From assembly GCA_949751835.1 (NCBI GenBank), contig CATKHK010000123.1:43980-107979 (forward strand): DNA of 64,000 bases. The letters are read 5' to 3'. Position numbers and translations under genes: made by a program. Source of the DNA: Blepharisma japonicum. Its lineage: Eukaryota; Ciliophora; Heterotrichea; Heterotrichida; Blepharismidae. The notes under the pieces are model-generated. The model worked only from the letters and a program-made list of their open reading frames with translations. It had not been told where the DNA came from and ran no database searches. Below, piece after piece: positions 1-64,000 of the stretch (its first letter is position 1; the number at the start of each line of letters is the position of its first letter).

Positions 1-707
1 TTTAAACCGCTTAAAATGTCTCGTATAATTGAGCTTGCCAATGAATTATCAATTACTTCTTTATGAGTCAATTCAAGTAAATTACTTCCAGAGAAGAACT
101 CATAAACTAAAGACCATTTTTCTTCAGATTCATAAACTTCATGAAGTTTAACGATATTTGGGTGGTCCTAATTTACTCTTACAAGACATTGGAACTTTTG
201 AATTTCCATTAATAATCTTTCTCTATCTTGTTTCTGGATTGCAGACTTTTTAACCTCTTTTATAACCTTTTTAAGACTAGTTCTGTTATCATTTGCTATT
301 AAAGTATCTCCATGAAATGCTGAATGCAGAATTCTTATGGTTGTAAACCTTTCTTCAACAGGATTTTTTAAAAAAATTTTGGAAAAGTCTTTATTAAATC
401 TAGGGCTTCGAGGACTTCGAGGACTTCTAGGGCTTCGAGGGCTTCGCGGGCTGCGATCAGAAGATGTTATTGGGTCTATCATTAAAGATGATGACCTGAA
501 GGATTCTTTTGGAGATGCTGAAGTTGAATTTCATTCTTCAGAACGTTGAACTAACAGCTGCGGTGAGGGCTTCTTTTTATGGCTCACTCGAGGCGTTTGA
601 GGAGCAAACGATGTTTTGTCGAATTCCGATTTTAATGATTCAGTTGTCTTCTCAGATTGACTCTTTTCGCTTGGTGAGTCCGACCGTTTGGAACAGCAAC
701 AGCCCAT
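1..707 (-). CDS. Pseudo-CDPK copy 1 (C-terminal part outside window)
   Basis: N-terminal part of a calcium-dependent-protein-kinase-like protein; it runs off the left edge within kinase subdomain VIa. The start is set at the ATG giving MGCCCSKRSD, a motif for N-myristoylation at Gly2 and S-acylation at the following cysteines, shared by all six paralogs in the array. An in-frame TGA (read as Trp, EEWNSTS) lies in the disordered N-terminal tail, followed by a Ser-Pro-Arg repeat. The kinase N-lobe follows; the Gly-rich loop is degenerate (LHSAFHGD) but the VIK lysine is kept. A 15-nt intron (168-182) sits just before the DHPNIVKL segment, as in every other copy. The catalytic loop is not in the window, so loss of catalysis in this copy is inferred from its paralogs. 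Confidence 0.85.
399..452 (-). repeat. Six 9-nt repeats encoding Ser-Pro-Arg
   Basis: Six consecutive SPR triplets are encoded by near-identical 9-nt units (AGC/AGT-CCN-AGA/CGA) in the linker between the acylated N-terminus and the kinase domain of pseudo-CDPK copy 1. The other copies have no comparable repeat at this place, so it is a recent local expansion. Such basic SP repeats are possible targets of proline-directed kinases; that is inference. Confidence 0.9.
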
Positions 708-1367
708 TTCTATATTTAAAATGGAGAATTGTTGAAATTATCTCCAAAAAAATCAGTAAAAATTTTCAACAAATTAAGTTTTAGCGCTCTTAGAAAGAAT
801 AAACAAAAAATTAGAAATTTCATAACACTCATATTAATAAAATGAATAACTATGTATGAAAATATTTCTTTCAATAGAGATTTGCCTGGCCTTTGAATTT
901 CTAAATAAATTTCACATAAATCAATCTTGAAATTTCTGCTATAAAAACGAGCTTGCCAATAAGCGAGGGATTGATATCAATTGATATGAATTTTTATAAT
1001 TTTCCCATTGAAAACTTATTTTCATATAATTTGAATAATAATTATCAAGTTGCCATTTTAAAATATTATTAAGAGAGCATTCAACTCTATTCTTGTATGG
1101 ATTACTGAAAATGCATTTCAATAAATTTATAATGAATTGCTTCTAGTTTAATTGATATACATATACATAATACTAAACTAAGATAAAAATTAGCTATACT
1201 TGAAATCATGCTCATCAATGCATTATGGGTACTAATTATTCCCCCCGCAAAGGGAGAGCTTTTTTAAATTTTTATATAAAAGATTTCATTTGTTCTTTAA
1301 GATTTCCAAAAATCCCAATTTTCAAAGTAAAATTTATCCAATTATAAATTTCTTGCCTATTTATTAA
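708..1367. other. AT-rich intergenic region with array-shared flank
   Basis: No convincing gene. The stretch around 940-1160 resembles parts of the intergenic regions at about 4500-4680 and 10180-10350 (for example the shared segment close to GCATTT-AATAAAT-TATAATGAA), so it is part of the duplicated array unit rather than unique DNA. Confidence 0.5.
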
Positions 1368-2354
1368 ATGGATATTCAACAACAAATTTTTCAACTCTTT
1401 TCAAACCCTAAAACTACCTTATCATTATATTTAGCTATCGAGCTAAATATTATTAAAAATTTGTCAGTTCCAAAACTTACAGCAGAATTATTAGAAATTA
1501 TATCAATTCCTCTAGAGAAATTGCAAAGTCTCTTAGAAATCCTTAGCTCTCTTAGAATCCTATCAATTGATGAACAAAATCAATGGGCCAATACACTTTT
1601 ATCTTCTTTATTTATCAATGAAAATTTACAAAATATTACAAGACAAGTAATTAATCCTTTAAATTATGAATTTGAAGCTTGCTTAGAAGACTTATTGAGC
1701 AATAGCATAACTTTAATAAACCAAAAATATGGAATTTCAATGCATGAAGAGTTTATTAAAATTCCTGATCATATATCAGCATTATTCAATGCAGGAAAAG
1801 AAGCTTCTACATTATATCCTCAACCTCTCCAATTTTCAGCTATCGATCTTAGCAGCTGCAGAAGGGTTTTAAGCATAGGCGGAGGTAACAGCAACACTTT
1901 AATACACCTTTGCTTTTTAAATCCTCATATATCAGGAACAATTTTTGATGACGAATCCCAATGTGATGCTGCACAAATAAATATTCAAAAAAGTAATCTT
2001 CGAGAGAAAATAGACACCATGAATGGGACATTTTTAGAGCCATTTCCAGAGGATTATGACTGCATCATAATAGAGAATTTTTTGAAAAATTCTGAACGGA
2101 TTTGTAAGAAAATATTAGGAAATTGTAGAATGTCATTAAATCCAGGGGATCTTTTAAAGATTATTGATTATGTTATAGTTGAATCTAGCCCTTTATGGGA
2201 TTTTACGAAATCATTAAAATTGGATATATCAGCTCTTGGACTCAAAGAGATAACACAACAGCATGTTGAAAATTACCTTTATGAGGCTGGATTTAGATTT
2301 GATAGGATTATTTCTATAGGAGAAAATTTCTTAATAAATGCAACCGCAATCTAA
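1368..2354 (+). CDS. O-methyltransferase-like protein (ASMT/COMT fold), probably degenerate
   Basis: A 328-residue protein with the layout of plant/animal small-molecule O-methyltransferases: an N-terminal helical winged-helix dimerisation region (about 1-110), then a SAM-binding Rossmann domain with the glycine motif VLSIGGGNSNT (about 165-175), an acidic residue pair after the second strand (IFDDE), and a C-terminal GF segment (YEAGFRFDRI) typical of this family. In known members a conserved His-Asp of the catalytic loop lies in the motif H-D-W; here the matching region reads IIIENFLKNSE, so the catalytic histidine seems absent. It sits in opposite orientation between pseudo-CDPK copies 1 and 2, and a decayed copy lies at 10453-10950. 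Substrate unknown. Confidence 0.65.
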   Translation: MDIQQQIFQLFSNPKTTLSLYLAIELNIIKNLSVPKLTAELLEIISIPLEKLQSLLEILSSLRILSIDEQNQWANTLLSSLFINENLQNITRQVINPLNYEFEACLEDLLSNSITLINQKYGISMHEEFIKIPDHISALFNAGKEASTLYPQPLQFSAIDLSSCRRVLSIGGGNSNTLIHLCFLNPHISGTIFDDESQCDAAQINIQKSNLREKIDTMNGTFLEPFPEDYDCIIIENFLKNSERICKKILGNCRMSLNPGDLLKIIDYVIVESSPLWDFTKSLKLDISALGLKEITQQHVENYLYEAGFRFDRIISIGENFLINATAI

Positions 2355-2573
2355 GAAAAATTTATATTATTTACAAAATAAAATTTAATTTTTAAAGATT
2401 AGGGGATATATCTGTAATGCCCTTTATTAAGACTTTAAAGTATATTTACCGACTGAGCTATTGAATTAAAATCACATTTGAAAGAAGTTATAGTCTAAAA
2501 TAATTTTTAACATTATTTTAAATAAAATAAAAGTACTTATAATTTTTAAACGATTGATATTAGATTAAAATAA

Positions 2574-4247
2574 CTATGCTTGATTCTTAGTAGTGTAATT
2601 ATCGCCAAATAGGAAATTTTTAAGCTTTTCAAAAGATATTGTTCCTGAGGGATCAACATGAATATTTTCAAAGAACTCAGCCCACTCGCTAGCTCTAATC
2701 CCTTTAATGCTAGCTTTTAGCTCTTTAAGACTTAACTGTCCATCTCCACTTTTATTCCAAAGCTTAAACGCTTTTTCAAATTTTTTTATGTTTTCATCAG
2801 TATTTCAGTCTGTGCAAGCTGTCGCAAATTCTGAAAACTCGATATATCCTTTTTTCATAAGATCTGCACTCTTTAAAATTTTCTTTAGCTTATTTTGGAC
2901 TTTAATATCTAAATTTTGAGTTTCGTTTATTAGCTCTCTCTTAGTGATCTGTCCATCTTTATTAGTATCCAAACTTTTAAAAATGTCTATGAACTCGCGA
3001 TTATCATTTTGTTCTGCAAGGTTGACTTTGAAAAATGAAAAAAAGGCCTTTGCAAATTTGTCTTTGGATGTAAATTCTACAAGCCGGTTGATTGCTTCAT
3101 TATTGGCTGAGTTTGAAAGCAATGATTGATTATTTTTGACCCATGGATGATTCAATGCTTCCTTAATACTAATTCTTTTATCGTAGTCAAACTCAAGCAT
3201 TTTGATAAGCAAATCCTTCAATTCACTTGAGTCAAGCAGCCAATCTGATTCTTCATAAATAATCCCTCTCTTATAATCATTGAGAAGAGCTTCCCTGCTT
3301 TTTCCATGAAATGGAAGCTTTCCTTGGATCATTGAATATAAAATGACTCCAGCGCTCCAAATATCACTAGCAAACTTATTATAAATTCCATATAAGATTT
3401 CAGGAGCCATAAAGCATGTCTATATGAAATTTACCACTTCATTTATTTTAATTTGATCTTCCAGCTCTCAAGGAAAAGTAAACCCAGTAATTTTGCAATT
3501 ATTCTTTCCTTCGCTTGAATCTAAAATAATTTTTTCGAGATTCAACCCAAGATGGCAAGTTCTGTTCCTATGGCAATAATTTAAACTGCTTAAAATATCT
3601 CGGATTATGGCTGACGCTAATTTGCTTCCAATGCTTCCATTATTAATCTTATCGAGTAAATTGTTTCCAAGCAGGTACTCATAAACTAAGGACCATTTTT
3701 CTCCTGATTCATAGACTTCATGAAGCTTAACAATATTTGGATGATCCTAATTTATTCTTACAAGGGATAAAAATCTTTGAATTTTTATTATTAATTGTTT
3801 TTGAGAATTTTTCTGAATTGCTGATTTTTTGATCTCTTTTATGGCCCTTTTAATACTAGTTCTTTTATCGTTTACTAATAAAATATCGCCATAAAATCCT
3901 AAATGCAATTTCCTGATTGTGGTAAAATTTTCTTCAACTGGTGTTTTTAAAATTAGCTCAGATAAATCTATACTATGTTGGCTATTTGAGGGGGTGGGTC
4001 GAGAACCCTTTATTGAGACTGTTTTTAAAAACGATGGCCTCGATAAAGTTTTTGAAGATGAAGAACCCGAAGATAAATCCCCAGTGTCTTGACTTGAGAG
4101 CCGTGGCAAGCGCTTTTTTTTATTTCTTTCTTCAGGATTTTCTGAATTAAGTGCTTTCTTGTCGATTTCTAACCTCAATGATTTTGTTGAAGTATATCCT
4201 TTATTTTTTTCACTAAGGTCTGACCTTTTAGAATAGCAGCAGCCCAT
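2574..4247 (-). CDS. Pseudo-CDPK copy 2 (myristoylated, EF-hand pseudokinase)
   Basis: Spliced length 547 aa; two 15-nt introns (3747-3761 and 3420-3434), both in phase 0. N-terminus MGCCYSKRSD predicts N-myristoylation and palmitoylation. The kinase domain keeps the VAIK-type lysine (RAIKEIKK), DHPNIVKLHEVYE and the APE motif (TCFMAPEIL), but the catalytic loop reads CHLGLNLEKIIL where active CDPKs have HRDLKPENILL, and the DFG motif is TGFTFP. Catalytic Asp, the loop Lys and Asn, and the metal-binding Asp are therefore all missing. The calmodulin-like domain has EF1 canonical (DTNKDGQITKRE), EF2 degenerate, EF3 with Asn at position 1, EF4 with His at position 1 and Lys at position 12. TGA codons are read as Trp at several family-conserved positions (HPW, DIW, TDW). 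Stop is TAG. Confidence 0.9.
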
Positions 4248-4717
4248 TTCTTTTTTTAATAGGGAAAGCCTCGAAATTAATCAAATAAAAAAAAAACAGT
4301 CAAAAATTGATAAAATAAAAGTAAAGTGGTTTTAAAAAGAATTCACACAAAATATAAATCTTATATGATTTATTACAAAAAACAGAAAATTAATTTGTTG
4401 AAAATAATATTTTTACAATTGAGATAATATTATTTTTGAAATTTTAAAAATATTATATATAAAATTCTCATAGCAATAATTTTAGAAAAAGAATAATAAT
4501 AATAAGTTTACCAAGCCTAATAATTGAGCGATTAACACCAACTGATTGCAATTTTTATGTTAGTAAGAAATTCATTTATTATAGCAATTGGCATTTTGGC
4601 TGCATTTTAATAAATCTAATATGAAGCTTAATGCAATTTTAATTAATCAACAATAATTATTTTAATTGATCTTCAATGAAGCTTTTGTAATGCACCTCTG
4701 AATATTAATAGTTAGGA

Positions 4718-4741
4718 TAAGCTCTTAGGATCAAGAGCTTA
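4718..4741. repeat. Perfect 9-bp inverted repeat
   Basis: TAAGCTCTT and AAGAGCTTA flank a 6-nt loop (AGGATC). It overlaps the stop codon of the possible small gene at 4739-4936. It could be a transcript 3' hairpin; no function can be shown. Confidence 0.6.
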
Positions 4742-4936
4742 AAAATAAATTTCTAGAAAATATCTTTGATAGACTTGATCAATAATTCATTTTTTGACTT
4801 CTATTGGGCTGTGTGAAGAATTATTTTTATTCAATTCTAACATCAACTTTATTTGGCTCTTTAAACTTGCAGGTTTAGCTTTTAGAGCAGCAGTAAGCCA
4901 TTTCTTTGCTTCAAAAGTATTTTTATAATATGGCAT
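4739..4936 (-). CDS. Small hypothetical protein, 65 aa
   Basis: Open from ATG (MPYYKNTFEAKKW...) to TAA with one TGA read as Trp near the end (EVKKW). The segment FEAKKWLTAALKAKP is helix-like and resembles a single TPR-type helix pair, but no family can be named. It lies in the AT-rich spacer between pseudo-CDPK copies 2 and 3, a region that also holds decayed gene pieces, so this may be a remnant rather than a working gene. Confidence 0.3.
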
Positions 4937-5267
4937 AAAAAACCCTTTTTTTAAGAGATTGATATTAAGATTCAAGCAATTTTTGGAAAAGCAAAGATTT
5001 TAACTTCTTCTTTGCTGTCTTAATTTTTAAAATTTACATATAAGCTAAAATCTGACCTATATTAGTCAATTTTATAAATTTTTAGGCTCATAGAAATTCT
5101 TCAGTAAAGTATAGAGTTTTCAATTTACTAATCAATTATAACTTGATATAACAATGCAGATTTGTAGAAAAAAACTTTAGCTGCAAGCTAAAAACAAAAT
5201 TTTGAAGAGTGATGAGGATTAGCTGCCAGCAAGTAATTAGAGATTTTGACTTTTATTTAATAAAATA

Positions 5268-5420
5268 GAAAACTGGAAACCTATTTTCTTTACTCCTAGC
5301 GGAATTTAGCTGAATACAGATGACATGAGCCATAAAAATTGTTTTTCTTCTAAGAATTTGCAGTTTAGTCTTATTTACACATTTTGAGATCTCTCCAATG
5401 GATCTTAAGATTTAACTCTC
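5268..5420 (-). pseudogene. Short remnant of DHHC S-acyltransferase gene
   Basis: About 150 bp that align by eye with the intact DHHC gene around 18085-18270: shared blocks include AAACTGGAAACCT / AAACAGGAAACCT, GAGCTGAACACAGATGACATGA-type sequence (here AGCTGAATACAGATGACATG), and TTACACA-TTT...GAGATCTC. The DHHC motif itself is not readable. It shows that the transferase gene once lay upstream of copy 2 as it now does upstream of copy 6. Confidence 0.6.
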
Positions 5421-5576
5421 ATTCCACTTTATCTAAAACTTAACGCTTTTCTTATATATTTATATTTTCATCAGTATTGAGCCTAAGAATACAGTAAAGA
5501 ATTCTCCATAGTCTATCCATTTAATTTTCAGAAAAAATCTTATAATTTTTACAATATTGACGTTAGCTTAAGATAA

Positions 5577-7252
5577 CTATGCACGATTCTTTTTCATCCA
5601 ATCTTCTCCGAACAAAAATGTTTTGAGTTCTTCAAACGAGATCGTTCCTGACTGATCACAATCAACATTTCCAAAGAATTCTGCCCATTCTTCAGCTTTT
5701 ATGCCTCCAATATTTGCTTTTAACTCTTCAAGACTTAATTGGCCATCTCCACTTTCATCACAAAGCTTAAATGCTTTTTCGAGTTTTTTTATATTTTTAT
5801 CAGTATTTCATTCTGTGCACGCTGTTACAAATTCTGAAAATCCAATATATCCTTTTTTCATAAGTTCATTGTTCTTTAGAATTTTCTGAAGCTTTTCTTG
5901 AACTTCAATATCTAAATTTTTAGTTCCACTTAAGAGCTCTTCCATAGTGATTTGTCCATCTTTATTAATATCCAAACTTTTAAAAATATCTATAAACTCT
6001 CTATTTTCGTTTTGGTCTGCAAGATTGACCTTAAAAAATGAAAAAAGTGCTTTTGCAATTTTGTCTTTAGAGGTAAACTCTATAAGGTTGGTGATTGCTT
6101 TATTATTAGTAGGAGATGAGAGTAAATAATTGCTATTTTTTATTCATGGGTGATTCAATGCGTCCTTAACAGTAATTCTTTTATTGCAGTCAAATTCAAG
6201 CATTCTAATAAGTAAGTCTTTCAATTCATTTGAGTCAAAAATCCATTCCGAATCTTCAAAAAAAGCCCAGCTTTATACTCCTTTAGAAGATCCTCAGAAT
6301 TTTTCCCTCTAAATGGAGGCTTTTCTTTAATAATTAAATATAAAATGACTCCAACGCTTCAAATATCACTAGCAGGATTATTATAAACCCCACTGAGTAT
6401 TTCAGGAGCCATAAAGCATGTCTATATAGAATTTACCACTTTATTATATTTCACTAAGCCTTTTAACTCTCAAGGATAGGAAAAGCCAATAATTTTACAA
6501 TTAATTTTCCCATCTTTTGAATCCAATATAATTTTTTCAAGATTTAGCCCTAAATGTAAAATTCCATTATTATGGCAATAATTTAAACCGCTTAAAATAT
6601 CTCGCATTACTGAGCTTGTTAGCGAATACCCAATAATTTCATTTTGAGCTATCTCAAGCAAATTACTTCCAAAGAAACACTCATAGACCAAACACCATTT
6701 TTCTTCTGATTCGTATACTTCGTGAAGCTTAACTACATTTGGGTGATCCTAATTTATTCTTACAAACCATTGGAATTTTTGGGCTTCCATTATTAATATT
6801 TCCTCCTCTTTTTTTTGGATTGCTGATTTTTTTACCTCTTTTATAACCTTTTTCAAGCTAGTTCTTTTATCATTTGCTAATAAAGTATTTCCATGGAATG
6901 CTGACCGCAATATTTTTATCGTTTTAAAATTTTCTTCAACGGGAGTTTTTAATATTTTCTTCAAAAAATTATCATTAAAATGACTATTGGGTGAGTCAGG
7001 ATGATAACCTTTTGTTGAAGCTGATTTTATAGATAATAGTCTGGATGAGGTTCTTGAAGATGAAGTGTTTATAGTTAAACTCTCAGAGCGCTTCTTTGAT
7101 ACCCGAGATTTGTGTTTGTTTCCTTGTCTCATTTGAGGTGCGTCTGGGACAAACTCAGTATTATTGATTTCTGACCTCAATGACTCAGTTGAAGCTTCAA
7201 ATTGACCCTTTTCACTTGAAGGATCAGGTCTTTTAGAACAGCAGCAGCCCAT
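5577..7252 (-). CDS. Pseudo-CDPK copy 3 with a one-base frameshift
   Basis: Same layout as the other copies: MGCCCSKRPD acylation motif, degenerate Gly loop (LRSAFHGN), kept lysine (KVIKEVKK), HLGLNLEKIIL in place of HRDLKPEN, GFSYP in place of DFG, APE kept (TCFMAPEIL), then EF1, EF3 and EF4 with canonical loops (DINKDGQITMEE, DESGDGQLSLEE, DCDQSGTISFEE). Introns of 15 nt lie at 6749-6763 and 6422-6436. After splicing the length is 1646 nt, one short of a multiple of three. The missing base maps to an A7 run at 6258-6264 (T7 on the coding strand), where copy 2 has nine nucleotides and this copy eight. This is either a homopolymer sequencing error or a true inactivating deletion. Confidence 0.85.
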
Positions 7253-7660
7253 TTAAATAATGCTTCAAATATCAAATTTGTGGAAATTAAGAACATAAAA
7301 AAATGCAAAAAATTCAGAGGGTTATATTTACATTTTAAAAGAAAATACTTGAAATATAAGCTTTATAGGTATCTTAATGGAAATAATAATTTTTTCCACT
7401 TGAGATTGGCTTGGAATTTTTAAAAAAATTTTAGTAATAAATTAAGAAATTTTTGCAGTAAATATAAATCTGCTAAAAATAATAATTGAGTAATTGGTAA
7501 TTTTGTTTTATTACATCCGTATTGAAAATAATTATATTTATTGATTTGAGCAATATTTATCAATTTGACATATTAGCTGGTCATTTTGATAGCCGTTAAT
7601 TCTTCGCTTATATAGTGGGGTAAAAATATTTTTTGAATAAATCTATAATGAAGCTTTATA

Positions 7661-7886
7661 TCCAGTTATGGCAGGGAAACAAGAGCTCATGATGAACAGC
7701 ATCAAGTTCTGTAATTATGAGCTCCATCCTTTAGGTGGTGGAAACCAGCTTATATGTGTGTGCTTAATGGAGGCATGCTGATTCTCGTAGACAACCGTAG
7801 AAATCTGAACACATAAGTAGAGGCCATCAATAAAGGGCAAAACCTTGCGGAGGAGGTCACTAAAGCAAGGACATAAACCTTAAGGA
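7661..7886. ncRNA. Candidate structured RNA, unknown class and strand
   Basis: An island clearly richer in G+C than the surrounding AT-rich spacer. It can form several stems: GAGCTCAT with ATGAGCTC (8 bp, closing a 26-nt region), TGGT-GGAA-ACCA, CTTAT(AT)GTGT with ACACATAAG, and CCTTGC with GCAAGG. A TGATGA and a CTGA further on recall box C and D of snoRNAs, but spacing and terminal stem are not convincing. I tested it by eye against U1, U2, U3, U4, U5, SRP, RNase P/MRP and telomerase RNA motifs and could not match any. A 39-codon open frame also starts at ATGGCAGGG (7666). It may be an ncRNA or a remnant of other DNA. Confidence 0.35.
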
Positions 7887-8285
7887 GAATTATCTATTAA
7901 ATCAAGTTTAAATTTGCTTATTCATGATAAGCACTATATTTTAAGAAAATTAATTAAGCAGCATTTTAACTTTGTTAAAAGAAAAAAATTTTACAGCATC
8001 ATAGATATTTATTCTCTTTTAAATTTGCTATACTTAATTTGAGAATTAAAAACATTTTTTGTTTATTTTCAACATTTTTCAAGAAATCAAATTATGCATA
8101 ATTAAGATATTTAAATTATATTTTTAAAATTGCTTTAATTTTCAAATTCATTTCAAGAGCATCATGATAAAAGAGCAGCTTTCAAATTATACACTTTTGA
8201 TTTTATTTAATATCTCATAAAGACTAAGAATTTTTTTATTTATATTCTTATATTAGACATCTTTTCAAGGCGCCAAAAGGATGCC

Positions 8286-9973
8286 CTATGCGTGATTCCT
8301 AATATTACAATTTTCACCAAATAAAAATTTTTTGAGTTCTTCAAAAGATATTGTTCCTGACTGGTCATCATCAACTCTCCCAAAGAAATTAGCCCATTCT
8401 TCAGCACTAATACCAGATATATTTTCTTTTAGCTCTTTAAGACTTAGCTGTCCATCTCCGCTTTTATCACAAAGCTTAAACGCTTTTTCGAATTTTTTTA
8501 TGTTTTCATCAGTATTTCAGTCTGTGCAAGCAGTCACAAATTCTGAAAATTCGATAAATCCTTTTTTCATAAGATCTGCATTCTTCAGAATTCTTTTAAG
8601 CCTATTTTGGACTTTCTTATCTAAATTTTTAGTTTCGTTTAAAAGTTCTTCTTTAGTGATTTGACCATCTTGATTGCTATCCAAACTCTTAAAAATTTCT
8701 ATAAACTGGCGAATTTCATTTTGGGCTACAAAATTCACTTTGAAAAATGAAAAAAGGGCCCTTGCAATTTTGTCTTTAGAAGAATAGTCTATTAGGCGGT
8801 TGATTGCTCCATTATTGTCTGATGTTGAAAGTAAAGATTGATTATTTTTTATTCATGGGTGATTCAGTGCATCTTCAGCAGTAATTCTTTTATTGTGGTC
8901 AAACTCAAGCATTTTGCTAAGTAAATCTTTCAGCTCATTTGAGTCAAAAATCCAATTAGTTTCTTCAAAATTAATCTTTCTTTCATAGTCCTTTAGAAGG
9001 TCCATCCAATTTTCCCCTCGAAATGGAAACTTTCCTTGGATAATTAAATATAAAATAACTCCTGAACTCCAAATATCACTAGCAGGATTATTATAAATTC
9101 CATTGAATATTTCAGGAGCTATATAGCATGTCTATATATAATTTACTGGTTCATTTTTATCTTCTAACTCTCAAGGATAGGAGAATCCAATTATTTTGCA
9201 ATTAAACTTTCCATTAGTATTAAGATACAATTATGCATCCCATCATTTGAATCTAAAATAACTTTTTCAAGGTTTAGGCCTAAATGCGCAACTCTGTTCC
9301 TATGACAATAATTTAAGCCACTTAAAATATCTCTCATGATGGTTTGTGCTAAAGCACTTCCAATAATTTCATTATTAAATTTATGAAGTAAACTGTTTCC
9401 AATCAGATGCTCATAAACAAAAGACCACTTTTTTTTTGACTCATAGACTTCATGAAGCTTTACTATATTTGGATGATCCTAATTTACGCTTACAAGACAT
9501 AGAAACTTTTGAATTTCCAGTATTAGTTTATCCTTCTCTTTTTCTTGAATTATTGATTTTATTACCTCTTTTATAACCTTTTTAAGACCAGTTCTTCGAT
9601 CAGTAACTATTAAAGTGTCTCCATAATTTCCAGAATGCAATTTTCGGATCGTTGTAAAGTTTTCTCCAACAGAAATATTTAAAATTTGCTCGGAAAAGTT
9701 TTTATTAATTTGACTACTTGGCGGATTGGGAATCGAAGTCTTTGTTGATGAAGAATTTGAAGATGATATTAAGGATAGAGTGTTTGGAGATGAAGAGCTG
9801 AATGATAATCTTTTAGTCCGTAGCTTTGATATTCGTCTTTTTTTATGCTTTGTTCGAGATAGTTCTTGAGCAATTACTTTCTTGGCCATTTCTAGCTTCA
9901 ATGATTCGGCTGAAGCGTTTGATTTACCCTGCTCACTTGTAGGGTCAGGCCTTTTAGAATAGCAGCAACCCAT
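8286..9973 (-). pseudogene. Pseudo-CDPK copy 4 interrupted by a 29-nt insertion
   Basis: MGCCYSKRPD start, Gly loop LHSGNYGD, lysine kept (KVIKEV), HLGLNLEKVIL in place of HRDLKPEN, GFSYP in place of DFG, and EF-hands 1, 3 and 4 intact (DSNQDGQITKEE, DKSGDGQLSLKE, DDDQSGTISFEE). Introns of 15 nt lie at 9479-9493 and 9132-9146. Between the catalytic loop and the DFG-like motif there are 29 extra bases (9211-9239) flanked by CCAT on both sides; these shift the frame and create a TAA. Removing 29 nt, or a 17-nt segment between two TA dinucleotides (9215-9231), restores the frame. As read, the gene is broken in the C-lobe. Confidence 0.8.
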
Positions 9974-10452
9974 TTATTTTAATAGGAGTTGTTGAAATTA
10001 TGTAACAAAAAATAATTCAATTAAAAACTAAAAGCAAATGATCTTCCAAGAAGATAAGAGAAACATAATTCTTATGGTTTCTAAATCAAAATAATAAATA
10101 ACATTCCTTCTAAATGACATAACTTGATCTTTGAATTGCTTAAAATATCATAAATAAAACTTATATGGCAATCAATTTTAGAAGCTTCAGGTATACAGCA
10201 AGCCTAATTATATCAATTTAGCGATTTTATATCCCATTAGAAATATATTTTAACAATAATTATAAAATTGTTCTTAAATTTAAATACTTTTAATATATTT
10301 GTAATGAAGTGCATTTTAATAAATCTACAGTTAAATTTTAGATTGTCTTTTTCTCTAGTTGATATTAATTATGGTAAAAAATAGTTGTGCTAATCAAGCC
10401 ATTTTCATCACTCATATAATGGCGTGAATTATTTAAGAATATATTCGTTAAA

Positions 10453-10950
10453 CGGATACTAAATAATAAAATTTTCAACTCTTTTAAAAACTCAAATTGC
10501 TTTGATACTTAACAAATCAGCCAACTAAATTAATAGAAATATATTAGTCTGAAATTGACATTAGAACTGTTCAGAATTATATCGATTTCTCTTTAAAAAT
10601 ACGATATTTCCTCGGAATCCCAATATTTATTTGTCAATGATAGTAAACAATGGTAGAGTTAGCATAATTAATTTAATCAGTCTTAAATTTTAAGCACTCA
10701 TATCACAGGGATAATTTTCCTCTACAACCTTGATAATAAATAGCCAAAGCAATAACCTTTAAGAAAAATCGCACCATTTATGCAGAATTTTCAGATTCAT
10801 TTTTTGAGGATTATGACCGAAGTATAGATCTGGTGTGTGATTTTATGAAAAATCAGCTCTAGAGCTTAAAAAAAAATTCAAGAAAATTACCTTTTGAGAA
10901 TAGATTTAGATTTCATGAAAATTTTTTATTGAAAAATTCTTAGCGCATTC
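10453..10950 (+). pseudogene. Decayed copy of the O-methyltransferase-like gene
   Basis: This stretch lines up with the gene at 1368-2354 in order: the first codons (ATTTTTCAACTCTTTT / ATTTTCAACTCTTTT), TATCA-GGAACAATTTTT / TCACAGGGATAATTTTCC, GAGGATTATGAC, and the end segment AATTACCTTT...GATTTAGATTT. Large internal deletions and stops in all frames mean it cannot encode a protein. Its position just upstream of copy 5 mirrors the intact gene relative to copy 1, showing that a larger unit was duplicated. Confidence 0.75.
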
Positions 10951-11333
10951 CTCGTTATCCTCAGAAAACTTCTATTCAAAAAGAATTAATATATGATCAT
11001 TTTAAAAAAAAAACTTTCTATGTGAACAAAAGAATATTTATGTTTGCACACATGCAAAAAGGTAGCAGAGCTGAATATCTACAAAGACATCAAGGAATGG
11101 TAGTTTAAGGGCGAATAGAGGAATATGAGGAAGTAAGAATTTTGGACTGAAAATTCGTTTAATTATTTTAAAATACATTTGGTTCTGCTTTAAGCACCAT
11201 TTGGATAATACCTATCCTACTTATTAATCCTACTTTATAGACTATGAAGAATATAGCAATTCTATTTTTAAATAATCGCCATCAATATTAAAATAAAAAT
11301 AAACCTAAATATTTTATTTATAACACAAGTATT

Positions 11334-13028
11334 TTATTTTAATATTACTGTGCTACATTTTGGGATAATAGGATGTTTGCCAAACAAAAATTCCTTGAGT
11401 TCTTCAAGAGATATTGTCCCTGACCGATCATTGTCAACATTTCCAAAGAACTCAGCCCATTCTTTAGACGTTATTCCTTTAATGCTTGCTTTTAGCTCTT
11501 TTAGACTTAATTGTCCATCACCACTTTTATCGCACAGCTTAAAAGCTTTTTCAAATCTTTTTATGTTTTCATCAGTATTCCAGTCTGTGCAAGCTGTCAA
11601 AAATTCTGAAAATTCTATATACCCTTTTTCCATAAGTTCAGCTCTCTTTAAAATCTTTTTAAGCCTATTTTGGGTTTTGATATCTAGGCTTTCAATTTCG
11701 TTATAGAGCTCTTCCTCACTGATTTGCCCATCTTTATTTTTATCTAATTTTTTAAATATTTCAATAAATTCGCGATGGTCATTTTGGTTTGTAAGATTGA
11801 CTTTAAAATAAGAAAAAAGCTCTCTTGCGATTTTATCTTTAGAAGTAAATTCTACAAGGCGAGTGATTGCTTCATTATTAGAAGGAGTTAGAGCCAAAGA
11901 CTGACTATTTTTTTGAATTCATGGATGATTCAATGCCTCTTCAACAGTAATTCTTGTATTGTGGTCATAGTCGAGCATTTTACTAAGTAGATCTTTCAAC
12001 TCGCTTGAGTGTAAAAATCAATTTTCTTCATTAAAATTAAATCTTTTGCTATACTCTTTCAGAAGATCCTCTGAACATTTCCCTAGAAATGGAGGTTTTC
12101 CTGTTGTCATTGTATATAAAATAACCCCAACGCTTCACATATCACTAGCAGGATTATTATAAACCCCATTGAGTATCTCAGGAGCCATAAAGTATGTCTA
12201 TGTAAAATTTACCACCTCATCTATTTTTACTAAATCTTCTAATTCTCATGGATAAGAAAACCCAATTATTTTGCAATTAATTTTTCCACCTCGCAAGTCC
12301 AAAATAATTTTTTCAAGATTTAACCCTAAATGGGAAATTCTATGTAGATGGCAATAATTTATACCGCTTAAAATGTCTTGTGTTATTGAGCATGCCAATG
12401 ATTTCTCAATAAATTCATTATCAGCTTTATCGAGCAAACTACTTCCAGAGAAGAACTCATAAACCAAATGTCAGCTTTCTCTTGATTCATAGACTTCAAG
12501 AAGCTTAACTACATTTGGATGATCCTAATTTATATTTACCAAGCATTGAAATTTTTGGATTTCCATTATAAATTTTGTATGGATATCTGTTGATATTAAT
12601 GATTTTTTAAATTCTTTAATAACTTTTTTTATGTCGGTTCTTTTATCATTTGCAAGCAAAATATCTCCGTAAAATCCTTTATGTAAATTTTTGACTGTTG
12701 TGTAATTAATTCTAGTCGGAATCTTGAAAAAGCTTTGGGAGAAATCTTCAATGGATAGATTTTTCGGAGAGCTAGCTCGGGATGTCGTTGTAGAGCCTGC
12801 TTTTAGAGTTAAATATCTTGTTCTGCCTCTTGGTGATGAAGGTTGTGAGGATCAATTATTAGTGTGCCTTGTTGAAAGACGTGGTGGACGTTTTGTTCTT
12901 TTCCTTCTCATAGGAACTTCAGGAGATGTAATATCGTTATCAATCTCTGACCTCAGAGACTTAGTCGAAATGCTTGAAAACCCCTTTTCTATTGCTTGAT
13001 CTGATCTTTTTGAGCAGCAGCAACCCAT
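11334..13028 (-). CDS. Pseudo-CDPK copy 5 (myristoylated, EF-hand pseudokinase)
   Basis: Spliced length 554 aa, two 15-nt introns (12525-12539, 12198-12212). The start at 13028 gives MGCCCSKRSD. The basic, Ser/Pro-rich linker (RRKRTKRPPRLSTR) contains one TGA read as Trp (TNNWSSQPSS), which copy 6 shares, so the reading is supported by conservation. Gly loop LHKGFYGD, lysine KVIKEFKK, catalytic loop SHLGLNLEKIIL, DFG replaced by IGFSYP, APE kept (TYFMAPEIL). EF1 (DKNKDGQISEEE), EF3 (DKSGDGQLSLKE) and EF4 (DNDRSGTISLEE) are canonical; EF2 is degenerate. Closest to copy 6 in the array. Predicted Ca2+-binding membrane-anchored pseudokinase. Confidence 0.92.
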
Positions 13029-13536
13029 ATAATATTATTTTGATACTAAAATAGAAAATATCTGCTGAATTGAGAAAATAAAAATTATGCGAAAAATATC
13101 CAGAAAAGCATTCAAAAATGAAGATTTTATAAGAGAAAAAAATTAAGACATTTTGAAAAATATGAAAGACTTTTGGTCAATTTTTCAAACTTAAGATGGA
13201 CTTCATAAAGAATTTTTTTTAAAGATGATCACAAATATAGTAAATTTTAGAGTAATTTTAGACAAATCCTCGTAAGAGTTGATGGAAAAGTAAACAGAGG
13301 TTTGATATACGAACTAATTATAATTTGGCACAAAAGTGCAAATTTGCATGAAAAACTTAGCAACAAACTGAGAAAAAAATTGATGGGTGACAAGGATTAG
13401 CAAAAATTATACAGCTTTTATTTCCCTAATTTCTGACACCTGAAAAATGTATGTTTATTTAAGAAAGTTATTACAAATGGCATTAAAATTTATCTATTCC
13501 TTGGAGCTTAAAATTTGTAATTAATTAGCTAAACAC

Positions 13537-14390
13537 TATAAGCTGGATATTTATCAATGATATTCCAAATCTGGGTTCTGTTTAGTAAGATCATCCTATC
13601 AAAATAAGCCTCTTCGTTCTATAAACAATTTCAATTTTTCTCATGATCCCTTTAATTCTTTCTTTCAGAGTTTCCTTTGCTATGAAAAGAATTATGTGAA
13701 AAATTCACAAAATCAATACAATACAACCATTATCAATGTAGACAACGTAATTATGACAGCCACCTAAATTAGGTTTAAAGAAAAATATTCCAAAAAATCC
13801 ATTTTTACAAATAGAAGTTTTTCTTGGTAGCCCTACAATTATAGGTAGGCTGTTTTCATAAGAGATCGATTGTGGCCTTCTTCTAGATTAAAACATAGGA
13901 AAAACAGGAAACCTGCTTCCTCTTAATCCAAGAGAGATTGAGCGAAACACAGATGGCAATAACCATATGAAATTATGCTTGCCTATATTATTTTCTAAAA
14001 ATTTGCAGGTGTTTAAAGCCTTTTACACAATTTCTGAAATTTATATTTTTCACTTGTTTGTAATGAAGAGATCTCAGAGGCATATAAATTTTGTATATTG
14101 GGTAATGCTTGCATCCTTAATTAGGCCGACTTCAGTGAATTTTTAGTGGCAGCTCCTATTGCTTCCAAAAAGGCTTTAATCCAAGTTCTTTGTGTTATTA
14201 AGACAAAAGTAAGGCATTAAAATAATTGGGAGAATTGGACTTATGATAATCAATAGTTAGGGACAAATAAATATGAAATAAAATATTGATACTTATGCAA
14301 TTAATGCTCAGATACATAGCAGGATTTTGATCTTTCTTTAGGCCTATCATCATTATATAGACTTTTCCGAGAGCTGAGAAATTTTTTCCC
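13537..14390 (-). pseudogene. Decayed full-length copy of the DHHC S-acyltransferase gene
   Basis: Collinear with the intact gene at 17781-18741 over nearly its whole length: the 3' end (CTGGATATTTATCAATGATATTCC versus GTGGATATTCATCAACGATATTCC, shown here as two pieces), ATCCTATCAAAATAAG, CCTTTAATTCTTTC, AAACAGGAAACCTG, CTCCTATTGCTTCC, and ATTGGGAGAATTGG all match in order. Many indels and stops break every frame, including the DHHC region, so it is a pseudogene. It lies upstream of pseudo-CDPK copy 5, as the intact gene lies upstream of copy 6. Confidence 0.85.
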
Positions 14391-14729
14391 TGCAAAATTT
14401 TGGCAAATCCAGAAAAGAAAATTATATAAAATTGGCAAAATTAACAAGAAATCTGAAAATTGGCAAATGTTTAATTTCAGTGAATATTTTTTAAACAGAT
14501 AATAAACAATAAATCTTTTAAAGATTAAATGATATGACTTTACGAATTAACTCACTGAATTTTATTAAAGCTATATCAGTCTCAAAATTTGCATTAATAT
14601 CCTCAATCCTCACATTAAGAAAATCAATCTACTAAAAAAATTTCAGAAAATGGTTCAAAAAATAATCTATTCTTTAAAGCTTAATTTTTACTTATAAACC
14701 TTAAAATATTCATTAATTAACACTATTAA

Positions 14730-15285
14730 ATGTATACTCGCTAAGAATATTCCTTATCTGGGTGCTATTAGTAGCATTATCCTATTAAAATAAGATCTCT
14801 TCTTCCTAAAGCTATTTCTCTTGCTCACTGCGTTGATTCCTTTAATTCCTTATTTTTACTGATTTCTTGTAATGCAAAGCGTCATATGAAAATTGATGCT
14901 TATATTGATTATTAATTAAAATAACGTTATGTTATGGCTATACAAATTAGGGGTTTCTGGAAATATTTCCTGACTCTTTCCACTTTAAGAGATTGCAAGT
15001 TTTTTGTTTGCTCTTAAAAGTGGTGAATTGTTTTTGTAAATTTTATGTTAAAGAATTAAACGAAAAATAGAGGCTTTTCATGGCAATCTTACAAATTGTA
15101 GGTAGGCCTTTATCTACAATAGAATTCGGCGGTAATGTTCTTCGACATTTATAAATAGGAAAAAAATTTTTGTTAATCCTAGCTGAGCATGGGTGGAATG
15201 AACCAATTACAATTACGCTTTTCATGTAGCTGTCTCAAAATCGCAAGTGGCGGTCAAAGTCTTCTACAATTTCTCATTTCATTTT
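14730..15285 (-). pseudogene. Second decayed DHHC S-acyltransferase copy, partial
   Basis: Aligns with the 3' two-thirds of the intact DHHC gene: TAAGATCTCTTCTTCCTA, AATGCAAAGCGTCATATGAAAA, CTATACAAATTA, and GTGGCGGTCAAAGTCTTCTA, the last being the DHHC motif region. The part beyond the motif is missing. Placed head-to-tail after the 13537-14390 copy, so at least two transferase copies were present between pseudo-CDPK copies 5 and 6. Confidence 0.8.
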
Positions 15286-15481
15286 AAAATGTGGCCTAAA
15301 ATTCGATCAATTATTTTAGAATGAAATTTAAGTCTGCATTAATTAAATACCATTAGGAAATAATGCTGTAATTATCCTTCTTGATAAAACTATTTAGTGT
15401 GTAGCAATTATATTTAGAAATATTTATAATCAATATTAATAAAAATTTACATGAAGGTTTTTTATTTAGAATATAAGTATA

Positions 15482-17173
15482 CTATTCTGAGATCGCTATA
15501 CTATATTTTGGACTAATACGATTTTTACCAAACAAAAATTCCTTGAGTTCTTCAAAAGAGATTGTCCCTGATCGATCAAAATCAACACTTCCAAAAAACT
15601 CAGCCCATTCTTTAGATCTTATCCCTTTAATGCTTGCTTTTAGTTCTTTTAGACTTAATTGCCCATCTCCGCTTTTATCGCACAGCTTAAACGCTTTTTC
15701 AAATTTTTTTATGTTTTCATCGGTGTTCCAATCTGTGCAAGCTGTCAAAAATTCTGAAAATTCTATATACCCTTTTTCCATAAGGTCAGAGCGCTTTAAA
15801 ATCCTTTTAAGCCTATTTTGGATTTTGATATCTAGATTTTTAATTTCGCTTAAGAGCTCTTCCTGACTGATTTGTCCATCTTTATTCTTATCTATATTTT
15901 TAAAAAGTTCAATAAATTCGCGATGGTCATTTTGGTTTGTAAGATTGACTTTAAAAAAAGAAAAGAGCTCTCTTGCGATTTTATCTTTAGAAGTAAATTC
16001 TACAAGGCGAGTGATTGCCTCATTATTAAGGGGAGTTGAAGCCGAAGACCGGCTATTTTTTTGAAGTCATGGATGATTCAATACCTCCTCAACAGTAATT
16101 CTTGTATTGTGGTCGTAATTCAACATTTTACTAAGCAAATCTTCTAACTCATTAGAAGCTAAAATCCAATTTTCTTTCTTAAAAGTTCATCCTTTCCTAT
16201 ACTCTTTCAGAAGATCCTCTGAACTTTTTCCTCGAAATGGAAGCTTTCCATGTGTCATTACATATAAAATAACCCCTACGCTTCAAATATCACTAGCAGG
16301 ATTATTATAAACCCCAGTAAGAATTTCAGGAGCCATAAAGCATGTCTACATAAAATTTACCACTTCATTTATTTTCACTAAATCTTCTAATTCTCAAGGA
16401 TAAGAAAACCCAATTATTTTGCAATTAATCTTCTCATTTCTTGAATCCAAAATAATTTTTTCAAGATTTAACCCTAAATGAGGAATTCCATTCCTATGAC
16501 AATAGTTTAAACCGCTTAAAATATCTTCTATTATTGAGCATGCCAACGAATCCCCAATAATTTCATTTGCTTTATCAAGCAAATTACTTCCAGAGAAGAA
16601 TTCATAAACCAAAAGCCAACTTTCTCTTGATTCGCAGACTTCAAGAAGCTTAACTACATTTGGATGATCCTAATTTATATTTACCAGGCCTTGGAATTTT
16701 TGAATATCCATTATAAATTTTTTGTGGACATCTGCTTGTATTATTGATTTTTTAAATTCTTTAATAACTTTTTTAATCTCAGTTCTTTTATCATTTACCA
16801 ACAAAACATCTCCGTAAAATCCTTTGTGAAGCTTCCTGACAGTCGTGTAATTAATTCTAATCGATGTCTTAAAAAAATTTTGGGAAAATTCATTAGAGGA
16901 TAGAATTGACGGAGAGTTTGTGCGAGATGTTTTTGTAGAGGCAGCTTCAAGAGTTTTCAATCCTGCTCTGCCTCTTGGTGATGAAGGCTGCGAAGATCAA
17001 TTATTAATGCGTCCTGTTGAAAGTCGTGGCATCCGTTTTGTTTTTTTCTTTCTTATTGGAACTTCTGGAGTTGTAGTATTACTATCAATTTCTGACTTCA
17101 GAGATCTAGTAGTCATGCTTGAAAAACCCTTTTCTATCGTCGAGTCAAGCCTTTTTGTGCAGCAGCAACCCAT
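15482..17173 (-). CDS. Pseudo-CDPK copy 6 (myristoylated, EF-hand pseudokinase)
   Basis: Spliced length 553 aa, two 15-nt introns (16670-16684, 16346-16360). The start is at 17173 (MGCCCTKRLD), upstream of the first ATG that a standard-code ORF would offer, because a TGA is read as Trp (INNWSSQPSS) as in copy 5. Kinase domain: Gly loop LHKGFYGD, lysine KVIKEFKK, catalytic loop PHLGLNLEKIIL, DFG replaced by IGFSYP, APE kept (TCFMAPEIL), HPW kept. EF1 (DKNKDGQISQEE) and EF3 (DKSGDGQLSLKE) are canonical, EF4 close to canonical (DFDRSGTISFEE), EF2 degenerate (DLMEKGYIEFSE). Directly downstream, in the same orientation, of the intact DHHC transferase gene. Confidence 0.92.
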
Positions 17174-17780
17174 AAAATTTATTATTGGAATTCTAGGAGA
17201 AAATGTCTTTGATTTGAGCTGAAAAAAATTATGTAAATTCAGAAGAACGTTAATAGCCAGGACAAGCTAAAAGTCGTCCTGGACGATAAGACACTAAAAA
17301 ATAAAGATTTTAAAGCAGATAAACATTTAAAATTTTATGAATGATTTTTGGTAATGTTTTTTCAAGGATTAAGATGAACCTCGTTAGACTTTTTTTGGTA
17401 AAATTAAAAGAATTTCCAAGAAATTTAGTGAATTTTAAGGTAAACTTAATCAATTAAGAATTTAAACGAAGCACTGACAAATTTAAAACTAAAGTAAGCC
17501 AAGTTTTCAATTTTGCGAATTCATTATAGATTGACATAGCAGTGCAGATTTTCATAGACAAAGCCCAGCTCTTTGCTAAAAATGAATTGTTGAAACTGGG
17601 ATTATTTTTTATTCAAAGAAAATTCTGAAAGTGGCTTAAGAGTTATCAATTTTAGAGCTTAGTTTTTTAAGTTACACATATAAACCCATAATATTTAAAC
17701 TAGGAAAATAAACCCTCATGTAATCATAGCGGTTTATTATATAAAAAAAGCCAAGTAAAATTTAAAATTGCATTAATTAA
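17174..17780. other. Intergenic region between copy 6 and DHHC gene
   Basis: About 600 bp, AT-rich, no gene seen. Parts (17380-17620) resemble the region upstream of copy 5 (13180-13400) and the region around 5050-5220, consistent with being part of the repeated pseudokinase-plus-transferase unit. Confidence 0.5.
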
Positions 17781-18741
17781 TTAAACACTATTAGGTGGAT
17801 ATTCATCAACGATATTCCTAATCTGAGCGCTATTTAGCAGCATCATTCTATCAAAATAAGACCTCTTCTTCCTACAGCAATTTCTCTTATTTTCTGTCTT
17901 TATTCCTTTAATTCTTTCCTTGGTAGATTCTCCTGTAATGCAAAGCGTCATGTGAAAAATGCACAAAATAGATACAAATACAGTGATTATCAATGAAAAC
18001 AGTGTAATTATGACTACTATACAAATTATAGTAGGTCCGTCTTCTATAAGTGATCTTCGGCTGTGATCTTCTCCTACATCATAAAATAGGAAAAACAGGA
18101 AACCTGTTATTTCCGTTACTCCAAGTGAGATTGAGCTGAACACAGATGACATGAACCATCGGTAATTACGCTTGCCTATGCAATTGTCTAGAAATCTGCA
18201 ATGGTGGTCAAAGTCTTCTACACAATTTCCACAATTCCTATTGTTTTACTTACTTGCAATGATGAGATCTCGGAGGTCTATAAATTTTGCATGTTTGGCA
18301 ATACTTGTATCCTCTATTGGGCTGACTTATAAGGACAGCTTCAGTGAATTCTTCAGGAACAGCTCCTATTGCTTCCCAAACAGGCTTCTTAGGTATGATC
18401 CCAGGCTCAGTTGTGGTCGTAAGCCAAATAAAGACAGTCGAGGACAAAAAGCAATACATTGCAATAATTGGGAGAATTGGGCTTATGGTAATCCATAGGT
18501 AGGGACTGATAAATATAAAATAAAATATTGATACTGATCCAAGCAATGCTCAGGTACATAACAGGTATTTTTGATCTTCCTTAGGACCTATCATTATACG
18601 GCCATTGAAGAAAAACCTGTTTTTAGATGGTCAGACTTTTCAGAGAGGGAGGATAATTTCGTGAGAAAGGGTCCAGGGTGACTGAGGTGTTGGAAAAATT
18701 GGACTTGGAGAAGGATAGATTTCTTTATCAGCTATTTCCAT
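17781..18741 (-). CDS. DHHC-type protein S-acyltransferase (palmitoyltransferase)
   Basis: Spliced length 314 aa; one 16-nt intron (18238-18253) inside the cysteine-rich domain, needed to join RSHHCK to NCGNCVEDFDHHC. Start at 18741 (MEIADKEIYPSPSP); two TGA codons are read as Trp in WKVWPSK. Order: cytosolic N-terminus, two hydrophobic spans (about 70-120), TEPGIIPKKP (the DPG-type motif), the zinc-binding cysteine-rich domain with CQTC, RPPRSHHC and the catalytic DHHC, two more spans, then a TTxE-like GESTKE segment and a Cys/Lys-rich tail. DHHC is followed by Arg instead of the usual Pro. All catalytic residues are present, so it should palmitoylate proteins at membranes. Its neighbours, the MGCC pseudokinases, are plausible substrates (inference). 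Confidence 0.93.
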
Positions 18742-19231
18742 TTATAATTCAAAATTATTTGAAGCATTTCTAAGAACATGAGCGAGGGCATTTATTGGTG
18801 AGATATTTATTTGTATACTATTGATTATATATAGGGGAACTATGAAAATGTGGGTTTGGTTTTGCATATAAATAAAGTTGCAGATAGATAGCATAAATCT
18901 GTAATAATATTTTAATTAAGTTTACCTTGCTATTTACATAGGGTCAAAAATAAAGTCTAGCCTCTTATCTTTCATAAAGAGTTGCCATTTTCCTGGACCA
19001 AAAATATTCTAGAACCCAAAGCATGATTTTTTGCATTTTTATTTAATTTTTTAAATGTTTATTCATTCTTTTAAATCAAAATAATTTGATTATTTATAAA
19101 TTCTTATAATAGTGGATTTTAATATAAAAATCAATATTCACAATAAATGGAGAATTTTGTGATTATTACAAACCTATTAATTAAAAATCTTTTCTATTCA
19201 ATTTAAATTTCATTTTCAAAGTATTTAAATT
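18742..19231. other. Intergenic region
   Basis: About 490 bp of AT-rich DNA between the divergent DHHC gene and the ODAD1-like gene; presumably holds both promoters. No gene or clear motif seen. Confidence 0.5.
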
Positions 19232-20719
19232 ATGGAAATTCTAAATAAAAGTGTGATCATTGGGAAACCTTCTAAGATTTTGCAGAGCAGCGAAACAAAT
19301 CAGAAATATCAAAATTTAGAAAAAGTTTCTGAAAATTTGGAGTTTGAAAAGCGAGAATCCATTATCCTCGACCAACAAATTGAAGAGCTGCAAAAAGAGC
19401 TAGAAACCCTCAACCAAGCCAATAGCTCTTTGTATTCTGGGTCCTCTGAATATCAATTACGAAACAAAGTCCTTGCACTAGAAAAGAAACTTGGCCTTGA
19501 AACAACCCATCTCAATGAATCTCGCTCACAAAATAAAATAATTAGAGGAGAGGTAAATGGGATCAGAAAGGACAAGACTTTTTATCACATTTCAATAAAA
19601 AACTTAAACAGCACTATTGATAATTTAACACAGAGGGTCTCTGCTAAGCATGATAAGTTCTCACACAATATGGAATCAGATCTGTTTAACCAAACTCAAT
19701 TAAAAAATTTACGAAGCAAAAGCCAAAAAAACACTAATGACTATAGCCAGAAATTTAATGAATTAGGCTTTTTTATTACTGAAGAAAGAGAAAGAGGTGC
19801 TAAAATAAGGAAAAAAATAGAAGATGGAATTGCTCAACAAATTAAAAAACCAGTTGATGTTGTATTTATAACTGATTTATTGCAAAAACTTTTGAGGAAT
19901 TGAAAACATAAAGTAATAGAAAAGAAAAATATTTTGGATAATTATATCAAGCATATTGATAATTTAGAAGATGCCTTCGAACAAATAGGGAAAGCAAAAG
20001 GAATGTTCAGCTTAAAAGAAATAACGACAGCATTAATAAAATCAGAAGCCCAATATCAAGAAGTAAATAACTATATAAATAAGCTGCAAGCTGAAATTGA
20101 TTTTCTGACAGAAACCTATGACGAAACAAAAGAAATTATTGAGTCTTATAAGATTGCAAAAATTGAAGACTCAGAAAAATTAATTTCATTTACACAGAAA
20201 TTAAGGAATAAACAAGAAGAATTTCGGATTAAAAAAGAATTAAAAATCCAAGAACTAAACATTTTAAAGACAAAATTCCAATCAATTATGCCTGAAATCA
20301 AAGTATTCTTTATATAGAAAATCTTAAAATCTCTCAAATCAACACCTTTGGAGCTGACTTCATCTGCTAAAATTGATATTGATGATATTTCTACGCTAAA
20401 CCAGCACAATTTTACTATTCCTCTAGGACAAATAGAAGAATATATATGCTATTTGCAGATGTTTTTAGCGAAAAAATTAGAAACTGAAGAAGAAGTATGA
20501 AGATCTGTTTCTCTATTAATTCCTAAAACAGGCAGAGCTAGCGATCTTAAAGCGGTCACCATAAAAGATGTGATTGACTTAAAAGATTTATATGCAGACC
20601 AAGAGCTTGAAGAATCCAAAAACCCAATACTCCTGGCTGATTTAAGAAAAAGAGCTAAAAAAATAGTAAATTCAACAACCCCTGACCCTTTTGCTGGCAG
20701 AAGGTCTTTAATTGTATAA
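19232..20719 (+). CDS. Outer dynein arm docking complex coiled-coil protein (ODAD1/CCDC114-like)
   Basis: Spliced length 490 aa with one 15-nt intron (20303-20317). One TGA joins the first two open stretches as Trp (LRNWKHK). Almost entirely coiled coil to residue about 360. Features typical of the ODA1/DC2-CCDC114-CCDC63 family are visible: an N-terminal LENKL-type segment followed by NKIIRGEVNGIRKDK, and the central block LEDAFEQIGKA...LIKSEAQYQEVNNYINKLQAEID, which corresponds to the family's 'F-I-x-x-E-x-Q-N-x-S-L-F-x-Y-V' block. These proteins dock outer dynein arms on axonemal doublets. The assignment rests on motif spacing, not on an alignment. Confidence 0.65.
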
Positions 20720-20749
20720 TGCCTATTAAAATACCAAAAAATTTACCAA

Positions 20750-21040
20750 TTAATAATCCTCATCTCCATCATCTTCAAATTCATCATAAGAGAACTCATA
20801 GCTGTTAACTCCAAGGAGGGAAGGAGAAGGCAGAGCGTCTGGAGAAATTTCTTCTTCAGTTCCTGGTACAGCAGGCTCTAATATATTTTCAGGTGCTGTT
20901 TGTGTAGCTATGAGTTTGATTTTTTCAATAATATCTTTAAGAGAAGGCTCAGCATGAGCAACACTTTCTTGTTTAGAGTTGGCTCGAAGGGCAGTTGATG
21001 ATAAAACACATAACGTTAAGATAATTGCGAGTATCTTCAT
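20750..21040 (-). CDS. Small secreted acidic protein
   Basis: 96 aa. A clear signal peptide (MKILAIILTLCVLSSTALRA, cleavage near residue 18-20) is followed by a short mature region that ends in a strongly acidic stretch (YDEFEDDGDEDY). No cysteines in the mature part and no family recognised. Convergent with the ODAD1-like gene (30 bp between stops) and divergent from RPF2 (126 bp between starts). Confidence 0.7.
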   Translation of the reverse strand: MKILAIILTLCVLSSTALRANSKQESVAHAEPSLKDIIEKIKLIATQTAPENILEPAVPGTEEEISPDALPSPSLLGVNSYEFSYDEFEDDGDEDY

Positions 21041-21166
21041 TTTGAAATAAATTATCGTTAGACATTTTTTGGGAAATTTAGCATAGAAAAATGAAGCTTA
21101 GTTTTAATAGTAAAATAATGAGGACAATTTTTACTATAAGCTCTTATATATTTTGATTATAAATAA

Positions 21167-21994
21167 ATGGTAAAGTCCATCACCAAAAAGAAAGAAGAAG
21201 GGGAAATCATCGAAACTTTACCTAAGCAGTCCATAATTCTTAAAGGCAATAAATCCTCACCAGTCATTTCTGCTTTGCTCCCAGAGCTTAACAAGCTCCG
21301 TTCCCCTAACTCAGTCCTTTTCAGCAAAAAACACAATGAAGCCCGTCCATTTGAGAACCCAGAGAATTTCCAAAAATTTTTATCACAAAATCACGTATGT
21401 CTTTTTGCCCTTGGCAGTAACTCTAAAAAGAGGCCAAATAATCTTATAATAGGCCGCACCTATGAAGAAGAGCTTTTAGACATTGTCGAATTCGAGGTAG
21501 AAGATTTTACCAGTGCAACTCAATTTAAAGTCCCAATAGAGCTTGGGGTGAAGCCTTTATTTTTATTCCAAGGCGACCTTTTCGAGACAGACTCAATTTA
21601 TACAAGAATCAAAAATTTATTTTTGGACTTTTTTAGTGGAAGGCCAATAGATAAAGTGGATGCCAGAGGTTGCGAGCAACTTATTGCAATTTCAGCGACA
21701 CAAGATGGGAAAATTTATTTTAAGCAATATCATATAGCAAGGACTGAGCCAAGGCTGCAGGAAGCAGGGCCGGGTATTGTTTTTAAGCTGAGAAGGCACA
21801 AGTTTGCAGACGACTCAAAATTCAAGCAAGCCTGCAAAGAGCCGAAACTCAGAAAGAAAGTTAAAAATATTACTACTAACACCCTTAAAGAGAAAAGAGG
21901 ACAGCTCCATGTACAGCAGCAAGACATCAAAACTATTGCACTTAAGAAAAGAAATCTTAAACACAAGAAAAAAGAAGAAAAAGCTAATGAGTAA
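21167..21994 (+). CDS. RPF2: Ribosome production factor 2 homolog (Brix domain)
   Basis: 275 aa, single exon. The Brix domain spans about residues 28-220; family-typical pieces are ELNKLRSPNSVLFSKKH, FALGSNSKKRPNNLIIGR, EAGPGIVFKLRRHK and, near the C-terminus, KKVKNITTNTLKEKRGQLHVQ. RPF2 with RRS1 recruits the 5S RNP into pre-60S ribosomes in the nucleolus. The basic lysine-rich tail (KHKKKEEKA) is usual. Length is close to that of yeast and animal RPF2 (about 300-340 aa), slightly shorter. Confidence 0.94.
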   Translation: MVKSITKKKEEGEIIETLPKQSIILKGNKSSPVISALLPELNKLRSPNSVLFSKKHNEARPFENPENFQKFLSQNHVCLFALGSNSKKRPNNLIIGRTYEEELLDIVEFEVEDFTSATQFKVPIELGVKPLFLFQGDLFETDSIYTRIKNLFLDFFSGRPIDKVDARGCEQLIAISATQDGKIYFKQYHIARTEPRLQEAGPGIVFKLRRHKFADDSKFKQACKEPKLRKKVKNITTNTLKEKRGQLHVQQQDIKTIALKKRNLKHKKKEEKANE

Positions 21995-22040
21995 CACATT
22001 TTTAAATAAATTACGTCATTTTAACTCTTAAAAAATACAG

Positions 22041-23426
22041 ATGAATGAAAAATGCAGGGCTTTGTCACATCAGGCTGAAGAATTATTTAAAACAGTTAAA
22101 TCTGATAGTTATGAGCCTTATTTAGATAACGCATTAAATGATCTCAATATCAGCTTTTCAGAAATTGACCACAAGCCTTTAAAACTCTTCGAAGACGAAA
22201 AAGCACTGCCAGAAGTAACTGAACTGAGATATACTCACTATCAGAAAAAAAGAATTTCCAAGCTAAAAGACCTCGTCAAACACATCCGTAAGCTAATTTC
22301 AAGCTGCAGTCAATCCGACCCTACAAATAACAGCATGAGCGATTATGACACAGAAATTTTCCCATCACGTGGCACAAGGTCACCTACTAATTTATCAGTA
22401 ATTCTAGAAATCCACGAGCAAAGGCATAAAAATATTTTTCTAAATCAGCAGAAAAGAAAAGAAGCAGCTGAAAGAGCAAGTAAATTGGCAGTTGACCTAC
22501 AAAATGAAATTTTTGAAAAACAGCAGAGAAAAGCTGAAAAAATAAAAATCTTGGAAATTAATCATGCGGAGATGGTAAAGAATAGACAAACAATGATAAG
22601 GGAAAAAAATATTTTGAAGATGGAGAAAGCGAAAGAAAATTTGGAAAAGTTGAGGGGAAAAGGAATGACTTTGAGGAAGGAAAGGTTTTCTTTAAGCCCC
22701 ACTAATGAAACTTGCTCAAGGACAATGTCTTTTGTGAATAAAATAAGACCCATTTTGGATAATGAAGCGCCTTATAGAGAGATTAAAGAGAAGCTGAAAT
22801 TCTTTGATGAAAAAATGGATAGGGCAAGGGAGAGATATATTAAATATACACAAGAGAAAGCAGAATATGGGCAAAGAAGAAGTATCACAGTTATGAAAAT
22901 CAGAGAAAATCTGAAAAATAGAGAAAAATCATTAGAAGAAGATTTAAACTCAAGTTTACTCAGGCTTAACCTCAGCCTAGAAAGAGGTAAGAAGCATAGA
23001 GACGATATCTTAGAAAAAGCAAAACAAAAATTCAACCTTGAAAAGCTGAAAAAACAAAAAATTGAAGAAGAAAAAAAATCAAAAGACAACGAGCAACGCG
23101 ATCTATCGGAAAAAGAACTAAATCTCCAAAAAAGGATGGAAGAAAGAAAAGCCAAACTTCTCGCCAAACTCGAGCTTCATAAAGAAAAAAATAAACTTTT
23201 ATTTGAAGATGCAGCTGAAAAACGAAAAAAACAAGAAAAAATTGAAGAAGAAAAATACCAAGAAATATTAGAAAAGAATAAAAAAGAATTAGAAGTTTTA
23301 ATATTCCGAAAAAAATTATTAGAAAATTTTGATAGAGACATTAAAAAACCTCAAGAACTATCTAAAATTTTTGATTTGACTGCCCATGCAACTCCAGAAA
23401 TCCCAATTATTAATGATATTATTTAA
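22041..23426 (+). CDS. Coiled-coil protein of unknown function
   Basis: 461 aa, single exon. Residues about 120-435 are a long, highly charged helical region (Glu/Lys/Arg-rich heptads), preceded by a short globular-looking N-terminus with a Ser-rich linker. It has no catalytic motif, signal or membrane segment. Codon use and lack of stops make it a real gene. Its stop is only 3 bp from the stop of the convergent kinesin gene, and RPF2 ends 46 bp upstream. A cytoskeletal or ciliary role would fit its neighbours, but that is inference. Confidence 0.8.
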   Translation: MNEKCRALSHQAEELFKTVKSDSYEPYLDNALNDLNISFSEIDHKPLKLFEDEKALPEVTELRYTHYQKKRISKLKDLVKHIRKLISSCSQSDPTNNSMSDYDTEIFPSRGTRSPTNLSVILEIHEQRHKNIFLNQQKRKEAAERASKLAVDLQNEIFEKQQRKAEKIKILEINHAEMVKNRQTMIREKNILKMEKAKENLEKLRGKGMTLRKERFSLSPTNETCSRTMSFVNKIRPILDNEAPYREIKEKLKFFDEKMDRARERYIKYTQEKAEYGQRRSITVMKIRENLKNREKSLEEDLNSSLLRLNLSLERGKKHRDDILEKAKQKFNLEKLKKQKIEEEKKSKDNEQRDLSEKELNLQKRMEERKAKLLAKLELHKEKNKLLFEDAAEKRKKQEKIEEEKYQEILEKNKKELEVLIFRKKLLENFDRDIKKPQELSKIFDLTAHATPEIPIINDII

Positions 23427-23429
23427 CCA

Positions 23430-25658
23430 TTATTTTTTCTTACGATATACATCAGCTCCTTTTTTCTTTGCAGGCTTTACTGCTTTTGGCACACTTAGTT
23501 TTTTATTATTAAGTCCATCATCTATGATTTTTCCATTGATAATTAGCCCAAGCCCAGGACTAGGTCCAAGATCTACTTTAGGCTGCACTGTTTCTGCTTT
23601 GACCTTATTTTCAGTTTCCTGCTGCTTTTTAATGAGTGCTCTTCCTTGTAGCATCATCCCCATCTGTTTATCAGTATTATCAATATCAGCTGACACTTTG
23701 CTGGTCGCTAGCAATAACTCGCTTCTTTCAAAATCTTCATCTTCTTCTATAGGAATTTCTTCTTCTTCATCTGCTGGCGTAGTGAAATCATAGCCATCTA
23801 GTTTTAATTCTTCTTCAGACATCTCTACATCTTCTATGCCTTCTTCCACTGGTGGAGTCAAATTATCAACTTTACTTCACAGTGAAGATCCATCGTCAAT
23901 TCCTTGATCCTCTAGCAGTCTTTTCTGCGAAAGCACCAAATTCTGTAGATCTGTAATTGTTTTTTCTTGAATTAATAGCTGCACCTCAAGCTCCACATTA
24001 GTTTGCTCCAAAATATGGCTTTTTATTAACAACTCTAAAAAGTCTCGCTTGTCTTGGATAAGGACTCTTGTACCTATTGAGCTTCTGATTTGGGTTCCTC
24101 GTGCCATGTTTTCTTGAAGTTGCACGAGCATGAATTCTTTTCTTTGGTTATTTTTATCCTAAATTACACGTACAGTGCTAGCTTTTAGCATTTGGATGTC
24201 TTTAAACTGTTTCCTTACGTGAGGAGGAACCGCTGATAGAGGCCGCCCTTCTTCGTATTTAGGCAAATCTTTAAGCTCTTCTTGCCGTTTCCATATAAGG
24301 ACTTCAGCTTGTCTTCTTTTTATTTCTAGGACATTTAAAGAATTTTGCTCTTCTAATTCTAATAAAGCTCGTCTCAGCTGAATCCTCTCCTGGAAATTTT
24401 CAAAAATTTCAGCCTGTAGCTTTTTCATCTCAATGTCTTCTTCAAGCTTGTTACTATGATACTTGCACTCTCCAAAATCAGTAGGGTTGCTTTGAATACT
24501 TGGATTATTATGCAGCTGGGACCTTAAAGATTCTATTTCTGAGCGTAAATCCTAAATAAAGCTTACAGAAATAATGTTTTTGTACTCTGTTATGTGGAGA
24601 GCTACAAGCTTTTTGTTGGCTTGGACTTTATATTTGATGTTTTTGGCTCTACTGGCATATTTTAATGTGTTCACAATTTCTTCAAATTGAGATGCGGCAG
24701 GGGAAATATTAGAAATCATGATGGTTTTGCAGTTTCCGCCTAAAGAGTCTTTAAGCATTCTGGTGAGTTTTGAGTCTCTATAAGGCACGAAGACGCCTTT
24801 TTTTGTTTTGTCGCCAAGAGCGTTAATGCAGTTAGCGAGGGCTAGTAATGACCTGTTGATTTTTGATCCTTCAAGTAGCCGCAGACCTCGGTTTTCAGTT
24901 ACAGTCCCTCTTTCAGAACCAGCTAAGTCAATTAGTGAAAGCTTGCCTTGGAAGACGTCAAGGACTGTATCTGTAACTCTGTCACGCTGAGAAATCATGG
25001 CTTGAAAGACAGCATGAGATCTTGATGAAGTTTGGTTTGCGTTTGTAGCTTCAGTTGTCCTTCGCTTATTGCCTGCTGTGATCAAGCTCATGACTTGGTC
25101 TGTGCTTTCGACTGAAAACTCAGAAACTCCTGCAATCACAACTCCTCGTATAGGGTCATCACGAAGGTCAAGGTAGCCTGAGTTGGGGATCAAAAGATCT
25201 CTGATAGCTTCATTGTAAATTTCCACATAAGAAATTTTGATTTCATATATCTTATCAGTGTCACTTTCAATTTGTTTAAACATCTCCCGAATAGTCAAAA
25301 CTGCGATTCCTGGGTCATCATTCGTCCCAATCATAGTATATGTTTTCCCGGAACCTGTAGGCCCATATGCAAAAACGCACGCATTAATGCCAGACAATGC
25401 TGGATGAATCAAGTCTTGGACTGTACTTTGAAAAACCTCTTCATTTGTCGCATCTTTGAAAATCCTGTCAAAGACATAGCGCTGCTCTCTTGATCTATGA
25501 AGAATATTTTTACGATCTTCGAAGTCATTCATGTCAAGGACAATAAGGAGATGGTCTTCTACCCTTATAATATCTTTATCATTAACTATAGTTTCTTTTT
25601 GGCTCAGAGGCCGTACACGAATAGCGACAAGCATATTCGAAGCCTCTATCTCAGTCAT
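23430..25658 (-). CDS. Kinesin motor protein, kinesin-8-like (KIF18/KIF19 type)
   Basis: Spliced length 732 aa with two 15-nt introns (24552-24566, 24159-24173). The N-terminal motor domain (about 8-345) starts with MLVAIRVRPLS and has the P-loop GPTGSGKT, switch I NQTSSRSH, switch II DLAGSER, and the microtubule-binding VPYRDSKLTRMLKDSLGG. RRTTEATNANQTSSRSHAVFQ-type residues around switch I (seen here in two pieces) and a motor followed directly by a coiled neck are typical of kinesin-8. Then coiled coils (about 360-560), an acidic stretch (ADEEEEIPIEEDED) and a basic C-terminal tail (KKKGADVYRKKK). Kinesin-8 motors control plus-end length of microtubules, including ciliary ones. Confidence 0.9.
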
Positions 25659-25790
25659 TTTAATTATATTTTCAATTCATAAGTCAAATTTAATATCAAA
25701 ATTAGCAATATTTTTTGTGAAAATTAATAATTTCTTGTATTTTTTGATTAAAAATTACATTTAAAAATAATACTTGAATCTATAAATAAA

Positions 25791-28700
25791 ATGCCAATTT
25801 TTACGAGACCAATAGAGGAGCTGTTAAGCTACATTTTCTCTCGCTTAAATAAAGGATTATTTCTAGATGAGTTAGACCATAAGCATTTTCAAGCCAAAAT
25901 GTCAGAAGGGCTGTGTATATTAAAAGATCTTCAGCTTAATCCACACACAATAAACCAAAATCTCTCAGAAAGCAGTTTACATTTAAAAAGTGCTTCAATT
26001 TCAAGAGTCCACATAAGACTGCCGTCAGTATTTAAGATAAACCAAAACCCTGTCTCGGTGCAAATGGGTGATGTTGTTATAGAGCTTTGTAGTGCTGGTG
26101 AATCAGGATTTCCTGTCATCTTAAATCAAAATGCAAAAAATCCTCCAGACCAGCAGCAGGCCAGCCAACAAAATGTAGGGATATTTACGAAAACTATTGG
26201 GAATATTATATCAAATATTATCTTTGAAATAAACATGATAAAAATTCGAATCCGAGCACACCCTAACGATTCTGATTTCATCCAAATCACCATCAATAAG
26301 GCTTCTATGAAGAAAGACTCAGGTGACGACAAGGCTTCTATCATCAGATCAGTCAGAATAGAAGGTTTCCGAATTAGTGTTATGAAAAACGACGCCGAAG
26401 TTTACGAGCCTTCTGACTATTCGCATATCGCCTTTATAGAGCACCCGATAAATCTGCGAATATTCATAACCAACGAAATGCTCCTTTTAGAATGTGACAT
26501 CGCCAAAATTAATGCTTTGATTTGTATAGAACAATTAAAAGCCATTGTAAACATTTTTTCTAGGCTTAGGAAAAGTACATTGATAATTAATGAGGAGTCA
26601 GTACTAATGGAGACTTATAGGGAAATTAAAGAAGAGATAATTGAGTCGATAGAGCCAGAATCAAAAATAGAAATAAGGAAGAAATCAATGAAATTTAGAC
26701 TGAAGGCAATTGTTGTAGGACTGCTGCTGGAGGAATCTGAAAGGTTTAAAAAACGATGAGACTACCAGGATGGAGCTTATCCAGGGGTGCCGAATTCACA
26801 TTTACTGATATATTTTAATGACTCAGTCATCTCACAGTTTTTGTCAACTGATATAAAAATCAAGTCTTTTGGGGTGAAGTATTGCCACCTTGCAAATAAT
26901 CCAGCTTTGGAGTCCTCAGCAATTTATCAGTCAGCCAAGCAGTCTTTTTTCAATGAATTTTTTATGTCAAAAGTAGGAAAAGCTGATTTTTGGGCCGTGG
27001 ATATCAATAGACAGCATTTTTGTATAAAAAATGTAATAGAGTTTCACAAGGCTAGAGATGATCTACCGAGCTCTCCGGGATATGCTTTGCCTGCTATTAA
27101 AGAAGATATATATATTAAAAAATCCCAAAATGATTTCAAAATAAAATTAGCCACAATGAAGTGTCATTTGGACTCAATCCTAATTTCCGGGCTAGAAATC
27201 TTGATTTCTTCATTAAATTTTAATGGAAATTCGAATAACGGAAGTGTTTTTTCTTTTGCATTATCATTGCCAAGTTTTCAAGTTGATTATCAGCAAAACG
27301 AAAATAATTTAAGTGAAAATGGCTCTTGTTGTTGCTCACAAAGAAATTGGAAATTGATGGGAATTTTAAAAAAAATAAAAATTGCAGGGAATAATAATGA
27401 TATTTTAGCGAATTCAAAAGAATTTGATTTATACATCACAAATGAAACTGAATTAATTAACATTTTGAAGATCCCTGACATAAAATATGAACGAAATTTA
27501 CAAAGCCAAGAAGGAGTAATTGCTGAAGAGCAAAAGGTTGAAACCCATGAACGATATTATGTGCCTGGCCAAGGAAGAGTATCTTTCCCTAAAAATATCA
27601 AAATTTCTGAAAATTATTCAGAAAATGATGACTATAGATTTAGCTTTAATCCCAAAAAAAGAAACGAAGCAGAAGAAAATAGGTCAAAAAAATCTGTAAA
27701 ATATATAAATCGTATCTCTGCAAACTATCTTGAGGTCCAACTAAACTCATTTTCACTTCAACAATTAGTTTACTTCATTCCAACAAATCAAAATAGCCGT
27801 ATTTCTAATAAAAAATCACCATCATACTGAGAAATCAGCATAAAACGATCCATTATAATTTTATCAGCTACTGATAACTCTTTATGATTCCCCAATTCTC
27901 CTCGCCCGTATTCGACAACCTCATTTTACACCCCAAATTCCAGCATATCAAATACAATAAATTATGCGACAAATTCTCATAATTCTCCTATTATTTCAAT
28001 AATTTTGATTTCAATTGAGGTTTATCTGTTTAAAAATTGCTATTTAAATAGAGAAAATTATGCTGTGGCTGCTGTTAAAAAAGGTGAAGGCACCTACCTT
28101 GAAAAAGAGTTGATTAGATCTGTTGGAGATCTGCCAATTGAAGTAATCTTTGAAAAAAACAATGAAAATGGTGAGTTTAATTTTAATTTGACTGATTTTG
28201 CTATTTTCGCTCAAGATTTGAAGAGAATTTCAAGATTTTTGAAAGGGTTTGATGTTCAAATTCCAAAAAAAGATGAAAAGTATTCAAAAATGAATATTTT
28301 TTTACAAAATATTGTGATTGATTATAGCATAGATGATGGAAAGCTATTGTCATTTATTGAAGACTGGCACATATCAAGTGTGATTGGTAACCCAACATCT
28401 TCAGGCTATTATTTATCACTTGGGACATTTCGAGGGTATATTCAAAGCACTTTAGGCTCCAAATTTGACGATATTTATTTTAAAAAACCTCTAAAATGGA
28501 CAGTTTTTGACCCAATTTTAAAATCTAAAGGATTTGTATTAATATTTTCACTTGACTCATTTGAGCTCTATGGAACAAAAATACGCAGTAATACAGAAGA
28601 GACTGGAGAAGAGCCATTTTATCCTTCAGAAGAATGCTTAATTGGTTCACATAATTGCACTGAGGTTTCAAGCAATATTTTTATCAGTGAAAATATGAAA

Positions 28701-30158
28701 AATTGCCACAGAAATAATGATATGCTTGATTTACATATAAATATCGGATGTATTATTATGCATCTCTGTAAGGACTCAATTTCATTATTAAGCAGCTTTT
28801 TCGACTTCAAAGGAGAAGAAGAGCCTCCAGAAATGCTGAGAAAAGACTCAGATTTAAGCAGCGATGACTCTGACACTTACCCAGTTTCTGTAATTGGACT
28901 GATGATTGACCCAAAAGACTCAATAAGAATAAAAAATATAAATATTCAAGACTATCTGAATCCTGAATTCAAGCCAAAATCATCGAAAAATAAATTTGCT
29001 AATAAAATAATTACTCTGCCAAATATCACAAAATTCATACATGCACATGCAAAACTACCAAAAAACCCATCAAAAAATACTTCAAACTCCATTTTTCATC
29101 AATTGCAAACCCATCATGGAAACCCAAGTCTAAAAATCTCACTGAATATTTTTTATTTTTCTATCAATTTATACTCTGGCAATGATTTTTCTTACAAAGC
29201 TAGAAGTGGAACTAAAAGAAACACATCCAGTTTTATACAATTCAAGATCAGTGAAATTGGCTTTAGTTTTGCTAAATTTCCTAAAAGACTTCATTTTTCA
29301 TGAATTTTATCAATTTCAATAGGAGATATAGAAATCCACGACTTTATAAAGGATACTTCTGTCAAAAAAATGCTTAAAATAGATAGTAGTAGAAACAACC
29401 CATCATTGGATTTTTTCCAAACACAAGTTACATGTGTTTGACCTCAGCCTGATTATTCAAGTGACCAAGAACTTATAATTTATATAAAATTGCTCCCAGT
29501 CAAGCTAAACATTGACCAAAACTGTGTCGATTTTTTCTTGGATTTATTCAACTGGAAGCCAGAAGAGCAAACTCTTATGAGGAGAACAGCAGCTCTTCCC
29601 GACGACGCAGCAATAATCCAGAAGCCTAAAACCCAACTTTTTATCCAAAAATTCATTATCGAGCCAATTGAAATAAATTTAGACTATATCCCACATACAG
29701 TAGGCGGACGATATCCAGGTGCTAATGTATTGAATGCTTTTCAAATAGAAGAATTCAATTTTTGTCTGTCCAGAATTGAAATGATAGGTGTAAAAGACAT
29801 CCACCAAGCATTAATAAAAACATGGAAACTGTGGTATCAGCATATTGTCGATAATGAAATTATTAGGCTGCTCAGTAATATTGGGCCTATGAAGGCTATA
29901 AAAAATGTTAGTGGAGCGATTTATGGATTTGTATGTGTGGATTGGAATAGTGACCCAAATTCTGAAGGAGCTAAAATAGCTCTGCTAAAATTAATAAAAA
30001 CACTGTCAGTAGAAAGCTTAAAAATAGTTGAAACTTTTATGAGCGGGACTTATACAATAGTCCAAGGGTGTGGAAATGCTGCTGGATTGAAAATGCCATC
30101 AAGACAAGCCATTGTAAGGCCTCTGCGGGATGCCCAGCATATTTTTAAAGGCATTTAA
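25791..30158 (+). CDS. ATG2: Autophagy protein ATG2-like lipid transfer protein
   Basis: 1455 aa, single exon. Standard-code stops at several places are all TGA read as Trp (for example KKRWDYQDG, PSYWEIS, HFSWILS, VCVWPQP). The N-terminus (about 1-90) resembles the chorein region that opens the lipid channel in ATG2/VPS13. The C-terminal part carries ATG2-specific features: the block LPVKLNIDQNCVDFFLDLF, FIIEPIEINLDYIPH, and NIGPMKAIKNVSGAIYG, matching the conserved ATG2 C-terminal domain (about 1230-1440). ATG2 moves phospholipids from the ER to growing autophagosome membranes. Shorter than animal ATG2 (about 1900 aa). Its start is 132 bp from the divergent kinesin start. Confidence 0.88.
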
Positions 30159-30207
30159 AGCTGAAATATTAGTAAATTAGATAAATTGAGTTTAGCAAAT
30201 CATTAAA

Positions 30208-30717
30208 TTAGAAGAACTTAACAGCCATGCCTTCACCGACTTGGAAGAGTTCTGCTTTTCTTGATTTTTCTAGTGATTTTAGAATAACCATCATATAGTT
30301 AACTGGCATCCCATAAAACTCTTCTCTTGTGGTTTCATCACCAGATACCAGTCCTTCTACAGTTTCAACAGATCCAACTCTTCCACTGTCAACAGCCCAT
30401 TTATATACTTGTTCTCCCCAAGTTTCAGGCTTTTTCCAAAAAATCATAAAAGCTTCTCCCTCTCTGATAGCATTTTTTTGCTTGAGCATATAGTCAAATA
30501 AGGCATTCTTGAATTCCTCGTTTAATGACCTACTTACTTCATTATTCCTCATTATATCATGAAAATCATGTGATGTCGCTATATAAATCCTATTCTTCTG
30601 CGAATACTCCAACAATATTTGTGTCCACAAATAAAGCTGCTGAGACCTAGTGTCTAAATTAGGCTGCAAAGTATAAAAAGGTGGCCACGCTAAAAATCTT
30701 TCAACTGGGACATCCAT
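30208..30717 (-). CDS. VPS25: ESCRT-II subunit VPS25
   Basis: 169 aa, single exon, full length for the family (about 170-200 aa). The N-terminal PPFYTLQPN with TRSQQLYLWTQ and the C-terminal block ETTREEFYGMPVNYMMVIL and GEGMAVKFF are diagnostic of VPS25. The protein is two winged-helix domains and binds VPS22/VPS36 on one side and the ESCRT-III subunit VPS20 on the other, acting in multivesicular-body sorting. It is followed upstream in the same orientation, 26 bp away, by the PP2C gene. Confidence 0.97.
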   Translation of the reverse strand: MDVPVERFLAWPPFYTLQPNLDTRSQQLYLWTQILLEYSQKNRIYIATSHDFHDIMRNNEVSRSLNEEFKNALFDYMLKQKNAIREGEAFMIFWKKPETWGEQVYKWAVDSGRVGSVETVEGLVSGDETTREEFYGMPVNYMMVILKSLEKSRKAELFQVGEGMAVKFF

Positions 30718-30743
30718 GATATATATTAAAATTAATCTATTTT

Positions 30744-32147
30744 TTACACTGGGTTCAAAAATACCACAATTGCAGTTGTGTCATCAGTCACATCCAATTT
30801 TTTCCATTTCTTGTAAGCTTCTTTTGTCAGTTTTTGGGAAGCTCCTTCAGCATCTCCAGTTTCCCAAAATTTGGCAACGATTTCTACAGCTTCTAAATTT
30901 TCGATAAACTCTCAGACCCCGTCCGAGCCTATAATAAGGAATTTATCACAGTCAGAAAGGTAAATATCATTTACTTCTGGATCAGAAATTACTCCTGCGC
31001 TTACACCAACGGTATCTCCAATTGATCTTGCCATTGCAAGACCAGGGATATCTTCTGATTGCAGCCAAACTCTGTAAGGTCCGACGTGATTTCCGGATGG
31101 ATCTGATTATTCATTACCTTTCATTTGTTCTATCCTTCCTCCTGATTTTTCAATTCTCAGCCTTTCTGAATGTTCATTAGGCTTATGATCTCTTGATAGC
31201 GCAAGTGCGATTCAATGCCCATCTATAAGCTGTCCTAAAACAGCTCTGGAATCTCCTACATTGGCACAGAAAAGATGATTTTCATGTATTAGCACAGTAC
31301 AAGCTGTGGTGCCTGAAAAACTAATATCTATGTGGGATTTTAAAACTAGATCTTTTTGAAGCCTTGCATAACATTTTTTAAAAGCTTGCTTTAAGGATGA
31401 CATATCAGCAGAATTTATGGCTGAGTTGTCTCTAAAGAAATGAGGCCTTGTTATGACAGGTAAATATCCTTCTAATAGTTGAGGAAGATTAATTTTTACA
31501 TAGTCTGAGACAATATGTCCATATATTCCATGTCCATCTAAAATTGAAAATAAATATTGGTCTGGGTAACAACAAAAATTTGTGCATATAATGTAGCTGT
31601 CTTGGTTAAATTTTTTTAATTTTCCAGCAGTTTTACCAGTCCTAGAGCATACAGAATGCATGACATTTCGCTTTTTTTGAGGAATTCGAGTAGTGTCATT
31701 AAAAGGTTTTTCAGCAATTTTTGGGGTGAAATTAATCCTTGCTGTCAATTTTGGTGTTGGTAAGTGACTAAGCTGGCTTAGGATTCTTTCCTTTTTATTT
31801 TCATTGTTTATAGGCGAAGTCGGACTATTTGTTCTTTCTTTTTCAATGCTGGGAAGTTTATCTTTCAAAATTCTGTAGCTGCTTTGGCTTTTTATTAAGC
31901 CGGTATAGTCGACTTTTAGCCGATCACCGTTAATTTGCCGTGAGCTTTCAGCAGTTTTTATTGATTTTTTAAATGCTTTATTTTCTGACTCTGACTTATT
32001 TAAGAATGATTTTTGGGTTCAAGGGTCTTGAGCAACTTTCAATTGATGGTTGCTCTTAGCATTGGATAACTTGACTAAGTTAAATCTTTTGACGTCTTCA
32101 CGACTTGCTCTAAACACTGGGGAAAAGGGAGGAATGCGTCTTTCCAT
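30744..32147 (-). CDS. PP2C-family Ser/Thr protein phosphatase
   Basis: Spliced length 462 aa with one 15-nt intron (31103-31117), phase 1, which removes an in-frame TAA. Residues 1-130 are a disordered, basic, Ser/Thr-rich extension. The catalytic PP2C domain (about 135-462) shows the metal-binding DGHG (ILDGHGIYGH), the SGTTA block, CANVGDSRAVL, SRDHKPN, the metal-binding Asp in GSDGVWE, and the final TDDTTAIVV. All metal ligands are present, so it should be an active Mg/Mn-dependent phosphatase. Target unknown. Confidence 0.95.
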
Positions 32148-32381
32148 TTTTATATGAAATGCATTAGTTTTAATTATCTTTGGATAAGCTTTTTAAAATT
32201 ATTAAAGCGTTTAGCATTAATAGAAAAGCTATTTAGTTATTATCTGGTCATTGAAATCGTATAGAATTTTTTTGAAATCCATCTTTAATTCTCTGTGAAT
32301 TATTGAGTTTTGAGTATTTACGCCATCTAACTTTAAGTATTTGTCATTTTAGCAAATCTAGGCTTTTCTTAGTTTGATTTT

Positions 32382-32720
32382 CTATCTGCTTAATTCTTGT
32401 TTGAATGAGATGAGACAAGCAGCTTTCAAAGTTTTTGAAGCTGACAATTCGTTGGCTGTCACATACATCTTTTTTTTCTCAATGTTTGTGGAGCTAAGAT
32501 TAGCTTGATCCTCAGCTTGATGATGAGCTTGTCTTTGATTTTCTGAGAGCGGCTCATTGGAATTTTCTTCCTCATAATATATCGATGTGTTGTGCTCAAA
32601 GATAGCTTCTGAGCTTGTGGAGAACTAATTAGTGTATCCTGACTCTTTTTCAGCTTTACGTTCAACTTCACCTTGTGTTATACTTCTTACTTCTAATTTG
32701 ATACTTTGAGATTGCTCCAT
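32382..32720 (-). CDS. Possible small gene interrupted by TAG
   Basis: From ATG (MEQSQSIKLEVRS) one frame runs 112 codons to a TAG stop and is Glu/Gln/Ser-rich, but it is broken by an in-frame TAG at 32625-32627. The 15 bases ending there (GGATACACTAATTAG) look exactly like one of this genome's 15-nt introns except that the donor is GG, not GT; removing them would leave 107 aa in frame. This may be a mutated gene, a sequencing error, or not a gene. No homology recognised. Confidence 0.3.
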
Positions 32721-33069
32721 TTTATTAGTAATAATGTTGCCCCCTTTATTCTAAAATTTCTTTTTATCAGTCAATAAGTGCATTAATATTGATAATGATA
32801 TGCTAATAGAAAGCTACTCTTGGTTTTTTTAAAAAGAGCTATCTTATAGATAGCTTGCATAATTGATTTAGATGCAAAAAATATATCGCATGCGTGTTTA
32901 CTGATCGACTTCACTCCTCCTCCCTACATGCTCCCAAAGCATATGATACAATAATTATCCTCTTCAGAGCCAATTTCCATATCTAAATTCACTTATAAAA
33001 ATTTAAAATGGAAATTTGTTGAATTCCATTATTTAAGGAAGAGTTTTGCTCATAAGAAAATAACTTTAT

Positions 33070-34152
33070 CTATTCTAAAATTAAATCTTCTCTCTTATGA
33101 GTCATTATTTCATTTTTGACTAAATCAAACTTGAAATATTCTTTTTTTTGGCTATCAGATACGATAAAGATCCCTCCTTTATTATATACACAATAAGGTA
33201 GATGACAAGCATTGGCATTAATTGTTTTTCCAATTATTTTTCAAATATATTCATCTCCAGCTTCGTTTTCGTAAATCAATCCGTTTGGCTCGTGTTTTAA
33301 TTCAATCAAATACAGCATTTCCGCTTTGATCAGGATCTTTTGTGAATTCTCTGTAAAATCATAAGGAATTGTTGAGAAAGAGTTAGTATAAGGGGAATAT
33401 ATCAATATATTTCTTTTATATCCAGAGATTAAAATATTGCCATTAAATATTATAGTACTACAATCCTTGTCAATTATCGGCATTTGAGCTATTTTAAATC
33501 ATTTATTTTTATCAAGATCAAATCTGCTAGAATAAAATGTAAATCTACTAAGATTATAACCACCAAAGCAATAAATAGTTCTATTGAAGCAAATAGCTGA
33601 AGAATAGCAGCAAGGCATTCCTCTTGGCAATGCTCGAACTTTATAATTACTGCCGACTATAAAAGTAATTCCAAGGTTTCATCATTCTCCAAAACAAAAT
33701 AGCTCATCATTTGGAAGTCGAAGAATGCATACACCGTATTGTAATTGTTTTGAAAGATTCAATTCAGAAAGATCCAAAAAAATATAGCTATTTCTCAATT
33801 TTTCAGTGTCAAAAATATGCAAGCAAGTTACCCTGTTTTCAATATTTCATAGTCTATAAATAGATGTGATTTTATGGTAGGCATCGATATATTTCTCATA
33901 AGCTTCATTAAGCTCAGGATTATTCACTGAGTTTTGATTCTTGTATCACTCACAGATTCTTCTGAATTCTTTCTCTGTTTGCGGGTTGTTATTATTCCTA
34001 CTTAAAATCGCAGATGCTTTTATTTCTAGATCTTGAGGAGTTAATGACTGATTAATAATATATTGATCGAACTCAGTTTCTATGAAATCTGGGTCATTGT
34101 TAGGAAATTTTTTACTTGAGATTAGTTTTGAACAAAGCAATTCATCCGCCAT
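33070..34152 (-). CDS. Kelch-repeat protein
   Basis: 360 aa, single exon, with several TGA codons as Trp (for example FGEWWN, NKWFKI). Residues about 1-90 are helical. From about 120 on there are kelch-type repeats: CYSSAICFNRTIYCFGGY ... FDLDKNKWFKIAQMP and STIIFNGNILISGY ... YSPYTNSFSTIP, with the Gly-Gly or Ser-Gly plus later Tyr/Trp pattern of a beta-propeller blade. About four or five blades are visible, some degenerate. Kelch propellers bind other proteins; partner unknown. No BTB or F-box domain is evident. Confidence 0.7.
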
Positions 34153-35311
34153 ATTATATATTATAATTTTCCCCTTTTTAGTGAGTTAAATGATCATTAA
34201 AATCTCTAAATTAACCCTCGTTGATTAACGAGCAAAAAAATTGTGTTAGCATAAGAATATATACGAGCAATAACTTTATATATAAATAACTTTCAAACAA
34301 ATTTTAAAAGAAATAATAAATTGGGCTTAACTAGAGGCTATGCCAAAGCCATTAATAGAAAATCAAGAATAAAATAATTTTTTTTTAGTTTTCTATTAAT
34401 AAAATAATTATTTCCGCCAAAAGTTGGATGATCTTATCCCGAATTATTTTGCCAAAAAGAAAATAGTATTGATGAGGGGAAATGTGCATTAGCATGATTC
34501 CTCGTAGTGCTGAATCTGATGAATTAAATAAAGTGGAGATAGAAGCTCTTATATGTTCGGAGCATGGAGATAGCACATGGAGCGTTTTTATGATAAATAG
34601 ATTTCTAGTAACTCTTCAGAAATAGTTTGATCATCAAAGGCCTGCCTTGGATGAGGTATGTGCAATTAGATAATACATTGAAAATAAAAAATTTCAGTTA
34701 TATGAACTTTCAAGTAAAATGTTTACTGAATTGAATTTGTGAAGTTTTTTTCTAAATTGTTTTTGCTACGAAATTGTGTGTCAATTGCTTTTGCTGATCC
34801 TGAAACTGATGATGTTAAGCTTAAGATGGTGGAGCTGTTGATGGTGGTGATACTGCTGATAGCGATCGTGTTGATATTTCAGTTGTCTCTTGCACAGTTA
34901 TAACTATTCTTTGATACAAAAGAGAGAAATGGTGCATCTACAGCGCTAAAATATAATGTATAAGTTATAATATTAATTAAAATAATTTTTTAACTCTATG
35001 ACTTTGAGAATGAGATCTTTAATAACTTGGACTTTTGAATTTAAGCACCACTGCAATTGTTTTATCTATAAATATTTAAGGGGAAAAAAATCTAAAATTA
35101 GTATGCTGAAATTAAGAAAAATGCCTGGGAATATATAATCAATTCAAGTTAGAAAAAATCACTATATAAATTTAAAAATTTAAATTGAGAAAAATGAAAA
35201 TCAAAGAGATATATAAAACAAATCACTTTAGATATTGGCTTGTGCTTATTAGGGTAAGTAGGCAAATTAATTCCCCCCATTTATCTCCTAATTATTACAT
35301 AAATAATTAAT
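34153..35311. other. Long spacer without a convincing gene
   Basis: Nearly 1.2 kb. It holds a 12-bp inverted repeat (34351-34362 with 34389-34400), and a short plus-strand frame (about 34740-34902) that would encode a single hydrophobic helix (KMVELLMVVILLIAIVLIF) but has no upstream ATG. A minus-strand frame of 63 codons (34385-34576) shows no recognisable features. Probably non-coding or decayed DNA. Confidence 0.5.
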
Positions 35312-36370
35312 TTAAGCATTAACCTGGCCTATTTCTATTTTTTTCATTGCTTTTTCATAATTTGGCTTTGCAATAGCTATTTTTCTTTCCAAAGTCTTTA
35401 CCTGCAGCAGCAGCTTATCTTCTTCACCTTTCAAGTCTATATAGTCAGACACACTTGGAAGACTATCTAGATCATTTTTCTGTAACTGCAATTTTCTCTG
35501 CTTTTCTCCTATAAACTTCACTGTCTTTTTCACTTTTTGGATGCTTTTCGTGTTCACTTTAATCTGCGAATCCGCGTCAGTTATTTCTTGTTTCAGCATC
35601 TCAAGCTTTTTTTCTTCTCTTTGCAAGGTTTCTTTTACATTGGTGAGCCTCAGTGTGCATTTTCCAGAAGTCACCTTCAATGATAGCAGCTGCTTATTTC
35701 TGTCATCAATATCTCTCACAAGCTTTTTATTTTCTATTTGAAGCTGATGGAAATCAATAAACTGCAAATCATCACTTGCTTGCTCTTTTTTCGCGATTTT
35801 TGCTTTTTCTTTCTTAATATTCCTATCAAGCTGCTGATTCTGGAGCTGGAATTTTTCAATGAGCATGTCTTTTTGTCTGAGTTTTTCTTCAATATACTTT
35901 ATAAGTCTTTCTGCCACGATTTTTCCAGTTCTTGAATTTTCAGAGCCCAAGACGATGTCACGCTTGAATTCATGAGCTTCTCGCTTGATTTCTGCAATAT
36001 TCATATCAATTTCATCAAGTACCGCTTTCAGCCACTCTAGTAGTTCTTCACTTTTCTTTTGGCCTTCTTGAATTTTCTTCTTAAGCTCTTCCAGCTCTCC
36101 AGTCGCAATGTCATACTTCTCCTGAAGTGATAAGGTGCGGACTTCCTGGATCTGCTGCTGGCCGCCTTTTCTACGCTTCCTACTTTTGTCAACTTCTTTG
36201 GTTTCTTCTTCAGTTTCAATGGGTTCGTTTTTCTTATTGTTGTTTATGTAGCTTTCGAAAAGCTTATTTTCCCTTCTAATAGTTTCGTTGTCTTTTCCCA
36301 AGTCTTCCAACATCTGGCTCAGCTGCTCAATAGTCATGGCCTCTAAGTCTGACCTTTTGAACCCACTCAT
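35312..36370 (-). CDS. CCDC113: CCDC113/CFAP263-like ciliary coiled-coil protein
   Basis: 352 aa, single exon, close to the family length (about 370 aa). After a charged N-terminus with a KSRKRRKGG basic patch, the protein is nearly all coiled coil. The order EAHEFKRDIV, ENSRTGKIVAERLIKYIEEKLRQKD, and FIDFHQLQIENKKL is the signature of CCDC113 (with its partner CCDC96) in the axoneme, where these proteins link dynein regulatory and radial-spoke 3 regions and are also found at centriolar satellites. Function here is inferred from the family. Confidence 0.87.
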   Translation of the reverse strand: MSGFKRSDLEAMTIEQLSQMLEDLGKDNETIRRENKLFESYINNNKKNEPIETEEETKEVDKSRKRRKGGQQQIQEVRTLSLQEKYDIATGELEELKKKIQEGQKKSEELLEWLKAVLDEIDMNIAEIKREAHEFKRDIVLGSENSRTGKIVAERLIKYIEEKLRQKDMLIEKFQLQNQQLDRNIKKEKAKIAKKEQASDDLQFIDFHQLQIENKKLVRDIDDRNKQLLSLKVTSGKCTLRLTNVKETLQREEKKLEMLKQEITDADSQIKVNTKSIQKVKKTVKFIGEKQRKLQLQKNDLDSLPSVSDYIDLKGEEDKLLLQVKTLERKIAIAKPNYEKAMKKIEIGQVNA

Positions 36371-36488
36371 AATTTTTATAAGACTCCATGATTTAACCGC
36401 TTCTTATCACTATTGAAAAGTTATTTTGCACCATAAAAGTTTGAATATTTAAATAAAGAATTATTTTATTCAATAATCTAACATGAAT

Positions 36489-37259
36489 TTATTGATCTCC
36501 CAGGATTTCTACTCGAATTGATAGCCTTTTATAGCCTTCTTCCAGCTCGTCAGCTGATTCTAGTATATATTTTTCAGCGATTTTAATGCTGATGTGAAAA
36601 GGCAGTGTGGTGTATTTGTTTTTGCAGTATTGGATCGGCTCAGACTTCACAAAGAACTCTACTTGGTATTCCGGGCTCACAGTCGTCAATCGTAAAGTTC
36701 TCCTTCGTATCCCCATATCATAGAGATGAAGATAAAAAGTTTCTCCATTGCAAAACGATTTGTTTACAATTACATCATCCGCGAATTTCCAAATGCTGTA
36801 GCCCCAATCTGCATTTCTCCATGTTTTTGAATTCCAGCCTCTCACAGCGCCACTGGAAGCCATTTCAAACTGCTTTACCTGGTGGACAACTATGAGGTGG
36901 TCAATTAAGCATTCGCCAGCCCACTGGCACTCGTCAAAAATGCATGGGACATTTGGATTGAACGTGCAGACCTGCTCATGATTTCGTTTTTGGCTCAAGA
37001 CCAAACGTTTTCCACACCCTTTGAAGGAGCAGATCACTTCGATACTTTCAAGCATTCTTTCTAAAGCAATGTTTCGGAATTTGTTTAGCAGAGGCAAAGA
37101 ACATTCTGGGCATGTGGTTTTTGTTTCTGAACAAGTTTTGCAGATTGAGTGGCCATTGCAGCATTGGAAAACTGGAGGTAGAAATAGCTTGCTACAGGCA
37201 GGGCATTCAAGGCTGCTGAGGAGCTGTTTGTCGATTTGTAAAGAATCTTCTCTTTCCAT
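36489..37259 (-). CDS. SIAH/seven-in-absentia-type RING E3 ubiquitin ligase
   Basis: 256 aa, single exon. The N-terminal RING (about 17-55) has CPAC, CCNGHSICKTC and CPEC in the C3HC4 order. Two SIAH zinc fingers follow (CSFKGCGKRL...HEQVCTF; CIFDECQWAG...HLIVVH), then a beta-sandwich TRAF-like substrate-binding domain to the C-terminus (VSPEYQVEFFVKSEP; KRLSIRVEIL). Length is close to animal SIAH (about 280 aa). It should attach ubiquitin to bound substrates for proteasomal turnover. Divergent from the next gene with 124 bp between starts. Confidence 0.92.
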   Translation of the reverse strand: MEREDSLQIDKQLLSSLECPACSKLFLPPVFQCCNGHSICKTCSETKTTCPECSLPLLNKFRNIALERMLESIEVICSFKGCGKRLVLSQKRNHEQVCTFNPNVPCIFDECQWAGECLIDHLIVVHQVKQFEMASSGAVRGWNSKTWRNADWGYSIWKFADDVIVNKSFCNGETFYLHLYDMGIRRRTLRLTTVSPEYQVEFFVKSEPIQYCKNKYTTLPFHISIKIAEKYILESADELEEGYKRLSIRVEILGDQ

Positions 37260-37383
37260 CTTGGTTTTGTAAAATTAGATAGTAATATAATGTTTATAAT
37301 CTTATGTTTTATTTATAATTAGGAATTTGATTATAAATGTATCAAAGGTTAAATTATTTGCTATATCATAATTCAATATTTAA

Positions 37384-38478
37384 ATGAATAGCATCATCTT
37401 AGGAAAAAATTTGGTTCAAAAAGCAGTTATAGAAGGTCGGTTTAACGCTGCCATAGAATGAAAGGATGAAAATCTCACTTCAGAAGCAATTCCCCTCAAA
37501 GACATATTAAACTTCAATTTAAACTCAGTCCCCAATCTTTATGAGTACAACCCTGCTAAATTAGCTTTCAAAATCGACTTTACAGACCACGATATGATGG
37601 CACGAGCAATTGCAAAGGTAACCCCACCAAATGAGCAGTTTAAAGCTATGTTTCTAGAAGAGCCAATGAGCATATGCGGGATTAACTATATGGGAAAAAT
37701 CATCATAAATCATCCTGATGATGTATCTTTCACAGTTTACCTCCCAGGAGAACTTACTTATGACCCAGCCGCAAGATTCAGTAACGAAATAGATTGCTTA
37801 TGGGTGAATTCTTCTCAGTTTACCTTAATTGTTGCATTTACAGCGGTCTTGATCAAAGCAGCAATGGTAGGAGCTTCAAAAGATTTTTTAAAGAAAATTT
37901 ACCTCATAACAAAGCCAATTATTTCCAAATATTATAAAAAGGAGCTTTTATTCAGATGAATGTATAAACAAGTAAAATTTTCCTGCATTAAGAAAGTGCA
38001 GCCAATGCCATATGGAGAAGTTCTGTCCAAAAGAAGCATTGCAACAGTTTTATTGGGGAAACAAACTCCAAGTGCACATACAAAACTATATTTAGAAAAT
38101 TATTTAAAATTTAAAACAGGAGGAATTCCAAACGAAAAAATAAAGATACCCACCCAATATTTCGAAGAGCTCAAAGAGGATACAGAAGTTGAAGATGAAA
38201 TAAAAAAAACAGCTGAGGCTAATACATCTCGCAATAATAAGCATACCCTAGCATTAACTTCACTCCCAATTTTGGTTGAAGACACAAATGGTGGGCCAAC
38301 TATTGACGAAATCGAAATGGAAATTGATAACATTTGTGAAGGCTATATCAGAGCAATGGACATCAATTTCTTTAAAATTGAACAGCTATTAAAAGATGGA
38401 AAACATGACGAAGATCCAATGGAAGATCCTAAATTCTCAATAGAGTCCTCATTATCATCCCAATGTCCTCTTTTTTAA
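37384..38478 (+). CDS. Unrecognised conserved-looking protein, 364 aa
   Basis: Single exon; the start at 37384 is upstream of a TGA read as Trp (AAIEWKDEN), and a second TGA-Trp lies at LLFRWMYKQ. The first 190 residues look globular (alternating hydrophobic strands, TDHDMMARAIAKVTPPNEQF, YLPGELTYDPAARF); a hydrophobic helix (LIVAFTAVLIKAAMVGA) could be a membrane segment or a buried helix. The last 100 residues are acidic. I do not recognise a family. Followed 43 bp later by DBP4 in the same orientation. Confidence 0.75.
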
Positions 38479-38521
38479 CATAAGATTTTGGTAATAAATA
38501 GCTTTATATACCTCACATAAA

Positions 38522-40474
38522 ATGGTTAAAAGAGACAGAGACTTTTTCCCACAAGCTGACAAGCTCAAAGAAAGGATCCAAGCTGAAACTCCGCCATCTG
38601 GCATATATGGCCTTCTTGACGAAAAAGACAGCGACAAGCTTGAATTTATCAAGCTTAAATTTTCCGAACTCCCCATATCTAAAAACACAATCACAGGATG
38701 CATCAAAAACCAATGGACTACGATGACACCAATTCAAAGAGGCGCAATCCCTCATGCACTTGCAGGACGCGATGTCTTGGGGACTGCTTTAACTGGCTCT
38801 GGTAAATCTCTTGCATTCTTGATTCCAGCTCTAGAAAAACTTTATCGAGAAAAGTGGTCGAAAATAGATGGGCTCGGGTGCTTAATTATAGTTCCTACAA
38901 GAGAGCTTGGGATTCAGCTATTTGAAACCATGAAAAAGCTAGGCGAAAGGCACCAATTTTCAGTAGGTCTTGTGATCGGTGGCAAAGACTTAGAGCATGA
39001 AAAAGAAAGGATAGGAATGATGAACATTTTGATAGCTACACCAGGAAGGTTGCTTCAGCACATGCAGGAGACATCGGATTTCCGGACAGACAACTTGCAG
39101 ATGCTTATAATTGATGAGGCAGATAGGATTCTTGAAATGGGGTTCGAAGAAGCATTAAACAGTATTTTAGAATACCTTCCTCCCCACAGACAAAATCTCC
39201 TTTTTTCTGCTACATTATCCAAATCAATACAAAGTCTAGTTAAGCTGCATCTTAACAGCCCTGAATATATAAATGTTCTTCCAAATAAAGAAGACATCGG
39301 CACACAATCAAAATTAACCCAGCATTACATAGTAATTGACCTTCCACACAAACTTAATTTGCTGTTTTCCTTTATTCGATCACATGTGAAATGCAAGATT
39401 TTGGTATTTTTTTCGTCATGTAAACAAGTGAGGTTCACTTATGAGACTTTCAAAAAAATGCACCCTGGGATTCCACTTATGGAACTTCATGGAGGACAAA
39501 GACAGGACAAAAGAACAGCTATTTATTTTAATTTTTTGGAGAAGCCAGAAGCTGTTTTATTTGCGACTGACATAGCAAGTCGTGGGCTGGATTTCCCAGC
39601 TGTGCATTGGGTAGTTCAAGTTGACTGCCCAGAAGATGTGCAATCTTATATACACAGAGTTGGCAGAACTGCTAGATATAAATCAGGCGGAAATGCATTA
39701 TTATTCCTTTTGCCATCAGAAATTAAATTTATTGAGTATTTAGAAGAGAGGAAAATAAATATGAAAAAAATCAAGCCAAATCCTAAAAAGACGTATTCAA
39801 TTGTGAATAACTTGGCAAATTTTGTTGCAGAAGACTCAGCTATAAAACATTTGGCAGAAACCTACTTCAAAAGCTACGTGAGGTCAGTTTTCCTTAACCC
39901 AAATAAAGAGGTGTTTAACTTCAACGCTTTGCCCTTCAAAGAGTTCTCTGCATCTTTAGGATTAACAGGAGACCCAAATATTAATTTAGTCGAAGGTGAT
40001 GGCGAAACGAGGAAAAAGACGAAATTAGAGATCCTCAAAGAAAAAATCAAAAAGAAAAAAGAAGAGAAAAAGCGAAAACTTGCAGAGGAAAATGCACAAG
40101 AAGAGGCTGAAGAAATTACAAAAGAGGAAGAGCCTGAAGAAATTGAAAATAATGAAGCAGAAAATATGGAAGTTGAAAGCGACGAAGACCTATTCCAAAT
40201 AAAGAGGAAAAATCACGGCTTAGAAGAAATCGGGCTTGAAGCAATCCAAGAAGACTTCATGAGCAAACGCCAGCTGAAGAAGAAGAAAAAAGAAAGCATT
40301 GAGTTCAGCCAAAACCCTGAAGAAGATCTGACTGAAAAAGTGATTTCCAGAGTCAAAGAAACCGCAGAAATTGCAAAGATCAAAGAAAAACAAAGGATCA
40401 AGAAGAAGCATAAAGAAGAAAGACTCAAGGCCCGCTCACAGCGAGAAGCAGGAAGTGAAGAAGAGGAGTTATAA
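38522..40474 (+). CDS. DBP4: DEAD-box RNA helicase DBP4/DDX10
   Basis: 650 aa, single exon. Helicase core about 45-420: Q motif (FSELPIS...MTPIQRGAIPHALAG), Walker A LTGSGKS, PTRELG, IATPGR, the DEAD box (IIDEADRI), SAT (FSATLSK), and in domain 2 TDIASRGLDFP and HRVGRTAR. DWSK-like segments such as YREKWSKIDGLG and LLQHMQETSDF are specific for the Dbp4/DDX10 subgroup. The C-terminus is a Lys/Glu-rich extension (KKKKEEKKRK). It helps release U14 snoRNA from pre-rRNA during small-subunit assembly. The MED14-like gene starts only 9 bp after its stop. Confidence 0.96.
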   Translation: MVKRDRDFFPQADKLKERIQAETPPSGIYGLLDEKDSDKLEFIKLKFSELPISKNTITGCIKNQWTTMTPIQRGAIPHALAGRDVLGTALTGSGKSLAFLIPALEKLYREKWSKIDGLGCLIIVPTRELGIQLFETMKKLGERHQFSVGLVIGGKDLEHEKERIGMMNILIATPGRLLQHMQETSDFRTDNLQMLIIDEADRILEMGFEEALNSILEYLPPHRQNLLFSATLSKSIQSLVKLHLNSPEYINVLPNKEDIGTQSKLTQHYIVIDLPHKLNLLFSFIRSHVKCKILVFFSSCKQVRFTYETFKKMHPGIPLMELHGGQRQDKRTAIYFNFLEKPEAVLFATDIASRGLDFPAVHWVVQVDCPEDVQSYIHRVGRTARYKSGGNALLFLLPSEIKFIEYLEERKINMKKIKPNPKKTYSIVNNLANFVAEDSAIKHLAETYFKSYVRSVFLNPNKEVFNFNALPFKEFSASLGLTGDPNINLVEGDGETRKKTKLEILKEKIKKKKEEKKRKLAEENAQEEAEEITKEEEPEEIENNEAENMEVESDEDLFQIKRKNHGLEEIGLEAIQEDFMSKRQLKKKKKESIEFSQNPEEDLTEKVISRVKETAEIAKIKEKQRIKKKHKEERLKARSQREAGSEEEEL

Positions 40475-40483
40475 ATAATTAAA

Positions 40484-42109
40484 ATGGAAGTAGTGAAACT
40501 AAGAGACCTAATACGCTGCATTTCTCAGCACCTCGCAAGAGAGCTCCACGAATTAACCAGGGCTGCTTCCAAACGGCATGCACTTGTAGAGTACTGTAGC
40601 AGAACCCGCTCTCTATTAAAAAGACTTAAAAAGGTAATATCATGGTCCCGCTCCTATGCTGCATTATGGTCGAGAATCCCAATGCTTAAAAATTATCTAG
40701 GAGATAGGTCACGCATATATAAAGAAACGGCTTGGATGCTTGGCGTCCTGCACTCAGAACAGCTATATCGGCTAAGAACGCCAAAATTCGCTTTAAATGA
40801 GGCTTCTGATATTCTATGCAGAGGAGAGTACAGAGGATTTCCTTTGGCAGGCAGCGTGATAACCCCAAAGAAGGTGCCGCTTTCTAAGCTGACGCAGTAT
40901 TTAAAGCACAAAAGTTTATTAGTCGATCATCCAGCTGGACTTACATTAGAGTAATTGAGATGTAGAGTGGCTGATGGGAAACTCAATGCAACTCGGAATG
41001 ATTTTCAGTTCAGTGTGTCATTGAGAGAAGAAAACAAAGAATTGTTGTGGATGCTGTGTGATTTTCAGCTCTCAACACAGCAAATTAATGTTAATCAAGT
41101 ATATTTCAATTAGAAAAATCTGATTTTTCAAGAAATGCAAAACCTTTTAAAGCCTCCACAAAATCACCTAGCCTTGGTAAAGCTGGACACACACTTAAAA
41201 AGAACTTGTGCGTCAGGAATTTTAGAAAATTTACAGAAACAAGCTAAGCAAAACACAATTATTAATATAAATTACACAGCTGGGGCCAGTTTAAGAGTTT
41301 CTTATTGGTCTCAATATTATCCATCTTATTTTGAAGTCTTGATTAAAGATTCTGATATTATAATTTCCCACTCCCCACCAATTCCTTTTAATTTTGAGTT
41401 CACCTCAGACTTTTCAAGCTTGCTCGACACTGTTTTATCTTCACATAGGATTTACCGACTTCAAAAGCTGATTGGCGATTTTGCTGATATTTGCTATAAC
41501 TTGAATGACCATCTTGAAGTATTTATAGACGAAAAATGCACTGTAACTATTGATTTTTCCTATTTTTCTGGAGCCAGCAGAGTCGAGCTAATGGGTGAAT
41601 ATAGCAGCTATTTATCAGAAACTCTCAATAAAGGCATTAGCGAAAGTTTCTGAGCAGAAATCAGAGAAATGGCGTTCAATATCCAGCTGAACTCAGTTTG
41701 CAGGTGCTTAGACTCAGCAATTGTCAGCTCACCATTAAGATTCAGTAAAAGCTTCTACAATTTACTAAGTGAAGGCATGCAGGTCGAGAGAAAAGAGCAA
41801 GACGTCCTGGGTTATATAGAAATTGGCCAAGCTGTTCCAACTGACACTGAAGGCAATATCAGGATTTTTGCCGTCAAAATAAGCAAATTCAAAGGCTTAA
41901 AATTTGAGTTCGTCGTCTACATCAACACCGAGCTTGAGCTCTGCATTGATTTAGGAGCCTGGAACCCTCCTGAAGACCTCAAAGAATGCCTAAGCAGTGT
42001 AATCAAAAGAGCAACAGAAACCATGACCATCCTAAAAATCCCCTTTATGCTCTCAGCAAAGCCTGAATTTGAAACTAAAACAAACTCCCTAATAAATAAA
42101 ATATGGTAA
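40484..42109 (+). CDS. MED14: Mediator complex subunit 14-like protein
   Basis: Spliced length 531 aa; two 15-nt introns (40951-40965 and 41099-41113) join three open stretches, each intron removing in-frame stops. The N-terminus matches the MED14 signature: VKLRDLIRCISQ, RHALVEYCSRTRSLLKRLKKVISWS, a RIPMLKNYL block, then ALNEASDILCRGEYRGFPL, equal to the 'TALDVLTTGTYxRLP' element of the family. MED14 is the scaffold joining Mediator head, middle and tail for RNA polymerase II transcription. It is much shorter than animal/yeast MED14 (over 1000 aa); the missing C-terminal tail-binding part suggests a minimal scaffold. Motif-level assignment. Confidence 0.72.
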
Positions 42110-42119
42110 CTCATTAGTA

Positions 42120-42887
42120 TTAATTATGACATGAACTGTCATGATATTCGTTGAATACACATAAGGAAATTAAATCTATTTGAGAAAACCGTCTCCTGAG
42201 CATCGCAGTGCTTCTCGGTTTGGGCTTTGGAGGCTTTTGCCTTTTAATATGTATGTTTTGCTCTGAAACTTGGTGAGATACTGGAATTTCATTAATATCG
42301 ATCCCTTTTGATTTTCAGAGCTTGCCAATAGGCTTGAGGAGCATTCGGCTACTGTAGCAGTGTCGCTCACTTTTGAGCTTTTCAGGAGTCCTTTCTGTAG
42401 GGGGAGGAGGTACTGTGATCACATTACCCAAGACTGGAATTGATAGATTTCGCCTTTTGGATTTGGAGGTAGATTGCTTTCTAGCTGAAACTTGGTCATT
42501 GTCTTCACTGTCAGTAGGAATCTGAAAATTTGGGATCGGGAGTCTGAGCTTTTTGCTGCTGAACATAGAGAATTGGATCCCAATTTCGTCTTTGAAAAAA
42601 GAAAAACTTTCAGGCTCCTCATCTTTCTTTTCAGTCTTCAGTGTTCTGAGACTTTTCGACTGCTTTGCTATTTTTGCAAAGCCATTTGTGTTAGGAATCG
42701 AAGATTCCTCTCTTTTAAAACCTCAGATATTGCCTCGGGCTGAATTAGCAGGCTTTGTGCTGCTTTGAGGTTTACTAATTCCTGGAGACCCTATCACGTT
42801 TACTTGGTACTTTAGAAAGGGTAAAATATCATAAGCTTTCAGTAATGGTTTGTTTGCTTTAATTGTATCTTTGTCAATAACTTCCAT
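42120..42887 (-). CDS. Hypothetical basic, low-complexity protein
   Basis: 255 aa, single exon with two TGA-Trp codons (GNIWGFK, GKLWKSK). Rich in Lys, Ser and Pro (VPPPPTERTPEKLKS; KRQKPPKPKPRS), mostly predicted disordered, no motif recognised. Its stop lies 10 bp from the convergent MED14-like gene. Confidence 0.6.
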
Positions 42888-43138
42888 CTATTAATTATTA
42901 AAATGACTATTTATAATTAATTCTTACTCTCCCTCATGCGGTTACCAAAATTTTTGGCTAGGTCAATCAAGATCTTTATATTTGCATTAAAATGTAAAAA
43001 GAAGGAGTAAGTCTGATCAGCAGGATATCAAAAGGATTATTGACTTTTATAAAGAAATATTTCTAGTTTATCACGAAGAAATGTCTGCATGCTGGGATAA
43101 TGGATTTTCTTTAAATAAATCCTAATTAATTAATCTTA

Positions 43139-43768
43139 ATGAAAATACCTTTTTTACTCGGTATTGGGATTATCCCAGGTGTCACTGTAGCAGGGATAGT
43201 TTCAAAATATTACCAGCCAAATGAAGTTTCTGGGAGATGAATTTTCCAAGGCATTGACATTAGGCTTGAAAGAAATTTGGCAAGGAAAATCATGCAGACA
43301 TGAGGAAAAAAGATGAGTTTGAAGTACAAAGAAGAAAATTTTCCTTTTCTTGAAGAAATATATAAGAAAATTGTTGCAAATTATCCAGTAAAATTACCTG
43401 GAAAGCTTCATTTCTTAAAGACAGATGAGCATATCTTGAATATTCTTCCAACTGGGGATGCATTTATAAGTTCAGGAGCTATAAAAGGACTTGATGAATC
43501 AGGGATTGCGAACGTGATTGCACATGAATTTTCCCATTTGAAGCTTTTTCATGCTCAAGAGCACATTGGATATTCAAAGCCAATAGCACTATGAGTAGCA
43601 TGAATGAGTAGAAATAACCATCATACAACAGAGAGATTGAGAACATATCTGCTAAATCCAAAATATAATGAGCAGCAAGAGACTGAAGCTCAGCAACTTA
43701 CAAAAGCATATCTTGCAAAAACTGAATATCACGAAACACATTATAATTGTTTAAGATCAGCAAATTAA
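43139..43768 (+). CDS. M48-family metallopeptidase (OMA1-like), short
   Basis: 209 aa, single exon, several TGA-Trp codons (SGRWIFQG, MQTWGKK, IALWVAWMS). An N-terminal hydrophobic helix (PFLLGIGIIPGVTVAGIV) is a signal anchor or mitochondrial/ER membrane segment. The zinc motif is HEFSH (NVIAHEFSHLKLFH, about residues 138-151), preceded by ILPTGDAFISSGAI as in M48 peptidases; the third ligand is probably the Glu of QETEAQQL. It lacks the usual C-terminal 'HP-S-x-x-R-I' part, which instead appears as a separate decayed piece 440 bp downstream. Confidence 0.78.
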
Positions 43769-44396
43769 CGATTTAATTTTATTGTCTATTTTAATTGAGC
43801 TTACTGGCTACTTGAGAGTTAGCTCGGAAAGCTTCAATCAAACAGCTGATTGTTACTAATATAGGTAAAGATCTTAGCATTCTATTATGGTACTTAAATA
43901 CTATAAAGAAATTCCCAGCATATGGAAAATATGAAAACATACTTTTACATCTTAAAATTTCATAAAATATGGAGAATAGAGATAGTGGGTATATCGGCTC
44001 ATAAATTTTTCAAATTTCTGCTTGCTGTCGGCTAAAAACAAATTCTAATATAGATCTTCAAAATACTTGGACTAATATAATTTAAAATATGCATACATCA
44101 AATTATTTAAAATAATATAATTTTTTCTATCGTAAAACAGGGAAAAGTTTTTGCTTAAAAAATTATTGAAGTAAGCAATACATCCAAACAGCAGCTGAAG
44201 AAACTAAACATCAGGAGATTATGCATTTCAAGAACTTGCAAGAAAATTAATCGAATGTCCAAGCAATCACATGAGAAGAATAAAAAATATTGATTTTTCA
44301 AGTCTCCTTTCAGATATATCTCCTAGTTAGAAGCTGATAAGTAGAATAAAGCAGACAGTTCAGAAATCGTTTAGTGAATTGTCATTTATATTACTA
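43769..44396. other. Spacer with a fragment resembling an M48 C-terminus
   Basis: No complete gene. A plus-strand stretch at 44208-44330 reads TSGDYAFQELARKLIECPSN then HMRRIKNIDF before TAG, which resembles the end of M48/OMA1 peptidases (PSxHxxRI). It has no start and is not in frame with the gene upstream, so it may be the broken tail of that gene or a decayed paralog. Confidence 0.35.
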
Positions 44397-44960
44397 TTAA
44401 TTTCCCTTGAGCTTTTGAATCCCTTCTGCGACTTTTTTGAATACCAAATCCACGTTAAGAGCAGTTTTCGCCGATGTCTCAAACCATTCCATATTATGTT
44501 CGTTCGCATAAGCTTTTGCGATGTCTTCTCCAACTGTCTTGCTTTCTCTGTCAGCTTTGTTCCCTACTAAATACAGCAAGCAGTCAGGGACCTGTGCCTT
44601 TAAGGTGTTCACCCAGTAATCAACTCTCTCAAAAGATCGTTTGTCACCAACATCATATACAATTACCGCAGCCGCAGCATCTCGGTAATAAAGAGGCATC
44701 AGCGCTCTGAACCTTTCTTGTCCTGCAGTATCCCAAATATCTAGGACTGTGACTTTCCCGTCACCGGTGTCAACTCTGGATTGTAAAAATGCTCCACCGA
44801 TTGTTACTTCATGGGCATCACTGAACTCGCCACGTGTATATCGGACTAAAAGAGAGGATTTCCCGACGCCTGAGTCTCCAAGAAACACGACTTTTGACTC
44901 AACCTTGAGGGTTGAGTTGAGAAGAGACCCATCAGCTCGTTTTTGAGATCTGCAACACAT
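44397..44960 (-). CDS. Rab-like small GTPase without C-terminal cysteines
   Basis: 187 aa, single exon. All G motifs are present: GDSGVGKSS, switch I Thr (HEVTIGGAF), DTAGQER, NKAD and ETSAK, with Rab-type spacing closest to the Rab5/21/22 group. The C-terminus ends ...GIQKLKGN, with no CC, CXC or CAAX box, so it cannot be geranylgeranylated. Instead the protein begins MCCRSQKR, whose cysteines could be S-acylated (inference). It is head-to-tail with a close paralog 149 bp upstream. Confidence 0.92.
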   Translation of the reverse strand: MCCRSQKRADGSLLNSTLKVESKVVFLGDSGVGKSSLLVRYTRGEFSDAHEVTIGGAFLQSRVDTGDGKVTVLDIWDTAGQERFRALMPLYYRDAAAAVIVYDVGDKRSFERVDYWVNTLKAQVPDCLLYLVGNKADRESKTVGEDIAKAYANEHNMEWFETSAKTALNVDLVFKKVAEGIQKLKGN

Positions 44961-45109
44961 AATTCTCTTGTAATTAAAAAATGGTTACATGGGAAATTGA
45001 TAAGATTTATTGATAGTTCGGATTTTATAGAAAAGTACTTAATAGAAAACAAAATTAGTTAATAGGCTTCTTTTCGATAAATATCTTCATTATTTCAGGA
45101 TATATATAG

Positions 45110-45676
45110 CTAGCTAATTCCTTTGACCTTTTCCACTCCTTCAGCCACTCTTTTAAACAATAGATCGACATTTAGAGCAGATTTCGCTGAGGTTTCCAGC
45201 CAATTCATTCCATTTACAGTCGCAAAATCCTTAGCTGCAAACTCATCAACCATTTTAGGCTCTTTATCTGCTTTATTTCCGACCAAGTATAGTAAGCAAT
45301 CAGGAACCTGATCTTTAAGAGTTTTTACCCAATATTGGACTCTATTAAAAGAGTGCTGGTTTGAGACATCATATACAATTATTGCTGCCGTTGAATTCCT
45401 ATAATACATTGGCATCAATGATAAAAATCTATCTTGTCCAGCAGTGTCCCAGATGTTAAGAACAACCATTTTCTCGTTGCTCAAGGTTACTTTCTTTTCC
45501 AAATATGCGCCTCCGATTGTAACTTCATGGTTTTCATTAAACTCTCCTCTATCAAATCTCCATAGAAGTGAGGACTTCCCTACTCCTGAGTCACCAAGGA
45601 GGACCACTTTGGACTCAGTTTTAGATGACGTGTTTAAAGTGGGTGATCCTTGACGCTTTGGTGATTTGCAGCACAT
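45110..45676 (-). CDS. Rab-like small GTPase paralog, also without C-terminal cysteines
   Basis: 188 aa, single exon. Motifs GDSGVGKSS, HEVTIGGAY, DTAGQDR (Asp instead of the usual Glu after Gln), NKAD and ETSAK. It ends ...GVEKVKGIS without prenylation cysteines and starts MCCKSPKR, like its neighbour at 44397-44960. The two share PDCLLYLVGNKAD and most of the fold and are a recent tandem duplicate. Retention of the N-terminal Cys pair in both suggests it matters for membrane attachment. Confidence 0.92.
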   Translation of the reverse strand: MCCKSPKRQGSPTLNTSSKTESKVVLLGDSGVGKSSLLWRFDRGEFNENHEVTIGGAYLEKKVTLSNEKMVVLNIWDTAGQDRFLSLMPMYYRNSTAAIIVYDVSNQHSFNRVQYWVKTLKDQVPDCLLYLVGNKADKEPKMVDEFAAKDFATVNGMNWLETSAKSALNVDLLFKRVAEGVEKVKGIS

Positions 45677-45778
45677 ATTTATTTAAACTATTACTTAATA
45701 AATTTAGTATGTATTGCTTTATACAGGATTACTTCTGAGAATAGACTTTGGTTAGATATAAATCGGATATTTAATAAT

Positions 45779-47680
45779 TTAGTTAGTTGAATGAGTAGCA
45801 ACGTGATTTTTTAACCGATTGAAGCCTTTATTATCAGAAGAATTTTCAATCCCCACGTTTAGAAGTTTATGAGGACCCCTTCGAGCCTGTTCATAGACCA
45901 TATCTTTGTACTTTAGGAATTGGTCAAACTGGAACCTCCTTTCTTTGTGTAATTCAAATCAATAAAGCACTATCCCTGCATAAAATCTCAGAAAAGTATG
46001 ATATAAATCCTTTTCTTTCCCTATCAGATTATTAAGCCTTCCTTCCTTCAAGCAAGAAATTGCAACCCTTGCTAGCTCAAGTAGTGCAATTGCCCAAGGA
46101 AACCCACAAAACGTATCTTTTGATGCCAGCAAGATCTGCTTCGAGCATTTGTAATAATTATTCACCATATATAATAGGCACAAAAGTCCAGCCAGTCCAA
46201 TTTCTCCTAAATCATCCTGTGGACTACTGCTTGAAAATCCAATTTCAATCCAGTGAGGGCCTATTATAGAGCAATCTGATTGAGAGCTGGTAATTATTTT
46301 ATAAACTGTCATAATCATAGACAAGTGGAAACTTTGGGATGAATCAAAATCTGTAAATGATAACGAAAGTAGCCTTTCTTTTTCGGCATTGCTTTTACTG
46401 TCGAGCTTAGGCATGCTTGGTGCAAAGCATGAAGAAAAATATGAAAAAAATGATTTTTTCTTTTTTGGAATTAGAGTTCGGCGGATGTCTTCAGAAATTT
46501 TGATTTCTTCGATTTGGGATAACGCTTGTTCAATGGTGTAATTTCTGCTATAGAAAAGCGCATGAGTTGTGTTGTGAGCTTCTAGGTCTTCCATAGAGAG
46601 ATTTTTTTCGAGCTTTTCTGCAGATTTTATGTTTGTAATTTCAATTGTAACGAAGTCTTCGCTAGCTTTTTTAGGTTCAAGCTTTTCAACAATCGCTACT
46701 TCTTGAACGTTTTCCCACTCGTCTATATTTACGACAACTTGGGATTCTTGCACTTCGGTTTCATTTTCGTGGGGCTCTTCGTTATTCATTTCTGCTTTCA
46801 TTTCCATTTGCTGGAGTTTTGCTTGGGCTTTGATTCCTCTTGTTTTTAAATCAACTTTCTTGGATTTATTAGCCTTCTCCGGCTTCTTTTCTGGTTTTTT
46901 AACTTCAGCTTCAGCTTTTGGAGCAATCATGATCTCGCCTTCAAAATCAGCGTCAAACTCGTCTGAGCCTGACTCAGAGTCTTCTTGCTCATTTACATTA
47001 GCACTATACATGGCGTATTCTCAGGCCTCGCCCATTTTATCTTCTTCAAAAACATCTTCTTCAGCGACTTCTTGATTTTTGTCCTTTTTTTTGCTCCCAA
47101 ACTTAAAATCAAACTCAGAATTTTTAGCTTTTTCCTCCTTTTTAGGCTCTTGTTTTAAAACTTCAGGCAGTTTGATAGCTTGGTGGCTTTGCTCTATTTT
47201 AGCAGCTTTAGGCTCACTTTCTGGAGGTTTCTGGGATTTTTGCAATTTCAGTTTTTGTTCTGTTTCTTTAGATTTAAGGCTTGCAGATGCTGCGCTAGAT
47301 GTGCCTGCTGCTTTTGGCTTGGATTCTGTAGCGTCTATTTTGTGCAGAATTTTAAACTTTGGAGTTTCTAAAGACTTTTGTGCATTTAAATCTTCTTTGT
47401 TTTGAAAAGGATTTGAAAGATCTTCAGGATTGGATATATCGATAAGCACGTCATTTAACGACTCCATAATGTCGTCTTGCGGTTTTGGCTCTGGATTAAT
47501 GTAGCTTTCCTTTTCTTTGCTCATCACGATTCTTCTTCCAGGCCTTGCTGGATTTTTGCTGCTAGGCTCAACTGGCACTATGCTTTGCTGGGTCTTTTTT
47601 TCGTTTAGTTCTTTTATCTCATATTGTCCGTCAGCTTTGAGTGATGCTTCTAAAATAGCTGCAAGTCTGTTTTCTCCCAT
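45779..47680 (-). CDS. ELMO-domain protein with long charged N-terminus
   Basis: 633 aa, single exon; TGA-Trp codons join the parts (MGEAWEYAM and VLYWFELHK). Residues 1-370 are disordered and rich in Glu/Lys, with short helical stretches. The C-terminal part (about 420-600) has the ELMO/CED-12 pattern: GPHWIEIGFSSSSPQDDLGEIGLAGLLCLLY and FPWAIALLELARVA (each of these is split here from longer conserved stretches). ELMO-domain proteins act as GTPase-activating proteins for ARL/ARF proteins or with DOCK exchange factors. The conserved Arg of ELMOD GAPs cannot be placed with certainty. Next to two Rab genes, but a shared pathway is only inference. Confidence 0.78.
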
Positions 47681-48081
47681 ATTATTTAATATTCCAAATC
47701 TAAGTATTATTATTAAATTTTCTTGGGAAATTCAAAAGGAAAAATATTTTTTTCATTTTCTTATAAATTAAAAATTAGCATTAAGAGCTAGGATTTATGC
47801 TAATAAATTCGGATAGTTTTAGTAAATGTAAATGGGAATTATGAAATATTGCTTTATCAAATTGTGGACTTATATTATGCTTCTCTTCCCATATAACAAT
47901 ATTTCATATTCTTTTATCTTTTTCCTCAACAATCATATTACATTTAAGAGCTATTCATAGATTTTTAAAATTCGCCGTAAGAGTGTTAAGATAAAGTTAA
48001 GTCATAGAAGAATAAGCCTGTCTTTTTCATATAAATTACTTTCTAAGTATATGATTTCTCAGTAATTGTCCATTAAATTAA
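47681..48081. other. Intergenic region
   Basis: About 400 bp between divergent ELMO and V-ATPase genes. AT-rich, no gene or clear element seen; contains both promoters. Confidence 0.5.
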
Positions 48082-48543
48082 ATGTCAACAACAGAGGTGA
48101 CTACTCAAGCTTTCTTTGGATTCATGGGAGTATCAAGTGCTCTTGTCTTTGCTAACCTCGGCGCAGCCTACGGAACAGCCAAAAGTGGTGTTGGAATTTC
48201 ATCAATGGGTGTGATTAAACCTGAATTAATCATGAAATCAATCATCCCAGTTGTCATGGCTGGTGTCTTAGGTATTTACGGGCTCATTGTCGCAGTCATT
48301 TTGGTGCAAAAGATCAACGACAACGACTACTCATTTTACGACGGATACAAGCATCTGGCTTCAGGATTGTGTTGTGGGCTCAGCTCATTGGCAGCAGGAA
48401 TGGCAATTGGTATTGTAGGAGATGCAGGGGTTCGAGCAAACGCACAACAGGACAAAATCTTTGTAGGCATGATCTTGATACTCATCTTCGCAGAAGCGCT
48501 GGGGCTATACGGACTAATTATTGCGCTAATCTTATCTCAGTAA
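48082..48543 (+). CDS. V-type ATPase proteolipid subunit c
   Basis: 153 aa, single exon, the usual length. Four membrane helices form the two-fold repeated hairpin; the proton-carrying Glu lies in helix 4 ([13 protein letters not shown]). [13 protein letters not shown] and [19 protein letters not shown] are nearly invariant across eukaryotes. It forms the rotating ring of the V0 sector that acidifies vacuoles and endosomes. Codon use is more GC-rich than in neighbours, as expected for a highly expressed gene. Its stop is 11 bp from the stop of the convergent DPP3 gene. Confidence 0.98.
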
Positions 48544-48554
48544 TTATTTTCTAC

Positions 48555-50630
48555 TTAATGACGATTAAAACTAAATTCTTCTTCCCAGAGGCTAAACATT
48601 TCTTCGTCAAAGGTAGGAAATCTCTCTTGGAAAGACCTAATGATCCCGTCCATACTTTCTTCAAAATTGATCAACTCAGGGGAACTTCCAGTGAAGGCAA
48701 GATGGCATTGAACATTGGCTTTTCGAGGCTTCATGTTGCTGATAACGATTTGGCGGACTCTTAAAATGGTATCATCCATTTGGGAATAGTGATTAAAGAG
48801 TTCGGTGCCTCTTTTGATATCTCCAGTACTCTTGAAGCAGCTTAGCTTAGTAAGAAACCGGGAAATGGCGTTAAAGCCTTCAGCTGGGATTTTGCTGTAG
48901 TCCATTCTCAATATGAACTGATTATCTTCTGTAAATTCAATCTGCACCAACCCTTCTACTTCCTGCATGACCCTAAAAATCACGTATCTAGCCCATGAAT
49001 GTGCCTGACCCCATTTTCCAGCTTCTGAGTTATATAAAACCAATCCTTTCAATCCTCCTAGAGCCATGTTAAGCCAAATCATGTTTCTTGATCTCTCAAT
49101 GTCTTCAGTAATCCCAAAAGCTTCATATGATTCATTAAAGCATGATAAATACACCGCCACTGTCTCAGCTCTGCATTCTTCATATGGATTTGAAATGCTT
49201 CCGAATTTCGAAGACCAAGTTTCATCTCCTTCGTACCAGCAGTCAATCTTTTCTCCAGTCGCTGGGTTTATAGCTTCTGTGTCAAAGTTAAATTGCCCAC
49301 TTGCATTTCTTGATAACAGCTTTCCAGATCCATGGCCAAGCAGCTCGTGAAGAGCAACTGCAAGTTCTCCGGCAGTATGGAAAAGATCTTCAATCATCTG
49401 GGCATCTTCTTGGGATACAAATTGAAGAGTTTTAAGGTTGATTTTAGGATACGCATTTCCCAAGTTCACGTTTTTGAACCCTTCGTCTTGCCTTATGTCG
49501 TCATAATTTGGAATGTTGATGCCTATAGGGAGGAGAGATCCAGGAAATGCAAGAACAGTGAGAGAGGTGAAATCTGGCTTTGTGAATTGGTCTTTCTCGA
49601 AGGTCTTACCCCATGGCAGCTTTGGAATGATGTCTGCAGCTTTTGATACTAAAGTAGAATATTTGGCACTTACGATCTTGTCAACAATGCTCACAAAGCC
49701 TTCAAAATCTGACCTGATGTTCATAGGGTCAACGTAATTTTCAATGAAGCCAATGTTGGTTTCGACGACTGGGCCTTTATCTTTTATCCAATGTCTTTGA
49801 GAATTTTTATGATCTTTTATATCACCAGTAGAAAAATGTTTAATGTAGTCGACGATCATTCTCTCTTGATGCTCATTGGCGGAGTACGGAAGAGCATTGG
49901 ACAAATGAGAAATAATTCTCTGGGTGAATATGTGAAAATCTCCATTAGAAATCCTAATTTTCTGTCCTTCAAATTCGTAATCTCCTAAGATAGGTATCCA
50001 TTGCCCTTTATTGCTTGCAATTTTTACATCCAAAACGTCGTCAACCTTCCAAAGCCTACTGTTCCAATGCAAGTCTACTTGATTTATGCTGATCAAAAAC
50101 CTCTTTACGAGTTCTGCATCTGAAGAAGTCACATTGTAAGAATAATAAGAGCTCACACCTCCTCTGTCAGGAAACTCAAGATTATTAAGTGGAGGATTCC
50201 TATCATAAACCAAATTTCCTATTCTCGTCCAAATTATCTTCATTCTTGGTGTCCCAATTCTTCTTACAAGGTCATCAAATTTTTCCTTTGTGAGCTGGGG
50301 AACTAGTTTATTACTTCCGAAGCCCCAATAATTACCAAAATTGGTATAAACTCCACAAGCATAAGCTTTGAGAAAATTTAAGTCTTCTTCTGAGAACCCA
50401 ATTTGCAGAGCTCTTTCTTTCAGGTAAGGGATGCTGAAAAGCTCCTGTAAGAATAGAAAGATGCCTGGGGACTCGTAAGACTTTTGGAAGAAAGTAATTT
50501 TACTGCCTTCCCAGCAAGCAAGAGAGAAATGGTATGCGTACAGCTTTTCTTGAATTGTCAGAGCATTTCAAGCTTGTTCGCATTCCAATAGTTGAACAGG
50601 AGTGTCAACTCGAAAATGAGGGATGGCCAT
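48555..50630 (-). CDS. DPP3: Dipeptidyl peptidase III (M49)
   Basis: 691 aa, single exon (family about 670-740). Start at 50630 (MAIPHFRVDTPVQLLECEQ) with one TGA-Trp soon after. The zinc-binding HELLGH (ALHELLGHGSGKLL) and EECRAET are both present, so all zinc ligands and the catalytic Glu are kept. GNYWGFGSNKLVP and DRGGVSSYYS are other family blocks. It is a cytosolic metallopeptidase that removes dipeptides from the N-terminus of short peptides late in protein turnover. Confidence 0.97.
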
Positions 50631-50864
50631 ATTTATTTCTGAGAAGCTCGGAAATAAATGAAGGAGTGTATAAGCTATAGCAAGCTTGTAAATTCACCAT
50701 GCAAGCAAATTTAAGTGCTTAAAAATTTTAGGAAAAAAATTTATAGGTTTTATTAATCTCTGGGATCTCATAATAGAAAATTATTAGAGCATCGTTTTAA
50801 AATAATATTTGTAACTTCAAATTGCACAAATTGATATAGTTCAAAATATTTTAGTTTGTTATTA

Positions 50865-52154
50865 TTAATTATTATCAATATCAGCTTTTTCACGCTTTGT
50901 AGGATCGCTAACTTCAAATGAGATTTCTGAGTCCAGGTTCGGAATGTTTGCTTCGACTGGCCTCGATAGACTTAGTCCAGAAATAACAATAGGATAAAGA
51001 TATGTGAGCATCCATCCCATTTGATAAAATACGAATAAATCAAAAAAGAATAGAAAATATGGATTTTTGATAACTTCAGTCAAGCCAAAAGTATCAGTAA
51101 CTTTTTTTAAGCTTGAATCAGTAGATGAAGTCGATTGAAAAATCACAATAAAAATATTTCCAATATTGAAGTATACCCAACTGCAAATCACTCTGATTAT
51201 CTTGTGATAAATTGTTAAAGTGCCTCACCACTTGCACTGGAATGTTCTATAGCAAATTATGAAGCCCAAAAGAGCTCCTGTTGGGATCGCTAAAACAGTG
51301 GATTGATGCAAATCATAAGCAGATATGTTCCTGCTCGTTAAAGACATTGTGTCGTGGCATATATTGTCGATGATATCTTCCCATTTATCAGACAGTTCTG
51401 CATTCCTTGTTTCAAATAAAATCAGCCCAAAAAAAGCACTTGCTGCAAAGGCTATGTGAAATATTGTCAGACCTTTCTTTGGTTTATCAAGTACATTTAA
51501 AATTAACTCTGTAAATTTTGAATCAAAAATAATAAAAGGAATTAAAATTACCAAGCCTCAAAAGATGCTCAAAAACATTCCGATCACAGTTTGGATCCCC
51601 AAAATTATTTCAGTGATGCTAACCAGACAGTTTCAGGCTGCAAAAAAGGTAGCAAGAGCCAGATATGCCCATATAGGATATTCGTTGCGTTTCAATGATT
51701 TCAGTAGTAAAATATAATAAAGAGAGACCGAAAAAGTGACCATGGTTCTTTCACTCGGCATACTTCAGTCAAGCAAACACTGTCAGCCTTCCACACTTTT
51801 GTATTCAAGATATGGCAAAGGTTTAGCATAAATCATAGCCAGAATGCTTCTCGAGTAGACAAGAAGATTTGTAACGATTAGTATTTTTATTCCCATTAAG
51901 GGGTCCAATTCTGAATGCGGCTGTAAGTAATAGAGCTGATAAGTGAATGGGATAAACATGAACATAATCCTAAAAAAATTTTTAGTTGAGTTCGGATCGT
52001 AGCCCTGAAGCTGTGTAATTGCATCAGGCCCATCTGCATCGCTAACTACTAGATTGATAATAAAAAGTATAAGTCATACTATAAAAATCAAAACATGGCC
52101 AATTCACGGAAAAATAATTCTTTTCTTTGCTGAAGGATAGAAATCTGTTTCCAT
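50865..52154 (-). CDS. Multi-pass membrane protein, degenerate PAP2/sphingosine-phosphate-phosphatase-like
   Basis: 429 aa, single exon with many TGA-Trp codons. Eight to ten hydrophobic spans. The central part lines up with the three phosphatase motifs of PAP2 lipid phosphatases, closest to sphingosine-1-phosphate phosphatases: YAKPLPYLE (KxxxxxxRP region), DWSMPSERTM (where active enzymes have GMPSTHAM) and SITEIILGIQTVIGMFLSI (where they have SRxYLGxHxxxDVLxG). The catalytic His, Arg and Asp are all replaced, so it should be inactive as a phosphatase, perhaps a lipid-binding or regulatory membrane protein. Assignment is by motif pattern. Confidence 0.55.
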
Positions 52155-52254
52155 TTATTCAAAGTTAATTGTCAACCTTTTGATATATCCGCTAAATATT
52201 TTAAAATAAAGAGTAATTTATAAGATAATTACATTATGATAGGATTTTATCTAA

Positions 52255-52950
52255 TTACAAGATGAAAGACGAACCCTCAATTTCTTGCACTTTTTCAATG
52301 AACGTTTTGATAGAAGCAATTTTCTTTCTTATTGTTCCCCCAAGTCTTTTGACATCCCTAATTTTATAGAACTGTTCCAAGTATTTCGAAAATAACTGAA
52401 CCCAATATCCTAAAGTTCGTTCATTCCTGTCTTCGATCTCCAGCTCAGGATTACTATACACTTCTTCAATAACTTTTGACATCAGTTCAAAAGTCCCTTC
52501 ATCCACTGATCCAGGCGTCATCGACATCAGATGCGTCACAAAATCAGGCTCACATATAAGTTCTCTTATTTCTTCTGAAGAAGGGATGATCATAGTATTT
52601 TTCATATAGCAGTAAATAATCGCCAGTGCTACTTCTACACCTCTTTTTGCAATATTCAGTTTTTTGAAATCCAGCTTGCATAGATCTTTATTGACACTGA
52701 AAAGATTTGCTAAGAGTAAATCAATATTGACCATGGAAGAAGAGTTAAACGAGCCGATTTGCTGATAAATAGAAGTCAGCTCTTCGATTCTTTGCAAAAA
52801 TAGAGATTGTATGTCAGGCTTCATATCAGAAAACATTTTAAAGAATTTTTTGTTGAGTATTCTGAGAGATAAAAAGTCAGCAGGAGAAGAGATAAAGCAA
52901 ATTATGTGATGTCTGAAGATATTAAGTGGAAGACTTTCAAGAGTCGCCAT
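52255..52950 (-). CDS. F-box-like protein of unknown function
   Basis: 231 aa, single exon. The first 40 residues (LPLNIFRHHIICFIS...FLSLRILNKKF) have the Leu-Pro start and spaced hydrophobics of an F-box, which would link it to SCF ubiquitin ligases. The rest is helical with no recognised repeats. The start is 23 bp from the start of the divergent gene at 52974. Confidence 0.5.
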   Translation of the reverse strand: MATLESLPLNIFRHHIICFISSPADFLSLRILNKKFFKMFSDMKPDIQSLFLQRIEELTSIYQQIGSFNSSSMVNIDLLLANLFSVNKDLCKLDFKKLNIAKRGVEVALAIIYCYMKNTMIIPSSEEIRELICEPDFVTHLMSMTPGSVDEGTFELMSKVIEEVYSNPELEIEDRNERTLGYWVQLFSKYLEQFYKIRDVKRLGGTIRKKIASIKTFIEKVQEIEGSSFIL

Positions 52951-52973
52951 TGATTAAATTATTTCATTTTATA

Positions 52974-53751
52974 ATGGGATGCTGCGAATATAGAGATGTA
53001 AGATCTAGCCTAGAATTCTCGCTTTCAGAAGCCTTTAACAAGCCTTAAGAGGCGTAGCAGAAAAAGAAATAGCCACCTAGAAATGTGCTATCAAGGCTCT
53101 TTTAAGAAAGAATGAGATTTTGATGAAGATTACAACGAAGATTTTATTCTAGACAAAATTCCAGAATTAGTCGAAGAAGAACTGTATTTACGCTGCGTTT
53201 TGAACTATGTAGAGAAGCTTCTAATTCGGCCTGATTGAAGCTCCTATATTTCTGATGATCTGATGGATTTGAAAATGCTTGAAGAAAACGATTCCTATTA
53301 TTGCTGTATTAAACTTACCTTCAGTACATTAATTTCAACAGAATTGATATTACAAACTTTAAATGCCCCATCTAGGAGAGTAGGCTGAGACAATGCTATA
53401 GAAGAAATGACCATCATTGAAGGCAGCCAAATTTTAGACGCAGAAATAGACATAATTCCCTACTCTGAAAGAACCTTTATTACTTACAAAAGATATGTGC
53501 GTAAATACAAAGATGCCATTGCTTCAATGTCAATTGAAGAAATAGGAAGCGATCATAACTACAACCAAATCATAAAGCAGAGCCCAAATGTATTTTTATA
53601 CTTAATCGAACACCAAAGTGGTTCAACACAAATTCAATTCGTGATCAGAAAAAGGATGCTCCAAATCCAAGACAACCCAGAAATTGCCTGACGGAAAATC
53701 AAAAAGTGGGCACGGGCTTTTTATCAAGAAGTCCTAGACAGCTTGAAATAG
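52974..53751 (+). CDS. Acylated (MGCC) protein with START-like lipid-binding domain
   Basis: Spliced length 253 aa with one 16-nt intron (52998-53013) after only eight codons. The N-terminus MGCCEYRD predicts N-myristoylation and palmitoylation, the same motif as in the pseudokinase array. The middle and C-terminal parts resemble a START/Bet v1-like fold: SRRVGWDNAIEEMTII, then alternating strands and a final long helix (AWRKIKKWARAFYQEVLDS). TGA is read as Trp at four or more places. Domain call is by pattern only. If the 16-nt intron were wrong, the protein would start at a later Met and lose the acylation motif. Confidence 0.5.
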
Positions 53752-53772
53752 TGAGAAAATTGGTTAATTATA

Positions 53773-55881
53773 TTATCTTATACTAGCAATTGTGGCTCTC
53801 TTTAATGGATATGGGGCTCCTCTAGCTTTTTGTTTAATCATCATTGCCCGCTTCAGGTGAGAGCAATTGCTTCCACACTTCTCTGTATCATGCCCTTCCA
53901 TAGCCTTCAAAAGCTCCATTTTCAAGTTTGGACTGAGCATTTCAAACTCTGCGTCTTTTGCAAGAATTCTGGCAGTTTCTGCGAAACTATCATCCTTGGT
54001 TTCCTCAGCTACATTTTTTCGCTCAGGCGGCTCTCTAGCTTGAGTGTACCTCCTTTTTACAATGTGATGTGCAATCATTTCTTCAGTTACTGGCTCAACA
54101 TAAATATATTGGACTGCCTTAGAGTTTTCGCCTAAATTGGCGATTTTGCGTTTAAATTCGTCTTCTCTTTCTTCTGATCGCAGCCGAAAGAAAAATTCAA
54201 GCTGCTCTGCAGAGAGCGAGCTTAAAAAATCGTTTTCTCCTGAAATATTGGATAGCAAAGCACTTGAATTCTCAATGAGAACCTGCTTTCGGAGTCTTTG
54301 GTATGATTCAGATTGCATAAGTGCAGGAGAATCTGCGTTTGATGGAATTGGACTAGGGGAAAGAACACTCCTTTTCCTGAAAATATTGGTTGGACTCGGA
54401 GTTATTGACCTTTCTCTCATTCTGGATTTTATAGGATCTAAAGTGCTTATAGCCTCAATCTTTAATTTTGGAGCTTCAATAAGCCCTTCTTTTTCATATT
54501 GGAAACTTCTTCTATGGACAGTTTTTCATGCTCTTTCAATTATGCTTAGTTTTTGTTCTGCAATTTCTAATTTCTTTGTTTTAACTTCAAGCTGCTCTGT
54601 AGTCTCATCCAATTCATTTCTGAATTTGTCCAGCTTCTCTCTCTTGTGGTCGATGTCTTCTTCTGCTTCCTCTAGATCTTTTCTCAGCTTTGCTATTTTT
54701 TCTTTTCTTTTTTGAATACCTTGAGTAAGGTCAATAAGCTGATAATTTAAATCACTTTCATACTGTGTCAATTTATTATTCCTTTCAAATACATTTTTAG
54801 CTTCATCCTCCAAAGTTTTGATCCTTCTTTGGCTTTCTTCACACTCTTTTTGATACCTGCTATACCCTTCTTCGAGTTTTTTGTTTTCCTCCAATGCGCA
54901 CTCATATCTGTACTTCAATTGAAAAAGTTCCACTTCTTTTGAAGTGAACTGTTCTTGAAGTTTCCCATACATTGAAGCGTCCATAACTTCAAAATCAGTC
55001 TGCACCGAATGGTCATGCTTGATTTTGAGAAGCTGCTTTTTTGTGATTTGGTACTGCAGCTCTTCTTGGAAGGTTTTCATTGTGTTCCTTATATCATTTG
55101 CCACTTCTCCATTTTCCAGCTCGAAAAGCTTAGGGGTCTCACAAGGAGATGGCACATCACTATACATCATCTTTAAAGACTCATAAAGGTCTTTTAGCTT
55201 TTTAGCTAGTGCTTCGTTATTTAAGTCACTTATTTTTTTGCTTAAATTCTTTAACGCCTCTATTTCTGGAGAGATATCATCAATGAAACTGCTTTCAGTG
55301 TAATTTTGCGCATTGGAATAGGTTTGGGTGTATTGTTCTCTTGTAAACCTTCTTGACGACTCACATGCTACATACTTTTCCTCAGGTCTCTTATTTTGGA
55401 TTTTGCTAACAGCACGGATGCATCCTGAGAGACCTCTTATTAAGCAATTTCCTATCCTTTGGTCTCGCTTCTTAACAGAATTAATGATCCCTTGCATATA
55501 ATGTGTATATGCTTGCCACTCAACTTCTCCAGTTTTCGGGTCATTTTTGTTTGTGTAATTATATGTTCTCAGCTCTATTTCTTGAGTATCAAGTTGCTCT
55601 TCTAATGATTTAATTTCATCTATGATGGAAATATCAAACCCAACCTTCGTGCGAGAATTTTGAGTCTCCAAAGTAAGAGATAGATCAAGGTTGTCATTAA
55701 TTTCAATTACGTCTCTCACTTTAAGACGAGAGGTGCAGCATAATTCTTTTCTATTTGAAATTTACATTTTTCTCTTGGCTTGCTCATTCTTGAAGGATTT
55801 AGAAGTCAATGAGGAATTTAAGCGAGGCTTTCTGGGAGATTGGCTGGAGTGAGAAAGTCTTATTAGAGGGAAACGCTTCAT
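53773..55881 (-). CDS. Large coiled-coil protein of unknown function
   Basis: Spliced length 697 aa. One 15-nt intron (55751-55765) connects a short first exon (MKRFPLIRLSHSSQSPRKP) to the body; without it the reading would start at an internal Met. A TGA-Trp (ERAWKTVHRR) joins the coiled-coil part (about 200-430) to a C-terminal region with many Ser-Pro sites (SITPSPTN, SVLSPSPIPS) and a CGSNCSHLKRA segment near the end. No family recognised. It may be cytoskeletal; Ser-Pro clusters suggest phosphorylation (inference). Confidence 0.7.
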
Positions 55882-56418
55882 TTTAATATTAATCAGTTAA
55901 ATAATGAAATTTTAATTAATGGAGTAAAGCTTCAGCTAAAACTCTTATTATAGCTTATTTTTCTACTGTCATGGCAAGATATTCTAAATAAATTTATGCT
56001 GATATACTGTGAAAATATGACAAAAAATTAAATAAATCATCTTTCTGGATGCTTAAAAGCTAAAAGGATTATATGAAATTAGCCAAGATTGAATTAGCTT
56101 ATATATAAGCGAGATAAAAAAATGAATACACTTTCAGAAAAATATATTATTTTTATTCCCTTTAAATGATATATTAAATTATGAAAAATCAATTTTATGT
56201 GTAGTATATATGTATTATATTGGGCTATAAAAGAACCTGTGTAGGAACTTAAATTTTGAATGATAAGATAAGCAAAAATTTTATAATTCTCTATATGCAA
56301 CGTTTAAGTATTATTACGATAAAAATATAATCAGCTTGCATTTAACTCGGGTAAACTAAATAATTATAAAATTCTTGTTTCTTTTCTTAAAAAGCACCTT
56401 CAAATTATAATTTGTAAA
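55882..56418. other. Intergenic region
   Basis: About 540 bp of strongly AT-rich DNA between divergent genes. Nothing specific seen. Confidence 0.5.
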
Positions 56419-58302
56419 ATGGCGGTAATTAGAGAGCTAGATATCGAGACAGTAAACAAGATTGCCGCTGGTGAAGTTGTGAAACGGCCAAGCTGTGCCT
56501 TAAAAGAACTAATAGAAAATTCTTTAGATGCTCAAAGCACCTTAATTCAAATCAAATTAGTTGAAGGGGGAATGACTTTACTACAGATTACAGATAATGG
56601 CATAGGCATTCATCAAGCTGATTATCCCCTGCTTTGCAAACGTTTTGCAACTTCAAAAATTCAGTCATATGATGATTTATCATCGCTTACAACTTTTGGT
56701 TTCCGAGGAGAAGCTTTGAGTAGCATTTCACAAGTTTCAAAGGTCACTGTGTGCAGCAGGAAGCAAGGAGAGCCTTTAGGCTATAAAGGATCTTTTCTTA
56801 ATGGAAATCTCGTTGAAGGCCCCGAGCCTTTTGCCTTAGATAAAGGAACTCTTATAAAATCAGAAAACATGTTTAGCAATATGCATGAAAGGCTCAGGGC
56901 ATTAGGAAATCATGCTGAAGAGTATAAAAGCTGCTTAGACATTGTTCAGAAATATTCATTACATTATAACAATATTGGCTTTAAAGTTCTAAAATTAGAT
57001 TCTTTGGAGTACTCAACATCTGGCAGAGAAGAAAAAACAGAAATTATTACAAAAATTTTGAAGCCTGATGAAAATAGCCTAGCTTCTCAAATTCTCGAAA
57101 TTCCTCCAACGCAAAATGAAATTTGTTCCTTTCAGGGACTAATTTCATCTAATGATTATTCGTGAAAGCAAAGTTATTTTGTATTATTTATCAATAACAG
57201 ACTAGTAGATTGCAAAGAATTAAAAAGCATGATTATTGGCATTTATACAAGTTATTGCCCAAGAAGTTCGAATTATTTTGTATATTTAAGTCTAAAGATT
57301 TTGCCCAATGAAATTGATGTCAATGTTCACCCTACCAAGCGAGAAGTAAGATTCAGTCATCAAAATATTATTTTTACTGAAATTCAAAATAAAATTCAAG
57401 AACTTTTAAAAAGTAATAGCACAAGTAAGAGCTTTAATATAAGAAATTTAAGTAATATTCAAGCAAAAGGCCCAGTACCGAGCCAGCAAGTAAGGGAAAA
57501 CAGCAGAGACCAAAAAATTGAGTGGCTTTTAATAAATAAAATTAATGCCCCACCAAAAGTGAGTGAAGAAAATCTAACGTCAATTGAAGAACTAAAAGAA
57601 GAAATAAAGATAGGAAGAGAACAAGAGATTTTTAATGATTTTAGCTATGTTGGAGCAATTGATAGGGACAGAATCTTAATACAGCATGGAACAAGCCTAT
57701 ATATTTGTTTTGCACCAGTCATTCTCGAAGCCATGGCATATCAATTCATATTAGAAAAATTCGCTCAGCTTTCTTACTATGAAATTCAAAATTCTGACTT
57801 GGAAATTAATGCACTAATTAGACTTGCATTAGAAAACCCCAATATTGGGTATGATCAAAATAAACATCCTCCAAAAGAGCAGTTTTGCGATTCAGCTTCA
57901 AAGCTTTTAAATGAAAAATCTGAGCTTTTAGATGAGTATTTTTCAATCTCAATTAAAGATAATAAATTAATAAAGATTCCTGTACTCATTGAAGGGCAAA
58001 TACAGCCAGATATTAACAACCTGCCTGAATTTTTACTGAGGCTTGTCACAAATGTTGACTGGAGGCACGAGAAACAATGCTTGGATGGAATTAGCGAGCT
58101 CATAGCATGATTTTATTCAAGAGTGCCTGAGGAATGAAATGATGGCGAAGCAGTCAAGCCTTACACACATTTTTATAAGAATTTTTTGTTTCCTTATATA
58201 AACGGAAGATTAAGGGCCGATGCTCGATATGTTACTGAAGGAAAAGCATTTATTCCTTTGGTGTCAACTGAAGAGCTCTATAAGCTCTTTGAACGCTGCT
58301 AA
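56419..58302 (+). CDS. MLH1: DNA mismatch repair protein MLH1
   Basis: 627 aa, single exon (animal MLH1 about 750 aa). GHKL ATPase motifs at the N-terminus: KELIENSLDA, TDNGIGI and TFGFRGEALSSIS, preceded by NKIAAGEVVKRP. NEIDVNVHPTKREVRF is the MutL transducer block. The last residues are FERC, the conserved MLH1 C-terminus that completes the endonuclease site of the PMS partner. Two or more TGA-Trp codons (NDYSWKQ, ELIAWFYS, EEWNDG) must be read through to reach that end, which strongly supports UGA=Trp. The linker between domains is short. Confidence 0.97.
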
Positions 58303-58552
58303 ATTAATTTAAAAAGTTGCGATTAGTTTAATAATTAAAAATCAATAGAACTATATTTTGTATTTTAATTATTTTGAAAATACCTATTTTTATAAGAGTA
58401 ATAAAGTCTAAGGAGATTCTCAACACACAGCTTTCCTATTTAAATTTCTCAAAAAAAAAGATGAGATCTATATCGCCTTAAAAGAAAAAGCACGCTTCAT
58501 TAAGGAAGTGTTCAATCTTTTGAGAAGAGAAGATATCAGGAAACTATACAAT

Positions 58553-58897
58553 ATGGCGATTTGTAATGTCGATTGCTTAAAAAAAAGTAAAAATGAAAAA
58601 AACCAGACTTTTTCAGATAAACGAGCTTTTCACAGCACAAAGAGAGAGAAAATGATGAAAGTGCAAAGGAAAGAGCGGACAAGTGTTTGTAATTGCAAAA
58701 GTAAAGGCCCTATTGATTCGACTCATTCGCCACAGATTTGTAAGTATAAAACTCTTGTGCTTGATAATCCTTCTAGAATATGTTCTAAGCCTATTAAACT
58801 CGAACACCATTTCCATTCATTTATGCACAATCAGATATTTAGAAGTTTCAAAATTTGAGAGAATATGTTGACGGCAATTAAACTTACAAGCCACTAA
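58553..58897 (+). CDS. Possible small basic protein, 114 aa
   Basis: Open from ATG (MAICNVDCLKKSKNEK) to TAA, with one TGA-Trp near the end. The same frame is open upstream back to about 58414 (KDEIYIALKEKARFIKEVF...) but no ATG is found there; an upstream 15-nt intron (GTAATAAAGTCTAAG, 58400 region) might join to a further exon but leads to no start codon. Lys/Cys/His-rich with paired cysteines (CNCKSKG). No family recognised; low confidence. Confidence 0.35.
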
Positions 58898-59126
58898 ATA
58901 TTATATTTAAATATATGAATTAATTTTTTACATTTTAATAAATCCATAATTGTCTTATAAGGCTCATACAATAACTCCTTGTTAATTTCATCCTTCATCT
59001 TTGCATTTGCTTCCATAATATTCTATATCTATATCGCTTTTCTCTCTACCCCAAATAGTTCCTTATCTTATTTTTCTCTAAAATTAAAATTTCTTTCTTT
59101 TCACATATATTTTAAATATAAAATCT

Positions 59127-61322
59127 ATGGATCCTCTCGACAAGGTATTTTTCACACAGGAAATCCTTAATCACTTTCCCCTTTCAGTCTCCCCCAAGTC
59201 AAGCTCCCACTCCTTTTTTGGTTTTAATAGATGCAGCCTTCTCCAACATACAGCTGAAACTACTGATTCATCCCCAAGCAGCGACACTAAATGAAAAAAT
59301 TCTATTGGCGATTTTTCATCATCTGTTATAAATCTCCACTATTGCGACTCCTCAAGTGTTTTAGCTGAAATAAACCAGGAAAATCCTAATTCTTGAATAG
59401 AGAAACTTATAGATTCTTGTAGGAGTGGTAACATCGATCTTCTATTAAGTACTGTTGAGGAGTATGAAAAGGAGAAATCATTAAACCTACATTCTGAAGA
59501 CATAGGAGACCTAATTAACACCCCACTTATAAATAAATGATGCGCGATTCATTATATTTGCCAAGAAGGCAAAGTAAATGTGCTTAAGGAATTATTAAAG
59601 ATCGGGGCTAACTGCAATGTGGAGACTTCGGATGGATGGACTCCTTTACAGCTGACGTGCAATTTTTGCTTTTATCCTTGTGCGGAGCTGCTGCTGAGCC
59701 ATCCTGGAATTCAGATTAATAAAGTAACGAAGAGAGGAAGCGCTCTTCATGTTGCCTGCGAAATGGGACATACTAAGATAGTCAGATTGCTACTAGAGAA
59801 CAAAGCATTGATTTCATTGGAAAATTTTGAAGGGAAAATACCTCTAGAATTAGCCAAAAAACAAAGAATACTTGAATTAATTCCACAGTACTCAGGAGAT
59901 GAGTTATTATCAAAATACACAAAAATGAGCTCAGAAGATAAACCAATGAGCTTTAGTGGGCAGGTTTATTGGACTGTCCCATGACAAATAAACGATAAAC
60001 TCATATTTTTAGTATTGGATATAGAAGATGGGACGCTAAAACAGTATAACCAACGATCAGCATATGTAGATTCTTTGCCTCCAGACATCTCAATAAAAAT
60101 TAAAGGAATCCAAGACATTCGACCAGTCATAAATAGTCAAAATGACGAAAAATATTATTTTGTCATAGAAACTAAAGAAAATCCTATAAAATATTACTGT
60201 AAATACTCTGATATGACCAAGGTCTGAATTAAGCAAATCCAAGAAGCTGTCAATTATTTCCAATTAAATATAGCCCGCTCTGACAGTGAAAGTAAGCATA
60301 ACCATTTGCATTTTTTCACCAGAGGGTACTCAACATTTGAAGAAAATGCTGAAGAAAATTCAGAAGATGAGGAAGAAGGAAACACAATTGGCTATAACAG
60401 TTTTGATATTATTGAAGAAATAGGAAGCGGAAGTTTTGGGCAGATTTTTAAGGTGAGGAAGAAAAATTCTGGAGAAATTTATGCGCTAAAAGTTCTTAAT
60501 AAAGGCTCATTAAAAAGGCATGGGCAGCTAAAATATGCAGTCGCTGAATGCAAAGCGCTGAAAGCCTGCAACAATCCATTTATCATAAAGCTTCATTGGG
60601 CGTTCCAAACCCCTAAAAACCTGTATATGGTGCTGCAATACTGTGAAAATGGAGACTTAGAGAGCTTAATTCAGAATAAGCGTTATTTAAGCGAAAAAGA
60701 GGCTAAATTTTATATAGCAGAAGCTTTATTAGCTATTGAGTTTTTGCATAGTAAAAATATTGTCTATAGAGATTTGAAACCTCAAAATATTCTGCTGGAC
60801 CAAGAAGGTCACATAAGATTGGCTGATTTTGGATTGGCCAAAGAAAACACATCAAAGTGAAACCCTGCCATGTCTTTTTGTGGGTCTCCAGCTTATTTGG
60901 CCCCAGAGCTTCTCTCTAAATCTGGAGCTTGAAAACCTGCTGACGTATATTCATTAGGTGTAAACTTATATGAAATGCTTTCAGGGCAGGTCCCTTTTAG
61001 AAGCCAAGACGTGAATGCTATTTATAAACAAATTTCTTCTGGGAAGCTGAGATTTCCTAATAATATAGGAAATGACGCAAAACACCTGATTCAAAGCTTA
61101 ATGAATAGACACCCAGAAAAGCGTCCTTTGATACCAGAGATCAAGCAGAGCCCGTTTTTTAGCGATATAAACTGGGATTACCTTTATAAGAAAATAATTC
61201 AGCCACCAATGGATCCTGGGTTATTTGCTAATAAAGAGAGTCAAGAAATATGTGATGTCGTTTTTGTGGACTATGATTATGAAGAAACTATTGATGTCCT
61301 TAATGAGGATTATGATACATAA
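59127..61322 (+). CDS. Ankyrin-PH-AGC protein kinase
   Basis: 731 aa, single exon; at least six TGA-Trp codons link the stretches, and the start at 59127 (MDPLDKVFFTQEIL) is the first ATG of the open frame. Order: disordered N-terminus, ankyrin repeats (about 135-255; GWTPLQLTC, GSALHVACEMGHTKIVRLLL), a PH-like domain (about 274-385; SGQVYWTV...MTKVWIKQIQEAV), then a complete kinase domain (about 422-680) with GSGSFGQI, YALKVL, YRDLKPQN, ADFGLA, SFCGSPAYLAPELL and RPLIPEI. The CGSPAYLAPE activation segment and DPGLF in the short tail place it in the AGC group (PKB/S6K-like). All catalytic residues are present. Confidence 0.92.
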
Positions 61323-61398
61323 TAAGTTTTAAAGAAATTAGTTATGAATAAGCTAATTATCGTACAATTATTATTGAAATTCGTAAATCTCAATTAAG

Positions 61399-62754
61399 TT
61401 ATCTTAAAGCAGCTCCTTCGCTGAAATTTTGAGAATCTTGATAGAAGGCCTTCATTAAGGCTACATAATGGACTATATCATCAGTACCCATCATTTCTCT
61501 AATAGAATGCATCGCCAACATCGGAGCCCCAATATCAACCGTCCTAATTCCAGTCTGTGAAGCTATAATTGGCCCAATAGTCGTTCCGCATGGAGAATCA
61601 TTCCTCACAATAAACTCCTGTATTTTAATCCCATTTCTTTCCCCAAGATCCTTCAATAAGCTTGCTCCCAGCATATCAGTTGCATACCTTTGATTGGCAT
61701 TCATTTTTATGACAACCCCTCCATGTACAGTTGGACCATGACTTGCTTGGTGCTTTTCAGCATAATTTGGATGCACAGCATGAGCCATGTCAGCTGAAAG
61801 ATGGAAACTTCTTCTATAAAACGCTTCAATAAAGTCACTAGGCTTTTCTCCTGGTAAAATAGTAAGGATCCTCCTCAGAGTGTGATCAACACTTGAACAA
61901 TTAGCTCCTTGTATGGATTGGCTTCCACATTCTTCATTGTCAAATGCACAGAAAACCTTGATGTCCTTTCCTGATGTTTCGGTAGTGCTTAGAGCTGTAA
62001 GGGCTGAATATGTGCTGCCTAGGTTGTCAAGCCTTCCTGATGATATGAATTCTTCATAAATCCCTGTCAACTGAGATATATTCGCATCAATTACACTTAG
62101 CTCCAAGTTCAAAATGTCTTTTTCGTTAACATTTAGCTCAGTCGCTATTGTTTTTAGCAAAGTCTCGGAATGTCGCTTGGACCCATCTGGGAAATTCTGT
62201 TTTTCGAGTAAAAGAGTTGATAAAAGTGGTCTGAAATGGTTTTCTTTGTCAAACTTGAATTCCTCACGGCTTGAACTGAGGTGAATTGCTAGCTGAGGAA
62301 GGGTTATAAGTGGCCTTTTAATATGGATGAGTTTGGATTCAATATAATTGTTTTGTTTAACGATCACACGCCCAGCGAGGGTTAGATCTCTGTCAAACCA
62401 AGAGTGCCAGAGACCGCCACCGTAGAGCTGGACATTTAGCTTGAGAAATCCTTGAGAGTCATTGCGAGAGATCGGGGCTAGTTTTGGGCAAGGAGAATCT
62501 GTATGGGTCCCGATGATCTTGAAACTGCCTTCTAAAGGTGAAAAATCAGAACCAATAACAAATGCGAATAGTGAAGACTCATTACGAGTGAAGAAATACT
62601 TGGAGCCTGGAGATAAATTCCAAATTTGAGAATCGTGAAGCTCTATAAATCCAGATTCCAATAAAGTTCTTTTAGCAGTAGCAACTGCATGAAAAGGAGT
62701 AACTGAAGAATTAAGAAAATCAACAAACCTCAAAGCTTCTGCTCTTGGCTCCAT
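61399..62754 (-). CDS. DNPEP: Aspartyl aminopeptidase (M18)
   Basis: 451 aa, single exon, usual family length (about 475). GTHTDSPCPKL supplies the first His and Asp metal ligands, FDNEECGSQS the catalytic Glu and a ligand, and NDSPCGTTIGP with MHSIREMMG near the end complete the M18 site. The intervening dimer/dodecamer domain is complete. It removes N-terminal Asp/Glu from peptides in the cytosol and can be imported to vacuoles by autophagy in yeast relatives. Confidence 0.97.
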   Translation of the reverse strand: MEPRAEALRFVDFLNSSVTPFHAVATAKRTLLESGFIELHDSQIWNLSPGSKYFFTRNESSLFAFVIGSDFSPLEGSFKIIGTHTDSPCPKLAPISRNDSQGFLKLNVQLYGGGLWHSWFDRDLTLAGRVIVKQNNYIESKLIHIKRPLITLPQLAIHLSSSREEFKFDKENHFRPLLSTLLLEKQNFPDGSKRHSETLLKTIATELNVNEKDILNLELSVIDANISQLTGIYEEFISSGRLDNLGSTYSALTALSTTETSGKDIKVFCAFDNEECGSQSIQGANCSSVDHTLRRILTILPGEKPSDFIEAFYRRSFHLSADMAHAVHPNYAEKHQASHGPTVHGGVVIKMNANQRYATDMLGASLLKDLGERNGIKIQEFIVRNDSPCGTTIGPIIASQTGIRTVDIGAPMLAMHSIREMMGTDDIVHYVALMKAFYQDSQNFSEGAALR

Positions 62755-63272
62755 ATTGCTGTTATAAAATTATATAGCTTTAATGTCAAATAAATTGCAA
62801 GTGTATTAACCAATGAGCAACATTTTTATCAGACAGCTGAAATATTAGAAGGTATTGGGAAAGACCCATCAGGCAATATGGATATCAAAGAGCTTAGATC
62901 TGCCTCCTCCATTTCATATCAAAATATGGACTAAACCTTAAATCCTAATCTGTAGTTGTCCAAGCTTTAGCAAACATGAAGATAATAGAGAAAATAGAGA
63001 TTACTTCAAATTTAGAGAAGATATAAAATAACTCATAAATATTTAGCAAGTTCTTAAACTAATAATTTCATTAAATATTAAAAATTTACCATCTATCTAA
63101 ATCTCTCAGTAGAAAAGCATCATTTAAAAGTCTGGTCTTCATTCATTCAGCAGGATTGATGGCATTAATATTAGCAAAAATTTAGAAGTTGTCAGATTTT
63201 AGTTTCTAATACTCTATCTTTTATTTCCCATCAAAATTTTTTTGCTAAACCCTTTTAATCGAGTTTTATAGT
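62755..63272. other. Spacer with a short coding-like fragment
   Basis: No complete gene. At about 62800-62934 one plus-strand frame reads EILEGIGKDPSGN and KELRSASSIS before TAA, without a start codon; it may be a leftover of a lost gene. The remainder is AT-rich and featureless. Confidence 0.35.
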
Positions 63273-63533
63273 TCAAGCTTCTCCAACTCTTTATTATATG
63301 TGGCTAGCTTGCTGCTGTTCCCAGCTTTCACATTTTCTGGTGTCTTCTTTCTGTTTTTCCGAAGAACCCCTGACGGGTTTTTCCGGGTATCTTACCAAAC
63401 TTAAATTATGCTCAAACTTCTCCAACTCTTTATTATATGTGGCTAGCTTGCTGCTGTTCCCAGCTTTCACATTTTCTGGTGTCTTCTTTCTGTTTTTCCG
63501 AAGAACCCCTGACGGGTTTTTCCGGGTATCTTA
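63273..63533. repeat. Direct duplication of 122 bp with GC-rich hairpin
   Basis: Units 63273-63394 and 63412-63533 are almost identical (one G/A difference seen near the start) and separated by 17 bp. Each unit contains the inverted repeat CCGAAGAACCC-CTGAC-GGGTTTTTCCGG, able to form an 11-bp stem with one G-T pair and one bulge, and is markedly richer in G+C than its surroundings. The minus strand of a unit has an open frame (KTPENVKAGNSSKLATYNKE), but the 139-bp period is not a multiple of three, so the two units cannot be read together. Close to the rDNA end. Confidence 0.9.
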
Positions 63534-63881
63534 GTATTTTAGTAGAATTATTTATAAATTTAAGTTTACATTATAAGAAAAACTATTATTTATTAAGCAC
63601 TGCTCGACTCAATGCTTCTTGAAAGCTTAAGACAATTTATTATAATTACGACCTTCTCACTATAAAATTTAAAATTAAACAAATTTATCTTTATTTAAGC
63701 ATTCTTATTTTTTAAAATCTATGTTCTATGAATAAATAAATTAATTATTTGTAAATTATATAATCTATTAATAAGGTGTGTAATCTTGCTTTTAAAATTG
63801 CTCGAAATATAACTCTCATAAGAAATTAAACGAAGCAAAGGCATTTCCCATACCCCAGCAGAGCTAAATATACAAGGGGTG

Positions 63882-64000
63882 ACAAATCGAAGGAAGGAGG
63901 CTGGATCTCAGTAGATCGTAAGACAAGCTTACTCTCGTACGTACAATCCCTCGTTCCATGTAAGTGGTCTGCAAAAGATTTGTCCCAGTCACTATTTGGT
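63882..64000 (-). rRNA. Large-subunit (28S-type) rRNA, 3' end, cut by window edge
   Basis: Read on the minus strand, this segment contains the conserved end of eukaryotic LSU rRNA: GACAAATCTTTTGCAGACCA, CATGGAACGAGGGATTGTA, TTACGATCTACTGAGAT, ending in TTCGATTTGT. The corresponding yeast 25S end has TTACGATCTGCTGAGATTAAG and finishes in GATTTGT. The 3' end is placed at about 63882 by that comparison. The 5' part of the gene and the rest of the rDNA unit lie beyond 64,000. Confidence 0.88.

What the first reader, a model, noticed from the sequence alone, without database searches (positions are those of the whole stretch)
1..17173. Tandem array of acylated, EF-hand CDPK-like pseudokinases
Six head-to-tail genes share MGCC acylation motifs, two 15-nt introns at the same places, a kinase fold and four EF-hands. 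In all five copies where the site is visible, the HRDLKPEN loop is HLGLNLEK and the DFG is GFS/GFT, so the catalytic Asp, the loop Lys/Asn and the metal Asp are all gone, while the ATP-site Lys, the APE motif and EF1/EF3/EF4 are mostly kept. Shared loss means catalysis was lost before amplification and the fold has been maintained since. This suggests a family of Ca2+-switched, membrane-anchored scaffolds or competitors of true CDPKs. CDPKs and their motifs are established; the role here is inference. I know of no described expanded pseudo-CDPK array of this type.
Basis: partly seen in the sequence, partly recalled or inferred. Interest (0 to 1): 0.85.

Follow-up and report, generated by a model that had tools for sequence, protein, structure and literature searches.

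The report
Tandem family of dead calcium-dependent kinases
A ciliate carries a row of six neighbouring genes (one only partly visible, two damaged) for proteins built like membrane-anchored, calcium-controlled kinases but without the residues needed for catalysis, and the pattern of mutations shows that selection has preserved them, even the altered dead loop, which suggests they do a job other than phosphorylation.

Summary
Window 1-17173 (minus strand) has six head-to-tail CDPK-layout genes (K1 cut by the window edge), from a heterotrich ciliate resembling Blepharisma (TGA=Trp, 15-nt introns). All six start MGCC[C/Y][S/T]KR. In 5 of 5 readable copies HRDLKPEN is HLGLNLEK and DFG is GFS/GFT; VAIK Lys, APE and F-helix Asp remain. 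EF2 lacks ligands in 5 of 5; K2 also has damaged EF3/EF4.

HLGLNLEK is the only invariant 8-mer of 211 in the kinase domain, while its codons differ synonymously, so gene conversion does not explain it.

New: an intact DHHC S-acyltransferase gene adjoins K6; decayed DHHC, methyltransferase and kinase relics lie between copies: a birth-and-death locus.

Best reading: acylated, Ca2+-sensing pseudokinase scaffolds. Function, expression and genome-wide extent are untested; no genome of this organism was held.

The parts
1..707 (-). K1: 5' part of a CDPK-like pseudokinase gene, cut by the window edge before the catalytic loop; intron 182..168; MGCCCSKR; extra (SPR)n stretch
2574..4247 (-). K2: complete CDPK-like pseudokinase (547 aa); introns 3761..3747 and 3434..3420; alphaC Glu is Lys; EF3/EF4 degraded
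5577..7252 (-). K3: CDPK-like pseudokinase with a 1-nt frame break at the A-run 6258-6264 (C-lobe); both sides otherwise open; introns 6763..6749 and 6436..6422
8286..9973 (-). K4: CDPK-like pseudokinase with a 29-nt out-of-frame insertion at about 9211-9243, between HLGLNLEK and GFS; introns 9493..9479 and 9146..9132
11334..13028 (-). K5: complete CDPK-like pseudokinase (554 aa); introns 12539..12525 and 12212..12198
15482..17173 (-). K6: complete CDPK-like pseudokinase (553 aa); introns 16684..16670 and 16360..16346; nearest to K5 (79% aa)
17781..18741 (-). DHHC S-acyltransferase gene (314 aa with one 16-nt intron in my model), just upstream of K6; relics of it lie between the kinase copies
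   Evidence: Pfam DHHC on exon 2 E=2e-23; exon 1 alone E=3e-4, below Pfam's cut-off; model
13530..14353 (-). Decayed DHHC relic A (pieces 73 and 77% nt identity, in-frame stops, gaps)
14719..15273 (-). Decayed DHHC relic B (three fragments, 74-79% nt identity)
5260..5333 (-). Small DHHC relic (81% over 79 columns)
5405..5478 (-). Relic of a further kinase copy (EF-hand region, 80% over 80 columns with 6 gaps to K2, E=7e-10)
1368..2354 (+). O-methyltransferase-like gene between K1 and K2 (328 aa), open frame; a relic of it lies between K4 and K5
   Evidence: Pfam Methyltransf_2 E=1.6e-12, Dimerisation E=3e-6
10454..10817 (+). Decayed methyltransferase relic (two pieces, 68 and 73% nt identity, E=2.5e-6 each)

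Best explanation
A tandem, birth-and-death family of pseudokinases derived from a calcium-dependent protein kinase. Shown by sequence: the full CDPK layout (variable N-terminal region, kinase domain, J-domain, four EF-hand positions), the N-terminal MGCC acylation signature, shared replacement of the catalytic base, loop Lys/Asn and metal Asp, and purifying selection on both the pseudokinase and EF parts. Inferred: the proteins are N-myristoylated and S-acylated at a membrane; Ca2+ binding by EF1, EF3 and EF4 (EF2 is dead) moves the J/EF module against the pseudokinase domain; that switch exposes or hides a docking surface, so the protein works as a Ca2+-gated scaffold or decoy for kinases or substrates without phosphorylating. 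The conserved replacement loop HLGLNLEK suggests that the former active site is part of the useful surface or holds the required conformation.
For: Motif losses in 5 of 5 readable copies and retained structural residues. Homology of K6 to CDPKs over kinase plus EF region, E=4e-71. ML omega 0.232 overall, 0.213 kinase, 0.195 J/EF; omega=1 rejected in all four tests; the free-ratio model gains 1.2 lnL with all seven branches at 0.19-0.28 (five copies, K1 left out). HLGLNLEK is the only invariant 8-mer of 211, with synonymous codon changes in Leu, Gly and Asn; mean pS in the loop 0.52, as elsewhere, pN 0.02. Co-duplicated DHHC and methyltransferase copies are decayed while five of five kinase copies that run through the region keep long open frames, two with one break each. 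An intact DHHC enzyme gene adjoins the array.
Against: K3 and K4 carry frame lesions and a seventh kinase copy is a relic, so kinase copies are lost too. K2 has lost EF4 and part of EF3, so calcium gating is not universal. The AlphaFold2 model from 8 rows was unusable (mean pLDDT 43.7), so ATP-site geometry was not seen. No expression data, no partners, no active CDPK of the same genome for comparison. The catalytic loop lies in the kinase core, so its conservation can be structural only; an 8-residue invariant run somewhere in the domain occurs in 1907 of 10000 shuffles, and only the advance choice of this loop gives 0.45^8 = 0.0017.
Confidence: 0.55

Rival explanations
1. A decaying gene array: the kinases are pseudogenes on the way out, and the missing motifs are part of the decay.
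For: K3 and K4 have frame breaks; relics of a kinase, DHHC and methyltransferase lie between copies; the K3 branch upstream of its break has the highest omega found, 0.332 against 0.237 (2dlnL 1.13, not significant).
Against: Omega 0.19-0.28 on all seven branches; downstream of their lesions K3 and K4 show 0.211 and 0.228, not different from the rest, and omega=1 is rejected there (2dlnL 20.0 and 20.1). K2, K5 and K6 are open over 547-554 codons. The replaced loop is identical in five of five.
Confidence: 0.08
2. Calcium sensors in which the kinase domain is a passive spacer: only the EF-hand half and the lipid anchor matter.
For: J/EF region has the lowest omega (0.195) and the lowest pN of any window (0.062 at residues 463-507).
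Against: The kinase domain is under nearly the same constraint (0.213), and its segment from the catalytic loop to APE has the lowest pN in the domain (0.10-0.12); a spacer would drift. K2 keeps the domain while losing EF4.
Confidence: 0.12
3. A non-canonical enzyme: the altered active site (HLGLNLEK, GFSYPWEL) still binds a nucleotide and catalyses something, as some other kinase folds with unusual active sites do (recalled: WNK, SelO, CASK).
For: VAIK Lys and the last Gly of the Gly-rich loop kept in 6 of 6; the altered loop is invariant; the Glu of PWEL after GF is kept in 5 of 5.
Against: Both metal-binding positions and the base are gone; the first Gly is lost in 6 of 6; the alphaC Glu is Lys in K2.
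Confidence: 0.07
4. Pseudokinase adaptor that does not depend on Ca2+: the EF-hands are structural remnants and the protein binds its partner constitutively at the membrane.
For: EF2 dead in 5 of 5, EF3/EF4 degraded in K2.
Against: EF1 ligands intact in 5 of 5 and EF3/EF4 in 4 of 5 (K3-K6); windows covering the EF-hands have pN 0.06-0.16 against pS 0.42-0.55.
Confidence: 0.18

Closest known systems
CDPK / CPK family (apicomplexan TgCDPK1 and others; PDB 5dvr, 3lij)
   Same: Kinase domain, J-domain and four EF-hand positions in order; 31-33% identity over 421-430 aligned residues for K2-K6
   Different: HRD base, loop Lys/Asn and DFG Asp all replaced; first Gly of the Gly-rich loop replaced; EF2 without ligands
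PSKH2, primate CAMK-group pseudokinase (PMC9988210, passages read)
   Same: CAMK-group pseudokinase, labelled with a myristate analogue in a Gly2-dependent way, with a Cys next to it; found in membrane-rich fractions; no autophosphorylation above background
   Different: Single HRD Asp-to-Asn change; C3S did not change its location markedly; no EF-hands mentioned in the passages read. Here all catalytic motifs are changed and the gene is amplified
CASK pseudokinase domain (PDB 3c0g and others listed)
   Same: CAMK-type fold among the PDB matches to K6; recalled: its DFG is GFG, the same Asp-to-Gly step
   Different: Recalled: CASK keeps HRD and can phosphorylate without Mg2+; no EF-hands
ROP5 cluster of Toxoplasma (recalled; a title seen in a reference list)
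   Same: Recalled: a tandem multi-copy pseudokinase locus; the title seen says it regulates the active kinase ROP18
   Different: Recalled: secreted rhoptry kinase family, no EF-hands, no CDPK ancestry
Expanded ciliate CDPK families (PMC3341644, passages read)
   Same: CDPK expansion is reported as prominent in ciliates, and 38 ungrouped Ichthyophthirius kinase-domain genes are called likely pseudokinases
   Different: No tandem pseudo-CDPK family in the passages read; another ciliate class

Membership tests
CDPK (by descent and layout) | Ser/Thr kinase domain followed by J-domain and C-terminal EF-hands in one chain | tested here: met
   Pfam Pkinase and EF-hand families in K2 and K6; one HMMER stretch 108-534 of K6 to a PDB CDPK; J-domain aligns in 5 of 5
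CDPK (active kinase) | HRD Asp, loop Lys and Asn, DFG Asp | tested here: not met
   HLGLNLEK and GF[S/T] in 5 of 5 readable copies
CDPK (active kinase) | Gly-rich loop, VAIK Lys, alphaC Glu | tested here: not met
   Lys kept 6 of 6; first Gly lost 6 of 6; alphaC Glu kept 4 of 6
CDPK | Four Ca2+-binding EF-hands | tested here: not met
   By ligand residues: EF1 intact 5 of 5, EF2 0 of 5, EF3 and EF4 4 of 5; binding itself not testable
CDPK | N-terminal acylation (in many members, recalled) | tested here: inconclusive
   Sequence motif MGCC[C/Y][S/T]KR in 6 of 6; modification itself not testable
Pseudokinase | Kinase fold lacking one or more catalytic residues | tested here: met
   By sequence; the structure model was unusable
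Pseudokinase | No phosphotransfer activity | not testable with these tools
   needs protein
Pseudokinase (functional, not pseudogene) | Purifying selection after loss of catalysis | tested here: met
   omega 0.213 in kinase domain; omega=1 rejected, 2dlnL 164
Blepharisma-type heterotrich gene | UGA=Trp and 15-16 nt introns | tested here: met
   trait of B. stoltei in PMC9942806 (passages). The species was not identified

The most novel reading that the evidence does not exclude
A ciliate lineage turned a CDPK into a multi-copy class of dually acylated Ca2+-sensing pseudokinases whose replaced catalytic loop (HLGLNLEK) has itself become the selected element: a new non-catalytic active-site function (docking or conformational lock), once duplicated together with its own DHHC acyltransferase, giving a set of Ca2+-gated membrane scaffolds.
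Probability: 0.3. Interest if true: 0.72.

Novelty: new variant of a known kind. Interest (0 to 1): 0.5.

Why it matters
The locus gives three intact paralogues of a full CDPK-layout pseudokinase with an internal control: pieces of neighbouring genes duplicated with them have decayed to stops and gaps, while most kinase copies keep long open frames under selection. The invariant dead loop makes a direct test possible of whether a former active site can be kept for a non-catalytic job, in a group (ciliates) whose large kinomes are little understood.

Tried and rejected
Relatives: viral contigs gave none (one of 8 scans used). Genome contigs gave one locus, L001, a Parabacteroides contig with a distant kinase-like match (29%, K6 residues 154-317, E=2e-11 among the candidates only); after reading 801 bases of it I set it aside as a separate bacterial kinase-like gene (no further test). 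Both collections hold viral or prokaryotic sequence, so the misses say little. Hence no tree with active CDPKs of the same organism and no genome-wide count of HLGLNLEK genes.

Structure: AlphaFold2 on K6 with 7 further rows gave mean pLDDT 43.7 and pTM 0.29; not used, and no fold search was made. One of two jobs used.

Gene conversion as cause of the conserved loop: rejected, because synonymous divergence there (pS 0.52) is like that elsewhere (0.39-0.64 by window). Some mosaicism (K3 near K6 at residues 184-294, 84-89% nt identity) remains possible, and would blur the tree.

Splicing as a way round the K4 lesion: I looked by eye for GT..AG pairs of a length that restores the frame and found none; no tool was run for this. 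Tree: 3 of 15 topologies were compared, all with K5+K6 together; the K2+K4 grouping was better by 13.5 and 16.3 lnL. K1 was left out of the ML fits because it is partial (5 of 6 copies used), and 12 of 547 K2 codons were dropped for gaps.

Papers opened for passages without use for the argument: PMC5371900, PMC11174488, PMC3239843, PMC7586955.
Full report
Setting. ARAGORN finds no tRNA in the window; G+C is 27-40% in 2-kb steps. Long frames open when TGA is read as Trp. Within the genes TGA and TGG interchange at aligned Trp positions, for example the Trp of DIWS (TGG in K2 and K4, TGA in K3, K5, K6) and of HPW (TGG in K2, TGA in K3-K6). Introns are 15 nt in the kinase genes, with one of 16 nt in my DHHC model. 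UGA=Trp with predominantly 15 and 16 bp introns is reported for Blepharisma stoltei (PMC9942806, passages read). I infer a Blepharisma-like heterotrich; the species was not identified, and no whole genome is held.

Genes. Six minus-strand copies: K1 (1-707, cut), K2 (2574-4247), K3 (5577-7252), K4 (8286-9973), K5 (11334-13028), K6 (15482-17173). K2, K5 and K6 are open over 547, 554 and 553 codons after removal of two 15-nt introns. K3 is broken by a 1-nt length change at an A-run (6258-6264 on the + strand), K4 by a 29-nt insertion at about 9211-9243, between the catalytic loop and the GFS motif.

Protein. Pfam finds a protein kinase domain (E 1.1e-43 in K2, 5.6e-45 in K6) and EF-hands; only these two copies were scanned. 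The best PDB matches of K6 are CDPKs, matched over kinase, J-domain and EF region in one stretch (best E=4e-71). Against two of them: the VAIK Lys is kept in 6 of 6; the first Gly of the Gly-rich loop is lost in 6 of 6 and the second in 2 of 6; the alphaC Glu is Glu in 4 of 6, Asp in K6, Lys in K2; HRDLKPEN is HLGLNLEK in 5 of 5; DFG is GFS (4) or GFT (1); APE, the F-helix Asp and the alphaI Arg are kept in 5 of 5. EF1 ligands are intact in 5 of 5, EF2 in 0 of 5, EF3 and EF4 in 4 of 5 (K2 degraded). K1 is too short to show these. All six begin MGCC[C/Y][S/T]KR, which by general knowledge fits N-myristoylation with neighbouring S-acylation; not tested.

Selection. Pairwise dN/dS over the shared codons is 0.21-0.34 in all 15 pairs (the five pairs with K1 rest on 215-218 codons). 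A free-ratio model gains 1.2 lnL and puts all seven branches at 0.19-0.28. Downstream of their lesions K3 and K4 have omega 0.211 and 0.228, not different from the rest; upstream of its lesion the K3 branch is at 0.332 against 0.237, also not significant (2dlnL 1.13). So the lesions are recent or are sequence errors. The N-terminal region is the least constrained: pN/pS reaches 0.92 at residues 31-78.

The dead loop. Of 211 contiguous 8-residue windows of the kinase domain, HLGLNLEK alone is invariant in all five copies, while its Leu, Gly and Asn codons differ. Loop pN is 0.02 (there is no amino-acid difference; the value comes from path counting at Leu codons) and pS 0.52, as elsewhere. With 45% of kinase-domain columns invariant, this named loop would be invariant by chance at 0.0017; an invariant run of 8 anywhere arises in 1907 of 10000 shuffles. 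The weight lies on the advance choice of the loop, and structural burial remains an alternative cause.

Neighbourhood. A DHHC S-acyltransferase gene (17781-18741) stands just upstream of K6; exon 2 matches Pfam DHHC at E=2e-23, exon 1 alone only at 3e-4, below Pfam's cut-off; the spliced model keeps the DHHC core. Decayed DHHC pieces with in-frame stops and gaps lie at 13530-14353 and 14719-15273, with a fragment at 5260-5333; decayed methyltransferase pieces at 10454-10817 (intact parent 1368-2354); and a kinase relic at 5405-5478. Tally in the window: kinase, three intact, one cut by the edge, two with one frame break, one relic; DHHC, one intact and three relic places; methyltransferase, one intact and one relic. 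So units larger than the kinase were duplicated, and kinase copies were kept more often than their neighbours. A link between the DHHC enzyme and the MGCC proteins is attractive but only inferred from adjacency.

Mechanism. Shown: CDPK ancestry, catalytic residues replaced alike in all readable copies (most simply, before amplification), later constraint on both halves. Inferred: membrane anchoring by acylation, Ca2+ gating through EF1/EF3/EF4, and use of the pseudokinase domain as a docking or competing surface. The nearest worked case found is PSKH2, a CAMK-group pseudokinase reported as Gly2-myristoylated and present in membrane-rich fractions (PMC9988210, passages read).

Novelty. CDPK expansion in ciliates and likely pseudokinases in Ichthyophthirius are in print (PMC3341644, passages read); the Stentor kinome is described as massively expanded (PMC9371601, passages read). 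Ten open-access searches listed no tandem pseudo-CDPK family by title or start of abstract; one search found no paper at all, and five listings were capped (20 of 29, 15 of 24, 13 of 15, 12 of 46, 12 of 120). Supplementary tables and the Stentor kinome preprint were not read. I rate it a new variant of a known kind.

Noticed in passing
44397-44984 and 45110-45682, minus strand: Two adjacent Ras/Rab-like small GTPase genes whose products begin MCC[R/K]S: a second tandem pair with an N-terminal double Cys (frames; family by eye).
   Followed up: no
59136-61319, plus strand: Ankyrin-repeat plus kinase protein with YRDLKPQN and DFG motifs present: an apparently active kinase in the same window, a contrast to the pseudokinases.
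   Followed up: partly
K1, about 400-455: Tandem (Ser-Pro-Arg)n stretch in the N-terminal region of K1, absent from the other five copies.
   Followed up: no
K4, about 9211-9243: The 29-nt insertion resembles an imperfect copy of the adjoining coding sequence, as if from a diverged tandem duplication (by eye only).
   Followed up: no
The 11 introns of K1-K6: Each is 15 nt, a multiple of three, and ends in an in-frame TAG, so intron retention would stop translation.
   Followed up: no
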